Below, piece by piece: positions 1 through 64,000 of a stretch of DNA of 64,000 bases (its first letter is position 1; the number at the start of each line of letters is the position of its first letter). Both the position numbers and the translations under genes were made by a program. Under the pieces are notes generated by a model that did no database searches, had not been told where the DNA came from, and saw nothing but the letters and a program-made list of their open reading frames with translations. The stretch comes from Microcystis wesenbergii NRERC-220 (lineage in GTDB: Bacteria; Cyanobacteriota; Cyanobacteriia; Cyanobacteriales; Microcystaceae): the NCBI RefSeq assembly GCF_032027425.1, contig NZ_JAVSJA010000001.1, forward strand, positions 3,484,001 to 3,548,000, written 5' to 3'.

Positions 1-780
1 AGCAGGCATTCCCCGCCTTATTTCTCCGGCCCCTGCTGGCCATTATTGCGGGGAATGTTCTTAACTTCTTCTGCTCTGCACCTGCTTACCGGCTCTGGTT
101 TTGAGCCAGTCCGTAGGTTGGGTTGAGCGAATCAATAGGTTAGGGCTGGCTGAATAAATCTAAAAACCTTGCTGGATAAGACTTTTAGACTTTTTGTCAA
201 TCCAAAAGTACCGGCCGTGGGAGTGAGCGGGGGGAAAATTCAGGTACTTTTTCCCTGAAAATTAGGTAATTGACCAGATGAAAATCGGTAAAACCCTACA
301 CCCCACACCCCACACCCCACACCCTGCCCCCACGAAAAACTTTTTCAGCAAACCCTAGGTTAAAGAAAACCTCTCAATTTTAGGGGAAAGCGAAACCCAA
401 CATTTCAGTCCGTAGCGACTGTATCGCCAGTTCGTTCATCGGAAATTTTGGGTCTGAAACCCCGCCGTTCTAGGTTGGCTTTACGTTAGAATTAAAAGGC
501 CAGTCTCGAAAACCAAGTGGACGGCGCAGCACCGTTCGGCTGAGCTCACGGCCGAAGCCTTGAAAACTCGGCTTAGGGGGTTCCGACCAGAAAAGCTTGG
601 CCGGGTAAAAAGTCGCGCGCAACAAGTACAAGAAGCTATAGGCGGTCAACGTACCGTGGGACACACGGAATCGGGCTTCTGAAATGGGGCGAAAGTCTGT
701 GGACTCTGTGTAAGACAGTACATGGTTTTTTAACTGTGGTATGCGACGGTGGTGGAAGCAGAAACTTAAATCGTGAGGTT
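1..780. other. Gene-free left end with repeats
   Basis: I see no convincing gene here. A short tandem run of ACACCCC units lies near 295-325, and a GTTGGGTT motif of the type repeated elsewhere in the window lies near 118. A 64-codon open frame on the minus strand (470-664) has no recognisable family. The stretch directly precedes an IS200/IS605-type right-end hairpin, so part of 400-780 may be decayed transposon or guide-RNA sequence; that is inference. Confidence 0.4.
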
Positions 781-818
781 TAGGAATCGCCGCACTTTTA
801 GGGCGGCGAGGATGTCAA
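781..818 (+). mobile_element. IS200/IS605-type right-end hairpin remnant
   Basis: The sequence reads GGAAT, then the stem arms CGCCGC (788-793) and GCGGCG (803-808) around a loop containing CTTTTAG, then AGGATGTCAA. IS605 and IS1341-type elements typically end in this form, with a GC stem followed by GAGGATGTCAA. No intact tnpB lies upstream on the plus strand, so I read this as a relic end. Confidence 0.5.
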
Positions 819-947
819 CAGGTTCGGTTTCACCGTCCCGTTAACGTAGTCGCCAGCTTCCGCAAACGCTTTCAGTGTCGCCTCGATAGCGGCGACCTGT
901 TCGGGTGTTACTTGGAGTTGGCAAGATCCGGTCAGGACTGGTTTCAT
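798..947 (-). pseudogene. TnpB N-terminal fragment
   Basis: A minus-strand frame starts at ATG 945-947 and encodes MKPVLTGSCQLQVTPEQVAA, a typical IS200/IS605 TnpB start, followed by IEATLKAFAEAGDYVN. After about 40 residues the family match ends inside the neighbouring right-end hairpin and a TAA follows. Only about a tenth of a normal 400-residue TnpB remains. Two transposon relics in opposite orientation seem to be joined here. Confidence 0.6.
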
Positions 948-960
948 CCCCTCATTAATA

Positions 961-1242
961 ACCCACATTCCGCACCCTAGTCGTTGAAATCAACAGTTGC
1001 TCTAGCCCTTGTATAGTAAGACTTTTAGCGATTACTAAGAATTATGAAGTGTCACACTCTAGTCAGCGATCGCCAGCTTAATGAGAGTTCATCTCAATAA
1101 TTTGGTATCAGAGCTATCAGATTTTTAGGGCTAATTGTGCATATGCTGGGCAAACAAATTAGCCTGTAATTCAGAGCCGGCAATCGTTTTGACGATTTAG
1201 ATAAAATTTTCAATGTGACACTTTAGGGTGCGGAATGTGGGT
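961..1242. repeat. 282-bp element with 18-bp perfect terminal inverted repeats
   Basis: The 18-mer at 961-978 (ACCCACATTCCGCACCCT) is repeated as its exact reverse complement at 1225-1242. A second, weaker inverted motif lies inside (GTGTCACACT near 1051, GTGACACT near 1214). The interior has no coding capacity. This may be a non-autonomous transposable element or two transposon ends. The rest, up to 1425, shows no gene. Confidence 0.55.
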
Positions 1243-1425
1243 AATAATCAAAACATGAGGATTTTGAGAAAGATGCAAGAATTTATGGGCGATTTTTGGG
1301 GCATCGAACCCCTCAAAGCCGAACAGTAGGGACTCATGCGGTTTCGTTGAGAAAATTGTCGGAAAAGAGATATTAGCTCAGAAAGCGATTATACTCAATG
1401 ATCGAAGACTATTGACCGGCGATCG

Positions 1426-2037
1426 ATGAACCAAGACAACGAGATTAGTCATTTACTAGACCTCATGCCTGCTTCGGGACGGATGATGACGCGCATTGTC
1501 AGCAAACCCGAAAGCCCCAAGGTAATCGAAACTAATTTTCCCCTACCCTGGCAAAGAGGAGTCAGACCAATTCCAATTAATTTTGACCTCTGGCGGCAAT
1601 TATCAAGACCCCAACGGGATTTAGTCTTGTTAAGGGCCGTCTCTGTTTTAACGGCAGTAAAATGGTTTAAACCCGATCTCGATCGAGTAATTGCTCTGGC
1701 TGGTATGATCGGTTTAACCGTGGAAACCCTGCAAACCGATGCTGTCGGTATGGCAGTGGCGGGGGGTTTAACTGCCTTGGCAATTAACCGGATTTGGCGG
1801 GAAAAACGCAGCCCCCAACGGGAATTAGACGCGGATGAAGCCGCCATAAAAGTGGCCGTTAGACGCGGTTACACGGAAACCGAGGCCGCCAAAAGTTTAT
1901 TATCGGCTATTGAGACTATAGCTGAAATTGAGGGGCGATCGAGTCTCAATTTTAACGAGTTATTGCGCTGTCAAAATCTGAAAAAATTAGCTAATCTCTC
2001 CTTTGTTGGTGTTCCCGATCAGGTGAGACAATCTTAA
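1426..2037 (+). CDS. DUF3318 domain protein
   Basis: A 203-residue protein of a conserved cyanobacterial family of unknown function. The opening (NEISHLLDLMPASGRMMTRI) and the following FPLPW and PIPINFDLW motifs are characteristic of DUF3318 proteins. The middle has a moderately hydrophobic stretch (about residues 85-120, rich in Gly/Ala), possibly one or two membrane-associated helices. The C-terminal third is charged and probably helical. The ATG at 1426 is the first start in frame. It lies upstream of recQ on the same strand with a 130-bp gap, so it may be transcribed separately. Confidence 0.75.
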   Translation: MNQDNEISHLLDLMPASGRMMTRIVSKPESPKVIETNFPLPWQRGVRPIPINFDLWRQLSRPQRDLVLLRAVSVLTAVKWFKPDLDRVIALAGMIGLTVETLQTDAVGMAVAGGLTALAINRIWREKRSPQRELDADEAAIKVAVRRGYTETEAAKSLLSAIETIAEIEGRSSLNFNELLRCQNLKKLANLSFVGVPDQVRQS

Positions 2038-2166
2038 GGTCAGGAGTCAGGAGGCAATAGGTAATCTCCCCCCCTCTGTCACCCATTCTGGCGTTCCCTG
2101 TACCCTAAAATCAGAGAGTCTGTAAACTTAAAATAACTACTATAAAAATATTTTTCCCCTTGCTCA

Positions 2167-4278
2167 ATGGCTGCAATTGACTCTTTAGAAAAAGCCTTAA
2201 AATATCACTTTGGCTACGATCAATTTCGACCGAATCAACGCCAAATAATTGAGGCTGCTTTAAATAATCAGGATTTATTAGTAATTATGCCCACCGGAGG
2301 CGGTAAATCTCTCTGTTTTCAGCTACCTGCTTTAATCAAAAAAGGGGTGACGGTGGTGGTTTCTCCCCTAATTGCTTTAATGCAGGATCAAGTAACTGCT
2401 TTAGCTGATAATGGCATCGGGGCAACATTTCTCAATAGCACTTTAAACGCTAAACAAGTCAGAGAAAGAGAATCTTTAATCCTGCAAGGAAAAATTAAAC
2501 TGTTATATGTTGCGCCAGAAAGATTATTATCGCCTAGTTTTTTAGACTTTTTAGCTGTTATTGATAATTACCTCGGTTTAGCCTGTTTAGCAGTGGATGA
2601 AGCTCACTGTGTCTCCGATTGGGGCCATGATTTCCGCCCTGAATATCGACAAATTAAACAAGTTCGTCAACGCTTTCCCTCCGTGCCAATTCTCGCTTTA
2701 ACTGCCACCGCCACCCAACAGGTGAGGGAAGATATTATCCAACAATTAGGATTGCGAGATTCTTCCATTCATATTGCTAGTTTTAATCGTCCTAATCTTT
2801 ACTATGAAGTTCAACCTAAAACCAGTAAATCTTATCAGCAATTGTATCAATATATTAAAGGACAAAAAGGAGCAGGAATAGTTTACTGTATCAGCCGCAA
2901 GACCGTCGATAAAGTTGCTGAACAGTTACAAAAAGATGGTATTGATGCCCTACCCTATCACGCGGGTATGGATGATCGGGAAAGAAGCCAAAATCAAACC
3001 CGTTTTATTCGGGATGATGTGCAGATTATGGTGGCGACAATTGCCTTCGGTATGGGGATTAATAAACCCGATGTGCGCTTTGTCGTTCATTATGATTTAC
3101 CCCGCAATTTAGAGGGATATTATCAAGAATCGGGCCGCGCCGGTAGGGACGGAGAACCGGCTAAATGTACCCTCTTTTTTAGCTTTGCAGATGCCAGAAA
3201 AATTGAGTATTTTATTAACCAAAAAACCGAGCAAAATGAACAACAGAAAGCTCGTCAACAATTGCGACAGGTGTTAGATTATGCCGAAGGGACTGAATGT
3301 AGGCGATCGAGTGTCCTAGGCTACTTTGGAGAAAGTTTTGCGGGTAACTGTGGTAACTGTGATAACTGTCGCCATGGTAACAATTCCGAGGATTGGACGA
3401 TCGAAGCACAAAAATTTTTATCCTGTGTGGCGCGGACGGGACAGAAATTCGGTATGATGCACATAATCAACGTACTGAGGGGAGGAAAAGGTGAAAGAAT
3501 CACCCAATATCAACATCACTTATTATCTACTTATGGCATCGGTAAAGATAAAACTATGGAGGAGTGGAAACGTTTGAGTCGTTCCCTTGTCCAGCAAAAT
3601 CTACTGGTAGAAACTGAAGACAATTTTAGAATCTTGAAACTTAATCAACACAGTTGGGAAGTGATGCGGAAACAACGTTCCGTGTTTATTGCCGTCCCCC
3701 GAAAAGCTAACGGTCAAATCTTGGGAGACGACAATCCCAATACGGTGGAAAGTGATTTATTATTCGAGCGCTTGCGGCAACTGCGGAAAAAAATTGCCGA
3801 TAGTCAAGGGGTTCCTCCCTACGTTATTTTCCATGATTCTAGTCTGCGTTTGATGGCCAGATCAAAACCCCGGAGTTTAGAGCAGTTTCGTCAAATTTCT
3901 GGAGTAGTACACAGCAAAGTCCAACAGTATGGGGATATATTTATAGCGGCAATTAATGATTTTTGTCAGGATAGTCTTCCCTCTACTCAATTCCTCACTC
4001 TCCAATACTATCAAGATGGTTTGAATGTGGAAGAAATCGCTCGCAAACGAAGCTTAAAAGTTTCAACAATCTATGAACATTTAGCTAAATTGCTGGAGGC
4101 GGGTTACCAAATTGATATTAATCAGTTAGTTTCTAAAAATAAACAAGAATATATTCGTTTAGCGATCAAAAAAGTGGGCGATCAATCCCTGAAAACCCTC
4201 AAGGAAAATCTGGGAGATAATTATAGTTATGAGGAAATTAAATTAGTTGTTGCTTGGCAAAGAAGACCCCGGCAATAA
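2167..4278 (+). CDS. recQ: ATP-dependent DNA helicase RecQ
   Basis: A 703-residue superfamily 2 helicase that unwinds DNA 3' to 5' and acts in recombination and repair of stalled forks. The Walker A region reads MPTGGGKSLCFQLP (about residues 41-54), the Walker B box is DEAH, motif III is LTATAT, and motif VI is QESGRAGRDG. The RQC zinc site is visible as C.....YFGE...CGNCDNC. A winged-helix region follows, then an HRDC-like segment (about 530-600, VPPYVIFHDSSL). The C-terminal tail has a helix-turn-helix-like stretch (GLNVEEIARKRSLKVSTIYE), as in longer bacterial RecQ proteins. Length and motif order are those of a complete enzyme. Confidence 0.95.
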   Translation: MAAIDSLEKALKYHFGYDQFRPNQRQIIEAALNNQDLLVIMPTGGGKSLCFQLPALIKKGVTVVVSPLIALMQDQVTALADNGIGATFLNSTLNAKQVRERESLILQGKIKLLYVAPERLLSPSFLDFLAVIDNYLGLACLAVDEAHCVSDWGHDFRPEYRQIKQVRQRFPSVPILALTATATQQVREDIIQQLGLRDSSIHIASFNRPNLYYEVQPKTSKSYQQLYQYIKGQKGAGIVYCISRKTVDKVAEQLQKDGIDALPYHAGMDDRERSQNQTRFIRDDVQIMVATIAFGMGINKPDVRFVVHYDLPRNLEGYYQESGRAGRDGEPAKCTLFFSFADARKIEYFINQKTEQNEQQKARQQLRQVLDYAEGTECRRSSVLGYFGESFAGNCGNCDNCRHGNNSEDWTIEAQKFLSCVARTGQKFGMMHIINVLRGGKGERITQYQHHLLSTYGIGKDKTMEEWKRLSRSLVQQNLLVETEDNFRILKLNQHSWEVMRKQRSVFIAVPRKANGQILGDDNPNTVESDLLFERLRQLRKKIADSQGVPPYVIFHDSSLRLMARSKPRSLEQFRQISGVVHSKVQQYGDIFIAAINDFCQDSLPSTQFLTLQYYQDGLNVEEIARKRSLKVSTIYEHLAKLLEAGYQIDINQLVSKNKQEYIRLAIKKVGDQSLKTLKENLGDNYSYEEIKLVVAWQRRPRQ

Positions 4279-4508
4279 GAGCAGCGGAACTCTGTTTTAA
4301 AAGCTATAGGAGAGGAGGAATTATAAATTATGAATTATGAAGTGGGGAGATGGGGAGTTTTTTCGGTGAACAGTAAACAGTGAAAAGATAGCAGTAAACT
4401 GCCATTTGATGATGCTGACTTTATACATACTGCTCACTTAAAACTCAAAACTCAAAACTCAAAACTGATAACTGATAACTGATAACTGATAACTGAATTA
4501 AGCAAACC
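4279..4508. repeat. Short tandem repeats: CAGTAAAC, AAAACTC and AACTGAT runs
   Basis: Between recQ and the next gene lie scattered AACAGT/CAGTAAAC units (about 4370-4400), three AAAACTC units and four to five AACTGAT units (about 4440-4495). These are the heptamer-type short tandem repeats common in filamentous and colonial cyanobacteria. The same units recur at 50.9-51.0 kb, 56.56-56.64 kb and 60.5-60.8 kb. No gene is seen. Confidence 0.8.
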
Positions 4509-4751
4509 CTATTTAGGGGAGAAGCGTTCTTGAATTTTATTAATCGCCCAGCTTAAAATCGCCCCCGCAATTAAAATACTAATAGCAGGATTGAATAAGG
4601 GCAGCCAAAGACGCTGAAAAAGTTTAAATCCTAGGGGAATTCCCGTGGATTCACCAATAACAGCCACGGCAAACCAGAGAAAACCCGCTATCACTAAAAA
4701 CACATCAAATATTAAGATTCTATTCAACCACTTGACAAATTGCTCTTTCAT
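4509..4751 (-). CDS. Small two-helix membrane protein
   Basis: An 80-residue protein with two hydrophobic segments: about residues 13-33 (IFDVFLVIAGFLWFAVAVIG) and about 50-70 (NPAISILIAGAILSWAINKI). The N-terminus is basic (MKEQFVKWLNR) and the C-terminus is basic (QERFSPK). I do not recognise a named family. It lies 60 bp downstream of the lnt-like gene on the same strand and could be co-transcribed with it. The separate ATG supports a real gene over a shadow. Confidence 0.6.
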   Translation of the reverse strand: MKEQFVKWLNRILIFDVFLVIAGFLWFAVAVIGESTGIPLGFKLFQRLWLPLFNPAISILIAGAILSWAINKIQERFSPK

Positions 4752-4811
4752 TGCAGCAAAAACTTAGGTTATTTATACAGTTTATTCACGAAAAAGTATA
4801 GCACTGTCACC

Positions 4812-6338
4812 TTAATCCCAAGCTCTCCAGAGCCAAGCTAGTCCGGCAGTAATGATTAAAACTTTAGTTAACCAATCTCCCCAGCGCACATATAAAGTCC
4901 TCGTATCCCGTCGATAAATTGTTTCGCTATGGATTTGATATTTATCCAGATCCGATAGCCAAAGGTGATTACCGTGGGGATCGACAAAAGCAGAATAACC
5001 TGTATTGGTGGCCCGGGCCATCCATCGATCGGTTTCGATCGCTCGCATGGTATCCTGAGCGTGGTGTTGAGCGGGCATGGCGTGGCTATAATGGGCGTTA
5101 TTAGAAGCAGTAATAATAAATTCGCCTCCCCTAGCAGTTTGACGGCGAAAATGTTCGGAAAAAGCCGATTCGTAACAAATGCCCACAATGATTTTACCGA
5201 AAGGACTGTCAATAATTTGCTCAGGATTTCCCTGGATTAAGTGCGCTTGCAAGGGAGAAAGGCGATCAACAATTCCACCCAAAATTTCCTGAAAAGGAAC
5301 GTATTCGCCTAAAGGCACGAGAATTACTTTATCATACTGACTAATCACCTGTCCCTCGCCATCAATGGTAAAGAGACTATTGTTATAACCCTTGTCCATC
5401 TTGCCAAATGCACCCAACCAGATCGGCGTTTTTTTGGCTAAAATTGCCGAATAAATCGAGCTATTATTGACTAAGTTCTCCCAATAGTAGGGTAAGGCGG
5501 TTTCAGGAGTTAAGACGGCATCTACTCCTTGATCGGCGAGAATTTGATAACCAGAGGTGTAACCTTCGAGTGCCTTTTGAAATCCTAGGGGCGAAAGTTT
5601 AATCGTGTTGGGAATATTGCCCTGAATTACGCCAATTTTTATCCCTAAATCCCTTGACTTTTCGATCGGTTTATGGTAAACATTCCATCCCCAGAGATGC
5701 AGGCTCAAACAAATGAGGAGGGGTAAAGAGAGAAAAGCGAGATTTTGCCGCGACTGACGGATTAGGAGAAAGCTTTCGGCGATTAAACCGTTAACTGCCA
5801 CAATTGCCGCCGTTACCGTCGTAAAACCCGATAATTTGCCCAATTGCAGAATCAATAAATTATGGGGACTTTGACTATAAGCAAGGGTAGTCCACCAGAG
5901 AGGGGATTGACTCCAGAGAGATTCTAACCCACACCAGAGGGCAGTGCCGATGAAAACCCGTAGGAGGGCATCCCTAAAAGATGACTGATTAACACTTTTG
6001 TTGACATAAAACATAACTAACGTCCAAGTTAGCACGATCGCCGTTCCCCAAAAAGTGATAAACAACCAACAAAACAGGGCAATTAACAAACTAGCTAACC
6101 AGGGGACACCCATCCACGTCATCGGGTGAATTCCCGTGATCCAGAATAAAGCGAGGCCATGGTAGGCAAAACCCCAGCCAAAACCGTATAAAAGCTGTTT
6201 TTTTAGGGATTTTTCCGCTAATCTCACAACAATCCACAGGGGGACGAGAGAAATCCAAGCGAGTAACCACCAAGAAACCGGCGCTACTGTTAACCCCATC
6301 CCCACACCGGCCAAAATTGCCCAGAGAAAACGCACCAT
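4812..6338 (-). CDS. lnt: Apolipoprotein N-acyltransferase
   Basis: A 508-residue integral membrane enzyme that transfers an acyl chain from a phospholipid to the N-terminal Cys of lipoproteins, the last step of lipoprotein maturation. The first about 200 residues hold several hydrophobic helices with many Trp residues. A carbon-nitrogen hydrolase domain follows (about 230-460). Its catalytic triad is visible as Glu in TPETALPYYW, Lys in YDKVILVPLGEYVPF and Cys in GICYESAF. A last helix (VLIITAGLAWLW) closes the protein. The length is normal. The ATG at 6338 is preceded on its strand by a gene-free 225-bp gap. Confidence 0.92.
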   Translation of the reverse strand: MVRFLWAILAGVGMGLTVAPVSWWLLAWISLVPLWIVVRLAEKSLKKQLLYGFGWGFAYHGLALFWITGIHPMTWMGVPWLASLLIALFCWLFITFWGTAIVLTWTLVMFYVNKSVNQSSFRDALLRVFIGTALWCGLESLWSQSPLWWTTLAYSQSPHNLLILQLGKLSGFTTVTAAIVAVNGLIAESFLLIRQSRQNLAFLSLPLLICLSLHLWGWNVYHKPIEKSRDLGIKIGVIQGNIPNTIKLSPLGFQKALEGYTSGYQILADQGVDAVLTPETALPYYWENLVNNSSIYSAILAKKTPIWLGAFGKMDKGYNNSLFTIDGEGQVISQYDKVILVPLGEYVPFQEILGGIVDRLSPLQAHLIQGNPEQIIDSPFGKIIVGICYESAFSEHFRRQTARGGEFIITASNNAHYSHAMPAQHHAQDTMRAIETDRWMARATNTGYSAFVDPHGNHLWLSDLDKYQIHSETIYRRDTRTLYVRWGDWLTKVLIITAGLAWLWRAWD

Positions 6339-6563
6339 CTTTCACTCAAGTCAGGTTGAACTCGTCTGACCTACTAGATCAGAGTAGCTAGAGGGAAGAC
6401 AAAAAACAAGAGACACACAGAAGTTTTTCAGCACATCTACAATAGATCAGTTAGCGAGTAAAAAAGCCCCTCGATCAGATGCTATGGCACGCTATAGACT
6501 CAGATAAACAGGGAGATGGGGAATGTCACCCTCACCCTGAAAGCCTAAACTCGGACTGAATAA

Positions 6564-7334
6564 GTGATTGAATACATGGATAATTTTAACCCCAAATTAA
6601 CTACTCTGGCTCTTGTCTTGAATGTTGAGGAAAATCTCGAAGATATTTTTCGGAAAATAGCTAATACAAGCGCTCATCAATTGCGAGCGCAGCACTGTTC
6701 AATCCTGTTAAGCTCTCCACAGGAATTAAAAGGGGAAATTACCGATTATCTAGAAGTTTTTGCCCATTATGATGATCTATCACCCTTGGCTGATCAAGAA
6801 ATAATTAAACTCGATCAAGCTATTGCCGACAATGTAGCGACTACAGGGAAACCTTTACTAATTAAGGATATCACTCGATCGCCATTTGCTAGTGCAGCCC
6901 CTTATCCCAAAAGATCAAATAATAATAGTTTTATGGCCGCGCCGATTATCCTAAACGAGCAGGTAATCGGAGTAATTAATCTCAGTTTTCCCCTAGACAA
7001 AAAACATTTTGAACCATTAGATTTAGAAATCTTGCAGTTATTCGCTCAACAGGCAGCCCAATCCCTGCAAATTTTTCATTTGCAAGGGATATTAAAATCT
7101 CGTTTTGTGACTATGGCAGTGACTAGAGAAATAGCAGAAATTCAGTGCGAACATTCGATCGCTGTTCATCCTTATCCCCCGAAATTAGCCAAAATTGTCG
7201 CTAAGGCTTTTTTTAAAGAATTAACTCAGGCCGGTTTTGGAACTCATCAAGTTATTGAGATTGCTAATGAGGTTTTGAATTTACTACAAAAGACTCTTAA
7301 TAAACATAAAAATCGTCTGGAAGGAAAAGATTGA
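6564..7334 (+). CDS. GAF domain protein
   Basis: A 256-residue soluble protein with one GAF domain (about residues 17-175: LEDIFRKIANTSAHQLRAQ...FMAAPIILNEQVIGVINLS...LQLFAQQAAQSLQ). GAF domains bind small ligands or bilins. The Cys of AQHCSILL is not in the usual bilin-attachment context, so chromophore binding is doubtful. No kinase or output domain is present. The C-terminal about 80 residues are helical and unassigned. The frame opens with GTG at 6564, but ATG at 6576 (MDNFNPKLT) is an equally good start. Confidence 0.75.
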   Translation: MIEYMDNFNPKLTTLALVLNVEENLEDIFRKIANTSAHQLRAQHCSILLSSPQELKGEITDYLEVFAHYDDLSPLADQEIIKLDQAIADNVATTGKPLLIKDITRSPFASAAPYPKRSNNNSFMAAPIILNEQVIGVINLSFPLDKKHFEPLDLEILQLFAQQAAQSLQIFHLQGILKSRFVTMAVTREIAEIQCEHSIAVHPYPPKLAKIVAKAFFKELTQAGFGTHQVIEIANEVLNLLQKTLNKHKNRLEGKD

Positions 7335-7415
7335 ACGCTAGTCAAGGGTTAAAATCGACTAACTTGCCCCTCCCGTGCAGTGCCAAGAAGTAATTGAGAT
7401 AGTTAACAGCTTAAT

Positions 7416-7802
7416 TTACTGATTGCCGCTGCCGTCCTGCCGTCCTAATTCATAGACACCAGAGGCAACACAAGCGAGAATACCGACACTAATCGGCCAA
7501 CTTTTTCCTAAACTAATCTCGATTAACCAATCGGAGAAACCGCCGAGAATGAGAAAGGGAATAATACTAAAGATAGAGGCATAAAAAGCATTTTGGGATT
7601 CTCTAGCGACGCGAGTTTTTTCAAACTCCTCTAGGGAAGTATAGAGGAAACGCTCGGCAAAATTAAACCAGCGATAGAAAATTTCTATAAACCAATTTCG
7701 CACCCCAGCTAACCCCAAATATAATGCTAAAGACCAGAGACAGCTACCGGCAATAAAGGCCGGGGAAATATTGATAGTGAAGGGCAGAAAGTCGATTACC
7801 AT
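7416..7802 (-). CDS. Conserved hypothetical membrane protein
   Basis: About 128 residues when started at ATG 7800-7802 (MVIDFLPFTINI). The frame stays open to a TTG at 7877, but that would put its start 4 bp from the divergent glycosyltransferase start. Three hydrophobic segments are visible: IAGSCLWSLALYLGLAG, ASIFSIIPFLILGG and WPISVGILACVASGVYELG. Between the first two lies a charged amphipathic stretch (FNFAERFLYTSLEEFEKTR). I do not recognise a function. Confidence 0.55.
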   Translation of the reverse strand: MVIDFLPFTINISPAFIAGSCLWSLALYLGLAGVRNWFIEIFYRWFNFAERFLYTSLEEFEKTRVARESQNAFYASIFSIIPFLILGGFSDWLIEISLGKSWPISVGILACVASGVYELGRQDGSGNQ

Positions 7803-7881
7803 AAATGAGAGCCACAGAAGTGGTAAATTTGAGCGAACGGCTCGATCGATCTTAACAAGTCTTGACCCTTGCACCAAAAAG

Positions 7882-9093
7882 ATGAAAATTCTTCAGATTG
7901 TTCCTTCGATTTCCCTTGTTTACGGGGGTCCTAGTCAAATGGTACTCGGTTTGTCAGCGGCCTTGGCGCAACTGGGCCAAGAGGTGACTATTATTACCAC
8001 CGATTCCAATGGTGACACGGGACAAGCACCCCTAGATGTGCCTTTAGGGGTCCCTGTTAGTCAAAATGGCTATCAAATCTATTATTTTCCCTGTTCTCCC
8101 TTTCGGCGCTATAAATTTTCCCTTGATCTGTTTACTTGGTTGGCTAATAGGGCAAAAGATTATGATATCGCCCATATTCACGCCTTATTCTCCCCGGTAA
8201 GCAGTATATCGGCTTCTATCGCTCGTTATCATCAACTGCCCTATATTCTCCGTCCCCTAGGCACCCTCGATCCGGCAGATTTGCAAAAAAAACGGCAACT
8301 TAAACAAATATATGCCAATTTTCTGGAAAAACCCAATTTAGCGGCGGCGGCGGCAGTTCATTTTACCAGTCAGCAGGAGTGTCAAACTGCCGAAAGATTT
8401 CATATAAAAACTAAGGATATTATCATCCCCCTAGGGGTAGATTTTTTTAACCCACAAGCTTTACCAGTAACGGGTTTTGATCTTCCCCAAAATAAACCGA
8501 TCATTCTCTATATGTCCCGTCTTGATCCGAAAAAAGGTCTAGATTTATTGCTGCCCAGTTTAGAAAGGTTGTTAGAAAAAGGCCTAGATTTTCATTTTGT
8601 CTTAGCAGGAGGCAATCCCCAGGATCGGGAGTACGAAAATCGGATTAAAAATCAGATCGAGCGGTCAATCTTGGGCAAAAATACGACAATTACCGGATTT
8701 GTCACCGGAGAAGTCAAAAATAGCCTCCTCGCTAGGGCCGATTTATTTGTTTTACCTTCCTACTATGAAAATTTTGGCATCGCAGTTGCCGAAGCTATGG
8801 CTGCCGGAATTCCTGTGCTGATCTCGGATCGGGTGGATCTGCATCCTGCGGTGACGGCAGCGGCTGCGGGATGGGTGACAGCTTGTCAGCTTGAGGATTT
8901 AACTAATACTTTGGCAACGGCTATCACTAATCCTGAAATTCGCCAACAACGGGGGAAAAATGCCAGGGATTTAGTCTTAAATCAATATAGTTGGTCAGCG
9001 ATCGCTGAACAGCTGTTAACCGTCTATGAAAATCTAGTCGGCGCTATCGATCGTCCCCTACTCGATCGAAGTCACAGACGGATTAAGATTTAG
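7882..9093 (+). CDS. Glycosyltransferase family 4 (GT-B)
   Basis: A 403-residue glycosyltransferase. The ATG at 7882 (MKILQIVPSISLVYGGPSQM) is the natural family start; the frame is open further upstream but that part overlaps the divergent gene. Its N-terminal GT4 domain ends near residue 195. The nucleotide-sugar binding domain holds LYMSRLDPKKGLDLLLPSL and the E-x7-E signature in YYENFGIAVAEAMAAGIPVLISD. Such enzymes add sugars to exopolysaccharide, LPS or glycolipids. The acceptor cannot be told from sequence, and no other polysaccharide gene is adjacent. Confidence 0.9.
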   Translation: MKILQIVPSISLVYGGPSQMVLGLSAALAQLGQEVTIITTDSNGDTGQAPLDVPLGVPVSQNGYQIYYFPCSPFRRYKFSLDLFTWLANRAKDYDIAHIHALFSPVSSISASIARYHQLPYILRPLGTLDPADLQKKRQLKQIYANFLEKPNLAAAAAVHFTSQQECQTAERFHIKTKDIIIPLGVDFFNPQALPVTGFDLPQNKPIILYMSRLDPKKGLDLLLPSLERLLEKGLDFHFVLAGGNPQDREYENRIKNQIERSILGKNTTITGFVTGEVKNSLLARADLFVLPSYYENFGIAVAEAMAAGIPVLISDRVDLHPAVTAAAAGWVTACQLEDLTNTLATAITNPEIRQQRGKNARDLVLNQYSWSAIAEQLLTVYENLVGAIDRPLLDRSHRRIKI

Positions 9094-9173
9094 GCCATCA
9101 GGATAACCAGCACTAAAAATGCCAATAGGGTTAAACCTGATTGCAGAAAGACGGGAAGCGCAAAAGATTCCAT
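9090..9173 (-). CDS. Possible 27-residue single-helix membrane peptide
   Basis: A small minus-strand frame runs from ATG 9171-9173 to TAA 9090-9092 and encodes MESFALPVFLQSGL followed by TLLAFLVLVILMA. It overlaps the glycosyltransferase stop by 4 bp, tail to tail. One helix fills the chain, as in the tiny subunits of thylakoid complexes, but it matches none of the small Psb, Psa or Pet proteins I can recall. There is no strong ribosome binding site. Codon usage and the clean Met-acidic-helix layout make it more likely than chance; still tentative. Confidence 0.4.
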   Translation of the reverse strand: MESFALPVFLQSGLTLLAFLVLVILMA

Positions 9174-9274
9174 AACAGTAGCTCACTTTCTAGGGATGGC
9201 TCTATTTCCAATATACGCTCTCATCTCCGCTAATTCCCCATATTTCCGTCCCCAATGTCATCATCTCATCATTT

Positions 9275-9420
9275 AAGTAGGTAGGCGTTAAAAATTATCA
9301 GACACCACCCTTATCAAGGGGGGACTATAGGGTAGGGTTGATTCATGAATCAACCCTACTATGAATCAACCCTAGTACTAAGGGGGGATCGAACCTAAAA
9401 TCCATTTTTAATTTAATTAT
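9275..9420 (+). repeat. MITE-like repeat, copy 1
   Basis: Begins AAGTAGGTAGGCGTTAAAAA and ends in ATCCATTTTTAATTTAATTAT. It contains the palindrome TAGGGTTGATTCATGAATCA and its repeats. Nearly the same sequence lies in reverse orientation at about 12408-12535. It has no coding capacity. The remainder of 9174-9801 has no gene; a motif ATAACCAGCTACTT near 9617 recurs in reverse near 12397. Confidence 0.7.
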
Positions 9421-9801
9421 AGCGGTAAGCGCTTGAGTGAGATACAGACCAAGCTTTGCCTAGCATGGTTTATAGCTTGTGACACTGTACCTAATACGAC
9501 TGCACACCGCTATAAGCTAGTGAGGTACACATATTTTTCTTCCCTTTTGACTTTTGCCTCTTGCCTTTTGCCTAAAACCCATAACTTTTGTACCTCAGCA
9601 GACTGAAAAACGCTATATAACCAGCTACTTATTCATCCCATAGGAGAATTTGAGGTAAATTGTACTGCATTTAAACTGGGTAGGGAGCATTTTAATACAA
9701 ATGTACGGAACTTGGTCACTCCCCACCCCGTTAACTTAAGTTTCAGCGTCGTGATTATAATTAGGGAATGATAGAAATTCTTAGACAATAGGATCACATC
9801 A

Positions 9802-10368
9802 GTGTTGATAAATCATCTTTTCTTCGGCGCTTTCCTACCCCTTGATACTCTCCTGTCCACCCAGGGGATTATGGTTATGCTTCTGGCCGCTTATGCTTTA
9901 GCCATGTGGATGTTTCTAACTAGCGCCCCAAAAGTTCATACAATCATGGTGACAGATTTGGAGACAGCCCGACAATTTTATGAAGGACTTTTAAATTTAC
10001 CCACGGCCGATGTTCCCCTCCATTACTATTACAATTATGAGCAGACGATGGGCAATAATATGATTGACCCATTTTATATGTCTAGTAATCCGGCTGTGAC
10101 TACTGCCAACCCTTCTTTGGGAGATCAACCCCAGGGTTTATGGTATCAGTTAAAGAAAAATACCCAACTGCACATCGTTGGTGGGGCAACCGCGGGTTAT
10201 AAGGATCGTCATCGTCACGTTTGTTTTGATCACGATTGTTTAGAACAAATTCTGATGCGGGTGGAATCACGACGCTTAAAGTATAAAGTTCGTCGCAATA
10301 AACCTTTAAATTTTTTGGTCAAAGATAATGCTGATCGCGTGATTGAAATGGCCGAAGTATCGAATTAG
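9802..10368 (+). CDS. VOC-fold (glyoxalase-like) protein with N-terminal hydrophobic segment
   Basis: A 188-residue protein with a hydrophobic N-terminal segment (about residues 22-40, GIMVMLLAAYALAMWMFL) and then one vicinal-oxygen-chelate half: PKVHTIMVTDLETARQFYEG ... HYYYNYE ... HIVGGA ... HRHVCFDHDCLEQILMRVES. His residues of the betaalpha-beta-beta-beta fold are present, but enzymatic activity cannot be assigned. The frame starts at GTG 9802, and a later ATG near 9870 would remove the first about 23 residues. It precedes an NfeD-like/flotillin pair by 15-48 bp, so a single operon is plausible. Confidence 0.72.
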   Translation: MLINHLFFGAFLPLDTLLSTQGIMVMLLAAYALAMWMFLTSAPKVHTIMVTDLETARQFYEGLLNLPTADVPLHYYYNYEQTMGNNMIDPFYMSSNPAVTTANPSLGDQPQGLWYQLKKNTQLHIVGGATAGYKDRHRHVCFDHDCLEQILMRVESRRLKYKVRRNKPLNFLVKDNADRVIEMAEVSN

Positions 10369-10416
10369 TTAACGGTAATTAGATTGGGGGCAACCATAAC
10401 GGTAAATAACTCAACT

Positions 10417-10758
10417 ATGAATGCTCAACTGCTCACAATCGTTTTAATTTCTTTAGGGGTAGGTATTGGTTTGGCCATTCTACTCCTAATTTTAGTCAAG
10501 TTGAGACGCTGCAACCAACAGGTAAATAGTATTGTCGATTATCACTCTCTCATCGGTTTAATTGGAGTTGTTCAAATCCCCTTCGATAAAAATAGCAAGG
10601 GGAAAGTGCGAGTTAATGTCGGGGATAGTCTGATCGATATAGCAGCGATAACGGAAGGGGAAGAACAATTTAATGTCGGTGATAAAGCATTTATTCTCAA
10701 TTTCCAAGACAATAAAGTTTTAGTCATTGCGGAAAAGTATATCAGAGGCGATTTTTAA
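10417..10758 (+). CDS. NfeD-like OB-fold membrane protein
   Basis: A 113-residue protein when started at ATG 10417 (MNAQLLTIVLISLGVGIG); the frame extends 33 bp further to a TTG. One N-terminal helix is followed by a domain reading LIGLIGVVQIPFDKNSKGKV ... GDKAFILNFQDNKVLVIAEK, the pattern of the short NfeD C-terminal OB fold. Short NfeD proteins are routinely encoded beside flotillins and help organise membrane microdomains. The flotillin gene starts 28 bp downstream, which supports the call. Confidence 0.75.
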   Translation: MNAQLLTIVLISLGVGIGLAILLLILVKLRRCNQQVNSIVDYHSLIGLIGVVQIPFDKNSKGKVRVNVGDSLIDIAAITEGEEQFNVGDKAFILNFQDNKVLVIAEKYIRGDF

Positions 10759-10786
10759 TTTCTTCTAGACCAAAGGGTAACTAACT

Positions 10787-12121
10787 ATGAATAGTCAAAA
10801 TAATTCCTATCTCATCCAAATCAATCCCAATCAATACGACAATAATAATAACAACAGTGCTGGCAATTTATTATTGAATAGTGTTCCCATTGCTTTATTG
10901 ATATTTTTTGGGATTGGTGCGATTTGGTTTTTCAATTCTTTTTTGTGTATTTGTAAACCCAATGAAGTAGTAATCCTGAGTGGGATGAAACGCAAATCAA
11001 AAGATAGACAAGATGCGGGGTATCGAGTGGTATCGGGGGGTCGGGCAATTCGTATTCCAATTTTAGAAACCGTTAAACGCATGGATGTCACCACAACCCC
11101 GATCAGAATCGAGATTAAAAATGCCTATTCTAAGGGTAATATTCCCCTGAATATAGTGGCAATTGCTAACGTGAAAGTTAGTTCTAACCCTGAAATAGTC
11201 GGCAATGCGATCGAACGTTTTTTAGACCGAGATCGAGAAGAAATTGTTCGCGTAGCTAAAGAAACTTTAGAAGGAAACTTGCGGGGTGTAGTCGCAACAA
11301 TGACCCCCGAACAAGTGAACGAAGATCGCCTAAAATTTGCCGAAAGTATTACCAGTAACGTCAGTCAAGACCTGTTAAAACTCGGTTTAGAAATTGATAC
11401 TCTCAAAATTCAAAATGTTGCCGATGATGTGGATTATCTTAACTCCCTCGGACGGGAAAGAATCGCTTTAGTCATGCGTGATGCTGAAATTGCCGAATCA
11501 AATGCCCTCAATGAAGCTGAACAAATAGCAGCGGAATGTGAGGAACAGGCAACCGTAGCTAAAACCCGCGATCAAATTATCATTTTAGAGCAAGAAAACG
11601 AGTTGAGAAAGTTAAAGGCAAAACTAGAACAACAGGCCAAATCGGAAGAAGAAATAACTATCGCCGCCGCTAAGGAAAAACGTGCTATAGTTGAGGAAAA
11701 ATTGCAACAGGTCAGGGCAGAATTAGAAAGATTACGTCTCCAAGCAGATGAAGTTTTACCCGCAGAAGCGCAGCAGGAAGCTGAAACTTTCCGCGCTAGA
11801 GGACAAGCGGCAATTTTTGAAGAAAATGCTAAAGCTGAAGCCTTGGTTAACGAATTATTCGCGGAAGTCTGGCAAAACACCGGCAGCGAAGCATCAGCAA
11901 TTTTCTTGATTCAACAGTTAGAAACCATCCTGGAAGAAGCGATCAAAATTCCTAAACGCTTACACCTCGATCGAGTTAATATCGTTGATAATGGTGATGG
12001 GAAATCCCTCGCTGCCCTGATTAAAGTCTATCCCGAAATCGTCAATCAATTCCTCGCCAGTGTCCATCAAACCCTCGGTATTGATGTAGTGGGAACTCTC
12101 ACTAATAAAATTGAAAAATAG
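10787..12121 (+). CDS. Flotillin family (SPFH domain) protein
   Basis: A 444-residue membrane scaffold protein. An Asn-rich N-terminus precedes a single hydrophobic segment (about 31-55, VPIALLIFFGIGAIWFFNSF). The SPFH domain starts at LCICKPNEVVILSG and continues through IPILETVKRMDVTTTPIRIE. A long Ala/Glu-rich coiled coil follows (about 240-350, EAEQIAAECEEQATVAKTRD and on), as in flotillins and YqiK-type proteins. The C-terminus is likely the oligomerisation region. Together with the preceding NfeD-like gene it forms the classic NfeD-flotillin pair. Confidence 0.88.
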   Translation: MNSQNNSYLIQINPNQYDNNNNNSAGNLLLNSVPIALLIFFGIGAIWFFNSFLCICKPNEVVILSGMKRKSKDRQDAGYRVVSGGRAIRIPILETVKRMDVTTTPIRIEIKNAYSKGNIPLNIVAIANVKVSSNPEIVGNAIERFLDRDREEIVRVAKETLEGNLRGVVATMTPEQVNEDRLKFAESITSNVSQDLLKLGLEIDTLKIQNVADDVDYLNSLGRERIALVMRDAEIAESNALNEAEQIAAECEEQATVAKTRDQIIILEQENELRKLKAKLEQQAKSEEEITIAAAKEKRAIVEEKLQQVRAELERLRLQADEVLPAEAQQEAETFRARGQAAIFEENAKAEALVNELFAEVWQNTGSEASAIFLIQQLETILEEAIKIPKRLHLDRVNIVDNGDGKSLAALIKVYPEIVNQFLASVHQTLGIDVVGTLTNKIEK

Positions 12122-12407
12122 CAGTCAAAAAACATACTAGGCATGGCTGAATCGAGGTATGAATGCCAACTAGAAAAATCCCAGAAAAGAGGATTTATCT
12201 CTTAGATCAGCAACGCCACCAGAAACAACCTTCTTAATATGACACCCAAAAGTCTGTATAAGCTACTGCACATTGTCGGTAAACATCAGGTAGGCCTTCC
12301 CAAAGTTTTTGCGCTGACGCACGACCCCTATCTCCCACATAACAACCGACAATTTCTCTTATTTGTCTATCAATTGCTAGCCAGACATAAAACTTAAGTA
12401 GCTGGTT
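12122..12407. other. Intergenic stretch without recognised gene
   Basis: About 290 bp between the flotillin gene and the second MITE-like copy. I find no start-to-stop frame with family character and no clear terminator. Confidence 0.4.
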
Positions 12408-12535
12408 ATAATTAAATTTAAAATGGATTTTAGGTTCGATCCCCCCTGCCCTCCTTGATAAGGTAGGGTTGATTCATGAATCAACCCTACCCTTGATAAC
12501 GGGGGTGTCTGATAATTTTTAACGCCTACCTACTT
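12408..12535 (-). repeat. MITE-like repeat, copy 2 (inverted relative to copy 1)
   Basis: The reverse complement of this segment matches 9275-9420 over nearly its whole length, including the ends AAGTAGGTAGGCGTTAAAAA and the central palindrome. Copies 1 and 2 therefore form 130-145 bp inverted repeats around the VOC/NfeD/flotillin genes. Confidence 0.7.
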
Positions 12536-12539
12536 ATTA

Positions 12540-12870
12540 TTCTTGGAGAAAATAATCATACCAGAGTTCCTCACCTTCTCTAGTTAATTTTCCTTTTGGC
12601 TTGGCGGAAACGCTTACCTGACGCGGAAACTCACTAAATTTAATATTTAGAAGGTTCTGTAACCACGACCAGCTTAATCCTGTTACTCTGGCAATACCTC
12701 GTCAAGAAATTTGCTCTAACAATAGCTGATCGATTAATTGTTTTGTTTTTTCTGATACCTGATTCTGACTGAGAGCAATGACAAACTGACGACCACAATC
12801 TTTACACGGGTTTTTCGGCTTTCCATTGCTTAATAGTGTGATAAAAACCACGGCGAGGACAAGGAAGGCT
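12540..12870 (-). pseudogene. Decayed IS1-family transposase (InsA-like) fragment
   Basis: Read on the minus strand, the sequence encodes CKDCGRQFVIALSQNQVSEK, which is the zinc-finger/HTH hallmark of IS1-type InsA, followed by TKQLIDQLLLEQIS, an in-frame TGA, then RGIARVTGLSWSWLQNLL. A frameshift lies near 12825, where the upstream CPRRGFYHTIK motif is in another frame. The InsB catalytic half is missing. This is a dead remnant beside MITE copy 2. Confidence 0.7.
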
Positions 12871-13601
12871 AGAGTGAGTGATTAGGGGATAATATTTGTC
12901 TGTTAATTGCTGTTCTCAAGTCAATTGAGTGGCTCTCTTGGGTTTGGTGGGTAAAATGTATTCTAAGATACAGTCCTGCTGGCGAGCGAGTGGAACGAAC
13001 CACAAAGACACAAAGGACACAAAGATTGAGCGCTCCTATATAAGTTAAACTGGTCGCAACGCGCTCGCTACGCGAGATCACACAAAGAATAAGAGAGCCC
13101 TTGGGTTAAGTAAAAAAAGAGGAATGCCAAAAAGGGAGTCCTGAAAATGCTGGTTTAGGGGGGTAAATTTGGCACAATTTTATATTAGTTAAGATTCTAC
13201 CTTATCTTTGCTATATAAGCTTCTCAGACTACCACTACTATCGAATCACTACTCAAGGTTTTATAGTTTTTGACAGCCATAAGCATTGATGCTCGCTGCA
13301 CAAGTGAGATACTCCCCTGAAGATAGGGGTTTTGATAGAAATTATCAAGAGATAATTGCTGCCGTGTAATTGACCTTGACAAGAAATGCTATAATTTCCT
13401 AGCAAGGGGGAAAACTAATCCCTCTCGGTGTTGCCGTCGCACAATTTTGTCGGTTACTGGTTCTCGTCAGCTTGTCTGTCAAATATACCAATTCTACTTT
13501 GAATCGGTGCTGTTATGTCAAGATTCAATATTTCTGGCTGCAACGGAACTGGAAAATCAAATAATCTATTTCTTCAAATCTTCTTACCTTAGATAAAAAT
13601 A
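12871..13601. other. Long gene-free region with repeat debris
   Basis: I see no supported gene. 12990-13090 carries CACAAAGACACAAAGGACAC and CGCGCTCGCTACGCGAGATC, repeat types common in cyanobacterial intergenic DNA. Near 13388-13396 the string TGCTATAAT forms an extended -10 element without a well-spaced -35. It could initiate a long leader for the gene at 13602. Confidence 0.35.
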
Positions 13602-14939
13602 ATGAAATTCGAGGAAATCCAAGAGATTCTTAATGGGCAACTGCTCAAGCTTGAGAATCGTTGTCTCAATGAGACAGAAAAATTATTATTGCGAGGACTT
13701 TGGCAGAAAAAGAGCTATCAAGAAATTGCCCAAGAAAACGGTTATAGTAGCAGCTATCTTGCCAATGTAGTTGCCCCAGTACTCTATGATAGAGTCTCGC
13801 AACTGATCGGAGAAACGGTCAATAAAAAAAATTTTTTACCCAGACTACAATCTCATTTTAGCAACTCCACGTCGTCTCAGTATCGCAGTCAGGAATATCT
13901 CCAAAATGAGCGTCCAGAATACCCCGATGCTCCTATTCCCTATAATTCTCCTTACTATCTGAAACAAAGAAACCTTGAAGCAAAAATTATCGAGGAAATC
14001 GACCGATCTGGGGCTTTAGTTCGCATTAAAGCTCCCAAAAAATGGGGAAAAACGTCTTTATTATTAACAATTTTAGAGGCTTGTCAACAACAATTCGGTT
14101 ATCAAATTGTTAGTTTAGATTTACAAAAAGCAGACCAAAACATCATAGCAGATTTTAACAAGTTATTACGCTGGATTTGCCGTAATTGCGCTCGGCAGTT
14201 GAATTTAGAAGCCAAATTAGATGATTATTGGGATGAAGATATAGGAATTAAAATGAGTTGGACAATTTATTTTGAAGAGTATATTTTACGAGAGATAAAA
14301 CAGCCACTGGTATTGGCTTTAGACGAAGTGCATCGAGTCTTTGAACATCCGAAAGTAGCGGAAGATTTTTTACCTTTAATCCGAGCTTGTTATGAAGAAT
14401 CTAAGCGATCTTCTCTCTGGCAGAAATTACGTTTAATTATTGTTCAATCCACAGAATCTTATGTTTCTCTGCGATTAGAACAGTCTCCCTTTAATGTGGG
14501 ATTACCCATAGAGTTACAGGGTTTTGATCAAGAACAAGTGGCAGAATTGGCAAAAAAATATCAATTAAATGAATTAGCAATCAACGAAATTCAACAGTTG
14601 ATCGACTTAGTGGGGGGACATCCTGCCTTGATTCATTTAGCGATTTATCATCTTAGCCAAGAGCGAATCACGATGCCAGATTTAATCAAATCAGCAACTA
14701 CATCAACGGGGATTTATTCCTCTCATTTACAGCTGCACTGGGTCACTTTACAAAAACAACCTGAACTTGCCGATGTTTTTCAACAGATTTGTCAAGGGAA
14801 TCAACCAATGATAGTTAATCCAATTATTGCTTATAAACTTAATAGTATGGGTTTAATTAAACTCAGAGAAAATCAAGCAATTGTCAGTTGTCAGTTGTAT
14901 CAAAAGTACTTTAGAAGTCAATATACTGGTTCAGTATAA
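13602..14939 (+). CDS. AAA-like ATPase with N-terminal vWA-MoxR-associated HTH
   Basis: A 445-residue protein. The N-terminus (about 1-85, FEEIQEILNGQLLKLENRCL ... LWQKKSYQEIAQENGYS) matches the HTH-like domain found at the start of many cyanobacterial signalling NTPases. An AAA_35-type ATPase follows, with Walker A in IKAPKKWGKTSLLL (about 145) and Walker B in ALDEVHRVF. The final part is the winged-helix-like tail seen in this family (LVGGHPALIHLAIYHLS). Such proteins are thought to be signal-responsive switches, often linked to conflict systems; the partner is unknown. It converges on the giant kinase gene at 14961, 21 bp away, whose C-terminus carries the same ATPase family. Confidence 0.78.
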   Translation: MKFEEIQEILNGQLLKLENRCLNETEKLLLRGLWQKKSYQEIAQENGYSSSYLANVVAPVLYDRVSQLIGETVNKKNFLPRLQSHFSNSTSSQYRSQEYLQNERPEYPDAPIPYNSPYYLKQRNLEAKIIEEIDRSGALVRIKAPKKWGKTSLLLTILEACQQQFGYQIVSLDLQKADQNIIADFNKLLRWICRNCARQLNLEAKLDDYWDEDIGIKMSWTIYFEEYILREIKQPLVLALDEVHRVFEHPKVAEDFLPLIRACYEESKRSSLWQKLRLIIVQSTESYVSLRLEQSPFNVGLPIELQGFDQEQVAELAKKYQLNELAINEIQQLIDLVGGHPALIHLAIYHLSQERITMPDLIKSATTSTGIYSSHLQLHWVTLQKQPELADVFQQICQGNQPMIVNPIIAYKLNSMGLIKLRENQAIVSCQLYQKYFRSQYTGSV

Positions 14940-14960
14940 ATAAATTTTTGAACCATGGTA

Positions 14961-17900
14961 TTAAGATAGCGATCGCTCAAGCCAATCATTATTAAATATC
15001 GTCTGATAAATCCGATTATGAACGTCCATTTTTCCATGGCGTTTTACCACTAATCCAGATAAAAATAACTCAGGTAAATAGGGATTGTTATCAATCTGTA
15101 TTGCTTCTTGATGGAGGATTTGTCGATACAAGGTTAATAACTGGGGTCGGTTTGGACTTTGAAGAAGGCGATCTTGAATGGTTTTTAAATGTTCGGGTTG
15201 ATCCTGCATCTCCCAATCTTGAATAATTTTTTCTGCTACTAAGTTGGTCAACCATTGTTCTTCTTGATTAGAGGGGATTGGTTGCTCACTATCCCGCATC
15301 AGTTGACAGAGTTTTTGAGTTAAGAAAGGTTGCCCTCCCGTCCAGCTTAAGACTTGTTTGAGCATTGTCTGAAGATTACTGACTTTTTCTGTTAACCCAT
15401 ATAATAAAGGTTGGGCTTCGTGTTCTTTAAAACTTGCTAATTCAATAGCGTTACCAATATTAAAAGGTGTTTTCTGGGGGTCAGTAATTAAAGCTGAAGG
15501 TGTGGTAGCACCAAAAAAGGCAAAAGTTAGCTCTTGAAATTGAGGTTGAATCGCTCTCTGGTTATAAAAAGAACGAATTAAAGCAAAAAAGTCAGAGGCA
15601 TCAAATTTTAACCCTAAAATGCTATCAATTTCATCAATAAATATAACAGTCGATTGTCTAGATTGCCGCTGATTAAAATCATTATTAACTAGAAGAAAAT
15701 TTTCTATAAATTGTCCTAATCGTTGTACAGGAGGCAGGTCGAATTGTTCACTCCACCAAGCTTTAAAAGTTTTCAATTCTTTGATTAATCCAAAACTGCG
15801 GAGCAGATCAACGGCTAATCCTTTATACCATTGTTCGGGGGTAATATTGTCTGTTCCTAGCCGAGTTAAGTCAATTACTGCACATCTAATTCCCTCCTTT
15901 TGTAATTGGCTCATCATCCGTACCATTAAGCTAGATTTTCCCATTTGACGTGCATTTAAAACATAGCAAAATAGACCTTGTTTGAGAGCTTTATAAAGAT
16001 TGCGATCGGCTTGTCGAACCACATAATTCGGTGCATCCATCGGTAAACTGCCCCCCACTTGATAGACAAATTTGGGAGGTTGTTCAGCACTTTTAAGTAG
16101 GTCATTTTCAAAGATAAGTTCTGCTTGGGTTGCTTTCAGTACCTCTAAAGTGTTTGTGAGTTCTTTTGTCCGTTCTTCTACTCTTTGTTCTAAGGTTTGA
16201 TAGAGTCTTGAGTTATCAATAGAGATAGCAGCTTGAGCTGCTAGAATATTTAATAGTTCAACTCTTTCTGAGGTAAATGCGCCTGTTGTTAAATTATTTT
16301 CTAAATAAACAATTCCTTTTAATTGACCTTGATTGAGTAAAGGAGTACAAAGAATGGATTTAGTTTTTTTAGCAATAATGTAAGAATCGTTGGTAAATTG
16401 ACCTGATGAAGTGGCATCATTTAAAACGATAGTTTCTTTTGTCCGAGCGACATAGTAAATAATACTGGTGGGTAAGATAGGAATTGAGTTATCATGGTCG
16501 ATAGATTCTATGGGAATCGGCTGTAAGATATTAAGCGTTTCTTGATCAATTGTTCCTTGAGCTTCAATGACCCAATTTCCTTCCTGTTCTAAAATCAGAC
16601 AACCTTTCTGAGCTCCTGCATTTTCAATGACAATTTTCATTAAATTTGTTAGGAGATTTTCCAGTTTAATTTCTCCAGAAATTGCTTGCGAGGCTTTGAG
16701 AATAGTGGTTAAATCAAGAACTGCTCCATCATTACCAGTAGTTGAAATGGTGGTACTCAGTCCTTTAGATTTGTTTTGATTGCTGATGTCTAATAAATAT
16801 TGAGGGTATTCTTCTTCTAATTGTTTAACTTTGGCCTTTGCACCCCAACGAATGTAACAATGATAAGCATTTCTGAGATATAGTTTACCGATTTCTTCTC
16901 TACCTAAAGTAAAATAAAATTCAGAGGCACGTTCATAGGCTAAAGCCTCTTCATGGATAAATTCATATTTTTTTGCTCCTTGAATGGCTTTTTCATAAAA
17001 TTCTTGAGCTTCCCAGTTTTGACCTAAGACTCTCGCTTTTTCTGCTTCAACTAGATCATATTTATGTTGAAAATTTGCTGGACAATGACTAGACCATATT
17101 GCCATCTTCTGCTGATTGTTATCTACTTGTTGTAGTAATTTTCTTTGATCATTTTGCTCTGTGTCATGATAATAAGCTAGAAAACTCAACGATGAATAGA
17201 AATTATGTTGAGGAGAAATCAAAAATGAGTTTATAGTTGGGTTTGAAATATATTGAAGTCCTCTTTCTCCATAAGTAACTGCCGACTTGTAAATCTTAAG
17301 AAGATAAAATAATAATAGTTTAGCAAAGTAAATCAGAAAAAGTAACCATTCATTGTTAGTCTGATTTAATTGGTCTAAAACTGCATTTTCTTCTTCAGTG
17401 GATTTACCGACAAATAAAGCAATTTCTTTTTTTAAGCTTTTTTGTAAATTATTGACTATATTATAAGAAATTTCTTGGTAAAAAGAGGAAAAAGTTTGCT
17501 TGAGTTTTTTAATAACTCGATTATACTTGATATATTCCTGTTCAACTTCTTCCAAATGATAACCTCCCAACAGTCTATAAATACAATAGTCTATAGCTAC
17601 ATAAGAGGCAAACTGGTTATCCCCTACATCTAAACCGATTTGAAAACTCTTTAGTAACTCGTTATCGATCTCTTTATTTCTCAGATACTCTTTCCAGTGA
17701 TATATACATCCATAATGTGTCTGTATAATAAGAGCTTGTACTTGACGAATATTATATTTATCGAGCAATTTAAGGGCTAATTTACCAAATTCATATCCTA
17801 AATTATAATTATTGATAGAGCCACATAATATCATTCCATAGTAGCTATATGTTGCTGCTGATTCAGGAGAATTTCCATGGTTGATAAATAAATCAATCTG

Positions 17901-20744
17901 TTTGAGGATTATTTTTATATGTAATAGGGGATCAGTAGTTGCCGTCGAAGACATTATTTGTTGTAAGATTTGAATGGCTTTAATCTTATAGGGATCAGTC
18001 ATAACAGGAAGGCTTTCTAAATCGTCAATTTTCCTTTTTTGTAGAATTAAATTTAAGGACTTATTAATGCTTTGATTAATATTACTTTTGCCATTTCTTC
18101 TATAAATTAAAATTCCCAGTTCTTTCAAAGTTTTTAAAGCGGTATCAATCGCCTGATCAGGTTGAAAATTTGCATAATAAAATTCAATCTTTATCTGATA
18201 TGTTTTGACTTTATCTAAGATCGATTTAGCTTGGTTAATAATGATATTTGAATAAAATAAAATTTGCTGAAATTCTGTATTAAGAAAGAGAGAATGTAAT
18301 TTTTCTTCATGAAGTTCTAAAGTCAATTGATACTGCTCACTCCAACTATTAGTTGTTAATAAACTGAGACCAGAATCTAAATACTTTAATGCTGTTTCAT
18401 AAGCAGTTGATGCTTTAGCTTTTTTAGCAGCTTTAAGATTTAATTCTGCCAAATTATCTTTTTCTTGTTGCTCAGTAATTAGCTCAGAACCTTCATTAAG
18501 TTGATTAACAATTTCAAAAATATTGTTTAATAATTCATCGTCTGTAATGTTTTTTAGCAGTAGGCGACCAATTTGTAGATGAGTCCTTTTCTTTTCTTCC
18601 TCTGGAATTAAAGAATAAACTGCTTGCTGCACTCTGTCGTGTAAAAATTTATAGGAAACACAGTTAGAATACCCACCCAAAGTTTCAGTTTCTAAGAGTT
18701 GCCTCGATAATTCTTTTGAATCCCAGAGTAGAGCTAGTTTATAGTTATTATCTAATGGTATTACTAACCCTTTATCAAGGGCTAATTGTAGTTGTTGAGC
18801 CGTAATATGTTGAGATGTATTATTTACAATAGAAAGAGCTTCTAGACTAAATTGATTACCAATACAAGCGGCTAATTTTAGAATATTTTGAGTTTTTTGA
18901 GCTATTTTTTTTATTTTATGGGTCATTAAATCAACGACATTATCGGTAATTGATAGACTTTTAATTTCGGTAATATCCCATTGCCAATAACTTTGCTTAT
19001 TATTTTCCAATTTAGTAGAGGAAGGATTAAATATTATGAAACCATCTTGGTATAAAGAATAGAGAAACTGAGCGATAAAAAAGGGGTTTCCACCTGTTTT
19101 CTGTGTCACCAAATCTGCCAAAGGCATAGTAACTTCTATCGAACAACTTAAGGTATCAGCAATTAATTGATTAATGTGCTTCATCTGCAAAGGAGCAAGA
19201 GTAATTTTCGATACAGAAACTTGTGATTGCTGAATTTTCTCTAAAGTATTCATTAAAGGATGAATCGAACTAACTTCATTATCTCGATAGGCTCCAATTA
19301 TCAGAAAATATTTAATGTCAGAATCTGATATTAATTGTTCAATTAAGTTTAAAGAGGGTAAATCTGCCCATTGTAAATCATCGATAAATATCACTAATGG
19401 ATTTTCTTTTTGAGAAAAAACATTGACAAATCGTTTAAAAAATAAATGAAATCTATTTTGACTTTCACTTCCTCCTAATAGTTCAACAGGTTGCTGTTTG
19501 CCAATAATTTTTTCAACTTCGGGAATAACATCGATAATAATTTGACTGTTCTTACCCAATGCTTCCAAAATTTTCTCTTTCCAAGCTTGCAGGATATTTT
19601 CTGGCTCACCTAGAAGTTGACGGATTAAGATTTGAAAGGCTTGAGAAATAGCTGAATAAGGAGTATCTCTTTGTAATTGATCAAATTTTCCTCTAATTAA
19701 TCGCCCTTGTTTATATGTAACTTGTTGGTAAATTTCATGAACTAAAGCTGATTTCCCAATCCCTGAATAGCCAGAAATGAGGATCATTTCAGTGGTTCCT
19801 TGGCTAACCCGATCAAAAGCCTTCAAAAGTTGAGTAACTTCCCGTTTTCGACCATATATTTTTTGAGAAATCTGAAATTTCTCAGTCAGATCCTGACCAC
19901 CTAAAGAAAACTGAGCAATCTGTCCTAACGTCCTTAATTGGTGAAGACAGATTTCTAAGTCAGCTTTAATACCCAAGGCAGTTTGATATCTTTTTTCTGG
20001 GGTTTTTGCGAGCAGTTTGTTAATGATATTAGAGAGAGTTAAGGGAATCTCTGGAATGAGTTGATGAACAGGTAAAGGTTGTTGGGCAATATGACAATGA
20101 ACTAACTCCATAGGATCGGTGGTTTCAAAGGGCAATTGATTGGTTAAAAGTTCATATAAAGTAACTCCAAGGGAATAAAAATCACTACGGTAATCTAGAC
20201 CTCGGTTCATTCTCCCTGTTTGTTCTGGGGCAATATAAGCTAAAGTCCCTTCTAATTGGTTAGGAGGACAAGCTGTGAAAAATTCTTGGGATAAACGGGT
20301 GGAAATACCAAAATCAATGATTTTCAGTTGTTCGCTTTCAGGGTTATAGACAATATTAGATGGGTTAATGTCTTTGTGAATAATATTAGCCTGATGAATA
20401 GCAGCTAACCCCTCAGTTATTTTAATAGCAATCAAGAGAAAGTTTTCCAAATTTAACTTATCTTGAGATAGTAATAACTCTAAAGATCGACCTCCAAAAT
20501 CTTCTAAAAACATTATCAAACTATTATAGTGTCGCTGTAAATCATAAGCTTTAACAACACTGTCTATGTTCAAAGAACGGATAATTTCATATTCCTGTCG
20601 ATAACGGGTAATCTCTGAAGGAGTTGGATAATTTTCTTTAAGAATTTTAAGAATAATCGGTTGAGCATTTGCCTTAAAAATGCCTCGATAGACTAGAGAA
20701 CTAGAACTTTCATAAATTTTTGTGATTAGTTGATAATCTTTCAT
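14961..20744 (-). CDS. Giant Ser/Thr kinase / AAA ATPase / GAF protein ending in an AAA-like domain
   Basis: A 1927-residue signalling protein. Residues 1-265 are a protein kinase: Lys33, HKDINPSN with Asp125 and Asn130, DFG at 144-146, APEQ at 172-175. An AAA_16 ATPase follows with Walker A GYSGIGKS (325-332) and Walker B in [11 protein letters not shown] (about 455). A long TPR-like helical region follows, then a GAF domain (about 1330-1480) and a short coiled coil ([20 protein letters not shown]). In the usual trifunctional cyanobacterial proteins a histidine kinase comes next. Here instead there is an AAA_35-type ATPase with a second P-loop NARQMGKSS (about 1600) and VIFIDEID. No H-box or HATPase motif is visible. 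The protein is probably cytoplasmic; stimulus and substrates are unknown. Confidence 0.85.
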
Positions 20745-20816
20745 AACTCACTTTTTAATAACGTTTTTACTTATTTTCTAGCATTTGAGCAGAAAAATGT
20801 CCATTAAACTCTTAGA

Positions 20817-22196
20817 TCAGACTTGAGAATAAATTTCTGTCACCGTTGTGGTTAGCACTGAGTATCCATCTTTTAGTTCTTGATCAATTATTTGCGATTT
20901 CCACATCTCACAGTCTTGACAAGCTCTTCTTTTTTCTAATTGATTAAGAATTAAATCTTGTCGTAGTTGCTGGAATAACTCTCCCGACCAAATATCTTGT
21001 AAAGTTTGTTGATTATAATCCCCTAAACTTTCAATCTCTTGATCAAAACCTAGTCTAAATAAGGTTTCTATACAGTAGTAGATTTTGCCATTGGGTAAAA
21101 CTGCCATTTCCAGAAAAGGGAATAAACAAGTCCAGCGCCCTTGCGCTTTTTGTTGATAATATTGGAGAGATTTTTCTACCCCTTGATTGTGTTTTTTTAG
21201 TCGCATATTATTTTCTTGATATTCAGCAATATTAAGGATAAAAACACTATTAACTTTTGATAACCAACGATTTAAAAATGCTTCTTCTTCCTCAAGATTA
21301 ACATTGTAATTTCTGACAAAAGAGGTTCTAATTTCGCAGTCAATACCCAACTGATCTCTAATTCTTAACAGATCAATTGTATTGGATTCGACCTGACTTA
21401 AATCTCCACCTCGAATTCTTAAATAAGTCTCTGGAGTCGCCGCGTCAAGACTAATATCAATACTGGTTAAACCCGATTTTAACAGAGCTTTAATATAAGT
21501 TTTATTCAGAAGTTGACCATTAGTAGTTAGATGAACTTTTGGAACACCTTGCTGTCGGCAAAGTTGAATAAAGTCTATAAGTTTAGGATGAAGTAATGGT
21601 TCTTCAACACTACCTATTACAATGGTAGTTGCTGCTTTTCCACAGTCTGCTGCTAGTTTTTCCATCATCTCCCAAGACATGACTTTTTTCTTTTGAAAAA
21701 AATCTGTAGTATGATTAGACTTTATCGAAGAACTATGATAGGGACACATAACACACTTAAGATTACAAGTGTTACCAACAACAACTCTGACATAAGAAGG
21801 TGCGATCGCTTTTCCATAATGACAACTAAAATAATGTAACTGCTCATCTCTATCTATTGCCGATAGTAAAACTAATGGAATAGGCTGAGGTTGAATAGTT
21901 TGGCTTGTTAGGAATGTCTCTATGTGGGGTTGTAATTGATGCCAAATATCACTTAATTCTTGGGGATATAAATACGCTAGTATAGGATAACTAGGCAAAC
22001 CCAAATCTGAAAGAATGGGTAAAGTTGGCTGAAAAACAACAACCGCATATTTATCCTTAGCCGTCATTAGCAATTTTTTGATACTATGAGGATGCAAAGG
22101 AATATTATGGGAGGGAATCTCAAGAATTCTATCTGAAAAGATAGAAGTATTTATTGTCAGATCAGATAAAAGGTTCTGAGGATCTTTAATAATCAT
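20817..22196 (-). CDS. Radical SAM / SPASM protein
   Basis: A 459-residue enzyme. The 4Fe-4S/SAM motif is CNLKCVMC in VVGNTCNLKCVMCPYHSS (about residue 148). Further barrel motifs include IGSVEEPLLHPKL, HLTTNGQLL and SIDISLDAATPETY. The C-terminus has SPASM-type cysteines (WTCLFPF ... NGKIYYCIE ... CQDCEMW) that bind auxiliary clusters. The first about 135 residues are an extra domain I do not recognise. SPASM enzymes often modify ribosomal peptides, and this gene lies 3.7 kb from a PatA-type protease and four precursor genes. A role there is plausible but not shown; it points away from them and may belong with the two genes behind it. Confidence 0.82.
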   Translation of the reverse strand: MIIKDPQNLLSDLTINTSIFSDRILEIPSHNIPLHPHSIKKLLMTAKDKYAVVVFQPTLPILSDLGLPSYPILAYLYPQELSDIWHQLQPHIETFLTSQTIQPQPIPLVLLSAIDRDEQLHYFSCHYGKAIAPSYVRVVVGNTCNLKCVMCPYHSSSIKSNHTTDFFQKKKVMSWEMMEKLAADCGKAATTIVIGSVEEPLLHPKLIDFIQLCRQQGVPKVHLTTNGQLLNKTYIKALLKSGLTSIDISLDAATPETYLRIRGGDLSQVESNTIDLLRIRDQLGIDCEIRTSFVRNYNVNLEEEEAFLNRWLSKVNSVFILNIAEYQENNMRLKKHNQGVEKSLQYYQQKAQGRWTCLFPFLEMAVLPNGKIYYCIETLFRLGFDQEIESLGDYNQQTLQDIWSGELFQQLRQDLILNQLEKRRACQDCEMWKSQIIDQELKDGYSVLTTTVTEIYSQV

Positions 22197-22280
22197 TTTT
22201 TGACCAATTTAACTATAAAATCCCCACCCTTTAGGTGAGGCGAGCAATTCTTATTTTTGTTCAATTAGTTTGCAAGGCTT

Positions 22281-22925
22281 CTAGGAACAAGTTGTCGGAA
22301 TATAAGGATTGTCGGCAAAATATTTCCCTGGTTTTCGGTTTGATATCCAGTCGGACAAATCATCTGCATTTAAAGTGGCATTTCCCCATGACGGCTCAGG
22401 TGGATAGGGAATAATCATTTTAAACAACTCTGGTGCATTGTTATCTGCATCCAATATTTGACCAATAAAGCTACTATACGTCACTTCAAATAAGTAACCC
22501 AAGCTTGGGTTTTTCTCTCCCAGTTCACATTTATCAAAGATTGGAAAAATATATTCATCGGGTGGATTACCTTGTGGAAAGAAGACTTGTTTCAGTAAAT
22601 AAGCTGGATCAGATTCATCAACGGTTTCTAGTGGTTGGGTGGGATCAGCTCCAAACAGTTTTCTGAGGTGATCAGCATTCTTTCCTTGGTCTGAGGTCGG
22701 ATGTTCAAAATAAGTCCTTAAGAGATTGGCCACTCTCTTTTGCTCGGCGTATTTCTCGTTATTTTCATCAGCCCATCGCCAAATATAAGCAATAATTTGA
22801 GAAACTTGTTTTGACTGTTGATAAAGACGCTGTAAAAAACAAATGTGTGGGCATTCCCCTTCCATTTTATTAGCGGCTTCATTAACTTTTTCTGCCTTGT
22901 AGAATAAGCTACGAGTTTCAAACAT
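22281..22925 (-). CDS. Hypothetical protein between radical SAM and amidohydrolase genes
   Basis: A 214-residue protein from ATG 22923-22925 (MFETRSLFYKAEKVNEAANK). That start has a good ribosome binding site (AAAGGAAG) 6-8 nt before it, whereas the longer frame overlaps the upstream gene. No family is recognised. The N-terminal half is helical and contains ECPHICFLQRLYQQ. The C-terminal half is rich in Pro/Asp/Asn (VFFPQGNPPDEYIFPIFDKC) and ends in a Cys-Ser. It sits 23 bp after the amidohydrolase and 84 bp before the radical SAM gene, so the three look like one operon. Confidence 0.65.
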   Translation of the reverse strand: MFETRSLFYKAEKVNEAANKMEGECPHICFLQRLYQQSKQVSQIIAYIWRWADENNEKYAEQKRVANLLRTYFEHPTSDQGKNADHLRKLFGADPTQPLETVDESDPAYLLKQVFFPQGNPPDEYIFPIFDKCELGEKNPSLGYLFEVTYSSFIGQILDADNNAPELFKMIIPYPPEPSWGNATLNADDLSDWISNRKPGKYFADNPYIPTTCS

Positions 22926-22948
22926 AAGTGTGCTTCCTTTTTGAGAAA

Positions 22949-24034
22949 TTAAATTGAACAATAAAATCGCTGAGGATTTTCCCAAACGATTTTTTTAACT
23001 ATCTCCCGAGATAAGTTGTCTTCAAGTCCTATGACTTTTTTTACCCCATCAGCCTGATGATCCATGTGAGGATAATCAGACCCGAAGATTAAGTTATCAG
23101 AACCGATAAAATCAATGACCTGAGCCAAACAAGGTTCAGAGGGTTCCCCTGCAATGTAACACTGACGGCGGAAATACTCCGATGGTAGTAATTTTACCCG
23201 ATCTTGGACTTCCCAATGTAAATTTTTATACTCTTCGTCAAGCTTCCATAACCAATAGGGAAGCCAACCACACCCTGACTCTAGAAACGCCACCCTCAGC
23301 CTCCGATGACGTTCTAAAACCCCCCCTTCAATTAAGGCTAACAGTGCCATCATTTGTTCCATCGGGTGAGAACAAGCATGAAGCGCAAACCGACTATTAA
23401 ACCGCTCTGCACCAGTGGTAGGTAAGCGGCTATGAGTGCCTTCATGAATTCCTACAGCCATGTCCAAATCCTCGCAGGCCGTCCAAAAGGGTTCATAGGC
23501 TGGATCGCTCAAAATTCTGCCTTTAACGGGGTTAGGGCGCAAAAAAACCGCCTTCCAGCCCAAGTTTGCCATGCGGTGTAGCTCTTTTACCATGTCTTCG
23601 GGATCGTGTTGATTGACTGCAGCGACTCCTTTGAGTCTGGCCGGGTCATAGCTACAAAATTCTTCATATAACCATGTATTGTAAGCACGGACAAAAGCCC
23701 CCATCACTTCAGCAGGTAGGCTATCAATGGCAAATAACCACAGTCCGTAATTAGGATAAATAAAAGCCACATCTATGCCCATTTGTGTCATAGATTGAAC
23801 ATGGGACTCTGGGTTATAGCGATTGAGATAAGCATGGGGATGAGCTTGCATCATCTGCTTATTCCCTTCTGCTTGGACTTGTGGGGAGATTTTTTGACTA
23901 ATCGGTTCTCCTTTGATTTTCATGTCAGCAGAAGGAGCAAATTCCCTAAATTTAGGTTCTAGGTATTGGCCCCACATTGCGGGGGGTTCAATGACATGGG
24001 AATCAGCATCAATAATTTTGTACCCGTTGAGCAT
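22949..24034 (-). CDS. Amidohydrolase family 2 (ACMSD-like) metal-dependent hydrolase
   Basis: A 361-residue TIM-barrel enzyme. It opens with IIDADSHVIEP, the family variant of the HxH motif. Later metal or catalytic residues appear in VGIHEGTHS, ALHACSHPMEQ and IFGSDYPHMDH. The family (amidohydrolase_2) includes decarboxylases and hydrolases of aromatic or lactone substrates, so the reaction cannot be fixed. It is first in a likely operon with the unknown 214-residue protein and the radical SAM gene. Confidence 0.85.
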   Translation of the reverse strand: MLNGYKIIDADSHVIEPPAMWGQYLEPKFREFAPSADMKIKGEPISQKISPQVQAEGNKQMMQAHPHAYLNRYNPESHVQSMTQMGIDVAFIYPNYGLWLFAIDSLPAEVMGAFVRAYNTWLYEEFCSYDPARLKGVAAVNQHDPEDMVKELHRMANLGWKAVFLRPNPVKGRILSDPAYEPFWTACEDLDMAVGIHEGTHSRLPTTGAERFNSRFALHACSHPMEQMMALLALIEGGVLERHRRLRVAFLESGCGWLPYWLWKLDEEYKNLHWEVQDRVKLLPSEYFRRQCYIAGEPSEPCLAQVIDFIGSDNLIFGSDYPHMDHQADGVKKVIGLEDNLSREIVKKIVWENPQRFYCSI

Positions 24035-24175
24035 AGAGGTTTTTCGGCAATTTTCTACCTAAATTATATTTGATTGGGAAAAAGCGGTCCCTTTTTTTAG
24101 GCTTTTTTTTCATCCCCTAAAACTCCATGGATTGATTGGGTTAAACTTGATACAACACTTTATTAAACTTAACGA

Positions 24176-24280
24176 ATGGAAGCGATTGAATTTAAAATGA
24201 TTCTTCATCATGGCACAGTTGTCATTCCCCCTGAATACCCCTCTAAGTGGGAAGGTAAGGCGATCCGTGTGATACTCTGA
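24176..24280 (+). CDS. Short antitoxin-like remnant (34 aa)
   Basis: The frame encodes MEAIEFKMILHHGTVVIPPE followed by YPSKWEGKAIRVIL and a stop. This resembles the N-terminal half of small DUF2281/AbrB-like antitoxins that begin with MEAIEFK and a G..IPPEY motif. It lacks the usual C-terminal extension, so it may be truncated. No toxin partner follows directly; brnT starts 48 bp later under its own promoter. Confidence 0.4.
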   Translation: MEAIEFKMILHHGTVVIPPEYPSKWEGKAIRVIL

Positions 24281-24293
24281 AGGGGTTTTGAGC

Positions 24294-24331
24294 TTGACTC
24301 AACCTTCTAAGATACATATAATGTATGTATG
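24294..24331 (+). promoter_or_regulatory. brnTA promoter with operator; transcript probably leaderless
   Basis: A -35 box TTGACT (24294-24299), a 17-bp spacer and a consensus -10 TATAAT (24317-24322). A perfect palindrome ATACAT-ATA-ATGTAT (24312-24326) covers the -10 box and is a good candidate BrnA operator. The brnT ATG starts 6 bp after the -10 box, at the expected transcription start. Confidence 0.75.
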
Positions 24332-24601
24332 ACATTTGAATATGATCCCAGAAAAGCAAAAACCAACTGGCAAAAGCACGGTGTTTCCTTTGCAGAAGCT
24401 GAAATGGTGTTTTTTGATCCCCTCGCTATTCATGATCTTGATCCCGGTTGTGTAACAGAAGAACGTTTTATTGCAGTGGGGATGGGAAACATGGGATCAC
24501 TATTAGTGGTTATTTATACTTTGCGGGGTGAAGTCATTCGCTTGATTTCCGCTCGTCGTGCTACAAAACAAGAGAGAAAAACTTATGAGAAAGGAATATG
24601 A
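24329..24601 (+). CDS. brnT: BrnT family toxin
   Basis: A 90-residue RelE-fold ribonuclease toxin. The family start is clear: FEYDPRKAKTNWQKHGVSFA, followed by EAEMVFFDP, RFIAVGMG and the C-terminal basic patch IRLISARRATKQERKTYE, where the catalytic Arg/Glu residues lie. Length is normal. Its end overlaps the start of brnA by 17 bp. Confidence 0.92.
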   Translation: MTFEYDPRKAKTNWQKHGVSFAEAEMVFFDPLAIHDLDPGCVTEERFIAVGMGNMGSLLVVIYTLRGEVIRLISARRATKQERKTYEKGI

Positions 24602-24839
24602 TTTTTCTAAAGGAAAACGAGGGGCGCTCATTTCCTCTCAGGGAAAAACACGCATTACCATTTATCTAGATGATGAGATTCTAGCTTATTTTCGAGAACA
24701 GGCTGAAACCGCAGGAATGGGTTATCAAACCCTAATTAATGAGGCTTTAAAACAATATATCCAATCTCCTTCTGAGCGATCGCTCACTCAGTCCGATTTA
24801 CGTCGTATTCTTCGGGAAGAATTATCAGCCCTCCAATAA
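24585..24839 (+). CDS. brnA: BrnA family antitoxin
   Basis: An 84-residue antitoxin from ATG 24585 (MRKEYDFSKGKRG), the family-typical start; the frame is open 27 bp further up. The KTRITIYLDDEILAYFREQA segment is the ribbon-helix-helix DNA-binding region, followed by GYQTLINEALKQYI. It should neutralise BrnT and repress the shared promoter. Confidence 0.9.
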   Translation: MRKEYDFSKGKRGALISSQGKTRITIYLDDEILAYFREQAETAGMGYQTLINEALKQYIQSPSERSLTQSDLRRILREELSALQ

Positions 24840-24867
24840 TGTTGCTTATGATAGTTACAAGTTAGGC

Positions 24868-24905
24868 GATCGCTGTCTGTTTTCAAGGATTGCGATCGCT
24901 TTTTA
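24868..24905. repeat. HIP1-containing short repeat, copy A
   Basis: GGCGATCGCTGTCTGTTTTC, then AAGGATTGCGATCGCTTTTT. Two HIP1 sites flank a short spacer and a T-run follows. A near-identical copy lies at about 25499-25537, so the two bracket the DUF4258 pair. The paired GCGATCGC halves can form a hairpin and may act as a terminator. Confidence 0.6.
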
Positions 24906-24927
24906 ATTTTTTCTTGTCAAAGTTTAG

Positions 24928-25143
24928 TTAAACGGTAAGAGGGGTAATTTTGTAAAGATGTGCTAAATTGGAAGCTTTTTGTAGATCACCTTGACGAAGG
25001 GCTTCTCGGACATCATCTAATTTTTGAGCGTCTTCTAATGATAAATAGGGCGACCATCCTTCGGGAGTCTCAATCAGTTCTACTTCCACTTCAGCCATGT
25101 ACTCTCCAATGTGGATGAGTTTAATGTGAGGCTTTTTTGTCAT
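24928..25143 (-). CDS. Small partner protein of DUF4258 protein (putative antitoxin)
   Basis: A 71-residue acidic protein: [20 protein letters not shown] ... [20 protein letters not shown]. This small family is commonly encoded behind a DUF4258 gene in cyanobacteria. The genes overlap by 4 bp. A role as antitoxin is inferred from size, charge and context only. Confidence 0.6.
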
Positions 25144-25466
25144 GGTTTTCTCCTTGTAAAATCACTTGACCAACGTGCTGGATCAGGTCTATAGGCAGTG
25201 ACTAGAACAGCAGGCGATTCGGTATTCTTGGCTATACCCCAAACCACATGAACGGGTTTACCCTGACTATCTTTCTGTAAGACTAGCACACAACGCCCTT
25301 TAGGATATTCCGGGTAATCTTCGAGAATGACAGCTTCTCTAATACCTGTTATCACATCCCTTACCAGAATACCGTCATTTGCTAGTTCATCGTAGCCATG
25401 GGCTGATATTTTGACTTGCCCACGGGAAAGTAAAGCCAGAACTAATTGGAAGGTTATACTCATCAT
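25140..25466 (-). CDS. DUF4258 domain protein (putative RelE-like toxin)
   Basis: A 108-residue protein with the DUF4258 pattern: [40 protein letters not shown], then HVVWGIAK and [15 protein letters not shown]. The family shows remote similarity to mRNA-cleaving toxins of the RelE/BrnT type. The frame opens with two Met codons; the second is also possible. It lies first in a two-gene unit with the 71-residue partner. Confidence 0.75.
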
Positions 25467-25498
25467 CTAATCATAGCATCTCTTTATTCAAGGAAGAA

Positions 25499-25537
25499 GG
25501 CGATCGCTGTCTGTTTTCAAGAATTGCGATCGCTTTT
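25499..25537. repeat. HIP1-containing short repeat, copy B
   Basis: Matches copy A at 24868 nearly base for base (GGCGATCGCTGTCTGTTTTC, then AAGAATTGCGATCGCTTTTT). The phrase TTTTCATCCCCTAAAAC that follows also occurs near 24105, which extends the duplication. Confidence 0.6.
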
Positions 25538-25599
25538 TTGCTGCCTTCTTTTCATCCCCTAAAACCGCTACAAGTCAGAGGTTAAAAGGGTTTTGATGA

Positions 25600-25888
25600 T
25601 TTTAGTCGCCCGATTAATTCATTAGTTCTACTTTCAGGGATGAGGGAGTCATACCATAAAGTGACCCTTTAAATCTAATACAAATCTAATATAAATCTAA
25701 TATAAAAGTTAATATTCTGCTCAAAAAAAACTATTAGAAAAGTATTAATTTTAGAGATTGCCATTACCCAAAATAAAACTTATTCTGGTATCAAAGGTGA
25801 TTAAACAAATCACTTTTAATCCAAAAGACAAGATGTATTGCTTGTTCGGCAAAAACATCGAATTTAAATTTCATAAGGCAAATCTCTG
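25600..25888 (+). promoter_or_regulatory. Upstream region of the PatA-type protease, duplicated at 33.5 kb
   Basis: This leader contains three AAATCTAATA direct repeats (about 25672-25705), a run AGAAAAGTATTAATTTTAGA and AAAGGTGATTAAACAAATCA. About 230 bp (25625-25850) recurs almost unchanged at 33500-33720, upstream of the cytolysin-domain-like gene. A shared control sequence is the simplest reading. I cannot place the transcription start. The stretch 25467-25598 holds no gene. Confidence 0.65.
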
Positions 25889-27844
25889 GTGATTATGCCC
25901 AATTTATCTGGAATAGAGTCTCTTTGGCTGAAAACTCTGGGTGATCCGCGTATATGTGTTGCCGTCTTAGATGGAGACGTGGATCAATCTCATCCCTGTT
26001 TTCATCAAGCTCGATTAACTCGGATACCGACTTTAATCCCCTCTGTCAGCAACCAAGGATTTGCCGCCCAACATGGAACTCATGTTGCCAGCATTATTTT
26101 TGGTCAACACGGTGGTTCGGTTCAAGGAATCGCTCCTCGTTGTCGTGGCTTAATCGTACCCATTTTCAGTGATGGACAAGGGGATAAACTCGCTCCCTGT
26201 TCTCAAATCGATCTAGCGCGAGCAATTACTCAAGCGGTTGAGCAAGGAGCTAACGTCATCAATATTAGCGGCGGTCAATTAACAGCTTCCCCTGAATCTG
26301 ACCAATTATTGGCTAATGCTGTGCGTTTATGCCAAGAAAGGAATGTTCTGATCGTCGCAGCGGCTGGAAACGATGGTTGTGAATGTCTGCATCTTCCGGC
26401 AGCCCTTGAATCGGTTTTAGCCGTAGGAGCTATGGATTCTCAAGGAAAACCGCTCAATTTTAGTAATTGGGGCAAAGTTTACCAAAATCAGGGAATTCTG
26501 GCACTCGGTGAAAACATCTTAGGGGCGGCTCTCAACGGCGGAACCATTCTCAGAAGTGGGACAAGTTTTGCCACTCCCATTGTGTCGGGAATTATTGCTC
26601 TTTTATTGAGTATCCAACTACAACAAGGAGAAAAACCCGATCCTCATGGCGTTCGTGAAGCCATTCTTAAAAGTGCTTTGCCTTGCCATCAAGATCACCC
26701 TATTGATAGCCGCCGCTGTCTGGCCGGAAGACTTAATATTTCTGGCGCTTACACCCTAATTACCCAAGGAGGAATTCAACCCATGTCCAATCAAACCCAA
26801 GAACAACCCATGATGCAAACCAGTGAGGTTAATCCTACCTCTCAAGAGTTAAACAATCCTATCAATGAGATCGCCGCGTTTCAATCGACTGAAAGCCTTA
26901 ATTCTACTTCACCCTTCGCTGTTCTGCCCTCAGCCTTAGAAACAGAGGGATCACAAGCGAAAACCGCCCCTATTGTGTCCATTAATCCTTCTAATCTTAA
27001 TTCCATGTCAGTTACCCCCAACAATGAAGTGAATTCTTCTATTACCCCCTCTGCTTGTGCCTGTAGTGGCAATGGTAATGGTGCGCCCCAAATTGTTTAC
27101 GCAATTGGTCAATTAGGCACAGATTTCGGCACAGAAGCACGGCGAGATTCTTTTACTCAAGCCATGCCTCCTGATATGAGTTTGTTACGGTATCTTAATG
27201 AAAATCCCTATGAGGCGCAATCCCTGATTTGGACACTGAGTTTGGATGCAACGCCTATTTACGCCATTGTGCCAGTGGGTGCTTATGCTAGTGTGACATT
27301 TGATCGACTCCGTGCCTATTTAGAAGATGAAAGTATTGAACGAATCTCAGTGCCAGGGGTGATTAGCGGTAGTGTTCGCTTAATGTCCGGTCAAGTTGTC
27401 CCTGTGATTATTCCTGAAGTACGGGGGATGTATAGCTGGTCGGTTCCCGCTTTAGTGCGATCGGTAATGCCTCGAATGGCTGGTAGTGATGTGACAGAAG
27501 ACGGTTTACGCTCTCAAATTGAAGACTATTTGAATCGGATTTATTATGATTATCGGAATTTAGGGACAACCCCTCAAGAACGAGCCTTAAATTTCTCAGC
27601 CACTAACGCTTTTCAGGCTTCTGTGGCCATCGCAAGTGCAGCAGGTAGTCAACGGGTTCTGGATTCTATTTCCGTGGAAAAAAGCCCGATTTGTCGCCCT
27701 GATTCCGATTGCTACGACGTAAAATTAAGCTTCTTTGATCCCGAAAATAACCAGCGTTCTAATCGAGTTTTTCGTTTCACCATTGATGTGAGCGATGTCA
27801 TTCCCGTCACTATCGGTCAAGTCCGTTCTTGGTCTCAATCTTAA
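25889..27844 (+). CDS. PatA-type subtilisin protease (cyanobactin maturation family)
   Basis: A 651-residue serine protease of the PatA/PatG family, which removes leaders from cyanobactin precursors. The catalytic triad is visible: Asp28 in AVLDGDVD, His62 in QHGTHVAS, Ser226 in RSGTSFATP, with oxyanion Asn161 in AAGND. After a Ser/Thr/Asn-rich linker (about 290-385) comes a Cys-containing turn (CACSGNGNG) and the family C-terminal region starting IVYAIGQLGTDFGTEA. The length fits PatA better than PatG; no macrocyclase-specific extension is recognised. The start is GTG 25889 (AAGG 10 nt upstream), or ATG 25895. A Nif11-like gene and four precursor genes follow on the same strand. Confidence 0.88.
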   Translation: MIMPNLSGIESLWLKTLGDPRICVAVLDGDVDQSHPCFHQARLTRIPTLIPSVSNQGFAAQHGTHVASIIFGQHGGSVQGIAPRCRGLIVPIFSDGQGDKLAPCSQIDLARAITQAVEQGANVINISGGQLTASPESDQLLANAVRLCQERNVLIVAAAGNDGCECLHLPAALESVLAVGAMDSQGKPLNFSNWGKVYQNQGILALGENILGAALNGGTILRSGTSFATPIVSGIIALLLSIQLQQGEKPDPHGVREAILKSALPCHQDHPIDSRRCLAGRLNISGAYTLITQGGIQPMSNQTQEQPMMQTSEVNPTSQELNNPINEIAAFQSTESLNSTSPFAVLPSALETEGSQAKTAPIVSINPSNLNSMSVTPNNEVNSSITPSACACSGNGNGAPQIVYAIGQLGTDFGTEARRDSFTQAMPPDMSLLRYLNENPYEAQSLIWTLSLDATPIYAIVPVGAYASVTFDRLRAYLEDESIERISVPGVISGSVRLMSGQVVPVIIPEVRGMYSWSVPALVRSVMPRMAGSDVTEDGLRSQIEDYLNRIYYDYRNLGTTPQERALNFSATNAFQASVAIASAAGSQRVLDSISVEKSPICRPDSDCYDVKLSFFDPENNQRSNRVFRFTIDVSDVIPVTIGQVRSWSQS

Positions 27845-27862
27845 TACATCACAGGAGAACTT

Positions 27863-28039
27863 ATGTCTATCCAAGCCGTCAGACAGTTTAATGAAATTGC
27901 TGAGAGTGATCTAGAAATTCAAAATAGTCTAGAGGTAACAACAGATGTCCAAAGTTTAATGGCTCTTACTGTTATACTGGCTTCTGAGAGAGGCTTCAGC
28001 TTTACCTCTGAAGATCTGGCAGAATACTATTCCGAATAA
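27863..28039 (+). CDS. Nif11-like leader peptide protein, probably truncated
   Basis: A 58-residue product, MSIQAVRQFNEIAESDLEIQ ... LMALTVILASERGFSFTSED. It matches the Nif11-type helical leader found in many RiPP precursors, but has no Gly-Gly site and no core. The ribosome binding site AGGAG is 8 nt upstream and the gap to the protease stop is 18 bp. The frame continues past the TAA to 28174, so the present stop may be a nonsense mutation in a longer gene. Confidence 0.65.
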   Translation: MSIQAVRQFNEIAESDLEIQNSLEVTTDVQSLMALTVILASERGFSFTSEDLAEYYSE

Positions 28040-28174
28040 AGTAGAAGACTTCCTGATATATCTCTCAGAAATGTGATGCTTTTAACTAAAAAATATGCGT
28101 TCGAAAGCGACCCAGAAGTTTGTGATCGATTGCCTTACTTAGCTCGTCAAATCTGCCGAAAACTCAATTCTTAA
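28040..28174 (+). pseudogene. In-frame continuation of the Nif11-like gene after a TAA
   Basis: Directly after the stop at 28037-28039 the same frame encodes 44 residues, SRRLPDISLRNVMLLTKKYA then FESDPEVCDRLPYLARQICR, up to TAA 28172-28174. The stretch looks protein-like, and the next gene's ribosome binding site lies just behind it. It could instead be read from an internal ATG near 28073 as a 33-residue peptide. Confidence 0.45.
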
Positions 28175-28185
28175 AAGGAGAAATC

Positions 28186-28350
28186 ATGAATCTTCCCCTT
28201 CAAGTCCCACCCACTTCGAGAAAAGTAAGTACAGTAAGGCTTTCTGGAATCAGAGGAATCGAACTATCTAATTTAGCTTGCGATCTCTGTTGTCAATCAG
28301 GAGGTGGAATCGCTTGCGGTGCAATCAGTGGTTGTAGTTGTCCTCTGTAG
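28186..28350 (+). CDS. RiPP precursor peptide A
   Basis: 54 residues, with AAGGAG 6 nt before the ATG. The leader is MNLPLQVPPTSRKVS and includes the MNLP start shared by all four peptides. A GIELS motif (residues 24-28) is in the position of the PatA cleavage site. The C-terminal part NLACDLCCQSGGGIACGAIS followed by GCSCPL holds six Cys. A YcaO enzyme could convert such Cys to thiazolines. It lacks the AYDG/SYDD-type signal needed for PatG macrocyclisation. Confidence 0.72.
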   Translation: MNLPLQVPPTSRKVSTVRLSGIRGIELSNLACDLCCQSGGGIACGAISGCSCPL

Positions 28351-28380
28351 AAATTAACTCGCTGATTAGGAGAAAAACCC

Positions 28381-28551
28381 ATGAATCTTCCTGTTCAGTC
28401 TCAACCGATCATTCGAGGTTTCATAACTTCAAGAATTGAAGATAATGGCATCCGCTTATCTGATAATCTATGCCAGTGTCAATACGGATCTAGAATGTGT
28501 CCTGAAAACAAAGATTGCGAATGTGTAGATGGTTATCCTCGCTGTGTGTAG
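28381..28551 (+). CDS. RiPP precursor peptide B
   Basis: 56 residues, preceded by AGGAG. The leader MNLPVQSQPIIRGFITSRIE closely matches peptides C and D. A GIRLS motif (residues 23-27) occupies the cleavage-site position. The core is the most divergent and most hydrophilic: DNLCQCQYGSRMCPENKDCE followed by CVDGYPRCV, with six Cys. Four of them alternate as CQC and CEC. Confidence 0.72.
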   Translation: MNLPVQSQPIIRGFITSRIEDNGIRLSDNLCQCQYGSRMCPENKDCECVDGYPRCV

Positions 28552-28637
28552 AGTAACCTTTAATAACATTCCAGCAACTTCTCAAATGTTAAATCAGCAA
28601 AAATATCAATGACCCATGACTTATCTAATTCTCGCCT

Positions 28638-28666
28638 CACATATACCGCGAATTTCGTGATATGTG
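28638..28666 (+). promoter_or_regulatory. 29-bp imperfect palindrome between precursor genes B and C
   Basis: CACATAT...ATATGTG arms with a partly paired centre (CGCGAA/TTCGTG). There is no T-run behind it, so it is more likely an RNA processing or stabilising hairpin, or an operator, than a terminator. It sits in the 173-bp gap before precursor C. Confidence 0.5.
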
Positions 28667-28724
28667 TTAGGCAAACTCTCAAACCATTAACAAACAGTCA
28701 ACTCTCAAATAAGGAGAAAGAAAC

Positions 28725-28904
28725 ATGAATCTTCCCATTCAATCTCAACCTGTAATGCGTAATGTTTCCACTGCTGCTTTTAGTGGTGGAATGGAAGCAT
28801 CTTCTCTTCCCTGTACCATTGCTTGTGCTGGGTGCAGCGCATTATCTGGTATTGCTAAAACTCTTTGTCTTGCTGCTGCAAAAGCTGCTGGCTGTGACTG
28901 CTAA
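28725..28904 (+). CDS. RiPP precursor peptide C
   Basis: 59 residues, preceded by AAGGAG. The leader MNLPIQSQPVMRNVSTAAFS is followed by GGMEAS, which resembles the GLEAS sequence cut by PatA in patellamide precursors. The expected core is SLPCTIACAGCSALSGIAKT then LCLAAAKAAGCDC. It has six Cys and two helical Ala-rich repeats. The paralogue D differs mainly in the middle of the core. Confidence 0.78.
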   Translation: MNLPIQSQPVMRNVSTAAFSGGMEASSLPCTIACAGCSALSGIAKTLCLAAAKAAGCDC

Positions 28905-28960
28905 TTTTCTGAATTAGACCTTTTGTTAAAATACCAAAATCTAACTCAGAAATAAAGAAC

Positions 28961-28998
28961 GAGGGAAAGGTTTAAAAATCATATTTTTCCTTTCTCTC
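28961..28998 (+). terminator. Hairpin between precursor genes C and D
   Basis: GAGGGAAAGG (28961-28970) can pair with CCTTTCTCTC (28989-28998) around an A/T-rich loop. It may end or attenuate transcription between C and D. The stem is moderate and the T-run is inside the loop, so this is weak. Confidence 0.35.
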
Positions 28999-29099
28999 TT
29001 TCTCAACTGCTTACAAAAGTCAATTATATAGGCTTTGTAGTCTAGGCAATTGGCAATCATTCTGAAATCAGTCAATTTTTCATTAAGGAGAAAAAACCA

Positions 29100-29279
29100 A
29101 TGAATCTTCCCATTCAATCTCAACCTGTGATGCGTAACGTTTCTCCTGCTGCTTTTAGTGGCGGAATGGAAGCCTCTGGTGTCGGTTGTGATATTGCTTG
29201 TACTGCTTGTTCTGTTCTGCCATTTCCTGCCAGTATTGCTTGTAAATTGGCTGCAAAAGCTGCTGGTTGTGACTGCTAA
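29100..29279 (+). CDS. RiPP precursor peptide D
   Basis: 59 residues, preceded by AAGGAG. The leader is MNLPIQSQPVMRNVSPAAFS, one residue different from C, again followed by GGMEAS. The core is GVGCDIACTACSVLPFPASI then ACKLAAKAAGCDC, with five Cys after the site. The last residues AAKAAGCDC are identical to peptide C. C and D are recent duplicates with variation concentrated in residues 27-50, the pattern expected of precursors under diversifying selection. Confidence 0.78.
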   Translation: MNLPIQSQPVMRNVSPAAFSGGMEASGVGCDIACTACSVLPFPASIACKLAAKAAGCDC

Positions 29280-29436
29280 TTGCTTGGATGGTATAGACTA
29301 ACTTAATTAGTTTAAGTCTATACAACTATCAATGAGCGTTGACTAGAATGATCATTCGTTTTCTGGCATTTATTACAATTTACCTAGAGTAGTGAATGCC
29401 TTTTTTCCCAATAAAAAACATAATGAGGCTTTCATT

Positions 29437-29883
29437 ATGATAGTTTCAAAAACCGACATCGAAGCCTATATAACCTTTATTGAAAAGGCTTTAGGTCAAA
29501 AAAAGGGGTATAAAAAAATACAGAAGCAGGAAATACTTGAACAATTTTCTCAGGCAGGTTTGAGTGAGTTAAAAAATTTGGTCAATTCTTTAAAATCTCT
29601 ACTAGAAAATAGCGAAACTCCCCAAGATTTCACCCTTGAAGATGTTCAAGTCATGTTAAACAACTCACCTGATGCCGATCAATCCCCAAATGCTCAAGAA
29701 GAATATGAAAGGCTAAAAAATGACCTAGTTATCATCCCTGAAGAATTGAAACAATCGGTTTTTACTATCAATGATGTCATGACTCGTTTTCTTTATCGAT
29801 ATCCTATGACTGCCGTTTTAGAAATATTGATAACTTCGCTAAAAAGACGATTGAGTAATTTTTTCAGTCAATTTTTTCAATAA
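29437..29883 (+). CDS. Hypothetical 148-residue protein upstream of patatin-like gene
   Basis: Started at ATG 29437 (MIVSKTDIEAYITFIEKALG), which has GAGG 8 nt upstream; a GTG at 29392 is also in frame. The protein is highly charged and helical. The C-terminus is hydrophobic and basic (MTAVLEILITSLKRRLSNFF) and could be amphipathic or membrane-binding. No family is recognised. It lies 40 bp before the patatin-like gene and is probably co-transcribed, so it may be its partner or regulator. Confidence 0.65.
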   Translation: MIVSKTDIEAYITFIEKALGQKKGYKKIQKQEILEQFSQAGLSELKNLVNSLKSLLENSETPQDFTLEDVQVMLNNSPDADQSPNAQEEYERLKNDLVIIPEELKQSVFTINDVMTRFLYRYPMTAVLEILITSLKRRLSNFFSQFFQ

Positions 29884-29923
29884 ATTTTGTTCACATCTTA
29901 TTCCCAAAAAGGAGAATCAATCA

Positions 29924-31015
29924 ATGAGTAATTCTAATTTCTTAATTTTATCCTGTGACGGGGGTGGTATTCGGGGATTAATCACCGCCATGATTCTGCA
30001 AGAACTCGATAAACAAATCCCTTTTCTTGACAAAATTGATCTGTTTACAGGAACATCAACAGGGGGAATTATTGCTTTAGGATTAGCCAGTGGTGTTCCG
30101 ATTGCTGATGTGGTTAATATTTATAAAAACAACAGGAATTGTTCTCAAATATTTACCCCTTATCAACCCCCTAATTCAGATGCTTTTTTAGATCGTTTTC
30201 TGGAAGAACTGGCTAAGAGCAATGAATTGAAAGACACCATTTTTGCAAAGATTATAGAAAATCTAGAACAACTATTGTATGTCAAATATGACAACAATGG
30301 ATTAAAATCGGTTTTGGAGAACAGTTTAACCCAGTTTAACCGACCCTTATCGACCCTAGAATCTAAAGTTTTAGTAACCACATTTCAACTGTATAATGAA
30401 GCCGACACAAATAATCCTTCATGGAGACCCATAATCCTTGATAATTTACCCAACAGTGCCAGCCAGGATACACTAATGATAGATGCTGCGCTTTGTACCA
30501 GTGCCGCACCGGTGTATTTTCCCCCTTATAAGCATCCTACTTATGGACTTTGTATTGATGGTGGTGTATTTGCTAACAACCCTAGCACATTAGCCTTAGC
30601 TAGAGTTCTAGGTTCGGGAATTTTAAAGGACAGAAATCTTGCTATTGGAGACATTAAAATACTATCAGTTGGGACGGGGCAAACTCACAATCGGATGAGA
30701 CCAGAGTATCAACCCGATGGACTGTTAAGATATGGACCGACAACATGGTTTTGGCCAATAGAATTTGATGACACACCAAAGATTCCCTTACTTTCAATCA
30801 TGATGGATGGTTCATCAATTTTAGATGATTTTCAGGTAAAAATGATCTTGGGGGATCGACAATATCAGCGAATTAATGTCGATTTAACAGAAACGATTCC
30901 TCTGGATGGTTGCTCTCAAATTCCCAAGATGAAAGATTTGGTAGATGATTATATTAAATCCTCTGCGTGGACTGAGAATATCACTTGGATACAAAACTAT
31001 TTCCTTAACCTTTAA
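29924..31015 (+). CDS. Patatin-like phospholipase
   Basis: A 363-residue lipid acyl hydrolase with the full patatin signature. The oxyanion loop is SCDGGGIRG (about 9-17), the nucleophile elbow is GTSTGG (Ser about 45), and the catalytic Asp is in CIDGGVFANNPS (about 205). It resembles the CapV-type and plant-type patatins, which cleave membrane phospholipids. No CD-NTase is visible nearby, so I do not assign it to CBASS. Its ribosome binding site is AAGGAG. Position after the RiPP precursor genes suggests but does not prove a link. Confidence 0.9.
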   Translation: MSNSNFLILSCDGGGIRGLITAMILQELDKQIPFLDKIDLFTGTSTGGIIALGLASGVPIADVVNIYKNNRNCSQIFTPYQPPNSDAFLDRFLEELAKSNELKDTIFAKIIENLEQLLYVKYDNNGLKSVLENSLTQFNRPLSTLESKVLVTTFQLYNEADTNNPSWRPIILDNLPNSASQDTLMIDAALCTSAAPVYFPPYKHPTYGLCIDGGVFANNPSTLALARVLGSGILKDRNLAIGDIKILSVGTGQTHNRMRPEYQPDGLLRYGPTTWFWPIEFDDTPKIPLLSIMMDGSSILDDFQVKMILGDRQYQRINVDLTETIPLDGCSQIPKMKDLVDDYIKSSAWTENITWIQNYFLNL

Positions 31016-31044
31016 TCTTAAGTAGAACTCTCGCCTATTTTCAG

Positions 31045-31170
31045 CAGGTGTGTCACCGAAGTAACACACCTTTTACCTATCAGTGCGATCGCTGATCTTG
31101 TAGGTTGGGTTGAGGCAACGAAACCCAACAATATTTTATTTAAGGTGTGTTACTTTAGTGACAAGCCTTA
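31045..31170. repeat. GTGTGTTAC hairpin and GTTGGGTT repeat cluster after patatin gene
   Basis: 31047-31071 forms the hairpin GGTGTGT...ACACACC followed by TTTT, a plausible terminator of the patatin gene. Then GTTGGGTT...AACCCAAC (about 31108-31130) and a second AAGGTGTGTTAC...GTGACA copy (31141-31165) follow. Related pieces recur near 34110, 34290, 37440 and 38480. Confidence 0.65.
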
Positions 31171-31585
31171 CAGCGTTGATGATTATTGTCATTTCAACTC
31201 AGTAGGGCAATGAGCGGCGATCGCAACTCTTTCGCTAACAACTTAGAAGCAGAAGTCAGAAAAATGGGACAACCAACTGCCGATCCCAAGGCATTAGATG
31301 GAATCGTATCGTACATAATAGACCTCGACCTAATATAATCTCAAGACTAAAAGTCTTTCTAGTTAAGGAATCTACCCGAATAAAAATTATTTTAATTGCC
31401 TCATATTTTTTCAGCTAAATTGAATTAGCAACGATAGATATACATTACAGCTATCGAACTGTTTAGTTAGTACATAGAGCAAAAGCAAGCTGTGACTGGG
31501 TTATAATTTTTGGAGATGTCTAATGTAATGTCGTTGTCACTACATTATGTTAAAATAATTAAGTTTGGAATTACACACCCATCTT
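31171..31585. other. Gene-free stretch with palindromic operator before TacA-like gene
   Basis: The only frame with a start is a 42-codon one (31210-31338) without family character. TAATGTA (31521-31527) and TACATTA (31541-31547) are perfect inverted arms just upstream of the antitoxin gene and may be its operator. Confidence 0.45.
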
Positions 31586-31876
31586 ATGAGTAGTAAAACA
31601 AAAAGTAAGACTCCGCGTAATACCCTAAATTTGCGAATTAAGCCAGAAGAACGCAATTTGATCGATATGGCAGCCAAAGTGCAAGGTAAGAATAGAACTG
31701 ATTTTATTTTGGAAGCCGCGCGGAATGCTGCGGAGGAAACTTTGCTCGAACGTACTATTTTTTGGGCTAGTCCAGAGGCTTATGCAGAATTTATCGCACT
31801 TCTAGATGCACCACCTCAACCTAATGAACGTTTACGCAAAACCATGCAGACGCTCGCACCTTGGGAGAAGGAATGA
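31586..31876 (+). CDS. DUF1778 (TacA-like) antitoxin
   Basis: A 96-residue ribbon-helix-helix antitoxin from ATG 31586 (MSSKTKSKTPRNTLNLRIKP); the frame opens 21 bp earlier with TTG. The motif LRIKPEERNLIDMAAKVQGK, then NRTDFILEAARNAAEETLLE, is typical. The C-terminal tail (SPEAYAEFIALLDAPPQPNE) would bind the acetyltransferase. Its TGA overlaps the next start as ATGA. Confidence 0.9.
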   Translation: MSSKTKSKTPRNTLNLRIKPEERNLIDMAAKVQGKNRTDFILEAARNAAEETLLERTIFWASPEAYAEFIALLDAPPQPNERLRKTMQTLAPWEKE

Positions 31877-32367
31877 ATTTGACACCACCTGAACCTCTGG
31901 CTAGTTATCACTCAATCACTGATTTTTCCTGCGGAATTACTTCTCTTGATGATTGGTTGAAGCGTCGAGCTTATGCTAATCAAGCCAGTGGTGCAACTAG
32001 AACTTTTGTTACCTGCGTTGACAATAGGGTAGTTGGGTATTACGCCCTTGCTTCCGGGGCGATTAGTATACAATCAGCTAATGGTAAATTTCGGCGGAAT
32101 ATGCCTAACCCAATTCCAGTGGTAATTTTGGCACGATTGGCAGTAGATACTTCTTACCAAGGTCAAGGTTTAGGATGCGGTTTATTTCGTGATGGTGCGC
32201 TACGGGTTGTTAAAGCGGCTGATACCATTGGTATTCGGGGAATTATTGTTCATGCTATTTCAGAAGAAGCTAAGAATTTTTATTTGGCTTTAGGTTTTGA
32301 TGTGTCTCCTCTTGAACCGATGACGTTGATGATTACTCTTAATGATTTACGCGCTTGTATTGCTTAG
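31873..32367 (+). CDS. GNAT acetyltransferase toxin (TacT-like)
   Basis: A 164-residue GNAT enzyme from ATG 31873, which has GGAGAAGGA before it; a TTG at 31861 is also in frame. The family start is seen in FSCGITSLDDWLKRRAYANQ, the acetyl-CoA loop in DTSYQGQGLGCGLFRDGA, and a conserved tail in EAKNFYLALGFDVSP. TacT toxins acetylate aminoacyl-tRNA and block translation. It forms an overlapping pair with the DUF1778 antitoxin. Confidence 0.88.
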   Translation: MNLTPPEPLASYHSITDFSCGITSLDDWLKRRAYANQASGATRTFVTCVDNRVVGYYALASGAISIQSANGKFRRNMPNPIPVVILARLAVDTSYQGQGLGCGLFRDGALRVVKAADTIGIRGIIVHAISEEAKNFYLALGFDVSPLEPMTLMITLNDLRACIA

Positions 32368-32369
32368 TG

Positions 32370-32414
32370 CAGGGGCAACACGGGGTCAACCACAGGGGGT
32401 TTGCCCCTACAGGT
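32370..32414. repeat. AGGGGCAA...TTGCCCCT inverted repeat
   Basis: AGGGGCAA near 32371 and TTGCCCCT near 32401 flank a GTCAACCACAGGG stretch. This is a widespread cyanobacterial palindrome and may serve as terminator of the TacAT-like pair. Confidence 0.5.
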
Positions 32415-32535
32415 ACGTTTAAGTCCAGAATAACTTTGCTTATGGCCTCATGAACAAGATATTTGCCCTGATACACTTTACTTAGATTCAGTTAAACTAA
32501 AATGATCATCATCTTGCTTGTTAACTAACGAACAA

Positions 32536-32562
32536 TTGACAAACTGATGATCCTGTTATACT
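32536..32562 (+). promoter_or_regulatory. Candidate promoter of HigBA-like pair
   Basis: TTGACA (32536-32541), a 15-bp spacer and TATACT (32557-32562), 35 bp before the toxin start. The spacer is 2 bp shorter than ideal. Confidence 0.45.
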
Positions 32563-32596
32563 AAATTAGGTATCAACCTTAATCATTATCCCCAAC

Positions 32597-32941
32597 ATGG
32601 GAGATAAACCCATTTACTGGATTGGGACGTCAAGGGAAGATATTAGAGATTTTCCTGAAGACGCAAAGCGTAAAGCAGGTTTTCAACTGAGAGCTATTCA
32701 ACAAGGAGAGAAACCCAATGATTTTAAACCCATTCCCATTATTGGTCAAGGAACAGAAGAAATTAGAATTTGGACAGGAGAAACCTACAGAATCTTTTAT
32801 GTGGCAAGGTTTAAAGAAGCGATTTATGTCCTTCATGCTTTCGGTAAAAAAACACAGAAAACCTCGAAAAAAGAAATTGAATTGGGACAAAAACGTTATC
32901 AACAAATGATTCAATTTAGACAACAATTACAGGAGGGATAA
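32597..32941 (+). CDS. HigB-like (RelE superfamily, Gp49-type) toxin
   Basis: A 114-residue mRNA-interferase-like protein. The Gp49/HigB pattern is seen in IYWIGTSREDIRDFPEDAKR, GTEEIRIWTGETYRIFYVA and HAFGKKTQKTSKKEIELGQK, the last carrying the conserved FxKKT motif. The antitoxin gene starts 2 bp after its stop, the toxin-first order usual for higBA. Confidence 0.9.
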   Translation: MGDKPIYWIGTSREDIRDFPEDAKRKAGFQLRAIQQGEKPNDFKPIPIIGQGTEEIRIWTGETYRIFYVARFKEAIYVLHAFGKKTQKTSKKEIELGQKRYQQMIQFRQQLQEG

Positions 32942-32943
32942 CC

Positions 32944-33243
32944 ATGACACAATCTAACACTATTGAGATCACTTTTGGTAGCGATAACATCTTTGAAGAT
33001 TTAGGATTTAACAGTGAAGAAGCAACTAACTTAAAAATTAGAGCCGATTTGATGTTAACCTTGCGGTCTTTTATCCAAGAAAAAAGATGGACACAGCAAG
33101 AAGCCGCCACTTTTTTCGAGGAAACAAAACCGAAAATTAGTGATTTAATGAATGGAGAAATTAGCCGTTTTACTGTTGATAAATTACTCAGTCTTTTAGA
33201 TAAAACGGGAATGAAAGTTAAACTCGAAATCTTCACCAAGTAA
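32944..33243 (+). CDS. XRE-family HigA-like antitoxin
   Basis: A 99-residue protein with a helix-turn-helix: LRSFIQEKRWTQQEAATFFE then TKPKISDLMNGEISRFTVDK. This is the XRE family/HigA-type antitoxin of the Gp49 group (also called nadS-like). It probably represses its own operon. AGGAGG lies about 8 nt before the ATG. Confidence 0.9.
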   Translation: MTQSNTIEITFGSDNIFEDLGFNSEEATNLKIRADLMLTLRSFIQEKRWTQQEAATFFEETKPKISDLMNGEISRFTVDKLLSLLDKTGMKVKLEIFTK

Positions 33244-33277
33244 CTTAAAATCATCAACAATTGACCATGAACAAGGG

Positions 33278-33480
33278 TTACATCCACATGGGAAAAGGAT
33301 TTAATTCATCTTCCGTTAAAGCTTCTTTTAACCATCCCATGCTAACAGGAACATCATACAATCTTCCTGTCCCTAAACGCTTCCACATATGACGCATTCC
33401 GGGGACAATGACTTTAGCTACTCTTAAACCAATATCAGGACGAGTTTGGTCTAATACTAACATTTCCATCCCTTTTGACT
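33278..33480 (-). pseudogene. Truncated duplicate of the YcaO cyclodehydratase 3' end
   Basis: The last 63 codons of the YcaO gene at 35045 recur here with few changes (MEMLVLDQTRPDIGLRVAKV ... GWLKEALTEDELNPFPMWM). Homology stops near 33480, where a copy of the protease upstream region begins. It cannot encode a working enzyme. It marks a segmental duplication. Confidence 0.85.
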
Positions 33481-33489
33481 CAATCTCTA

Positions 33490-33741
33490 TAATTTGATTG
33501 ATTAATTCATTTGTTCTACTTAAGAGATTACGCCATTATACCATAAAGTGACCCTTTAAATCTAATATAAATCTAATATAAATCTCATATAAAAGTTAAT
33601 ATTCTGCTCAAAAAAATATATTAGAAAAGTATTAACTTTAGAGATTGCCATTACCCAAAATAAAACTTATTCTGGTATCAAAGGTGATTAAACAAATCAC
33701 TTTTAACCCAAAAAACCTGATTTTTCTGGAAGAAACAAATT
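33490..33741 (+). promoter_or_regulatory. Duplicated copy of the PatA-type protease upstream region
   Basis: About 230 bp match 25625-25850 closely, including CATACCATAAAGTGACCC, the triple AAATCTAATA repeats, and AAAGGTGATTAAACAAATCA. It directly precedes the gene at 33742, so that gene and the protease probably answer to the same regulation. Confidence 0.7.
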
Positions 33742-34080
33742 ATGAACACTGTGACTATGGCTGTAACCAATCAATTAAACGCACCCGTAGGTGGTTCTTT
33801 TCTTGTAAGAAATAGTGGAGGATATGTTTCTCGCTTTTCAGTCTCTTACAAATTTGAAGGCCAAGATTTTAGTAAAGATAGTGGAGAGTTTACTGCAGGT
33901 GTTAACAAATCTATCAGTATCCCTGCAGGTGCTACTGAAATTCACTTAAAAGTTGAGGAAGCTTGGTTTATTGGTTCTTGGAGTACTATTTTTACTCAAG
34001 ATTTTAATAGCCCTGTTACCAAATGTTATGAGATATCTGGAACAACACTTAATCCTAGTTGGAAAGAAATCTCTTGCTAA
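33742..34080 (+). CDS. Small protein resembling domain 4 of cholesterol-dependent cytolysins
   Basis: A 112-residue protein with GGAAG 9 nt before the ATG. Its order of motifs follows the C-terminal domain of thiol-activated cytolysins: GGYVSRFSVSY (compare GAYVAQFYVSW), then NKSISIPAGATEIHLKVEEA (compare the IPL.G.ARNI.IKA.E stretch), a Trp-containing loop WFIGSWSTIF in place of the undecapeptide, and ISGTTLNP (100-105; compare IWGTTLYP, which holds the Thr-Leu cholesterol pair). Nothing corresponds to the pore-forming domains 1-3. It has no signal peptide. A lectin-like or membrane-binding role is inferred. Three of its last residues include Cys (ISC). Confidence 0.62.
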   Translation: MNTVTMAVTNQLNAPVGGSFLVRNSGGYVSRFSVSYKFEGQDFSKDSGEFTAGVNKSISIPAGATEIHLKVEEAWFIGSWSTIFTQDFNSPVTKCYEISGTTLNPSWKEISC

Positions 34081-34526
34081 TGATCGCCTAAAGTTAGAAA
34101 CGAAACCCAACATTATTCGTTCTTCCGAACTTACACTGTAGAAAATTCCTCAAGCTCCCTCTGGGGTTAGCAATGCTCTAAAGCTGATAAATATTAATCT
34201 AACAAAAACTCAAAGCTTTAGTGTACAAACTTTACAAGGGTAAGTTGCTGATAGTTTTACATGACAAGTTTGGAAGAACCACATTATTTAAGGTGTGTTA
34301 CTATGGTGACATACCTTTTATCTATCTGTCATGAGGGCAGCTTATCCATTTCTGGCTCAGATCGGTTAGAATTGAAAAGTTATCAGCCTGGAAATTCGTT
34401 TTATCCTCGCGCTCATAATAAAATGTAGAACAAGCTTCTAGTTTGTCAGGGATAAAATACCTGTACTTTGTTAATTCTCTATGTACCCTATAATGACCAT
34501 TAAGCCTTAAACTAGGAGAAAAACTG
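34081..34526. other. Gene-free stretch with repeats and hicBA promoter elements
   Basis: Contains a half of the GTTGGGTT repeat (near 34110), an AAGGTGTGTTAC hairpin (34290-34318) and, at 34489-34494, a TATAAT -10 box about 30 bp before hicB. A stop-free 33-codon stretch ending in TAA near 34243 may be a gene remnant but matches nothing I know. Confidence 0.45.
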
Positions 34527-34751
34527 ATGGAAAAATTGATCCAATTACATATTGAAAAGCTACCCGAAGGATTCTATTTAGCAACCTCCGATGACTTACA
34601 GGGATTAGTTGCACAAGGGAAAACCCTTAAAGAAACCCTAGAAATTGCCAGAGATGTCGCTCATCAATTAATCGAGGCTAAAAAACAACGCAATCAAATT
34701 GATAATTTAAAAGATATAGAAGATGATTTTTACTACCCTTTAGTTGTCTAA
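34527..34751 (+). CDS. hicB: HicB-like antitoxin
   Basis: A 74-residue protein with the HicB partial RNase H-like fold: IQLHIEKLPEGFYLATSDDL, then QGLVAQGKTLKETLEIARDV. AGGAG lies 9 nt before the start. It has no extra DNA-binding domain. The toxin gene follows 17 bp later. Confidence 0.85.
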   Translation: MEKLIQLHIEKLPEGFYLATSDDLQGLVAQGKTLKETLEIARDVAHQLIEAKKQRNQIDNLKDIEDDFYYPLVV

Positions 34752-34768
34752 ACAGATTAAAATAAAAA

Positions 34769-34996
34769 ATGGGAAGATTATCAGGATTTCGGTATCGTGA
34801 TATTATCAAAAAACTTAAAAAGCTTGGTTTTGTTTTAGATCGCCAAGCCGCAGGTAGTCACGAAATTTGGTACAATCCAGAGACAGAGAACTATACAACA
34901 ATTCCTAATCATTCTGGTGATCTACCAGAGGGGACTGTAAGAGCTATTCTCAAACAGGCTGGCATTAGTCCAGATGATTTTTTACAAACAAAATAA
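34769..34996 (+). CDS. hicA: HicA-like mRNA interferase toxin
   Basis: A 75-residue double-stranded-RNA-binding-fold toxin. The pattern YRDIIKKLKKLGFVLDRQAA, GSHEIWYNP with the catalytic His, and TIPNHSGDLPEGTVRAILKQ is diagnostic. Gene order hicB-hicA is one of the two known orders. Confidence 0.9.
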   Translation: MGRLSGFRYRDIIKKLKKLGFVLDRQAAGSHEIWYNPETENYTTIPNHSGDLPEGTVRAILKQAGISPDDFLQTK

Positions 34997-35044
34997 AAAC
35001 TTAATTTGTAACCATTCAGTTATAATGTCCCCTATTCCAAAGCA

Positions 35045-37342
35045 TTACATCCACATGGGAAAAGGATTTAATTCATCTTCCGTTAAAGCTTCTTTTAACC
35101 ATCCCATGCTAACAGGAACATCATACAATCTTCCTGCCCCTAAACGCTTCCACATATGACGCATTCCGGGGACAATGACTTTAGCTACTCTTAAACCAAT
35201 ATCAGGACGAGTCTGATCTAATACTAACATTTCCATCCCCTTTGACTCAACAATTCGCTGACACAATTTAACATCCTCTAATAAGTCATCACTAGCTAAT
35301 TGTAAATAATCATGACTTTTTTTGGGTATTATTTTACTATCGGGAACTAAATAAGATTGATTGCTTAACCTTGCAGTTTGCCACCATTTAACCGCCAAAG
35401 GATCAGCAGAAGGATTATAAATCGTTGTCCCATCTTCCTTAAAAGATAACACATTCGGTAAGATTTGATTAACCTCCGTTAACGCCCGACTAATGGCAAT
35501 TTTCGGGTCAAAATGCGCCCCATACCCTAACAAAATGTCCTCCACTTCCCGCTCCTTTCTCGGACTAATAGCAGCAAAACAGGGAATATTCAAATCACTG
35601 GTAATATCTAACACCCATAGCTCCCGATTTAACCCCTCATAATATTGCTTTAATTGCTCAAAATATGGCTCATTAAAGCTCTCTAAATTAACGGAAGGTT
35701 TAACTAATTGATTATACCACCATAAGGCCACACAATCTCGTTCCACTAACTCCATAAATCCTTGTAAAATCGCTTCTTCTATCGTATTTCCTGCGGCGCA
35801 GCCATTAGAATCAGCCCAACAATCTAAGGGTTCAGATTGAGGATAACCATAATAACAATATACCGTCGGTAAATACTTAAAATCTTGAGCAGTTAAAGAC
35901 CATACAGGTGTCCAATCAATCATTCTAGTTTCATCAAAAGGTTCAGGGACTTTTTGAAACCATCCTTGATTCTTCGCATTCCATTCTTCTCGATGTTGAT
36001 ATTGTTTTTCACTAAAATTCATACATTTGTTAGGATGAATAGCTTTATCTCCTAACTCTTGATAATTCGCTTTTTCTCTGATTTCATTCCCTTGAAAAAC
36101 TCCCGAATAGCGCTCAATAGCTTCACAAAATCCACTTGCTTTTGCTTGACTATCTGTGCGGCCTTTTCCCGCACTTCTACCTCCAATATTTTGCCGTAAA
36201 CTGTCTAAATCATCAAAGACACTGCGAAAATGATGTTTCGCTACATAAGTATGAACTAAAGCATTCCCTTGTATCTTATTTAATTCTCGCACAATTCCCG
36301 TAATAGAACCGATAAGATGTTGATAGGTTCTTAAGGTTTCTTCAGGAGAACAAAAACGATGTCCCCCATCACTGGTAAAAGCCTTTTTACGATGTCCCAA
36401 AACCACAGGTAAAGGTGTTTTATTTAGAGAATATCCACAACTAGGACAGTTCGGACGTTTAACTAAAATATGCTCTTGAAATTGTAAATTTAAAGTATCA
36501 TAAGTCATCATTGTTCCTTCTAAACGTTGATTTTTACCTTGAATAATCCACTTAAAAACCTCCATAGCCGTCAGATTTAAAACCGTCTGTATTGTCGCTG
36601 AAGAAAACCCTAAAGGGGAAATTAAAGAAATCTTATTTTCTCTCTGTCTAATGATAAATTCCTCCACGGGACGATTATCTCGTAACCGTTGAGCCAAACA
36701 ATGCCAACAACCAGTTTTATCGGGATCAAATAAGGGACCAATCCATGCTAGGTTTCCCAGGGGATTAACTAATAACCAAGGCTTTTGCAAGACTAAAGCT
36801 TGTTGATTAATACTCTCTAAATCAGGATGAAGATAATTATCGGTTAAAATAATGGTTAAATCCCCTTCATCTGCGACTTGAACTTGCAATGAATTTAAAA
36901 TATTGATCAAATCTTGCTGGGGAATTGAGCCTAGGCTTTTAACCGTAACCTTCAGAGATTGTAATCGTTCAAAAGCTTGGGCTTGAGAAACCTGAAGATG
37001 ATGGCATAAAATTGCTAGATTAGACGGCAATAATTCTTTTTTTTCTAGTAAAAACCCTCGTTTATATAACTGAAAAATCGCTTTTTGAATTGCCAGACTA
37101 TAATTAATAATCACTGCGAAGGAATTAGCATTATTGGGATTGATTTCTTGATTTTGTAAAAATTCTAACTGAAGAATATCAATAATTTCATCAAGATTAC
37201 GTTGACCATCGATTAATCTTACTAAACGATAATAAAGCGGCTCTTGAAAACAGATAGATTCTCGCTCAGATAGAAAAAATACCGTATTTGGTTCTAAGGT
37301 TTCAATTGAGTAGGCAGGATTCCAATCAAGCTGGTTGAACAC
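35045..37342 (-). CDS. Fused E1-like / YcaO cyclodehydratase (TOMM biosynthesis)
   Basis: A 765-residue enzyme of the TruD/PatD type, which turns Cys or Ser/Thr into azolines using ATP. The N-terminal about 320 residues are a leader-binding and ThiF/E1-like part with two zinc-type pairs, GCWHCL and NCPSCG. The YcaO part begins near 345. ATP-site motifs are KASGFCEAIERYSG and GCAAGNTIEEAILQGFMELVE followed by RDCVALWW. The C-terminus is NPFPMWM, not a canonical PxPxP. It is 9 kb from the protease and four Cys-rich precursors, which it could modify. A copy of its last 63 codons lies at 33278. No separate dehydrogenase is seen, so products may stay as azolines. Confidence 0.88.
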   Translation of the reverse strand: MFNQLDWNPAYSIETLEPNTVFFLSERESICFQEPLYYRLVRLIDGQRNLDEIIDILQLEFLQNQEINPNNANSFAVIINYSLAIQKAIFQLYKRGFLLEKKELLPSNLAILCHHLQVSQAQAFERLQSLKVTVKSLGSIPQQDLINILNSLQVQVADEGDLTIILTDNYLHPDLESINQQALVLQKPWLLVNPLGNLAWIGPLFDPDKTGCWHCLAQRLRDNRPVEEFIIRQRENKISLISPLGFSSATIQTVLNLTAMEVFKWIIQGKNQRLEGTMMTYDTLNLQFQEHILVKRPNCPSCGYSLNKTPLPVVLGHRKKAFTSDGGHRFCSPEETLRTYQHLIGSITGIVRELNKIQGNALVHTYVAKHHFRSVFDDLDSLRQNIGGRSAGKGRTDSQAKASGFCEAIERYSGVFQGNEIREKANYQELGDKAIHPNKCMNFSEKQYQHREEWNAKNQGWFQKVPEPFDETRMIDWTPVWSLTAQDFKYLPTVYCYYGYPQSEPLDCWADSNGCAAGNTIEEAILQGFMELVERDCVALWWYNQLVKPSVNLESFNEPYFEQLKQYYEGLNRELWVLDITSDLNIPCFAAISPRKEREVEDILLGYGAHFDPKIAISRALTEVNQILPNVLSFKEDGTTIYNPSADPLAVKWWQTARLSNQSYLVPDSKIIPKKSHDYLQLASDDLLEDVKLCQRIVESKGMEMLVLDQTRPDIGLRVAKVIVPGMRHMWKRLGAGRLYDVPVSMGWLKEALTEDELNPFPMWM

Positions 37343-37429
37343 AATTTTTACTCTCTTTTTAAGGGATGTTAAGGTTAATTATATACCTATAATATCAGTT
37401 TGATAGCAGTTATCTTAATGGTGAGCTGC

Positions 37430-37475
37430 GAAGAGTGTAAGTTGGGTTGAACGATAGTGAAACCCAACCGTATTT
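37430..37475. repeat. GTTGGGTT...AACCCAAC repeat
   Basis: AAGTTGGGTTGAACGATAGT then GAAACCCAACC. The same arms occur near 118, 31108, 34110 and 38475. The remaining bases between 37343 and 37546 hold no gene. Confidence 0.55.
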
Positions 37476-37546
37476 TATCTATTCCTTGCTGAGATTCAGT
37501 TAAAATTGTAGCGTTATCAGCATGAGTTAGATAGAATCCAACATCC

Positions 37547-37768
37547 ATGATCATCTCTCTCAAAGAAGCTCAGGCTAAACTCCCCGAACTGATTGACAAT
37601 CTCAAACTGGGGGAAGAATTGTTAATCACCGACAACAATCGTCCAATTACCCAATTAATCGGGCAAATACCCATACCGCCCCAACGCCCTAGCCCTGGAC
37701 TATGTCAAGGAATGATTACCATCGTAGCTGATGACGAAGAACATTGGCAAGATTTTTTGAAAACTTAA
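37547..37768 (+). CDS. Phd/YefM-type antitoxin
   Basis: A 73-residue protein with the Phd N-terminal fold: IISLKEAQAKLPELIDNLKL then GEELLITDNNRPITQLIGQI. No toxin follows directly: the next gene is another antitoxin of the same superfamily. This may be an orphan that lost its PIN toxin. Confidence 0.8.
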   Translation: MIISLKEAQAKLPELIDNLKLGEELLITDNNRPITQLIGQIPIPPQRPSPGLCQGMITIVADDEEHWQDFLKT

Positions 37769-37784
37769 ATAGAGATTTAACATT

Positions 37785-38003
37785 ATGACTAAATTAGATA
37801 TAGCTCAAGCTAAATCCGATCTCTCAAAACTTCTCGATTTGGCAATTAACGGAGAGGAAATCGTTATTATACAAGGCGACGAGCCAGTAGCCAAAATTTC
37901 CCCCATCAAACGACCCTTAAAACGAGGAAGTGCTAAGGGAAAAGTATGGATGAGCGATGACTTTGATGAACCTCTTGAAGACTTTCACAATTACAGGGAA
38001 TGA
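37785..38003 (+). CDS. Phd/YefM-type antitoxin, partner of a broken VapC
   Basis: A 72-residue protein: KLDIAQAKSDLSKLLDLAIN, then GEEIVIIQGDEPVAKISPIK, ending with the toxin-binding tail KVWMSDDFDEPLEDF. It overlaps the VapC start as ATGA. The toxin gene is broken, so the antitoxin is probably free of its target. Confidence 0.85.
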   Translation: MTKLDIAQAKSDLSKLLDLAINGEEIVIIQGDEPVAKISPIKRPLKRGSAKGKVWMSDDFDEPLEDFHNYRE

Positions 38004-38383
38004 CTTTTTTATTGGACACACATATTTTTCTTTGGTTTGTTAATGACGATCCTAGATTAAGCAATGCTCTCAAAGATTTAATTGAAGATGAGAACAATTT
38101 TAGTTATCTTAGTATCGCCAGTCTTTGGGAAATGTCTATTAAATAGAATTTAGTAAAGTTAAGGTTAGTTCCTTCCTAGGAAGAGTTTATTGAGAAAGAA
38201 GTGAACGAAAGTAGGATTGTTTTACTAAATCTTGAACTAGGGCATCTAAAAATTAATGCTTCTCTACCTTTTCACCATAGAGATCCTTTTGAACGCATTA
38301 TTATTGCTCAATCTATGGCTGAAAATCTCCCTATCATTACAAGGGATTCAATTTTCATTCAATATTCGATTGCGCTTATTTAG
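38000..38383 (+). pseudogene. VapC-type PIN-domain toxin with two in-frame amber stops
   Basis: From ATG 38000 the frame reads MTFLLDTHIFLWFVNDDPRL, a PIN start with the first catalytic Asp, up to IASLWEMSIK and TAG at 38144-38146. The frame continues with NLVKLRLVPS, a second TAG (38177-38179), then EEFIEKEVNESRIVLLNLEL and HRDPFERIIIAQSMAENLPI. The whole PIN fold is present in one frame without indels, so the gene was inactivated by two nonsense changes only. Confidence 0.85.
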
Positions 38384-38695
38384 TGTAACTCAACAAATGA
38401 AAATATTATTGATCTTAGATCAAGATGAAGGAATAGCTCCCAATGATCCGGCCCCTTCTTCTCGATTAGATTGAAACAACGAAACCCAACACTAATAAAG
38501 GTGTGTTACTTTAGTGACATACCCTTTACCTATCAGCGGCGATCGCTTATAGCTCTCTCTATTAATCAAACTTTGGCAAGACGCGATCGCATAGAAAAAA
38601 TTGTTATTCCGCCATCAGGATATGGTATAATGCGGGATATTTCAGTTGGCAAAGGGGCAATGATTTGGAACTAGCATTTGAAGGGGATAAACAGT
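38384..38695. other. Repeat-bearing gap before transposase fragment
   Basis: Contains AACGAAACCCAACA (about 38478), the AAGGTGTGTTAC...GTGACATACCC hairpin with TTTACC behind it (38493-38523), and two GCGATCGC sites. No gene is supported. Confidence 0.5.
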
Positions 38696-38944
38696 TGTAG
38701 AACGTTCAGAGGTGCTGAGAGAAAATTGGAAAAATGGATAAGAATAGGCGGAATATTAGATCAAAGTAGTGCTGGTATGATTCAGAAGCATTTGGCGGGT
38801 ATCTGTAATTACTTTGAAAATCAGACAACCAATGGATTAACTGAGGGAATGAATACCAAAATAAAGCTTATTAAAAGAATAAGTTATGGATTTACCAATT
38901 TTGAACATCTTCGACTTAAGCTGTTTGCTTGCTTTAATTCATAA
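38696..38944 (+). pseudogene. ISL3-family transposase C-terminal fragment
   Basis: The frame encodes KLEKWIRIGGILDQSSAGMI, then IQKHLAGICNYFENQTTNGL and TEGMNTKIKLIKRISYGFTN, FEHLRLKLFACFNS. This is the conserved C-terminal end of DDE transposases of the ISL3 family, ending with the usual stop. The N-terminal four fifths, including two catalytic acidic residues, are missing. Confidence 0.75.
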
Positions 38945-39137
38945 CAAAAATTAACACAGGAAAACCAGAAGAGCCGAAGCGGTGGCGAAAAAGGCCCAAG
39001 ATGGAATTATTAGGGTTTAGTTGTCAGTTGTTTGTGATCAGTCATTTGATCGCTCATCGTAGGATTAGTGCGATCGATTTTGTTTGGGGTATCTAGAATG
39101 ATAAAATGGGTGACGTTCAAAGCATCATTCATTAGCT

Positions 39138-39455
39138 ATGACCACAACCTACAAAGTAGAAATTTCTCATTTAGGAACAACACAAACGATCGAAGTTAGG
39201 GAAGATCAAACTATACTACAAGCGGCCTACGATGCGGGGATTGACTTACCCAGTTCTTGCAATGCGGGCGTATGTACTACCTGTGCCGCTCAACTTTCCC
39301 AGGGTAGCGTCGAACAAGGTGAGGGCATGGGATTATCCCCCGACCTGCAAAAAGAAGGCTATGCTTTGTTATGTGTGGCCTATCCTCGCTCCGATATTAA
39401 ACTGGAATCTGGCAAGGAAGAAGTAGTTTATCAACGTCAATTCGGAAAACCCTAG
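39138..39455 (+). CDS. Plant-type [2Fe-2S] ferredoxin
   Basis: A 105-residue soluble electron carrier. The cluster-binding cysteines are CNAGVCTTC (Cys41, 46, 49) and LLCVAY (Cys79). The N-terminus YKVEISHLGTTQTIEVREDQ is the ferredoxin beta-grasp fold. It differs from the main photosynthetic PetF (CRAGACSTC), so it is probably a secondary ferredoxin. It stands alone between mobile debris and pyrG. Confidence 0.93.
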   Translation: MTTTYKVEISHLGTTQTIEVREDQTILQAAYDAGIDLPSSCNAGVCTTCAAQLSQGSVEQGEGMGLSPDLQKEGYALLCVAYPRSDIKLESGKEEVVYQRQFGKP

Positions 39456-39537
39456 GCCAAACTGGGGTTAAGATGACAAATTTTCGGGGGTTTCCCCCCA
39501 AAAAAACCAGATTTAGAGCCAATCAGACCGGCAAACC

Positions 39538-41265
<1,728 letters not shown>

Positions 41266-41331
41266 TCATTTTCCCAGATTTCATTATAACCGGAGGATCT
41301 ATACCGCTCAACTAAACTTACTCAAACTTAC

Positions 41332-42567
41332 TTAAAAGCCTGAAAGCTTAGTCATTCGTAGTGGGTCAAGCACTACAGGATTAAACGGCAAACCCTTTAT
41401 TCCCTGGTCAATGACATCAGGAATTACTTTTCTAATGATGTTAAATGACCCATTGACATCGGCATTTAACAACTGATTTGTTCCCATTTTATACAGTCCC
41501 CTAGCTAACCTTTTTCCCTTAAATAATGGTTTTTCTTCACCATATTTAGGTAACTCATCCCTATCTAAAGCACTGGATTGTGAGGTATAGGATTCTTCAG
41601 TTATTATGACTTTTATTCCTTTTAATTGAGCTTTATAGGTTAACATTTCTATTAATCTATTATGGGGAATATTGACAAATTGTTGATTATTCCTTTTTCC
41701 TAGATTAAGAGATTGTTTCATCCGCTCATTATGCCCAATTATTAACGTCCCTATTTGATGAATAGTACACCAATCTATTACTCTTTTACTGGCTGTGTGT
41801 AGATAATTTTCTACTCGACAGTTTCGTTTATGGGTTAGGAATATCAATCTCTTAGATGAGGGTTGATTATTTCTGGTTTTCAGTTGAGATTGTAAGCGGG
41901 AACGTTGTTTTTTGTAGAAGGTGTTAATTGCTTTTAACGGTCTGCCATTTACCAAAAGAGGTGCTACACCTGTTTGATTTGTAGTTACAGCCATTAAGTT
42001 ATTAACTCCTAAATCTATCCCAGCTATCTCTTGTTTATCTGTGGTTTCCGACCGTCTTTCATAGACTATTTCAATGACATAACAGCTACTTTTGGGGACA
42101 ATTCTCACTTCAATTATTTCTCTTCGGGAAGTGGTCAATTTTACGTCGCTCATAGACAAGTGACAAATTCCTTCTTTTAAAGGTTTTTTATAAATTGATT
42201 CCTGAGAATATATTAGCAGGTTTCTTCCTTTGGTTTTGTCCTTATACTTAATAATTTTAGGTTTTCCTAAAAATTTTTCAGGGTGTTTTTTCCAAGCTCT
42301 AAAAGCGGCAAAATAACTAATCCAAGCCTGATCTAATCTTCTGATTATCTGCTTGCTCACTTTCGTGGGTAAAGCTAAATAATCTGAGGTTTTAGATACC
42401 AGATGATAGAGTTGATTAAAACTCAGTTTTTGGGAGTTTTCAAAGAAATATTGGCGATAATGGTAGTTAGCTAGATTGAACAAATTTTTTGACAAGAAGG
42501 CATAATGGTCGATTTCTGACCATAAGGGATGGTTTTGACTGATAATATGACGTTCAACTAGCTTCAT
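41332..42567 (-). CDS. TnpB family RNA-guided nuclease / IS200/IS605 OrfB (solitary)
   Basis: A 411-residue protein. RuvC-type motifs are GIDLGVNNLMAVTT (first Asp about 190), the GTLIIGHNERMKQ region, and LNADVNGSFNIIRK with the last catalytic Asp. The usual CxxC...CxxC zinc ribbon is absent: that segment reads EESYTSQSSALDRDELPKYG ... KRLARGLYK, as in a known zinc-finger-less subgroup. No tnpA is beside it, so it is an IS1341-type solitary element. A guide RNA would be expected just past its 3' end, left of 41332; I did not identify a clean hairpin there. Confidence 0.85.
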   Translation of the reverse strand: MKLVERHIISQNHPLWSEIDHYAFLSKNLFNLANYHYRQYFFENSQKLSFNQLYHLVSKTSDYLALPTKVSKQIIRRLDQAWISYFAAFRAWKKHPEKFLGKPKIIKYKDKTKGRNLLIYSQESIYKKPLKEGICHLSMSDVKLTTSRREIIEVRIVPKSSCYVIEIVYERRSETTDKQEIAGIDLGVNNLMAVTTNQTGVAPLLVNGRPLKAINTFYKKQRSRLQSQLKTRNNQPSSKRLIFLTHKRNCRVENYLHTASKRVIDWCTIHQIGTLIIGHNERMKQSLNLGKRNNQQFVNIPHNRLIEMLTYKAQLKGIKVIITEESYTSQSSALDRDELPKYGEEKPLFKGKRLARGLYKMGTNQLLNADVNGSFNIIRKVIPDVIDQGIKGLPFNPVVLDPLRMTKLSGF

Positions 42568-42824
42568 ATCTTGATTATACCTGATAACGTTCTTAAAATC
42601 TATCGGTGGCCAAAGTTACTTATTTTAGCTATCTAGCTACAGAAATGAGTAGCTTTAAAAAGCTTTAGGTAGGTTTTTGGTTTCTGTGGTTAACCCCGAT
42701 CCTCGTTTTAGCTCCCTCTCGAAAATCTATTGCACCACAGCCTTTAGTCACCTTCAACCCGATCATCTAAATTTTCCGCTACAATCGAGAGTACTAAGAC
42801 TCAGGCAATTGTAAAGTAATATTA

Positions 42825-43178
42825 ATGATAGATTTTAATACTCTCGCTGAATTTTCCCGCAACTATTGCGTCTCGATTTGTGCCTTTTTAGTACCCGCTA
42901 ACTTAGTAACCACCCTTTTAACGGTTCTTTTTCTCTATTTCGGTCGTCCTACCCGTCAAATCTTCCCCATTGCTTCCCTAGCTTTGTTGTTCGCTGTCAC
43001 CATGTTTTTCCACGTCGCCACCTGGTTGATGATTGGTGTGGTTATGGCCCCCACTTTTATCCTCTTTGGACTAGGTTTAACCTGTTTTGTGATCAATTTT
43101 CAAGCCATTAGCGATCGCCAAAGCTTGGAACAGTTATTACACACTGGTGTTAGTCGTCTGGCCCGCTCTTTCAACTAA
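42825..43178 (+). CDS. Conserved hypothetical membrane protein
   Basis: A 117-residue protein with three to four hydrophobic segments: SICAFLVPANLVTTLLTVLF, FPIASLALLFAVTMFFHVAT and WLMIGVVMAPTFILFGLGLT. The C-terminus is basic and soluble (DRQSLEQLLHTGVSRLARSF). The family appears conserved in cyanobacteria but has no assigned role that I can name. It has its own ATG and stands alone. Confidence 0.65.
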   Translation: MIDFNTLAEFSRNYCVSICAFLVPANLVTTLLTVLFLYFGRPTRQIFPIASLALLFAVTMFFHVATWLMIGVVMAPTFILFGLGLTCFVINFQAISDRQSLEQLLHTGVSRLARSFN

Positions 43179-43232
43179 GGAAAAGCGCCAAGACTTCCCC
43201 CTTCCCACTTCCCCCATAGTTGAACCAATAGG

Positions 43233-44003
43233 CTAATCTTGATGCGTCCAAGAGCGATGGGCCAGACGCAAACCCCAATCGAGCAGATAACCAATCGCGC
43301 CAATAACGAGAATCACCGCCATCAACTCCGAATAAGCGAGTCGATCGCGTGTATCGAGAATATAATAACCCAAACCCGCACTAACCCCCAGCATTTCCGC
43401 CGGTACAAGAACGATCCAGATAATACCTATAGCCAAACGGAAACCAGTTAGGAGATGGGAGAGGATCGCAGGCAGAATAATCTGGAAAACCGTTTCCCCT
43501 CGGGTAGCACAGAGACTGCGGGCTAAAGTCAACCAAGAGCGATCAACCGCGTTAACCCCGGCAGCCGTATTGAGAAGGATCGGCCAGATGGCCGCCACCG
43601 TCAGCAAAAAATACACCGGTAGATCACCAATTCCCAAAACCATCACCGCTAAAGGCATCCAAGAAAGGGGCGAGATCATGCGTAGAAATTGAAATACAGC
43701 CGACAAAGCCGATTCAAGGGAGCGATACAACCCGATTAATACCCCCAACGGCACACCGATGGCACTAGCGAGAACCAAGCCCACAATAACCCGGCGGCAA
43801 CTGGTGAGGATATGGGGCATAATCTCCCCCCCAACAAAAAGACGTAATAAAGCGACAAAAGATCGCTCAGGGGAAAAATCATTTAAAATCGGGTTTGAGT
43901 GCCATAGAGGACTGGTAAATAGCCACCAGAGCAATAATCCAAAACCGATACCCCATAAGGGTAGTAAAGCTCTTGGCGGGGAGGTCAAAGATTGTGACTT
44001 CAT
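43233..44003 (-). CDS. ABC transporter permease (nitrate/sulfonate/taurine class)
   Basis: A 256-residue inner-membrane permease with about six helices. The EAA loop is visible in WLTLARSLCATRGETVFQII then LPAILSHLLTGFRLAIGIIW. It resembles SsuC, TauC and NrtB. It is the last gene of a five-gene operon (47666 to 43233) with 12 bp to the binding-protein gene. Confidence 0.88.
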   Translation of the reverse strand: MKSQSLTSPPRALLPLWGIGFGLLLWWLFTSPLWHSNPILNDFSPERSFVALLRLFVGGEIMPHILTSCRRVIVGLVLASAIGVPLGVLIGLYRSLESALSAVFQFLRMISPLSWMPLAVMVLGIGDLPVYFLLTVAAIWPILLNTAAGVNAVDRSWLTLARSLCATRGETVFQIILPAILSHLLTGFRLAIGIIWIVLVPAEMLGVSAGLGYYILDTRDRLAYSELMAVILVIGAIGYLLDWGLRLAHRSWTHQD

Positions 44004-44015
44004 AGGTTAGGACCC

Positions 44016-45224
44016 TTAAAATTTGATCGTCTCGATGCGGGAGAGATTATTCGGTAAGCCGAAAGCTTTCGGTCCGCCCACCTGTTGCAAGGCATTACGG
44101 ACAAAAGAGTCATCCACGAGATCCCGCGCCACCTGTCGGGGTTGCAGTTTTTGGAGAAAATCCGTATTTCCTTCCACCTGAGTGGTTTTGAGCAAGCGTA
44201 CCAGTTCCTCCGTATAGGAAGGGAAAGGATAGGGCTGGAAATCGATCCGGTTGACTTGCCAAGCTGGATTCTCGATCGCCCCGTCTTTTTTATAGAAATT
44301 GCGATCATAGTAAGTAAGCGCCCGTTGCAATACCGGCAGCGGGTGAGGCGTATATTTTCCACCATCTTTAGAGAGAATCCGAGCTACTTCGGAGCGATTG
44401 CCCCGGGACCAGAGTTGGGCTTTAACGAGGGCGTTTACCACCCTCTGCGTCCATTGTTTCCGTTCCTTAATATCCTCCTCGTGAACAAAGACGACGCAAC
44501 AGGCGTGATTCTTCCAGACATCGCCGGTGAAACGGAGAACCCTACCGGTTTTGAGATTTTCCGCCGCCGCGTTGAAAGGTTCAGCAACGATATAACCGCC
44601 GATGCTCTTATTGGCGAGGGCTGATACCATATCCGGGGGCGGGAGAACCACTAGATTAACCTCGTTAGAAGCGATCGGCGCGTCCTTGGCTTTGCGAACT
44701 ATTTTCAGCCCGTTACGTTGTAAGAGTTGTTGCAAGACCAAATTATGAATCGAATACCAGAAAGGAACCGCGATCGTTTTACCTCCCAATTCCCTGGGAT
44801 TTTCAATATCGGGAAGGACGGTGAGGGCTGAACCGTTGGTATGGTTCCAAGCGACGATTTTAGCGGGGAAATTGCGCCCGTAACGAATCCAGATCGAGGT
44901 GGGAAAAAGAACATGAATAACGTTCACCTGCCGAGCGAGAAAGGCTTCAACAATCTGCGCCCAAGAGCGGAATAGGCGCGGTTGTTCGGCAGTTAAACCT
45001 TCCGCTTGATAAAGTTTTCGGGAGTGGGCCACCAATAGGGGGGCGGCATCCGTAATCGGTAGATAACCGATTTTCACAGGCTGATCGTTGGCATTGGCGT
45101 GAACGGGGAGATTCCAATTATCGGCGGCGATCGCTGCTCCGAAGGAACTGGTAAACAGTGCCGAAAGTTTCAGGAAATCTCGACGGCTCATGCCGCAACA
45201 AGCACAATTATCGTGTAGGTTCAT
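44016..45224 (-). CDS. ABC transporter substrate-binding protein, Tat-type signal
   Basis: A 402-residue periplasmic binding protein of the SsuA/NrtA/TauA class. The N-terminus (CGMSRRDFLKLSALFTSSFG) is a twin-arginine signal. The mature part starts near VHANANDQPVKIGYLPITDA. The Cys-rich first residues (CACCG) are unusual for a signal. The ligand may be a sulfonate, nitrate or similar small anion; the sequence does not decide. It is the fourth gene in the operon. Confidence 0.85.
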   Translation of the reverse strand: MNLHDNCACCGMSRRDFLKLSALFTSSFGAAIAADNWNLPVHANANDQPVKIGYLPITDAAPLLVAHSRKLYQAEGLTAEQPRLFRSWAQIVEAFLARQVNVIHVLFPTSIWIRYGRNFPAKIVAWNHTNGSALTVLPDIENPRELGGKTIAVPFWYSIHNLVLQQLLQRNGLKIVRKAKDAPIASNEVNLVVLPPPDMVSALANKSIGGYIVAEPFNAAAENLKTGRVLRFTGDVWKNHACCVVFVHEEDIKERKQWTQRVVNALVKAQLWSRGNRSEVARILSKDGGKYTPHPLPVLQRALTYYDRNFYKKDGAIENPAWQVNRIDFQPYPFPSYTEELVRLLKTTQVEGNTDFLQKLQPRQVARDLVDDSFVRNALQQVGGPKAFGLPNNLSRIETIKF

Positions 45225-45228
45225 AGAT

Positions 45229-46011
45229 TTACAGTGTCATCACAAGGGCTAATTCTTGAAAAATTGACTGGCGTAGATCACTCAAAAGCTTGGCTGACTC
45301 GAAACGGGGTTTCGGCATCGAGATGGTCCATTCTCGGCGGATGCCCACCGGATGACGGCCCATGAGAAGAACTCGATCGGCTACTAATAAGGCCTCGTCG
45401 ATGTCGTGGGTAACGAGGAGAACCGTGCTGTTATAGAGAGCTATGACTTCTAGGAGGAGTTTTTGCATCTCGAAACGGGTGATCGCGTCGAGGGCGCTAA
45501 ACGGCTCATCCAGGAGGAGGAGAGAGGGGCGCCGGGCAAGGACGCGGGCTAGAGAAACTCTCTGAGCCATACCGCCCGATAGTTGATGAGGATAGGCACG
45601 CTCGAAGCCCTCTAGTTTGACGCTTTTAACGGCGGTGTGAACCCTTTCGCGTAATTGCTGATGATCGAGGCGGGGCATCCGCTTTAATTTCAAACCAAAA
45701 GCCACGTTTTGCCAAACGGTTAACCAAGGTAAAAGGGCGGGGGATTGAAAGACGATCGAGCTGCGGATGTCTGGGGCTTGTAAGGGTCGTGAGTGCAATT
45801 GTATTTCTCCGCCATCGGCACTCTGCAAACCAGCGGCGGTAGCAAGGAGGGTAGATTTACCGCAACCACTGGCCCCAAGCAAACAAACCACCTCACCGGA
45901 GCGCACCTGTAGGTTAATATCCTCAAAAACGGTACGGTAGCCATGGCGGGTTTTATAGCGTTTATGGAGATTTTTGAGGGTGAGGACGGGGTAATCCGTG
46001 GCGACGCTCAT
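45229..46011 (-). CDS. ABC transporter ATPase (SsuB/TauB/NrtD-like)
   Basis: A 260-residue ATPase. Walker A is LLGASGCGKSTLL (about 45-53), the signature is LSGGMAQRVSLARVL, Walker B is LLLLDEPFSALD, and the switch is LLVTHDIDEALL. It overlaps the acyl-CoA dehydrogenase-like gene by 4 bp and precedes the binding-protein gene by 4 bp. Confidence 0.92.
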   Translation of the reverse strand: MSVATDYPVLTLKNLHKRYKTRHGYRTVFEDINLQVRSGEVVCLLGASGCGKSTLLATAAGLQSADGGEIQLHSRPLQAPDIRSSIVFQSPALLPWLTVWQNVAFGLKLKRMPRLDHQQLRERVHTAVKSVKLEGFERAYPHQLSGGMAQRVSLARVLARRPSLLLLDEPFSALDAITRFEMQKLLLEVIALYNSTVLLVTHDIDEALLVADRVLLMGRHPVGIRREWTISMPKPRFESAKLLSDLRQSIFQELALVMTL

Positions 46012-47123
46012 TCTCTCACCCCCGCTCGCTCGAGTTCGCCAGGGAGAATTTTATCGGTAGAGGACTGACGTTGTAATTCTCTTTCTAGTTGAATCAGGCT
46101 CGGAGTTAACACCGGTAAAAAGGCGACCTCGCGCAGCCGTCGGGCCGTGTCGCTATTACGGAAATAGCCTTTTCCTCCCTTAATTTCCGCTTCTAACCCT
46201 ACGGATTCCACCGCTAACCGGGTAATGTCCACTCTGAGGGTGAATAGTTGGCGTGTTCGTCCGAGATCGAAGCTTTCTAGGGTGCTGAATTGCTCGATTG
46301 TCTTTTCTAGACGAGTCAGACGCTCCCGGGCGAAGAAATAACGATCGCTGGCTACCGCTGCCTTTCCCCCTAAATTTTTCTCCGTCTCCGCGAGGGATTT
46401 ACGGGTAATGCCAAGGGCCAGTCCGCATTGTAACAGCAAGAAACAGGGGCGGACTGAGGGTAAAAATTTTGCTGCTTCCAAGCTGATAATCCAGTCGTGA
46501 GATAACTGAACTCGATCGAATTCAAGGGTACTGGTGCGGGAAGCCTGTAAACCCAATAATTGTAGGTCTTCACCCCGTTTTAACCCCTCTGCGAAGGAGG
46601 GAAGGGCGAGGATAAGAGTTTCTCCCGATGTAGTTTGAGCGGCAACGGCTACTATGAATTCTCCGTTAGAGTCGAGGTTAGAGGCCCAGGGCAGGAAGCC
46701 ATTAACAGTGACGTTTTCTCCCTCGATCTTTGCTTGTAAACGCAGCTCCTCGATCCCGCCGAGGTACTTCATGGCGTTGGAGAGTCCTGTGGCTCCGGCT
46801 ATCTCTCCCTTGAGAACAGCAGGTAGAATTTTGTTTTGTAGATAAGTGTTATTACTGGCGGCCAGATATTGGATGAAGACGCGCTGACACCAGAAAACAA
46901 AACCGGTGGTCAGGCAGCATTGGGACACAGAGGAAATCGCCTCTACTGCCTGTAATAAGGAGCCACCCCGGCCTCCTAAGCTTTCAGGTATAGCATAGCC
47001 GAACCAGCCCGATTCTCCTAGCTTGGTTAGGGCCCAACCGACGTTGAGATTAGCTGTACCGTTGTTGAGGTCAGTGGCTCTTTCTTCCAGAAAAGAAAGG
47101 ATTTCGGAGCCTCGATCGAGCAT
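46008..47123 (-). CDS. Acyl-CoA dehydrogenase-fold flavoprotein (SfnB/DszC-like)
   Basis: A 371-residue protein with the acyl-CoA dehydrogenase fold: WFGYAIPESLGGRGGSLLQA, GEIAGATGLSNAMKYLGGIE and a C-terminal helical bundle (YFRNSDTARRLREVAFLPVL). It is slightly short for the family and I do not see the catalytic Glu of true fatty acyl-CoA dehydrogenases in its usual context. In transporter operons of this type, relatives such as SfnB and DszC act as flavin-dependent monooxygenases on sulfur compounds. The same role here is inference. Confidence 0.75.
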   Translation of the reverse strand: MLDRGSEILSFLEERATDLNNGTANLNVGWALTKLGESGWFGYAIPESLGGRGGSLLQAVEAISSVSQCCLTTGFVFWCQRVFIQYLAASNNTYLQNKILPAVLKGEIAGATGLSNAMKYLGGIEELRLQAKIEGENVTVNGFLPWASNLDSNGEFIVAVAAQTTSGETLILALPSFAEGLKRGEDLQLLGLQASRTSTLEFDRVQLSHDWIISLEAAKFLPSVRPCFLLLQCGLALGITRKSLAETEKNLGGKAAVASDRYFFARERLTRLEKTIEQFSTLESFDLGRTRQLFTLRVDITRLAVESVGLEAEIKGGKGYFRNSDTARRLREVAFLPVLTPSLIQLERELQRQSSTDKILPGELERAGVRE

Positions 47124-47135
47124 AATTGTTCTCTC

Positions 47136-47666
47136 CTAGGGGTGAATATTTTCAATCGAGGTCAAACTATCTATAGGTGCGCCGACCACTTCTCTGGCTC
47201 TTTTTACCGCCGCTTCATCGGGACTATCGTAGAAACAGAGACATTTACTCAAGTCTTCGCAAATATATGTACGCTCGAAACTGACTTCTGGCACTTGAGC
47301 ATAAAGGGGGGTTTTCTCCGCTTTTCTTTGCAGGTAAGTTTCCATCGTTAGCCCTGGGGGTAAATTCCACTGTACTAGATAGTTGGCTTTGTCTTTGCGC
47401 TCTCGCACAGTGGCTAAGTCCTGCCCAATCAAGCGCATTTCCTTGATTAGTTGCCAACTTAGCCCAGCGTTTTCTAGTACTTGTTCGAGGGAGGCGCGAT
47501 CGAGCGCTTTGATAATCAGGAATAACCGCCCCTCTGTTTCACCGATTAGGGCTTCGATTAACTCTCCCTGGGATTTTGATGCCAGTGTGGCAATGCGCTC
47601 CAATATCTCGCTCACCTCTTCTTTTGTCCTTTCTTGTCGATCATCCTCTACTAGATATAGAGTCAT
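47136..47666 (-). CDS. DUF4242 domain protein
   Basis: A 176-residue protein. The C-terminal half (NYLVQWNLPPGLTMETYLQR then RTYICEDLSKCLCFYDSPDE) is a clear DUF4242 ferredoxin-like fold. The N-terminal half (TLYLVEDDRQERTKEEVSEI) looks like a degenerate repeat of it, so the protein may be a fused dimer. It is the first gene of the ABC/dehydrogenase operon. Function is unknown. Confidence 0.75.
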   Translation of the reverse strand: MTLYLVEDDRQERTKEEVSEILERIATLASKSQGELIEALIGETEGRLFLIIKALDRASLEQVLENAGLSWQLIKEMRLIGQDLATVRERKDKANYLVQWNLPPGLTMETYLQRKAEKTPLYAQVPEVSFERTYICEDLSKCLCFYDSPDEAAVKRAREVVGAPIDSLTSIENIHP

Positions 47667-47894
47667 AATTCATCTGAAATACATTTACAATACATTTGAG
47701 TTTACTGTCTTTGGGAAAAAAAAGCAATATTTTCAAGAGCCTGAAAACGAGGTGACACAGGAGTAGATGGTTCAAGACCGTTTCGCTCAAGTCGTGGCCA
47801 GAACCCTTGCCTTGGGTGATATGCGCGACCCGATTTTTTCGATAAACGCCCTTATCTGGCTGGATTTTTTTCAGCCTTTTTTGTGGCCAAAGAC

Positions 47895-47923
47895 TTGACA
47901 AACTCCAAAATTTCTGCTAACCT
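47895..47923 (+). promoter_or_regulatory. Candidate promoter of the Ser/Thr kinase gene
   Basis: TTGACA (47895-47900), 17-bp spacer, then extended -10 TGC-TAACCT (47915-47923), about 125 bp before the kinase start. The rest of the 47667-48049 gap holds no supported gene; a minus-strand frame there (47641-47901) overlaps the DUF4242 start and looks like chance. Confidence 0.5.
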
Positions 47924-48049
47924 TGTAGTATGATGGGAATCCGTGTCGGCCTACGAACGCTCTTTTTAACTCTTTCTCAAGAACAAAAATTTTAACCCGA
48001 ATTGCCGGTAGTAGCTAAACTAAGAGCAGTACCACGGGAAACGGTGACT

Positions 48050-49441
48050 ATGGAAGTTATTTGCACGCGTCCACACTGTCCGAGACCGCGTAATCAATGC
48101 CTAGACCTAGACGATAGCAATCTTTTAACCTCGATCGAGCAGAAATATTGTATTACTTGCGGGATGCCATTAATTTTGGGTGGACGTTATTTACCAGAAC
48201 GTCTATTGGGAAAAGGAGGATTTGGGGCGGCATTTTTAGCAGTAGATCGTTATAGTCCCAAAAAAGCTAAATGTGTACTCAAACAATTTCAACCTTCCGG
48301 TAATTTAAGTCCGCAAGCTTTAGAAAAAGCAAAAAACTTATTTTTTCAAGAAGCGCACGTTTTAGAAGATTTAGGAAGAGAACATCCCCAAATCCCCGAT
48401 CTCTATGCTTTTTTCCCTTTAAAAGTCAAGAATCAATTAACGGGAGAAGAAGAGCAATTTTTCTATCTGGCCCAGGAATATATCGACGGTAAAAACCTAG
48501 AAGAAATTCTCCAACAGCAACAAAAACCCTTTCAAGAAAGTGAAGTTAAAAACCTTCTCAAAGAATTACTTCTTATCCTCAAATTTATTCATGAAAATGG
48601 TTCCATTCACCGGGATATAAAACCATCTAACATCATGCGCGACAAAAATGGTCGCCTCTATTTACTCGATTTTGGGGCAGTAAAACAGGCTACCAATAAT
48701 CCCAATAATACACAACAGAAATCCACAACAATTTACTCAGCTGGATTTGCTCCTCCCGAACAACAATTAGGCAATCAGGTATCGGCAGCCACAGATTTAT
48801 ATGCCCTAGCAGCTACCTGTGTTATACTCTTAACTAATCGCGATCCTGATGATCTATACGATCCGCAAAAACAGGTCTGGAATTGGCAAAATTATGCCCC
48901 TAATATCAGTGCAGATTTAGCCCAAGTATTCAATAAAATGTTACTAGCAAATCCCCGGGATAGATTTCAATCCTGTGGAGAAGTTTTAAGCGCTTTAAAT
49001 CCTCCTCCCCCATCTCCTCCACCTTCTCCAATTCCTCCATCTTCCCCATCTCCTCCACCTTCCCCAATTCCTCCAGCTTCCCCAGTGATGAGAAAAACTT
49101 TCCGCTTTTCTCTTGGGGAAACTTTCGCTAATGCTGCCTTTACAGGATTTGAGGGGACATTATTAGTAATTGCCTTAAATAGTTTAGTCCCCTCGGCAGG
49201 AATTGTCATCGCCTTTATGATTTTAGGTGGCTTAGTTTTGGCATTATTTAAAAAAGTAATTGAAGGGAGAGATTTACCGATTCTAGCAGCAATTACCCTC
49301 GCCTTCCTGTTAATTCCGCAACTGCAAGGCAGCCTAAGTTTTCCTGAAATTGCTATCATTGCCGTGATGGCAGCCATCGGGGCAATTGCTATTACCGCCT
49401 TTTTCCGGTTAATATATCAGATAATTTTGCGATTATTTTAA
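48050..49441 (+). CDS. Ser/Thr protein kinase with Pro-rich linker and C-terminal membrane domain
   Basis: A 463-residue kinase from ATG 48050 (MEVICTRPHCPRPRNQCLDL); an upstream TTG frame extends 16 codons. A Cys-containing N-terminus (CTRPHC...CITCG) may bind zinc, as in cyanobacterial SpkB-like kinases. The kinase domain has GKGGFGAAFLA, HRDIKPSNIM and LDFGAVK. A Pro/Ser repeat linker follows (about 325-350). The last about 110 residues form three to four membrane helices (IVIAFMILGGLVLALF). Tail-to-tail overlap of 9 bp with the decarboxylase gene. Confidence 0.9.
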   Translation: MEVICTRPHCPRPRNQCLDLDDSNLLTSIEQKYCITCGMPLILGGRYLPERLLGKGGFGAAFLAVDRYSPKKAKCVLKQFQPSGNLSPQALEKAKNLFFQEAHVLEDLGREHPQIPDLYAFFPLKVKNQLTGEEEQFFYLAQEYIDGKNLEEILQQQQKPFQESEVKNLLKELLLILKFIHENGSIHRDIKPSNIMRDKNGRLYLLDFGAVKQATNNPNNTQQKSTTIYSAGFAPPEQQLGNQVSAATDLYALAATCVILLTNRDPDDLYDPQKQVWNWQNYAPNISADLAQVFNKMLLANPRDRFQSCGEVLSALNPPPPSPPPSPIPPSSPSPPPSPIPPASPVMRKTFRFSLGETFANAAFTGFEGTLLVIALNSLVPSAGIVIAFMILGGLVLALFKKVIEGRDLPILAAITLAFLLIPQLQGSLSFPEIAIIAVMAAIGAIAITAFFRLIYQIILRLF

Positions 49442-50872
49442 AACCCTAAAAGTTTCAAAATTATCATCACTACCGCCAGTAATTGTGCCACCGAGGTCTA
49501 AAATAGTTTGCAGATAGTCGAGGACTTCCTGAGAAATTAACTCACCCGGCATCAAAACGGGAATACCGGGGGGATAGGGACAGATAACATCAGCACTAAG
49601 ACGATCGAGGGCATTTTTCCGGGATACTATCTCTGTAGGGGCAAAAAAAGCCTTTCTAGGAGAAATAGTCGAATTTCCCGTGACTGGGGCAGGAGTGGGG
49701 GGTAAACTGGTAGAGGAAGGGGATTTAAGGCATTGAAAAGCAGTAATGAGGCGATTAATGTGTTCGCGATGATTGCCGATGGAGATAATAAAAGTAAGTT
49801 GGCTTAAAGTCGGTAATTCTGCGGTGACGGCGTATTTTTCTCGCAAAATATCGTCTATTTCGTAACCAGTTAAGCCAAAATCTTTGACGATTACCGTTAA
49901 ACGAGTGCGATCGAACCAGTGACAACCCGGGATAGAATGGGGAAAGTCTAAAACAGAGATATTAGGGATTTTATTGAGTTCTTTTCGGGCAGTAGCGGCT
50001 AAATCGAGGGTTTTGGTCAGTAAATCTAGTCCTTGCATCGCCATTTGCTTTCTAGCACTATCAAGGGAGGCGAGAAGTAGATAACTAGGGCTAGTGGTTT
50101 GAACTAATTGTAAGGCTCGATCGACTTTTTCGGAACTAATGCGATCGCTTTTTAAGTGTAACATCGATGCTTGAGTTAATGCCCCTAAAACCTTATGGGT
50201 GGACTGAATAGCCATATCGGCGCCGAGAGACAGGGCAGCCGGAGGTAAATCGGGATGAAAGGCAAAATGCGCCCCGTGAGCCTCATCGACGAGCAGCGGG
50301 ATAGAATAATGATTGGTAATCTGGGCGATAGTTTCTAAGTCACAGCAAACCCCTTGATAGGTGGGAGAGACTACCATCACCGCTTTGGCGTCGGGATGAA
50401 GTTTCAGGGCATTTTCGAGGGATTGGGGGGTTATATTTAAATTTAGATCGATAGTGGGATTATATTCGGGATTGATAAAGATAGGTCGCGCCCCGGAGAG
50501 AATTAAGCCCGAAATTGCCGATTTATGAATATTTCTCGCCAAAATAATTTTATCTCCCTCGCCGCAAGTGGCTAAAATCGCCGCAATAATGCCACAACTG
50601 GAACCATTGACCAAAAACCAGCTTTTATCTGCCCCAAATGTCTCGGCTGCTAAAATTTGCGCTTCTTTAATCACTCCCGTCGGGGCAAACAAATTATCAA
50701 GGTCGGGTAATTCGGGTAAATCGGCTTTAAAGACGCTTTTTCCCAGTAAATTACTTAAATCTTCCCCGATTCCTTCCCCCTGCTTATGCCCTGGCGCATA
50801 AAATGGTACATCCAAACTATTGACTTTTTTTTGCAGTTGTGATACCAATGGAGCGGATTCTGGTGAAGGCAT
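49433..50872 (-). CDS. Orn/Lys/Arg decarboxylase family (PLP, fold type I)
   Basis: A 479-residue PLP enzyme. The opening VPFYAPGHKQGEG is typical. The PLP lysine lies in MAIQSTHKVLGALTQASML (Lys about 217) and the cofactor Asp in PLLVDEAHGAHF. Relatives are arginine or lysine decarboxylases such as YaaO/SpeA; the substrate is uncertain. Its length is that of the short, wingless subgroup. Confidence 0.87.
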   Translation of the reverse strand: MPSPESAPLVSQLQKKVNSLDVPFYAPGHKQGEGIGEDLSNLLGKSVFKADLPELPDLDNLFAPTGVIKEAQILAAETFGADKSWFLVNGSSCGIIAAILATCGEGDKIILARNIHKSAISGLILSGARPIFINPEYNPTIDLNLNITPQSLENALKLHPDAKAVMVVSPTYQGVCCDLETIAQITNHYSIPLLVDEAHGAHFAFHPDLPPAALSLGADMAIQSTHKVLGALTQASMLHLKSDRISSEKVDRALQLVQTTSPSYLLLASLDSARKQMAMQGLDLLTKTLDLAATARKELNKIPNISVLDFPHSIPGCHWFDRTRLTVIVKDFGLTGYEIDDILREKYAVTAELPTLSQLTFIISIGNHREHINRLITAFQCLKSPSSTSLPPTPAPVTGNSTISPRKAFFAPTEIVSRKNALDRLSADVICPYPPGIPVLMPGELISQEVLDYLQTILDLGGTITGGSDDNFETFRVLK

Positions 50873-50884
50873 TTTGGGGTGTGG

Positions 50885-51040
50885 GGGGTTTGTCAGTTAT
50901 CAGTAAACAGTAAACAGTAAACAGTTACCAGTAAACAGTAATTAGTGAAGATTGATCGGTGAATAATATCATTTAAAACTTAAAACTTAAAACTTATCAC
51001 TTTAATCTGATCACTGATAACTGATAACTGATAACTGATA
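50885..51040. repeat. Heptamer repeats: AAACAGT, AACTTAA and AACTGAT runs
   Basis: AACAGTAAACAGTAAACAGT, three AAAACTT units and four AACTGAT units lie between the decarboxylase and ABC exporter genes. No gene is present. Confidence 0.8.
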
Positions 51041-51044
51041 ACTG

Positions 51045-52859
51045 TTAACTATCTGTGCCTAACATTTGCAGTTTATATAAACTAGCGTAGAGGCCGTCTT
51101 TAGTTAATAAATCTTCATGGGTTCCCGATTCGACTAATTCCCCGCGTTTAAGGACAAGAATTCGATCGACATCGCGAATAGTAGAGAGACGATGGGCGAT
51201 AATAATAGCAGTACGATCGACTAAAATCTGTTCTAAAGCTTCTTGAATTAATACTTCTGTCCCCACGTCTAAACTAGCGGTAGCTTCATCTAAAACTAAA
51301 ATTTCGGGGTTACGAATAGCGACTCTCGCAAAAGCGAGTAATTGTTTTTGTCCTCCCGATAAATTTGCGCCCCGTTCCCGTAAACGGGTATTATAACCAT
51401 CGGGTAACTCCTCGATCAAGTGATCGATATTGGTTAATTTAGCTGCTGCCTTCACCTGCTCAAAATCATAATTTTCCCCTAAAGTAATATTGCGAGTAAC
51501 ATCTCCAGCAAAGAGAAAAGTTTCTTGGAGAATGACACCGATATAACGTCTTAATTCCGCTTGGGGAAGATAACGGATATCGATACCATCCACTAGAATT
51601 CTGCCCTTACTTGGTTCGTAAAGACGACAAAGAAGACGAATAATTGAACTTTTTCCCGCACCAGTCGGACCGACTAAAGCGACTTTTTCCCCGGGATGAA
51701 TGGTAAAATTGAGACCTTTGATAATATATTCATCGGGTTTATAACCAAACCAAACATTCTCAAAAATAATCTCGCCAGTTTGACGTTTTTCTGGTAAATA
51801 AAGCTCTTTAGAACTGTTAGTATCGGCGATTTCAATGGGAATACTAATTAATTCCCCAATGCGTTCGATAGCAGTAAAACCCGATTGAAACATGGTAAAT
51901 TTTTCGGCAAACTGACGCAGGGGATTAAAGAGACGTTGGGAGAATAAAATAAAAGCCGATAAAACCCCAAAATCAATGGTTTTCTGGAGAATCAAAATCC
52001 CGCCTAACCATAATACTCCTCCCACGGCAATTAATCCGATCCATTCCAAAGTGGCCGACACAGCCGAATCGTAAAAAATTGTTTTATCTAGGGATTGACG
52101 ATAGTGAGTATTGATAGAGCGAAACATTTCAGCGTTAAAGCGTTCGCGGCGAAATAATTGAACAATATTAACTCCGACTACATTTTCCTGTAATTGGGCA
52201 TTAAGTTTTGATAATTCCTCGCGTACTTGATAGTTAGCGATGCGGTATTGTTTTTGAAAAAAGATAATTAAAGCAGTGACGGGAAATAACATCAACACCA
52301 ACAATAGAGCTAATTGCCATTGCAGGGTAAACATGGTGATGATAATAACTAAAATATTGACCAGATCACTGACAACTCCGATCGCCCCACTAGCAAAAAC
52401 TTCTCCTAATGCTTCCACATCGCTGGTTAAACGAGTGACTAAACGTCCCACGGGAGAGCGATCAAAAAAACTAGAGGAAAGGGAGGTGACATGGGTAAAT
52501 AAATCTTCCCGGACATTAGCAGTAATTGACTGACCGACTTTCTGCACTAGATAACCTTGTGTTGTCCCTAAAATCAGTCGTAAAATAATCGCAGCCGACA
52601 GGATAATAATTAGGGTATTGATGGCTGCTGTTAAGGGCATTTGAGCCAAAAAATCCCAAGTTTGTTCCTTTTGCAAAAGGGAGACCGCTTGACCGATAAT
52701 TAAGGGTTGGACTGCCCCCGTGAGAGATAGGGGAAAAAGAAGTATTAATGACCAAAATAGCAGGGCTTTTTGCTTTTTTGCGTAGGGAAGTAGTCTTAAT
52801 AATAATCTCCAGTCATTTTCTTTGATCGGAGGGGACACAGGGGGGGATGATGGAGCCAT
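51045..52859 (-). CDS. ABC exporter, fused permease-ATPase (MdlB/MsbA-like)
   Basis: A 604-residue half-transporter. Six membrane helices occupy the first about 320 residues. The ATPase has Walker A VGPTGAGKSSII (about 390), signature LSGGQKQLLAFARVAI, Walker B EILVLDEATASLD and switch IIIAHRLSTI. It would act as a homodimer exporting lipid or hydrophobic compounds. The first 12 residues are Pro-rich. Confidence 0.9.
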   Translation of the reverse strand: MAPSSPPVSPPIKENDWRLLLRLLPYAKKQKALLFWSLILLFPLSLTGAVQPLIIGQAVSLLQKEQTWDFLAQMPLTAAINTLIIILSAAIILRLILGTTQGYLVQKVGQSITANVREDLFTHVTSLSSSFFDRSPVGRLVTRLTSDVEALGEVFASGAIGVVSDLVNILVIIITMFTLQWQLALLLVLMLFPVTALIIFFQKQYRIANYQVREELSKLNAQLQENVVGVNIVQLFRRERFNAEMFRSINTHYRQSLDKTIFYDSAVSATLEWIGLIAVGGVLWLGGILILQKTIDFGVLSAFILFSQRLFNPLRQFAEKFTMFQSGFTAIERIGELISIPIEIADTNSSKELYLPEKRQTGEIIFENVWFGYKPDEYIIKGLNFTIHPGEKVALVGPTGAGKSSIIRLLCRLYEPSKGRILVDGIDIRYLPQAELRRYIGVILQETFLFAGDVTRNITLGENYDFEQVKAAAKLTNIDHLIEELPDGYNTRLRERGANLSGGQKQLLAFARVAIRNPEILVLDEATASLDVGTEVLIQEALEQILVDRTAIIIAHRLSTIRDVDRILVLKRGELVESGTHEDLLTKDGLYASLYKLQMLGTDS

Positions 52860-52881
52860 ATTCTCGGCAGCTGGGGAGAAA

Positions 52882-53958
52882 TTACGCCCCTATTGTTAAC
52901 TTTTCTAACAGGCGATCAATCTGAAAATGTTCCTCCATTAATTCTCGAATACAAGCAACTTTTACCTGTTCCTGTAAGCGAATCTTCCCGAAGGCCTGAT
53001 CGACGATTTCCACGGTGGTGAGAGTATCTAAATTTACCGAGAGAATCGGTACTTCTAAATCCTCGGCCCGGCCTAGAATCAGGGGATCCGGAGAGATGGA
53101 ACCGGTTAAGATTAAACAGGTGGTGGAAGTTTCTAGGGCAGCTAACTGTAGATCTGTGCGATCGCCGCCCGTAATCACGGCCATATTTTCCCCCTTGCGA
53201 AAATATTCTAAAGCGGCGTTGACATTCATGGCCCCGATCGCTAAACTTTCCACCATCCAATCCAAACGATCGGGCCGACATAGCACTTTTGCTCCTAAAA
53301 GATGGACAATTTCCCGAACACTAATACTACGCAGCAGTTTACTAGCGGGTAACAGTCCCAAAACTTCCACGCCTTGGCCAGCGAGATAGGGTTTCAGGAG
53401 GGATTGTACTTCATCCCAATCATCCGTGGGAATATCGCTAATTACTACCCCCAGCAGCTGATTATTTAATTCCCGTTGCGCTTTCAGCAGACTCTCGGCA
53501 ATCAGGGGAGAACTATAGCGGGCCACCAATAGGATCGGAGTCTGGAGAATTTTGGCCATCTCCCCCATCGATAACTGAAAAATACTGCCTTCCCAGAGGG
53601 TCCCCGGTCCTTCGAGAAGGGTAATATCACTGTTAACCCGATCAAGATAGCCGGCAAGAATATTGCCGTAGTCCTGTTTATCTGTACCTTGTAAACGTTT
53701 AGCAACGGAATCCACATCTGTGTAAATCACCGGTAAACGCAGCTGCTCGGGGGATAATTCTAGTAATTGCCGAATAAATTCTACATCCTCATCGACCAGT
53801 TGCCCATCGACGTAGCCCGGACAATTGCCCATTGGTTTGCCGTAACTTATCTCTAGTCCTTTTTGTCGCAAGAGATGCGCTAAACCGACGACAGTTCCCG
53901 ATTTACCACTAAGGGGTTCTAGGGAAGAGATAAGTATAGATTTGGCTGATTTGGCCAC
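52882..53958 (-). CDS. Phosphotransacetylase-like protein with BioD-like and DRTGG domains
   Basis: A 358-residue soluble protein. The N-terminus has a BioD/CobB-type P-loop fold (ILISSLEPLSGKSGTVVGLA, then DITLLEGPGTLWEGS). A DRTGG domain follows (VREIVHLLGAKVLCRPDRLD then NMAVITGGDRTDLQLAALET). This arrangement equals the N-terminal part of the long Pta enzyme without its acetyltransferase domain. In cyanobacteria it is annotated as a stand-alone protein; the activity is unproven. Confidence 0.85.
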   Translation of the reverse strand: MAKSAKSILISSLEPLSGKSGTVVGLAHLLRQKGLEISYGKPMGNCPGYVDGQLVDEDVEFIRQLLELSPEQLRLPVIYTDVDSVAKRLQGTDKQDYGNILAGYLDRVNSDITLLEGPGTLWEGSIFQLSMGEMAKILQTPILLVARYSSPLIAESLLKAQRELNNQLLGVVISDIPTDDWDEVQSLLKPYLAGQGVEVLGLLPASKLLRSISVREIVHLLGAKVLCRPDRLDWMVESLAIGAMNVNAALEYFRKGENMAVITGGDRTDLQLAALETSTTCLILTGSISPDPLILGRAEDLEVPILSVNLDTLTTVEIVDQAFGKIRLQEQVKVACIRELMEEHFQIDRLLEKLTIGA

Positions 53959-53992
53959 GATTTGCTCCTTTTAACCCGTAAAATCCCGACTT

Positions 53993-54370
53993 TTATTCTT
54001 CAAATCGCAGGAGTTTCCGATAAAATCCCTGCGAAAAGTCGGCCGAACCTAGCTGCTTAAAGGTTTTAATCGCATCGATGAGATATTCGATCAACTGGGA
54101 GTTAATAATCGTCATCTCATAGCTTAGGTCGGCCTGTCCTTCAAATTGTAAACGACAACGGGTCAATTCCGAGGGCAATTTTGATACATACCAAGAGGCC
54201 ACAAAGGGAATCCCTTCACTGTTTTCTATGCGACGACGACCTTCTAAAGATCCTCCTTGATACAAAGTGATCGCATAGGGCAGGATACTATGTTTGTCCT
54301 TGGCATAGTAGGGCATATATACTAGCACATCGGCCTTATTAGCGGGTTCCAATTGTTCGATAGTCGCCAT
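53993..54370 (-). CDS. EbsA-like protein (type IV pilus-associated)
   Basis: A 125-residue cyanobacterial protein: EQLEPANKADVLVYMPYYAK, then GIPFVASWYVSKLPSELTRC and DFSQGFYRKLLRFEE. I recall this pattern from EbsA, which works with the type IV pilus machinery and biofilm self-suppression in Synechococcus. No pilus gene is adjacent. The gene lies 34 bp upstream of the BioD-like gene on the same strand. Confidence 0.6.
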   Translation of the reverse strand: MATIEQLEPANKADVLVYMPYYAKDKHSILPYAITLYQGGSLEGRRRIENSEGIPFVASWYVSKLPSELTRCRLQFEGQADLSYEMTIINSQLIEYLIDAIKTFKQLGSADFSQGFYRKLLRFEE

Positions 54371-54490
54371 AATTAGTTAATTCTTTGCTTCACAGCCAAT
54401 TTACCAGTGACACTGATATTTTCGATATATTTTAACCGATCACTCAGGGAATCTCACTATCGAGAAAATAGGCAGAATTTACAGGCCCGA

Positions 54491-55747
54491 TCATTTTCCT
54501 ATACTGAGGTTATCGTCGGGCATAACTGGCATACTAACCCGAAAAACTGTGCCGGGGTAGAGGGAACTTGTTGGCTCGGGATTGGGACTGATAAATTCAA
54601 TCGTCCCCCCCATGCTGGTAATTAATTCTTTGGCGATCGCTAAACCTAATCCCGTACCAGGTATATCTCCCCCCGCTTGCACTCCCCGGTAGTGACGTTG
54701 AAAAATTCTTTCTTGATCGCTCCTCGGAATACCATAACCCGTGTCTTTAAAAACAATTTCTACACTATTCTTAACATTTTTTACCTCGACGGTGACTTTT
54801 CCGCCGGCGGGAGTATATTTGAGGGCATTATCGATTAAATTGCTGAATACTTCCCGCAAACTGGGGATATTGGCGCGAATAAGTGGTATGTCTTCCCCGT
54901 GAATCGTTTCTAGACTGAGATTTCTCTCTTTGGCTACCGCTTGGGCGGAAAGGAGCAGCGGATCGAGAAGATCATGGAGATCGATCGGAGTTAGTGGGCC
55001 GCTGCCAGCAGGCAAGAGAAAGGCGGTGGGGGAAGATTGCCCTTGCAGGAGAGGAATATCGACAGTGGGGTAATTTTCGCTTTCTTGCTGAATTTGTGCC
55101 TCAAATTCGGCAATTAAGTCCCGAACTCGATCGCTTTCCCTCAATATACCGGTAATGGCGGGATCGTTACCTTCTTCGGCTAAAAGTCTTTTGAGCAGAA
55201 GTTTACCAAAGGTTTTTAAAGCGGTGAGGGGATTGCGGATTTGATGGAGAAAGGTATCGAGGCGCTGACTTTGCCATTGTCGATAATAACGTTCTTCTCC
55301 TAATTGGCGATCGAGTACACAGGCTAAAGCGAGGGTTTGGGTGATTTTTTCCATCTGGGTTAATTCCCAACTTTGCCAAGGTCGTTTTTCTCTGGTTGTC
55401 ACCAATAATCCGATCATGCCCTCTTCATACATTAAGGGTAAAAACAAGCGATGACTGCTGACGGTCTCCTGATTACTCCAGAGGTGGGATAAATCTTCTA
55501 GCTTAACCGCAGTTAACAAGTCTGCCTCTGGTTGCCCTGGTTGTAAGGAAAGCCGCTTTTTTTGGGGATAAGGGGGATTAAAAGGAGGATAAACAACGAC
55601 TGGGATTAAATTACTCGATAAAGGTTCAGTTAAATAAACCGCACTTCTGTCCGCTTCCATTTGCTCCCGCAAAAGTTCCATCTGTGCCTGACAGAGGGCA
55701 ATAAAATCATCACTAAGGGGAGTCCGGGAGGGGGAGGAGAAGGCCAT
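54491..55747 (-). CDS. GAF-domain sensor histidine kinase
   Basis: A 418-residue kinase without membrane segments. A GAF-like input domain occupies about 10-150 (RLFLPLMYEEGMIGLLVTTR). The H-box is TFLHQIRNPLTALKTF (His about 170). The ATPase has N-box SNLIDNALKYTPAGG, G1 DTGYGIP and G2 GTGLGLAIAKELI. The final part is ordinary. No response regulator gene is adjacent, so the partner is elsewhere. Confidence 0.92.
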   Translation of the reverse strand: MAFSSPSRTPLSDDFIALCQAQMELLREQMEADRSAVYLTEPLSSNLIPVVVYPPFNPPYPQKKRLSLQPGQPEADLLTAVKLEDLSHLWSNQETVSSHRLFLPLMYEEGMIGLLVTTREKRPWQSWELTQMEKITQTLALACVLDRQLGEERYYRQWQSQRLDTFLHQIRNPLTALKTFGKLLLKRLLAEEGNDPAITGILRESDRVRDLIAEFEAQIQQESENYPTVDIPLLQGQSSPTAFLLPAGSGPLTPIDLHDLLDPLLLSAQAVAKERNLSLETIHGEDIPLIRANIPSLREVFSNLIDNALKYTPAGGKVTVEVKNVKNSVEIVFKDTGYGIPRSDQERIFQRHYRGVQAGGDIPGTGLGLAIAKELITSMGGTIEFISPNPEPTSSLYPGTVFRVSMPVMPDDNLSIGK

Positions 55748-56139
55748 ACCAAGAAAGTAAAAAGTAAAAAGTCAGAAAACCTAGATACAGCTAGGGTTGC
55801 GAGTTTTGTTTCCCAGTTTACACAGGAGAGAAGGGCGATCCTCTTGGGTCGAGGGCAGCCAGTAAAAAGCAATTAATTAGGACAAGGGTTTGCTCACTAT
55901 TTTCGGGGTGGATCACGGTATGTATTAAAAAAAGTTTAAGAATAATAAGTTTTGTATCGGGATTTGGGGGTGTGTTTTTATAACAAAAACTTAAACATAG
56001 TCTCAGTCTAGCTTCCAGTCAAATTTGTTTGTAATTGGGTTGGTGAGAGACACTTGATTTCTTGGTCTAGAAGGGATATAATCGCTACGGCTTTTGTAAC
56101 TATCATTACAACGATTAGCCAAAACAGGAGGTAATTGGG
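55748..56139. other. Divergent promoter region
   Basis: Separates the histidine kinase (minus) from DUF3155 (plus). It contains repeated AGTAAAAAGT units next to the kinase start and an AGGAGG directly before the DUF3155 gene (56126-56131). A second strand frame inside (56008-56268) is a shadow. Confidence 0.4.
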
Positions 56140-56460
56140 TTGGCCAGAAAACGGAAACGTAAAAGTCGCCGTCGTCAAGAAGGACGTAAGATACTTGAAC
56201 TTGTACCCCAGTATAGTATTGAAAGTGGCGAAGATAAACCCGTAACTGCGGCGCGTAAGTATATTCAAGCTATAGGCATTAGCCCACCAGCTTTATTGAT
56301 TGTTAAGCGTAACGAGCATACAACCGATCGCTATTTCTGGGCTGAAAAAGGACTGTTTGGAGCGCAATATGTGGAGGAAAACCACTTCCTCTTCCCAAGT
56401 TTGCGCGACCTGCAGCCCCAGCCCCAGCCCGTCAAAGCACCGGTAGCAGTTGCCAAATAA
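56140..56460 (+). CDS. DUF3155 protein, TTG start
   Basis: A 106-residue protein of a cyanobacterial family of unknown function. The N-terminus is very basic (ARKRKRKSRRRQEGRKILEL), then ARKYIQAIGISPPALLIVKR and YFWAEKGLFGAQYVEENHFL. It ends in a PQPQPV repeat. No ATG exists at the conserved start. TTG 56140 has a perfect AGGAGG 8 nt upstream. The charge suggests nucleic-acid binding, which is inference. Confidence 0.82.
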   Translation: MARKRKRKSRRRQEGRKILELVPQYSIESGEDKPVTAARKYIQAIGISPPALLIVKRNEHTTDRYFWAEKGLFGAQYVEENHFLFPSLRDLQPQPQPVKAPVAVAK

Positions 56461-56493
56461 CTCAAAGGACTATTAATCGTATCATGGAAAGTC

Positions 56494-56527
56494 AACTCGT
56501 TTACGGAAAAGTAAACGAGTTTTTTTT
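56494..56527 (+). terminator. Intrinsic terminator after DUF3155 gene
   Basis: A perfect 11-bp stem (AACTCGTTTAC / GTAAACGAGTT) around GGAAAA, followed directly by six further T. Confidence 0.9.
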
Positions 56528-56559
56528 GAGCATAAGAGGAGAGGGGAGCTTTTTTTCAG

Positions 56560-56640
56560 TGAACAGTGATCAGTAAACAGTAATCAGTGAACTGAAAACT
56601 CACATCTGATAACTGATAACTGATCACTGACAACTGATTC
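56560..56640. repeat. AGTGATCAGTAAACAGT / AACTGAT heptamer repeats
   Basis: Mixed AGTGAAC, AGTAAAC, AACTGAT and CACTGAT units between DUF3155 and the response regulator. The same family as at 4.4, 50.9 and 60.5 kb. Confidence 0.75.
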
Positions 56641-56660
56641 AAAGCTGACGACCGACGAAT

Positions 56661-56714
56661 GTTACGATTGTTACAACATCTTGACATTAATTCTGATATC
56701 CTGACAATGTGTCA
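56661..56714 (+). promoter_or_regulatory. Putative control region of the response regulator
   Basis: GTTAC repeats with 9-bp spacing (56661-56665 and 56670-56674), TTGACA at 56681, and the perfect palindrome TGACA-ATG-TGTCA (56702-56714). OmpR-type regulators bind direct repeats, so autoregulation is possible. No clear -10 box at standard spacing. Confidence 0.35.
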
Positions 56715-56743
56715 ATCTGTGCAGTAATGGGGCAGAAATTCAA

Positions 56744-57535
56744 GTGGTATCGATCCATATTTCTATTGTTGAGGGCAACCCGCACTTGCGATCGCTATTA
56801 GCTTGGCATCTGCAACAGGCCGGTTATTTGGTTAATCAATCGGCAACCCTGCAAAGTGCGCGTCAAGCTTTCCTTCATCGTCAACCAACCTTAGCAATTA
56901 TCGATTCCGACTTGCCAGATGGGGATGGGATCGAACTCTGCCGTTGGCTTTATCAACAAAAACAGTCTTTAATACTGATTCTCTCGGCCCGTAATGGCGA
57001 AAAAGATGTGGTCAATGGTTTAAAAGCAGGGGCCGACGACTACCTGAAAAAGCCCTTTGGAATGCAAGAATTTATGGCTAGGGTAGAAGTGTTAACCCGT
57101 CGTTTACGCGGTGTGGCCGCTCCCCTACACTTGGATTATGGGGAATTAAAAATAGATTTAGCCCAACGACGGGTACAATTTCACGGGGAGTATATCGAAT
57201 TAACGCCCCAAGAATTTAGTTTACTCTACGTTTTAGCCCAAGCGGAGGGAACACCCCTATCAAGAGCCGATTTGCTGCGTCGCGCTTGGCCCGAGGAAAT
57301 CGATAATCCCCGGACAATTGATACTCATGTTCTCTCTCTGCGAAAAAAAATCGAAACCGATCCCAGGCAACCTAATTTAATTCAAACTGTCCGCAACGTC
57401 GGCTATCGTTTCAATCTAGAAATGTTGGCCGAGATGACTTCAGCTTTAGAAGCTAATATTATTGCCCCCACCAAAGGCAATCATAATGGCCATTCCATTA
57501 ATAAAATTCCTGCTCACACTAAATCCGGTTATTAA
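56744..57535 (+). CDS. OmpR-family response regulator
   Basis: A 263-residue two-domain regulator. The receiver domain (about 5-120) has the phosphoacceptor Asp in AIIDSDLPDGDGIE (about 54) and Lys in DDYLKKPFG. The acidic pair near the start is weak (ISIVEGNPH in place of the usual VDDD), so one Mg-binding residue seems to be missing. The winged-helix domain (130-225) has ELTPQEFSLLYVLAQ and DTHVLSLRKKIE. The start is GTG 56744. About 38 extra residues at the C-terminus are unassigned. Confidence 0.88.
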   Translation: MVSIHISIVEGNPHLRSLLAWHLQQAGYLVNQSATLQSARQAFLHRQPTLAIIDSDLPDGDGIELCRWLYQQKQSLILILSARNGEKDVVNGLKAGADDYLKKPFGMQEFMARVEVLTRRLRGVAAPLHLDYGELKIDLAQRRVQFHGEYIELTPQEFSLLYVLAQAEGTPLSRADLLRRAWPEEIDNPRTIDTHVLSLRKKIETDPRQPNLIQTVRNVGYRFNLEMLAEMTSALEANIIAPTKGNHNGHSINKIPAHTKSGY

Positions 57536-57554
57536 AGACTGATTATCTATTCCC

Positions 57555-57626
57555 TCTTACCCCCCCTTGCCCCCCCTGCCCCCCCGATGTCGGGGGGGCA
57601 GGGGGGTGGGGGGTTGGGGGGGTTGC
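57555..57626. repeat. Long C-run / G-run palindrome
   Basis: C-tracts (CCCCCCTTG, CCCCCCTGCCCCCCC) up to CGATGTCG are mirrored by G-tracts (GGGGGGGCAGGGGGG). They form a very GC-rich stem of about 20 bp. The G-rich strand continues with TGGGGGGTTGGGGGGG and could fold into a G-quadruplex. It lies between convergent genes and may act as a two-way terminator. The rest of 57536-57911 has no gene. Confidence 0.75.
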
Positions 57627-57911
57627 CTCTTGCATGAGTGCCTCTCCTCATAACTAGCCTATACTCAACGGATTTAGTAAGCTAAGACGCATTTAAAGCG
57701 CTTATTCTTAAGATTAGCCGAATCTCCCCCAATCCCTTTACTGTTGCCTCTTGCAAGAGTGCCTCTTGCCTCGTCTCAACAAGCAATTTAAATGCGCGGG
57801 CAGCTTATCACAATGTTAGTCGTTAATTCTGGCTTTCTCCGACTGATTAGCAGATTTTTTGCTGAAATCGTCTCCTAACCACTGAATCGAAGCGAGGAGA
57901 CGAAGGGCAAG

Positions 57912-59807
57912 TTAAACCATAGTCACCATTGACCGGTCCGCTTGTCGCTGAAATTCCGTCAATAAACGCCGGAATTCTTCGCCGTCAATGGTTTCCTGTT
58001 CAATCAGTATATCCACCAAGCGATCGATCGCCACACGATTGTCAAGGATAAGTTTTGTTGCTAAATCGTGGCATTGCTTGACAAGTTCCCGTACTTGTGC
58101 ATCAATTTTCGCCATCATCGCGAAAGAATGGTCGGCATGATAACCAGCACCAGCACCACCGAGATAGGAATTGCCCTCCTCCTCTAGGGCAATCAATCCC
58201 AATTCCGACATTCCCAGACGCGTTACCATCTGTCGGGCCAGATAGGTGATTTTTTCAATATCATTACCGGCCCCGGTAGTCACTTCATCCTCACCGAAGA
58301 CACATTCCTCCGCCACCCGTCCCCCTAATAATCCCGCAATTCGGGCTAATAACTGGGAACGACTGGTTAAACCCTGTTCTTCATCAGGAGTGAACCAAGT
58401 TAACCCCTGCGCTTGCCCCCGGGGAATCAGGGTGACTTTTTCCACTTGATCGTGACCGGGACAGAGAGTACCGACAATCGCATGGCCGACCTCATGATAG
58501 GCGATCAAACGCTTGGCTTTACTATCAACTAAAGCGCGCCCTTCCATACCGGCCACAATCCGATCGATGGCATCGTTGACTTCCGCCATGGTAATGGCCT
58601 CTTTCCGCCTTCTAGCGGTAAAAATCGCCGCTTCGTTGAGCATATTAGCCAAATCTGCCCCAGTAAAACCCGGTGTGCGCCTGGCGATCGCCTCCAGAAC
58701 CACATCAGCAGCCACCTTTTTATCGCGAGAATGGACCTCTAAAATGCCCAAACGTCCCTTAAAATCTGGATAATCCACCACTACCTGCCGATCAAAACGA
58801 CCCGGACGCAAGAGGGCCGAATCCAAAACATCAGGGCGGTTGGTGGCGGCAATGACAATAATGCCAGTATTTCCTTCAAAACCGTCCATTTCCGTCAATA
58901 ATTGGTTCAGGGTTTGTTCCCGTTCATCATTACCTCCCCCATAACCGATCCCTCGTTGACGACCAACGGCATCAATTTCATCGATAAAAACCAAACAAGG
59001 GGCATTTTCCTGGGCTTTTCGGAACAGATCTCGCACTCGCGACGCACCAACCCCGACAAACATCTCCACGAATTCCGACCCGGAGATGCTGAAAAAAGGC
59101 ACTCCCGCCTCTCCCGCGATCGCTTTAGCCAGTAAAGTTTTCCCCGTCCCCGGGGGACCGATTAACAGGACTCCTTTGGGGATTTTTGCGCCAATAGCCG
59201 TAAATTTTTCCGGTTGTTTGAGGAATGTCACCACTTCCTGTAAATCTTCCTTGGCCTCATCCACACCCGCCACATCATTGAATTCTATGCCAGTTTTCGC
59301 CTCCATCTGAAACCGCGCCCTTGATTTACCGAAGTTCATCGCTTGACCGGAAGCATTAGCGGAACGACGGATAATAAACACCAATAATCCCAAGACGATA
59401 ATAATCACTAACAGGTTAGTGAGAACATTGATCAGGGCCGAATTGTCAGTGCGAGGGAGAATACCGTACTCAATTTTTTCAGCATCGAGTTTCTTGATTA
59501 ATTCGGGATTTTGGTCAAATAAATTGACTTCTTTCGGGGGATCCTTGTCCGTTTGACCGACGAGGGTAACTGCTGCCTGCTGCAAAGAAGGATTGATTTC
59601 GACCTTTTTTACCTTTCCTTGCTCGATTTTCTCTAACAATTCACCGTAGGTGAGGGTATTTGGGTTTTTTTGACTCCAAGCAGCAGTGACATGGCCAAAG
59701 GTTTGCAGAATCATCCAAGTGGTGACAATCCCTTTCCATACTGGCCGATTACCACGATTCTTGGCTGACTTGGCTCTAACTACGGTGAGCGGAGATTTTT
59801 GATCCAT
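57912..59807 (-). CDS. ftsH: ATP-dependent zinc metalloprotease FtsH
   Basis: A 631-residue membrane protease that degrades damaged thylakoid and plasma-membrane proteins, including PSII D1. Two membrane segments flank an extracytoplasmic domain (first near residue 30, second near 130, [20 protein letters not shown]). The AAA module has Walker [17 protein letters not shown], Walker [12 protein letters not shown] and the SRH ([20 protein letters not shown]). The zinc site is HEVGH, with a later acidic ligand. Cyanobacteria have several FtsH paralogues; I cannot say which one this is. Confidence 0.95.
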
Positions 59808-59932
59808 AATTGACTCTATATCTAGTTACCCTGTATTCATTGTGACAGATCGACTTGATCGTGACCACTGTTCTGTTTTCCCCCAGGCACGACCCCGGGG
59901 GCAAATAGTGATGACGGTTTTTTGCTATACTG

Positions 59933-59938
59933 TATTCA
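59933..59938 (+). promoter_or_regulatory. Putative extended -10 of the rimP operon
   Basis: TGC-TATACT near 59930-59938, about 85 bp before rimP. A recognisable -35 at standard spacing is not clear. Confidence 0.4.
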
Positions 59939-59986
59939 GCTAGGTGGTCTAACAACTGCCTATCCCAATCACTAACAGTTTAGGGA

Positions 59987-60011
59987 AGTGGGTTTCGCCC
60001 GCTTTTTTTAT
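59987..60011 (+). terminator. Terminator-like hairpin in the rimP leader (possible attenuator)
   Basis: AGTGGG (59987-59992) pairs with CCCGCT (59998-60003) around TTTCG and is followed by a T-run. It ends only about 11 bp before the rimP ATG, inside the likely leader transcript. Position and shape suggest transcriptional attenuation of the operon. Confidence 0.65.
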
Positions 60012-60021
60012 TGTCTAAATC

Positions 60022-60492
60022 ATGACCCATCCGCTCATCCCCGACCTGCTGCACCTAGCCACCCCTATCGCTGAAAACTTGGGGCTAGAAGTGGTCGATA
60101 TCGTTTTCCAAACCAATAAAAGGCCTCCCGTCCTGCGCGTCGATATTCGCAATCTTGCGGGAGATACTGGTTTAGAGGACTGTGAGCAGATGAGTCGGGC
60201 TTTGGAAACCGCCCTCGACAGTCAAGAAATCTTACCAGGGGCCTACGTTTTAGAAATATCTAGCCCCGGCATTTCTCGACAACTGAGCAGTGAGCGCGAA
60301 TTTCACTCTTTTAAAGGCTTTCCCGTCATCGTTACTGGCCAGGATAGCCAAGGAAAACCGCAAGAATGGCGCGGAAAACTGCAAGGTAGAGATGAGCAAT
60401 CTATTTATCTTAACCAAAAAGGTCGCTCCCTGAGCATCGATCGCACCACTGTCATCAGCGTCCGTTTGGATGAGCAGCGCAATAATCAGTGA
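60022..60492 (+). CDS. rimP: Ribosome maturation factor RimP
   Basis: A 156-residue factor for 30S subunit assembly. Typical motifs are [41 protein letters not shown], and [14 protein letters not shown]. First gene of the rimP-nusA-ylxR-infB operon, here with a 350-bp repeat-filled gap before nusA. Confidence 0.95.
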
Positions 60493-60790
60493 TCAGTAAA
60501 CAGTAATCAGTAATCAGTAAACAGTAAACAGTAATCAGTAAACAGTAATCAGTAATCAGTAAACAGTAATCAGTAATCAGTAATCAGTAAACAGTAATCA
60601 GTAATCAGTAAACAGTAAACAGTAATCAGTAATCAGTAATCAGTAATCAGTAAACAGTAATCAGTAATCAGTAATCAGGGATAAGGATGAAGATAAATAA
60701 ATAACTAACTAACTGATTAACTTAAAACTTACATCTGATAACTTAAAACTTACATCTGATAACTGATCACTGATAACTGCTCATTGATAC
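60485..60790. repeat. Large tandem array of AGTAATC / AGTAAAC heptamers between rimP and nusA
   Basis: About 27 units of AGTAATC or AGTAAAC, in irregular order, fill 60486-60678. Then come AACTTACATCTGATA and AACTGATC units up to 60790. It lies inside the conserved operon, where rimP and nusA are usually adjacent. No CRISPR-like spacing and no gene. Confidence 0.9.
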
Positions 60791-60843
60791 AAGGCTAATA
60801 GCTAAAAAACTAATGACTCAAAAGTAAGGAGAAAAAAATAATT

Positions 60844-62040
60844 ATGGCCACTGTTAATTTGCCTGGTTTAAAAATAATGCTCGAAGAAATTAGCCAACGA
60901 CATAATTTGCCAAAAAATGCCGTACAGGAAGCCTTGCGTGAGGCACTTATCAAGGGGTATGAACGCTATCGACGCGCCCAAAGTTTAGAAAAAGCCGCTC
61001 AATTCCATGAAGATTATTTCAATAACTTTGATGTAGAATTAGACGTAGAAGAAGAAGGCTTTCGCATCCTTTCTACTAAAACTATTGTCGAAGAAGTGAC
61101 CAATCCCGACCATCACATCGGCCTCAAAGAAGTGCAAGAAGTGGCCGATGAGGCCCAATTAGGGGATGAAGTAGTTCTTGATGTCACCCCCGACCAAAAA
61201 GAATTTGGTCGTATGGCGGCGATTCAAACTAAACAGGTTTTACTGCAAAAACTGCGGGATAACCAACGCAAACTGATTCAAGAGGAGTTCCAAGATCTGG
61301 AAGGAACGGTTTTACAGGCCCGAGTCGTCCGTTTTGAAAGACAGGCCGCTATTGTTATGGTACAAAGTACCTACGGTCAACCGGAAGTGGAAGCAGAACT
61401 ACCCAAACGGGAACAACTGCCCAACGATAACTATCGCGCCAACGCCACCTTTAAAGTGCTGCTCAAAAAAGTCCTAGAAGGTTCTCACCGCGGCCCGCAA
61501 TTAATCGTTTCCAGAGCGGCGGCGGGTTTGGTAGTATATCTGTTCGCTAACGAAGTTCCCGAAATCGAGGAGGAAATCGTGCGTATTGTCGCCGTCGCTC
61601 GAGAAGCCAATCCCCCCTCCCGTCACGTTGGTTCGCGGACAAAAATCGCCGTCGATACCTTAGAGAGAGACGTGGATCCGGTTGGGGCCTGTATTGGGGC
61701 CAGAGGTTCGCGGATTCAAGCCGTGGTGAACGAATTGCGGGGCGAAAAAATCGACGTGATTCGCTGGTCTCCAGATCCCGCCACCTACATCGCCAATGCC
61801 CTTAGTCCCGCCCGTATCGACCAAGTTTTGTTCACTAATGCCGAAGAAAGACAAGCATTGGTACTGGTGGCACAGGATCAATTGAGTTTAGCGATTGGCA
61901 AAGAAGGGCAGAACGTGCGTCTAGCCGCCCGTCTGACGGGCTGGAAAATCGATATTAAGGATATAGCCCTCTATAAAGGTGAACAAGAGGTAAAAACCGA
62001 TGAAAACGACCCAGAAGCGCAGGATTTAGACCGAGAATGA
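60844..62040 (+). CDS. nusA: Transcription termination/antitermination protein NusA
   Basis: A 398-residue RNA-polymerase-binding factor. The N-terminal domain spans about 1-130. An S1 domain begins at LEGTVLQARVVRFERQAAIV. Two KH domains follow, with GACIGARGSRIQAVVNEL and AIGKEGQNVRLAARLTGWKI. The C-terminal repeats of E. coli NusA are absent, as is usual in cyanobacteria. AAGGAG lies before the ATG. Confidence 0.95.
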   Translation: MATVNLPGLKIMLEEISQRHNLPKNAVQEALREALIKGYERYRRAQSLEKAAQFHEDYFNNFDVELDVEEEGFRILSTKTIVEEVTNPDHHIGLKEVQEVADEAQLGDEVVLDVTPDQKEFGRMAAIQTKQVLLQKLRDNQRKLIQEEFQDLEGTVLQARVVRFERQAAIVMVQSTYGQPEVEAELPKREQLPNDNYRANATFKVLLKKVLEGSHRGPQLIVSRAAAGLVVYLFANEVPEIEEEIVRIVAVAREANPPSRHVGSRTKIAVDTLERDVDPVGACIGARGSRIQAVVNELRGEKIDVIRWSPDPATYIANALSPARIDQVLFTNAEERQALVLVAQDQLSLAIGKEGQNVRLAARLTGWKIDIKDIALYKGEQEVKTDENDPEAQDLDRE

Positions 62041-62318
62041 ACCCCTTCGTCAATTATCGACGCTGTATTAGCTGCCGTCTCTTCGCCCCGAAAGAATCCT
62101 TTTGGCGAATTGTCCGACTACACCCGTCCGGACAGATACAATTAGATCAAGGCATGGGAAGGGCTGCCTATATCTGTCCGCAACCTAATTGCCTGCAACT
62201 GGCCCGGCAAAAAAATCGTCTCGGACGGGCCCTAAAAGCCAATATTCCCGAAACGCTCTATGAATCCTTGCAAGAGCGCCTCGGTACTGCCAAGCAAGGT
62301 CGTCCAAATCAGGATTAA
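62037..62318 (+). CDS. ylxR: YlxR (DUF448) RNA-binding protein
   Basis: A 93-residue protein with RRCISCRLFAPKESFWRIVR, then GRAAYICPQPNCLQLARQKN, the YlxR signature. It overlaps nusA as ATGA. It is the standard third gene of this operon. It binds RNA; other reported roles are not decided here. Confidence 0.92.
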   Translation: MNPFVNYRRCISCRLFAPKESFWRIVRLHPSGQIQLDQGMGRAAYICPQPNCLQLARQKNRLGRALKANIPETLYESLQERLGTAKQGRPNQD

Positions 62319-62429
62319 AATTGACGATCATAGCCACAAAATCGTTAGCATGGAAAGGGGGCAGTCTTGACAGGATAAAAAAATCAGCCAACTTATAGGA
62401 TCACTAACACTTTAGCCGGGGGATAATGG

Positions 62430-64000
62430 ATGAGTAACGCGAAAGTCAGAATTTACGATTTATCAAAAGAATTGAATCTAGACAACAAAGACATTTTGGA
62501 CATCTGTGACCAGTTGAACATCGAGTACAAGAGCCACAGTAGCACGATCAGCGAAGAGGATGCCCAACGCATCAAAGCAATCGCTGCGAAGGGAGTTGTT
62601 TCGAGTACCAGTAAAAATAGCACGGGTCAGCGAGAATCGGTTAGTCCTGCCGAAGAAAAAAAACAAAAGATTTTGGCCCTGCATAAACACAACCGCCCCG
62701 AAACCGGCGAAGAGGGTCAAAGCTATCCCGGTCAGGCCGGTTCCTCGGCCAAACCGACTTTAATCAGTCCCCCTCGTCCCCCGGTTAAACCCCTTGTCGC
62801 TCCCCCGGGGCGCGACGGTGCGGCCGAAAAAACTCCCCCCACCGCTGCGGAGATGCTATCTCAGGCCGCCAGTGTTAAAGAAACCCCGACCGAAACCCCG
62901 CTAGTGCCAGAAGCAGCCCCCACCTTAATCGCCCCACCTAATCGACCCTCCCTCACCCCGAAACCACGCCCGGGCAGCGCCTCGGGCCGGCCAGAACCCC
63001 GACCTAAAAATGCCCCTGGCAGTAACGACAAGCCCCCTTGCCCTGAGCCAAGTCGAAGGGGGGGAGAAAAACGCGAGCGCGGCGAGAGCGAAAACGCCCC
63101 TAGTCCTGAGCGCAGGGTTAGCTTGGCTAAACCAGAAAAACCGACCCTCAACCGCAAACCCGACGGAAAAAGCCCGAAACTGGCGGAACCAGCTAGAGAA
63201 GTGCGGGAGACGGTGGAATTGAAGCGCCCGGTTCGCCCCGGTATGCCCGCTAAAATCTCGGCTACTGGCGAGGAAGAAACCGACACCACCAAGAAAACTG
63301 GCGTTGATGGCACAGAAATCGATACAGATACCGGATTGCTCGGAGCAGACGGGCTGAAAAAACTCAAACGACCGACCATGCCCCCTCGCATGGCCAAAAA
63401 ATCTACCTGGGAAGAAGAAGAAGAAGAAGAGAAAAAAGCGGCCAAAACCGCCAAAACTGCCGGCAAAAACAAACGCCGCACCCAAGCCCTCTTTGAAGAT
63501 GATGATGATCTAGAATCGGAACTATCCGGGTTAATCAATAGCCCCAGTTTTACCCTCTCCACCGCTCGTCCCCCCAAACCGCCCACCGCTAAAGCTGCCA
63601 CCCCTAGCACTCCAACAGCAGTCAAAGTTAAGCGGCCTAGTAAACCAACCGCCCACACCGGCGGCCCGAAAAGCGAGCGCCAAGAACCCCAAGAGGAAAA
63701 ACGCCCGGAAAGCATCGTCATCACCGGCAGTCTCACCGTGCGCGACCTCTCGGAATTGATGAAAGTCCCCGAAACCGAGATCATCAGAACCCTATTTTTT
63801 AAAGGGATGGCGGTTAATATCACCCAAACTCTCGACGTGGACACGATCGAAATGATCGCCAGGGACTTCGAGATGACCGTGGAAACCCCCAGCACCCAGT
63901 CGGCGGCGATCAAAACCACGGAAATGATCGATGTCTCCGACTTGGAAAGTCTCCAGCGTCGTCCCCCCGTCGTCACCATTATGGGTCACGTTGACCACGG
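62430..64000 (+). CDS. infB: Translation initiation factor IF-2, N-terminal part (partial)
   Basis: The frame opens at ATG 62430 (MSNAKVRIYDLSKELNLDNK) and stays open to the window edge, 523 codons. The first about 50 residues are the IF2_N domain. A long Pro/Lys/Glu-rich linker follows. A second IF2_N domain is at SIVITGSLTVRDLSELMKVP (about 430). The last codons reach the G1 motif as VVTIMGHVDHG, so the GTPase lies outside. Residues about 200-212 (PPCPEPSRRGG) come from a palindromic repeat inserted in frame. Confidence 0.95.
   Translation, partial: MSNAKVRIYDLSKELNLDNKDILDICDQLNIEYKSHSSTISEEDAQRIKAIAAKGVVSSTSKNSTGQRESVSPAEEKKQKILALHKHNRPETGEEGQSYPGQAGSSAKPTLISPPRPPVKPLVAPPGRDGAAEKTPPTAAEMLSQAASVKETPTETPLVPEAAPTLIAPPNRPSLTPKPRPGSASGRPEPRPKNAPGSNDKPPCPEPSRRGGEKRERGESENAPSPERRVSLAKPEKPTLNRKPDGKSPKLAEPAREVRETVELKRPVRPGMPAKISATGEEETDTTKKTGVDGTEIDTDTGLLGADGLKKLKRPTMPPRMAKKSTWEEEEEEEKKAAKTAKTAGKNKRRTQALFEDDDDLESELSGLINSPSFTLSTARPPKPPTAKAATPSTPTAVKVKRPSKPTAHTGGPKSERQEPQEEKRPESIVITGSLTVRDLSELMKVPETEIIRTLFFKGMAVNITQTLDVDTIEMIARDFEMTVETPSTQSAAIKTTEMIDVSDLESLQRRPPVVTIMGHVDH

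Follow-up and report, generated by a model that had tools for sequence, protein, structure and literature searches.

In the window, as we call the whole stretch of 64,000 nt analysed here, a PatA-type subtilisin protease of 651 aa is encoded at 25889..27844 on the forward strand. It matched the PatA/PatG family TIGR03895 with 745.5 bits (cut-off 421), was also matched by PF00082, PF18047 and PF18065, and ends in the PatA/PatG C-terminal domain of unknown function. Among solved chains, 4h6w, an N-terminal cyanobactin protease, came closest (E 3e-114), and the PatG protease 4h6x ranked behind it (E 1.9e-56). The catalytic motifs for Asp (VLDG), His (HGTH) and Ser (GTSFATP) are all present. Between Asp and His lie 32 residues, compared to 69 or 82 in PatG-type sequences (six with a measurable gap), and the short gap indicates that the macrocyclisation insert is missing. 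The enzyme is an intact PatA-type and not a PatG-type protease, in line with the preliminary description of this DNA, which had claimed a PatA-type protease with intact Asp, His and Ser. Its listed start codon is GTG, and an in-frame ATG is located 6 bases downstream.

The protease gene is followed on the same strand by four small precursor genes: precursor 1 (28186..28350, 54 aa), precursor 2 (28381..28551, 56 aa), precursor 3 (28725..28904, 59 aa) and precursor 4 (29100..29279, 59 aa), each with six cysteines. Precursors 1 to 3 were assigned by their leader and by invariant columns, precursor 3 additionally by a homologue, and precursor 4 as a tandem copy of precursor 3. The alignment of the four has 14 invariant columns, and each gene is preceded by the ribosome-binding site AGGAGA, the end of which is 4-8 bases from the ATG, which confirms the earlier claim of four small genes with a shared N-terminus. 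Common to all four are the leader MNLPxQ and the stretch LPxQxxPxxR, and TIGR03678 matches residues 3-15 in three of them, although below its cut-off (E 0.14-0.25). Since LPxQxxPVxR is a cyanobactin leader motif, present in this precursor family and also in precursors of the AcyE/PirE type, the description of the leader as cyanobactin-related was correct. Homologous genes adjoin a second protease of the same genome (one similar to precursor 1 is at L019 12041-12214), and therefore the window precursors are more than chance ORFs. A plasmid search with precursor 3 gave no match.

For PatA-like enzymes, cleavage after G(L/V)E(A/P)S is described in PMC10885120. An RSII-like site GMEAS is found in precursor 3 (28788..28802, assigned by the pattern and this published consensus) and in precursor 4 (29163..29177, assigned by the pattern), while the other two precursors contain the looser matches GIELS (28255..28269, precursor 1) and GIRLS (28447..28461, precursor 2), all on the forward strand. 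With a cut proposed after the S, the predicted cores of precursors 1 to 4 comprise 26 aa, 29 aa, 33 aa and 33 aa, respectively. Their calculated monoisotopic masses are 2408.935, 3321.253, 3050.383 and 3122.383 Da with three disulfides, 2414.982, 3327.300, 3056.430 and 3128.429 Da in the reduced state, and 2306.919, 3219.237, 2948.366 and 3020.366 Da if every cysteine were an azoline. The strict site G[VLIM]x[PA]S is present in 25 of 54 family precursors, compared to 1.5% of shuffled tails, and fails in the other 29, including precursors 1 and 2 of the window. The heterocyclase-directing motif RSI is absent from the four window precursors and, among the loci examined, was found in precursors of L035 and L070 only. 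An RSIII tail similar to AYDG or AGDDAE was also not found in the four cores, which extend to the stop codon. Thus, the earlier claim of long, linear cores that extend to the C-terminus is retained here, with predicted cores of 26-33 residues.

Precursors 3 and 4 correspond to a direct repeat (D3, 84% identity over 106 nt), and a homologue of precursor 3 is present in another genome (G237, L043 833-1012). In the comparison of precursor 4 with precursor 3, the leader has 5 silent and 2 replacement changes and the core 5 and 14. In the three pairs formed by these two precursors and the homologue, the leader shows silent/replacement counts of 5/2, 2/2 and 7/2 and the core counts of 5/14, 7/9 and 5/16; none of the six cysteines is lost.

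Between the protease and the precursors sits a Nif11-like ORF of 58 aa (27863..28039, forward strand; PF07862 31.5 bits, cut-off 23.8), which was missing from the preliminary description. It is 59% identical to a copy of 105 aa in the second cluster (L019). We considered this ORF as the real precursor and rejected the idea, because it has neither a core nor cysteines and is confined, among the loci compared, to the two clusters of this genome. The Nif11 domain of this ORF is shared with Nif11-derived precursors (TIGR03798/PF07862), but the ORF is coreless, and none of the four window precursors matched Nif11. Downstream of the precursors, a patatin-like phospholipase is encoded at 29924..31015 on the forward strand (PF01734, 83 bits). 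It seems to be an accessory gene, with homologues of 29-84% identity near the PatA-clade loci L023, L033, L038, L042, L100, L104 and L105. The stretch from the protease to the patatin gene is flanked by the two copies of a 202-nt direct repeat (D2, 92% identity), the left one at 25633..25834, directly upstream of the protease gene, and the right one at 33520..33721, both on the forward strand. On reading through the gene lists, we came across neither a dedicated oxidase nor a dedicated exporter.

The second cluster of the genome again comprises a PatA-type protease and homologous precursors, and both proteases are full length. A PatG-type protease was not found near the window cluster, and the possibility that one is hidden in the window was rejected: the genome has a single PatG-type gene, which is located elsewhere and contains an inserted kinase domain. 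The statement that no PatG-like enzyme is visible is therefore valid for the cluster. Could the precursors be decayed or idle remnants of a former cyanobactin cluster, from which no mature peptide arises? The PatG-kinase fusion lacks a recognisable precursor, only two of 12 genomes of the genus carry the precursor family, and the homologue of the Nif11-like ORF is longer, all of which would fit such decay. Nevertheless, we consider it quite improbable, since one genome keeps two clusters with full-length proteases, the ribosome-binding sites are good, silent changes equal or exceed replacement changes in the leader, every cysteine is conserved, and the protease clade has a wide distribution with mostly full-length members.

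The distribution of the family was analysed in two samples. A scan of named genomes yielded 20 related protease loci, and these favour this clade because they were gathered with peptide patterns from two of its proteases; 17 of them have precursor-type ORFs next to the protease. None were found in L039 and L040, and L035 has only RSI-type and PatB-type matches. In an even draw of 386 cyanobacterial genomes, a profile search limited to the best 16 or fewer candidates per genome detected the precursor family in nine, and all nine fall among the 34 genomes with a TIGR03895 match (three best candidates per genome; Fisher p 1e-10). In seven of the nine, this search of three candidates per genome gave one TIGR03895 place at E 1e-60 and no second, which argues against a PatG there. 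Profile matches in G255 and G334 were not counted, as they are classical precursors (two AGDDAE-like tails and one other ending), nor were those in G057 and G321, in which the regular expression found no leader motif. Some G-labelled genome loci belong to the same genomes as the named loci, and identical peptides were counted once. In a tree from which the L031 and L040 proteases were left out as too short, a branch with 100/100 support separates 23 proteases of this group, including that of the window, from 27 cyanobactin A and G sequences. The protease of L061 groups with the A sequences. Core sequences differ greatly between the loci; some are cysteine-free with the same leader, and the relatives in Okeania and Xenococcus include cysteine-poor cores, some of them near a methyltransferase.

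The cysteine numbers were informative with respect to the fate of the cores. Among 53 precursors, which were selected by regular expression after 13 of 66 PatB-like or RSI-bearing ones (including odd counts of 1, 3 and 5) had been set aside, we counted 0 (14 precursors), 2 (4), 4 (1), 6 (23), 8 (9) and 10 (2) cysteines, so that the number is even in all 39 cysteine-bearing precursors. The set may include damaged or misread genes (L038 13813, L051 1292). These precursors form 18-24 sequence clusters with cysteine, none of which has an odd member. Small ORFs that are unrelated to the family and have four or more cysteines also show an excess of even numbers (272 even, 124 odd), because the counts drop steeply from four; with a probability of an even number near 0.7 and 18 clusters, the chance of the observed parity is about 0.002 rather than 4e-6. 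In addition, there are two pairs of homologous cores in which the cysteine numbers are exactly two apart (8 vs 10 in L025/L032 and 4 vs 6 in L041/L048).

One core, that of L036 13965-14174, was compared with disulfide folds by a search against sequences of solved structures. It has the layout C...C...CC...C...C and gave weak matches to the solved knottins PDB 7rz3 (E 6e-4, composed of two weak stretches with 0.15 and 0.5 each) and PDB 2e2s (E 0.006). The Pfam matches to Toxin_7 (0.0045) and Tryp_inh (0.053) are below the curated cut-offs, and a plainly unrelated family at 0.028 in the same scan marks the noise level. The likeness may be convergent; it concerns the L036 core and is not claimed for the four window cores.

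The frequent CxC, CC and CxxC pairs in the cores could also be read as metal sites. The cytosol is a reducing environment, in which metallothionein-like peptides might hold zinc or copper with their cysteines. We regard this as hardly probable, since strictly even counts and changes by two cysteines are not expected of metal sites, cores differing so strongly between loci and in part lacking cysteine carry one leader, and the L036 core weakly matches knottins.

A fused E1-YcaO cyclodehydratase similar to TruD (TIGR03604, TIGR03882) is encoded on the reverse strand at 35045..37342, 5.8 kb past the last precursor. It would be the candidate enzyme for the linear azoline product that had been proposed for this DNA, in which the YcaO protein would modify the cysteines in trans before PatA removes the leader. 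In G030 and G326, too, a YcaO gene lies within approximately 15 kb of PatA, and the N-terminal leader motif is shared, weakly by profile, with azoline-forming cyanobactins. The precursors, however, lack RSI, which directs heterocyclisation (PMC4663559). Not every TOMM needs RSI; a leader motif LAELSEE is described in PMC4558948. Further, the even cysteine numbers and the changes two at a time argue against the azoline product, as does the lack of YcaO in four of the nine precursor genomes (G005, G157, G213 and G305, best 16 or fewer candidates per genome). The second cluster of the same genome has no YcaO gene nearby, and in G091 YcaO is on a different contig from PatA and the precursors. The YcaO cassette is also found away from PatA in L106, L108, L109, L110 and L111; as all six stretches that contain YcaO relatives (L106-L111) come from genomes with a PatA/PatG match somewhere, this shows the cassette away from PatA, not in PatA-free genomes. 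Thus, of the proposed co-occurrence of the leader with PatA and YcaO, the PatA part held (9/9 precursor genomes) and the YcaO part was split (5/9). We rejected the azoline product as quite unlikely and place the cyclodehydratase in a separate cassette outside the system.

A radical SAM/SPASM gene at 20817-22196 raises the question of thioether peptides (lanthionine or sactionine) as products of LanM or radical SAM enzymes. LanM-type PF13575 is indeed present in three of the nine precursor genomes; in G005 it shares a contig with PatA, at a distance of approximately 6.5 kb. Its absence from the window genome and five others of the nine led us to reject the lanthionine route. Homologues of the radical SAM gene adjoin YcaO relatives in L106 and L111 and were not found in the PatA loci compared with the window, and the even cysteine parity is unexpected for thioethers, so that we consider such products very unlikely.

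The cluster is, in our opinion, likely a PatA-only relative of cyanobactin clusters, which would release linear, disulfide-paired peptides. We propose that the protease recognises the precursors through the N-terminal LPxQxxPVxR motif and would strip their leaders by cleaving after the G[VIM]xxS site downstream of it. Linear peptides of 26, 29, 33 and 33 residues would be released, retaining their natural C-terminus and not undergoing macrocyclisation. Their six cysteines would then pair into three disulfides, resulting in compact mini-proteins with fast-changing loops, whereas the leader and the cysteines would be kept constant. Cleavage, disulfide formation and export are all inferred. The biological role would probably be extracellular defence or signalling.

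Among known systems, piricyclamides and anacyclamides (AcyE/PirE) are similar in several respects: they have a PatA-type protease, a leader resembling LPxQxAPVxR, hypervariable cores and several precursor genes, and need no heterocyclase. For some piricyclamides of Microcystis, PMC3428304 reports disulfides proven by mass spectrometry, together with a machinery without heterocyclase, which is a precedent for the proposed disulfides. The profile TIGR04446 touches the L034 precursor below its cut-off (E 0.0019). In contrast to the window cluster, piricyclamides and anacyclamides are macrocyclised by PatG and have an AGDDAE-like C-terminal tail (as in G255 and G334). Their cores are also shorter than the window cores of 26-33 aa, and whole precursors in relatives of the window cluster contain up to ten cysteines. 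Patellamide and microcyclamide precursors (TIGR03678) have the N-terminal leader stretch and the PatA-type protease in common with the cluster, and their cut-site motif recurs there as GMEAS in two precursors and more loosely in the other two. The cluster lacks their RSI, RSIII, PatG and short macrocyclic core.

In the literature searched we found nothing that matches this proposed branch of cyanobactin-related systems, in agreement with the earlier remark that no product of this kind was described. According to a review, an active cyanobactin cluster invariably contains genes for the A as well as the G protease (PMC4663559); searches built on this rule could miss PatA-only clusters. It is tempting to speculate, with about equal expectation of being right or wrong, that one PatA clade, a common leader and hypervariable linear cores define a widespread and undescribed peptide class, disulfide-rich with three to five bridges in some lineages and in others cysteine-poor and helix-like, in part next to a putative carboxyl methyltransferase. 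In such a class LPxQxxPVxR, occurring in these precursors, in classical cyanobactin precursors and in PatB, would be a docking signal for the shared PatA/PatG C-terminal domain. If true, freshwater and marine cyanobacteria would possess a cysteine-rich, gene-encoded peptide library. The PatA step would then stand apart from the other steps of the cyanobactin pathway, and the existence of PatA-only clusters in nature would demonstrate that leader motif and cut site suffice for maturation. Furthermore, the purpose of the conserved N-terminal leader stretch and the role of the PatA/PatG domain of unknown function would become testable.

With respect to PatB (PatB/AcyB/McaB, TIGR04220), the protein of L065 starts with the same motif in the form LPKQxxPVKR. 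PatB has a conserved GANYNDP body, unlike the window precursors; its function is given as unknown and it is reported to be non-essential in PMC4663559. PatB-like genes with CGC tails were detected in L033 and L034, with E values of 0.0057 and 5e-7 that are below the cut-off.

A full-length PatA/PatG-family protease gene (25889-27844; TIGR03895, 745.5 bits) with subtilase, PatG_D and PatG_C domains lies in the window, which covers bases 3484001-3548000 of contig 1 in a genome of 4.68 Mb and two contigs. By sequence, its nearest solved chain is the N-terminal cyanobactin protease 4h6w (E 3e-114), followed by the PatG protease domain 4h6x (E 1.9e-56). Since its Asp and His are spaced by 32 residues, the macrocyclisation insert is absent. 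Downstream are a Nif11-domain ORF of 58 aa (27863-28039) and four precursor genes of 54-59 codons, which start with MNLP and are each provided with an AGGAGA ribosome-binding site (28186-28350, 28381-28551, 28725-28904 and 29100-29279). Precursors 3 and 4 are tandem duplicates (84% identity, 106 nt). When these two and the copy in genome G237 are compared pairwise, the changes are small in number: silent ones amount to 5, 2 and 7 in the leader, against 2, 2 and 2 replacements, and to 5, 7 and 5 in the core, against 14, 9 and 16 replacements, and all six cysteines are retained.

The PatA stretch is placed between an amidohydrolase gene (22949-24034) and the sole full YcaO gene of the genome (35045-37342) and is bracketed by 202-nt direct repeats (25633-25834 and 33520-33721), as though inserted there. 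A 112-aa ORF directly behind the right repeat copy (33742-34080) barely exceeds the cut-off for PF17440, the thiol-activated cytolysin beta-sandwich domain (24.2 vs 23 bits). Further, 211 nt of the YcaO 3' end are duplicated (33273-33483 and 35040-35250; 97%), leaving a gene fragment at 33278-33469.

The genome harbours another such protease, which aligns with the first at 64% identity and is accompanied by a Nif11-like ORF and by one MLLP and three MKLP precursors. Named genomes scanned with both proteases yielded 20 further loci in Nostocales, Okeania, Xenococcus, Chamaesiphon, Gloeocapsopsis and others. Small ORFs matching the leader regex were found in 18 of the 20 and none in loci L039 and L040; since the matches in L035 are RSI-type or PatB-type only, 17 of the 20 bear precursors. 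Among 386 cyanobacterial genomes (up to 16 best candidates each), profile A5 matched in 11, two of which were rejected as family members, their matches being classical precursors. The other nine are the window's own genome (G000), G237, G005, G030, G091, G157, G213, G305 and G326. Each of them also belongs to the 34 genomes in which TIGR03895 was matched at E 1e-60 within the three best candidates (Fisher p 1.1e-10). Within the genus the family was found in 2 of 12 genomes and is thus an accessory trait. In locus L031 (9935-11911), a protease of this group is broken into ORFs of 386 and 267 aa.

The proteases of the PatA-only group form a separate clade. In a midpoint-rooted tree of 50 proteins, a branch with 100/100 support splits 23 of them, including that of L039, where the regex found no precursor, from 27 others (17 labelled cyanobactin A and 10 G). 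The L035 protease, from a cluster with RSI-type precursors, YcaO and PatG, groups with the A proteases, as does L061, whose G label is wrong. The window's genome also encodes a PatG-type protease in which a protein kinase domain separates subtilase and PatG_D (C1:1934768-1937332; locus L020, 10472-13342); the regex found no leader-motif ORF in L020, and the closest relative of this protein within G237 (L084) is without kinase.

In line with the cyanobactin-like leader of the preliminary description, LPxQxxPVxR is common to the family and to classical cyanobactin precursors; the stretch is RPxQxAPVQR in classical precursors of G255 and G334 and MPQxxQP(V/I)xR in the RSI-type precursors of L035 and L070. 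The motif is also N-terminal in the PatB of the L065 cyanobactin cluster (TIGR04220, E 2.6e-35). PatB-like proteins with an N-terminal LPKQxxPVKR, a stretch shared with the precursors, are encoded in cyanobactin clusters at L065 492-707, L077 1172-1414, L078 3400-3606 and L035 13625-13825. Behind the motif, a strict G[VLIM]x[PA]S is present in 25 of 54 precursors vs 1.5% of shuffled tails; the remaining ones, including two of the four in the window, have looser variants or none. The strict site resembles the published one, G(L/V)E(A/P)S, behind which PatA-like enzymes cleave (PMC10885120).

The preliminary description had suggested a possible linear azoline product. We consider this unlikely. 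YcaO does lie near PatA in G000, G030 and G326; this proximity is real and leaves a small chance of a link. However, RSI, the sequence directing heterocyclisation (PMC4663559), is missing from the precursors. While the expected co-occurrence of the leader with PatA was borne out in all nine precursor genomes, that with YcaO failed in four (G005, G157, G213 and G305; YcaO is present in G000, G237, G030, G091 and G326). Moreover, relatives of the window YcaO sit in a variable cassette, also in stretches without PatA: none was found within the fetched L106, L108, L109, L110 and L111, and L107 holds a PatA fragment, while the genomes of these stretches carry PatA/PatG matches elsewhere. Finally, in two pairs of close homologues the cysteine number changes by two.

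The cassette (window 13602-24034 and 35045-37342; L097, L099, L106, L107, L108, L110 and L111) is conserved but variable. In it, a fused YcaO occurs together with a 1930-aa protein (kinase/ATPase/GAF), with AAA_35 proteins, in most cases with an amidohydrolase, and with proteins of 190-400 aa. The amidohydrolase (60-80% identical) accompanies YcaO in L097, L099, L106, L107, L108, L109 and L110 and not in L111; the 1930-aa kinase does so in L097, L099, L107, L108, L110 and L111. L106 and L111 share a radical SAM gene with the window. Ser/Thr/Cys-rich tails such as PYIPLSSS were seen in 11 of the 13 listed proteins of 190-400 aa, many ending behind a Pro-rich stretch (NPYIPTTCS for ORF 22281-22985); these tails look like YcaO substrates. 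None of three such proteins scanned had a Pfam match over the cut-off.

Cysteine numbers were counted in 66 distinct rows, 13 of which were excluded as PatB-like or RSI-bearing (counts including 1, 2, 3, 4 and 5). The other 53 precursors have 0 (14), 2 (4), 4 (1), 6 (23), 8 (9) or 10 (2) cysteines and never an odd number; the Cys-bearing ones form 18 to 24 sequence groups, none with an odd member. Unrelated small ORFs were even in 57 and odd in 28 cases (at least two Cys), or 272 and 124 (at least four; 105 with five, 14 with seven). Since these controls skew even, a null of 0.5 per group would be overly generous, yet neither control nears zero odd. The strongest single items for pairing are close homologues differing by two cysteines: the nearly identical L025 and L032 precursors, which differ by exactly two, and those of L041 and L048 (four vs six). 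Such differences are predicted by disulfides and not by azolines. One core, that of L036 (13965-14174), weakly resembles knottins in sequence (7rz3, E 6e-4 in two weak stretches; 2e2s, E 0.006); its Pfam matches are all under the cut-off (Toxin_7 0.0045, Tryp_inh 0.053, tachystatins about 0.5), and an unrelated family reached 0.028 in the same scan. Piricyclamides offer a precedent: their machinery is without the heterocyclase, and disulfides were demonstrated in them by mass spectrometry (PMC3428304).

The best reading is that PatA alone would remove the leader and that the free core would then fold via disulfide pairing. It is tempting to guess that the C-terminal PatA domain reads the leader motif; in one study, the PatG version of this domain showed no binding to those substrates that were most plausible (PMC4259220). 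In line with the preliminary description, PatA-only clusters with precursors of this type did not turn up in listings of open-licence papers or in passages of PMC4663559, PMC3428304, PMC4259220, PMC10885120, PMC4558948, PMC10783134 and PMC4603692; linear cyanobactins are reportedly the subject of a 2013 paper by Leikoski.

In other lineages, the same leader precedes cysteine-poor cores (L033, L034, L037, L038, L042, G157 and G213), which look helical to the eye; L034 and L037 have one cysteine-rich core each as well. A putative methyltransferase gene lies near in L033, L034, L042, L104 and L105 (PF04072 in L034; homologues 58-64% identical), and its product may methylate a carboxyl end. In G005, a LanM-type gene (contig C127, 11551-12729) is located approximately 6.5 kb from PatA. 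A gene for a CAP-domain protein (PF00188 in L028; homologues in L025, L027, L032, L041, L102 and L103) is found within a few kb of the PatA-clade protease.
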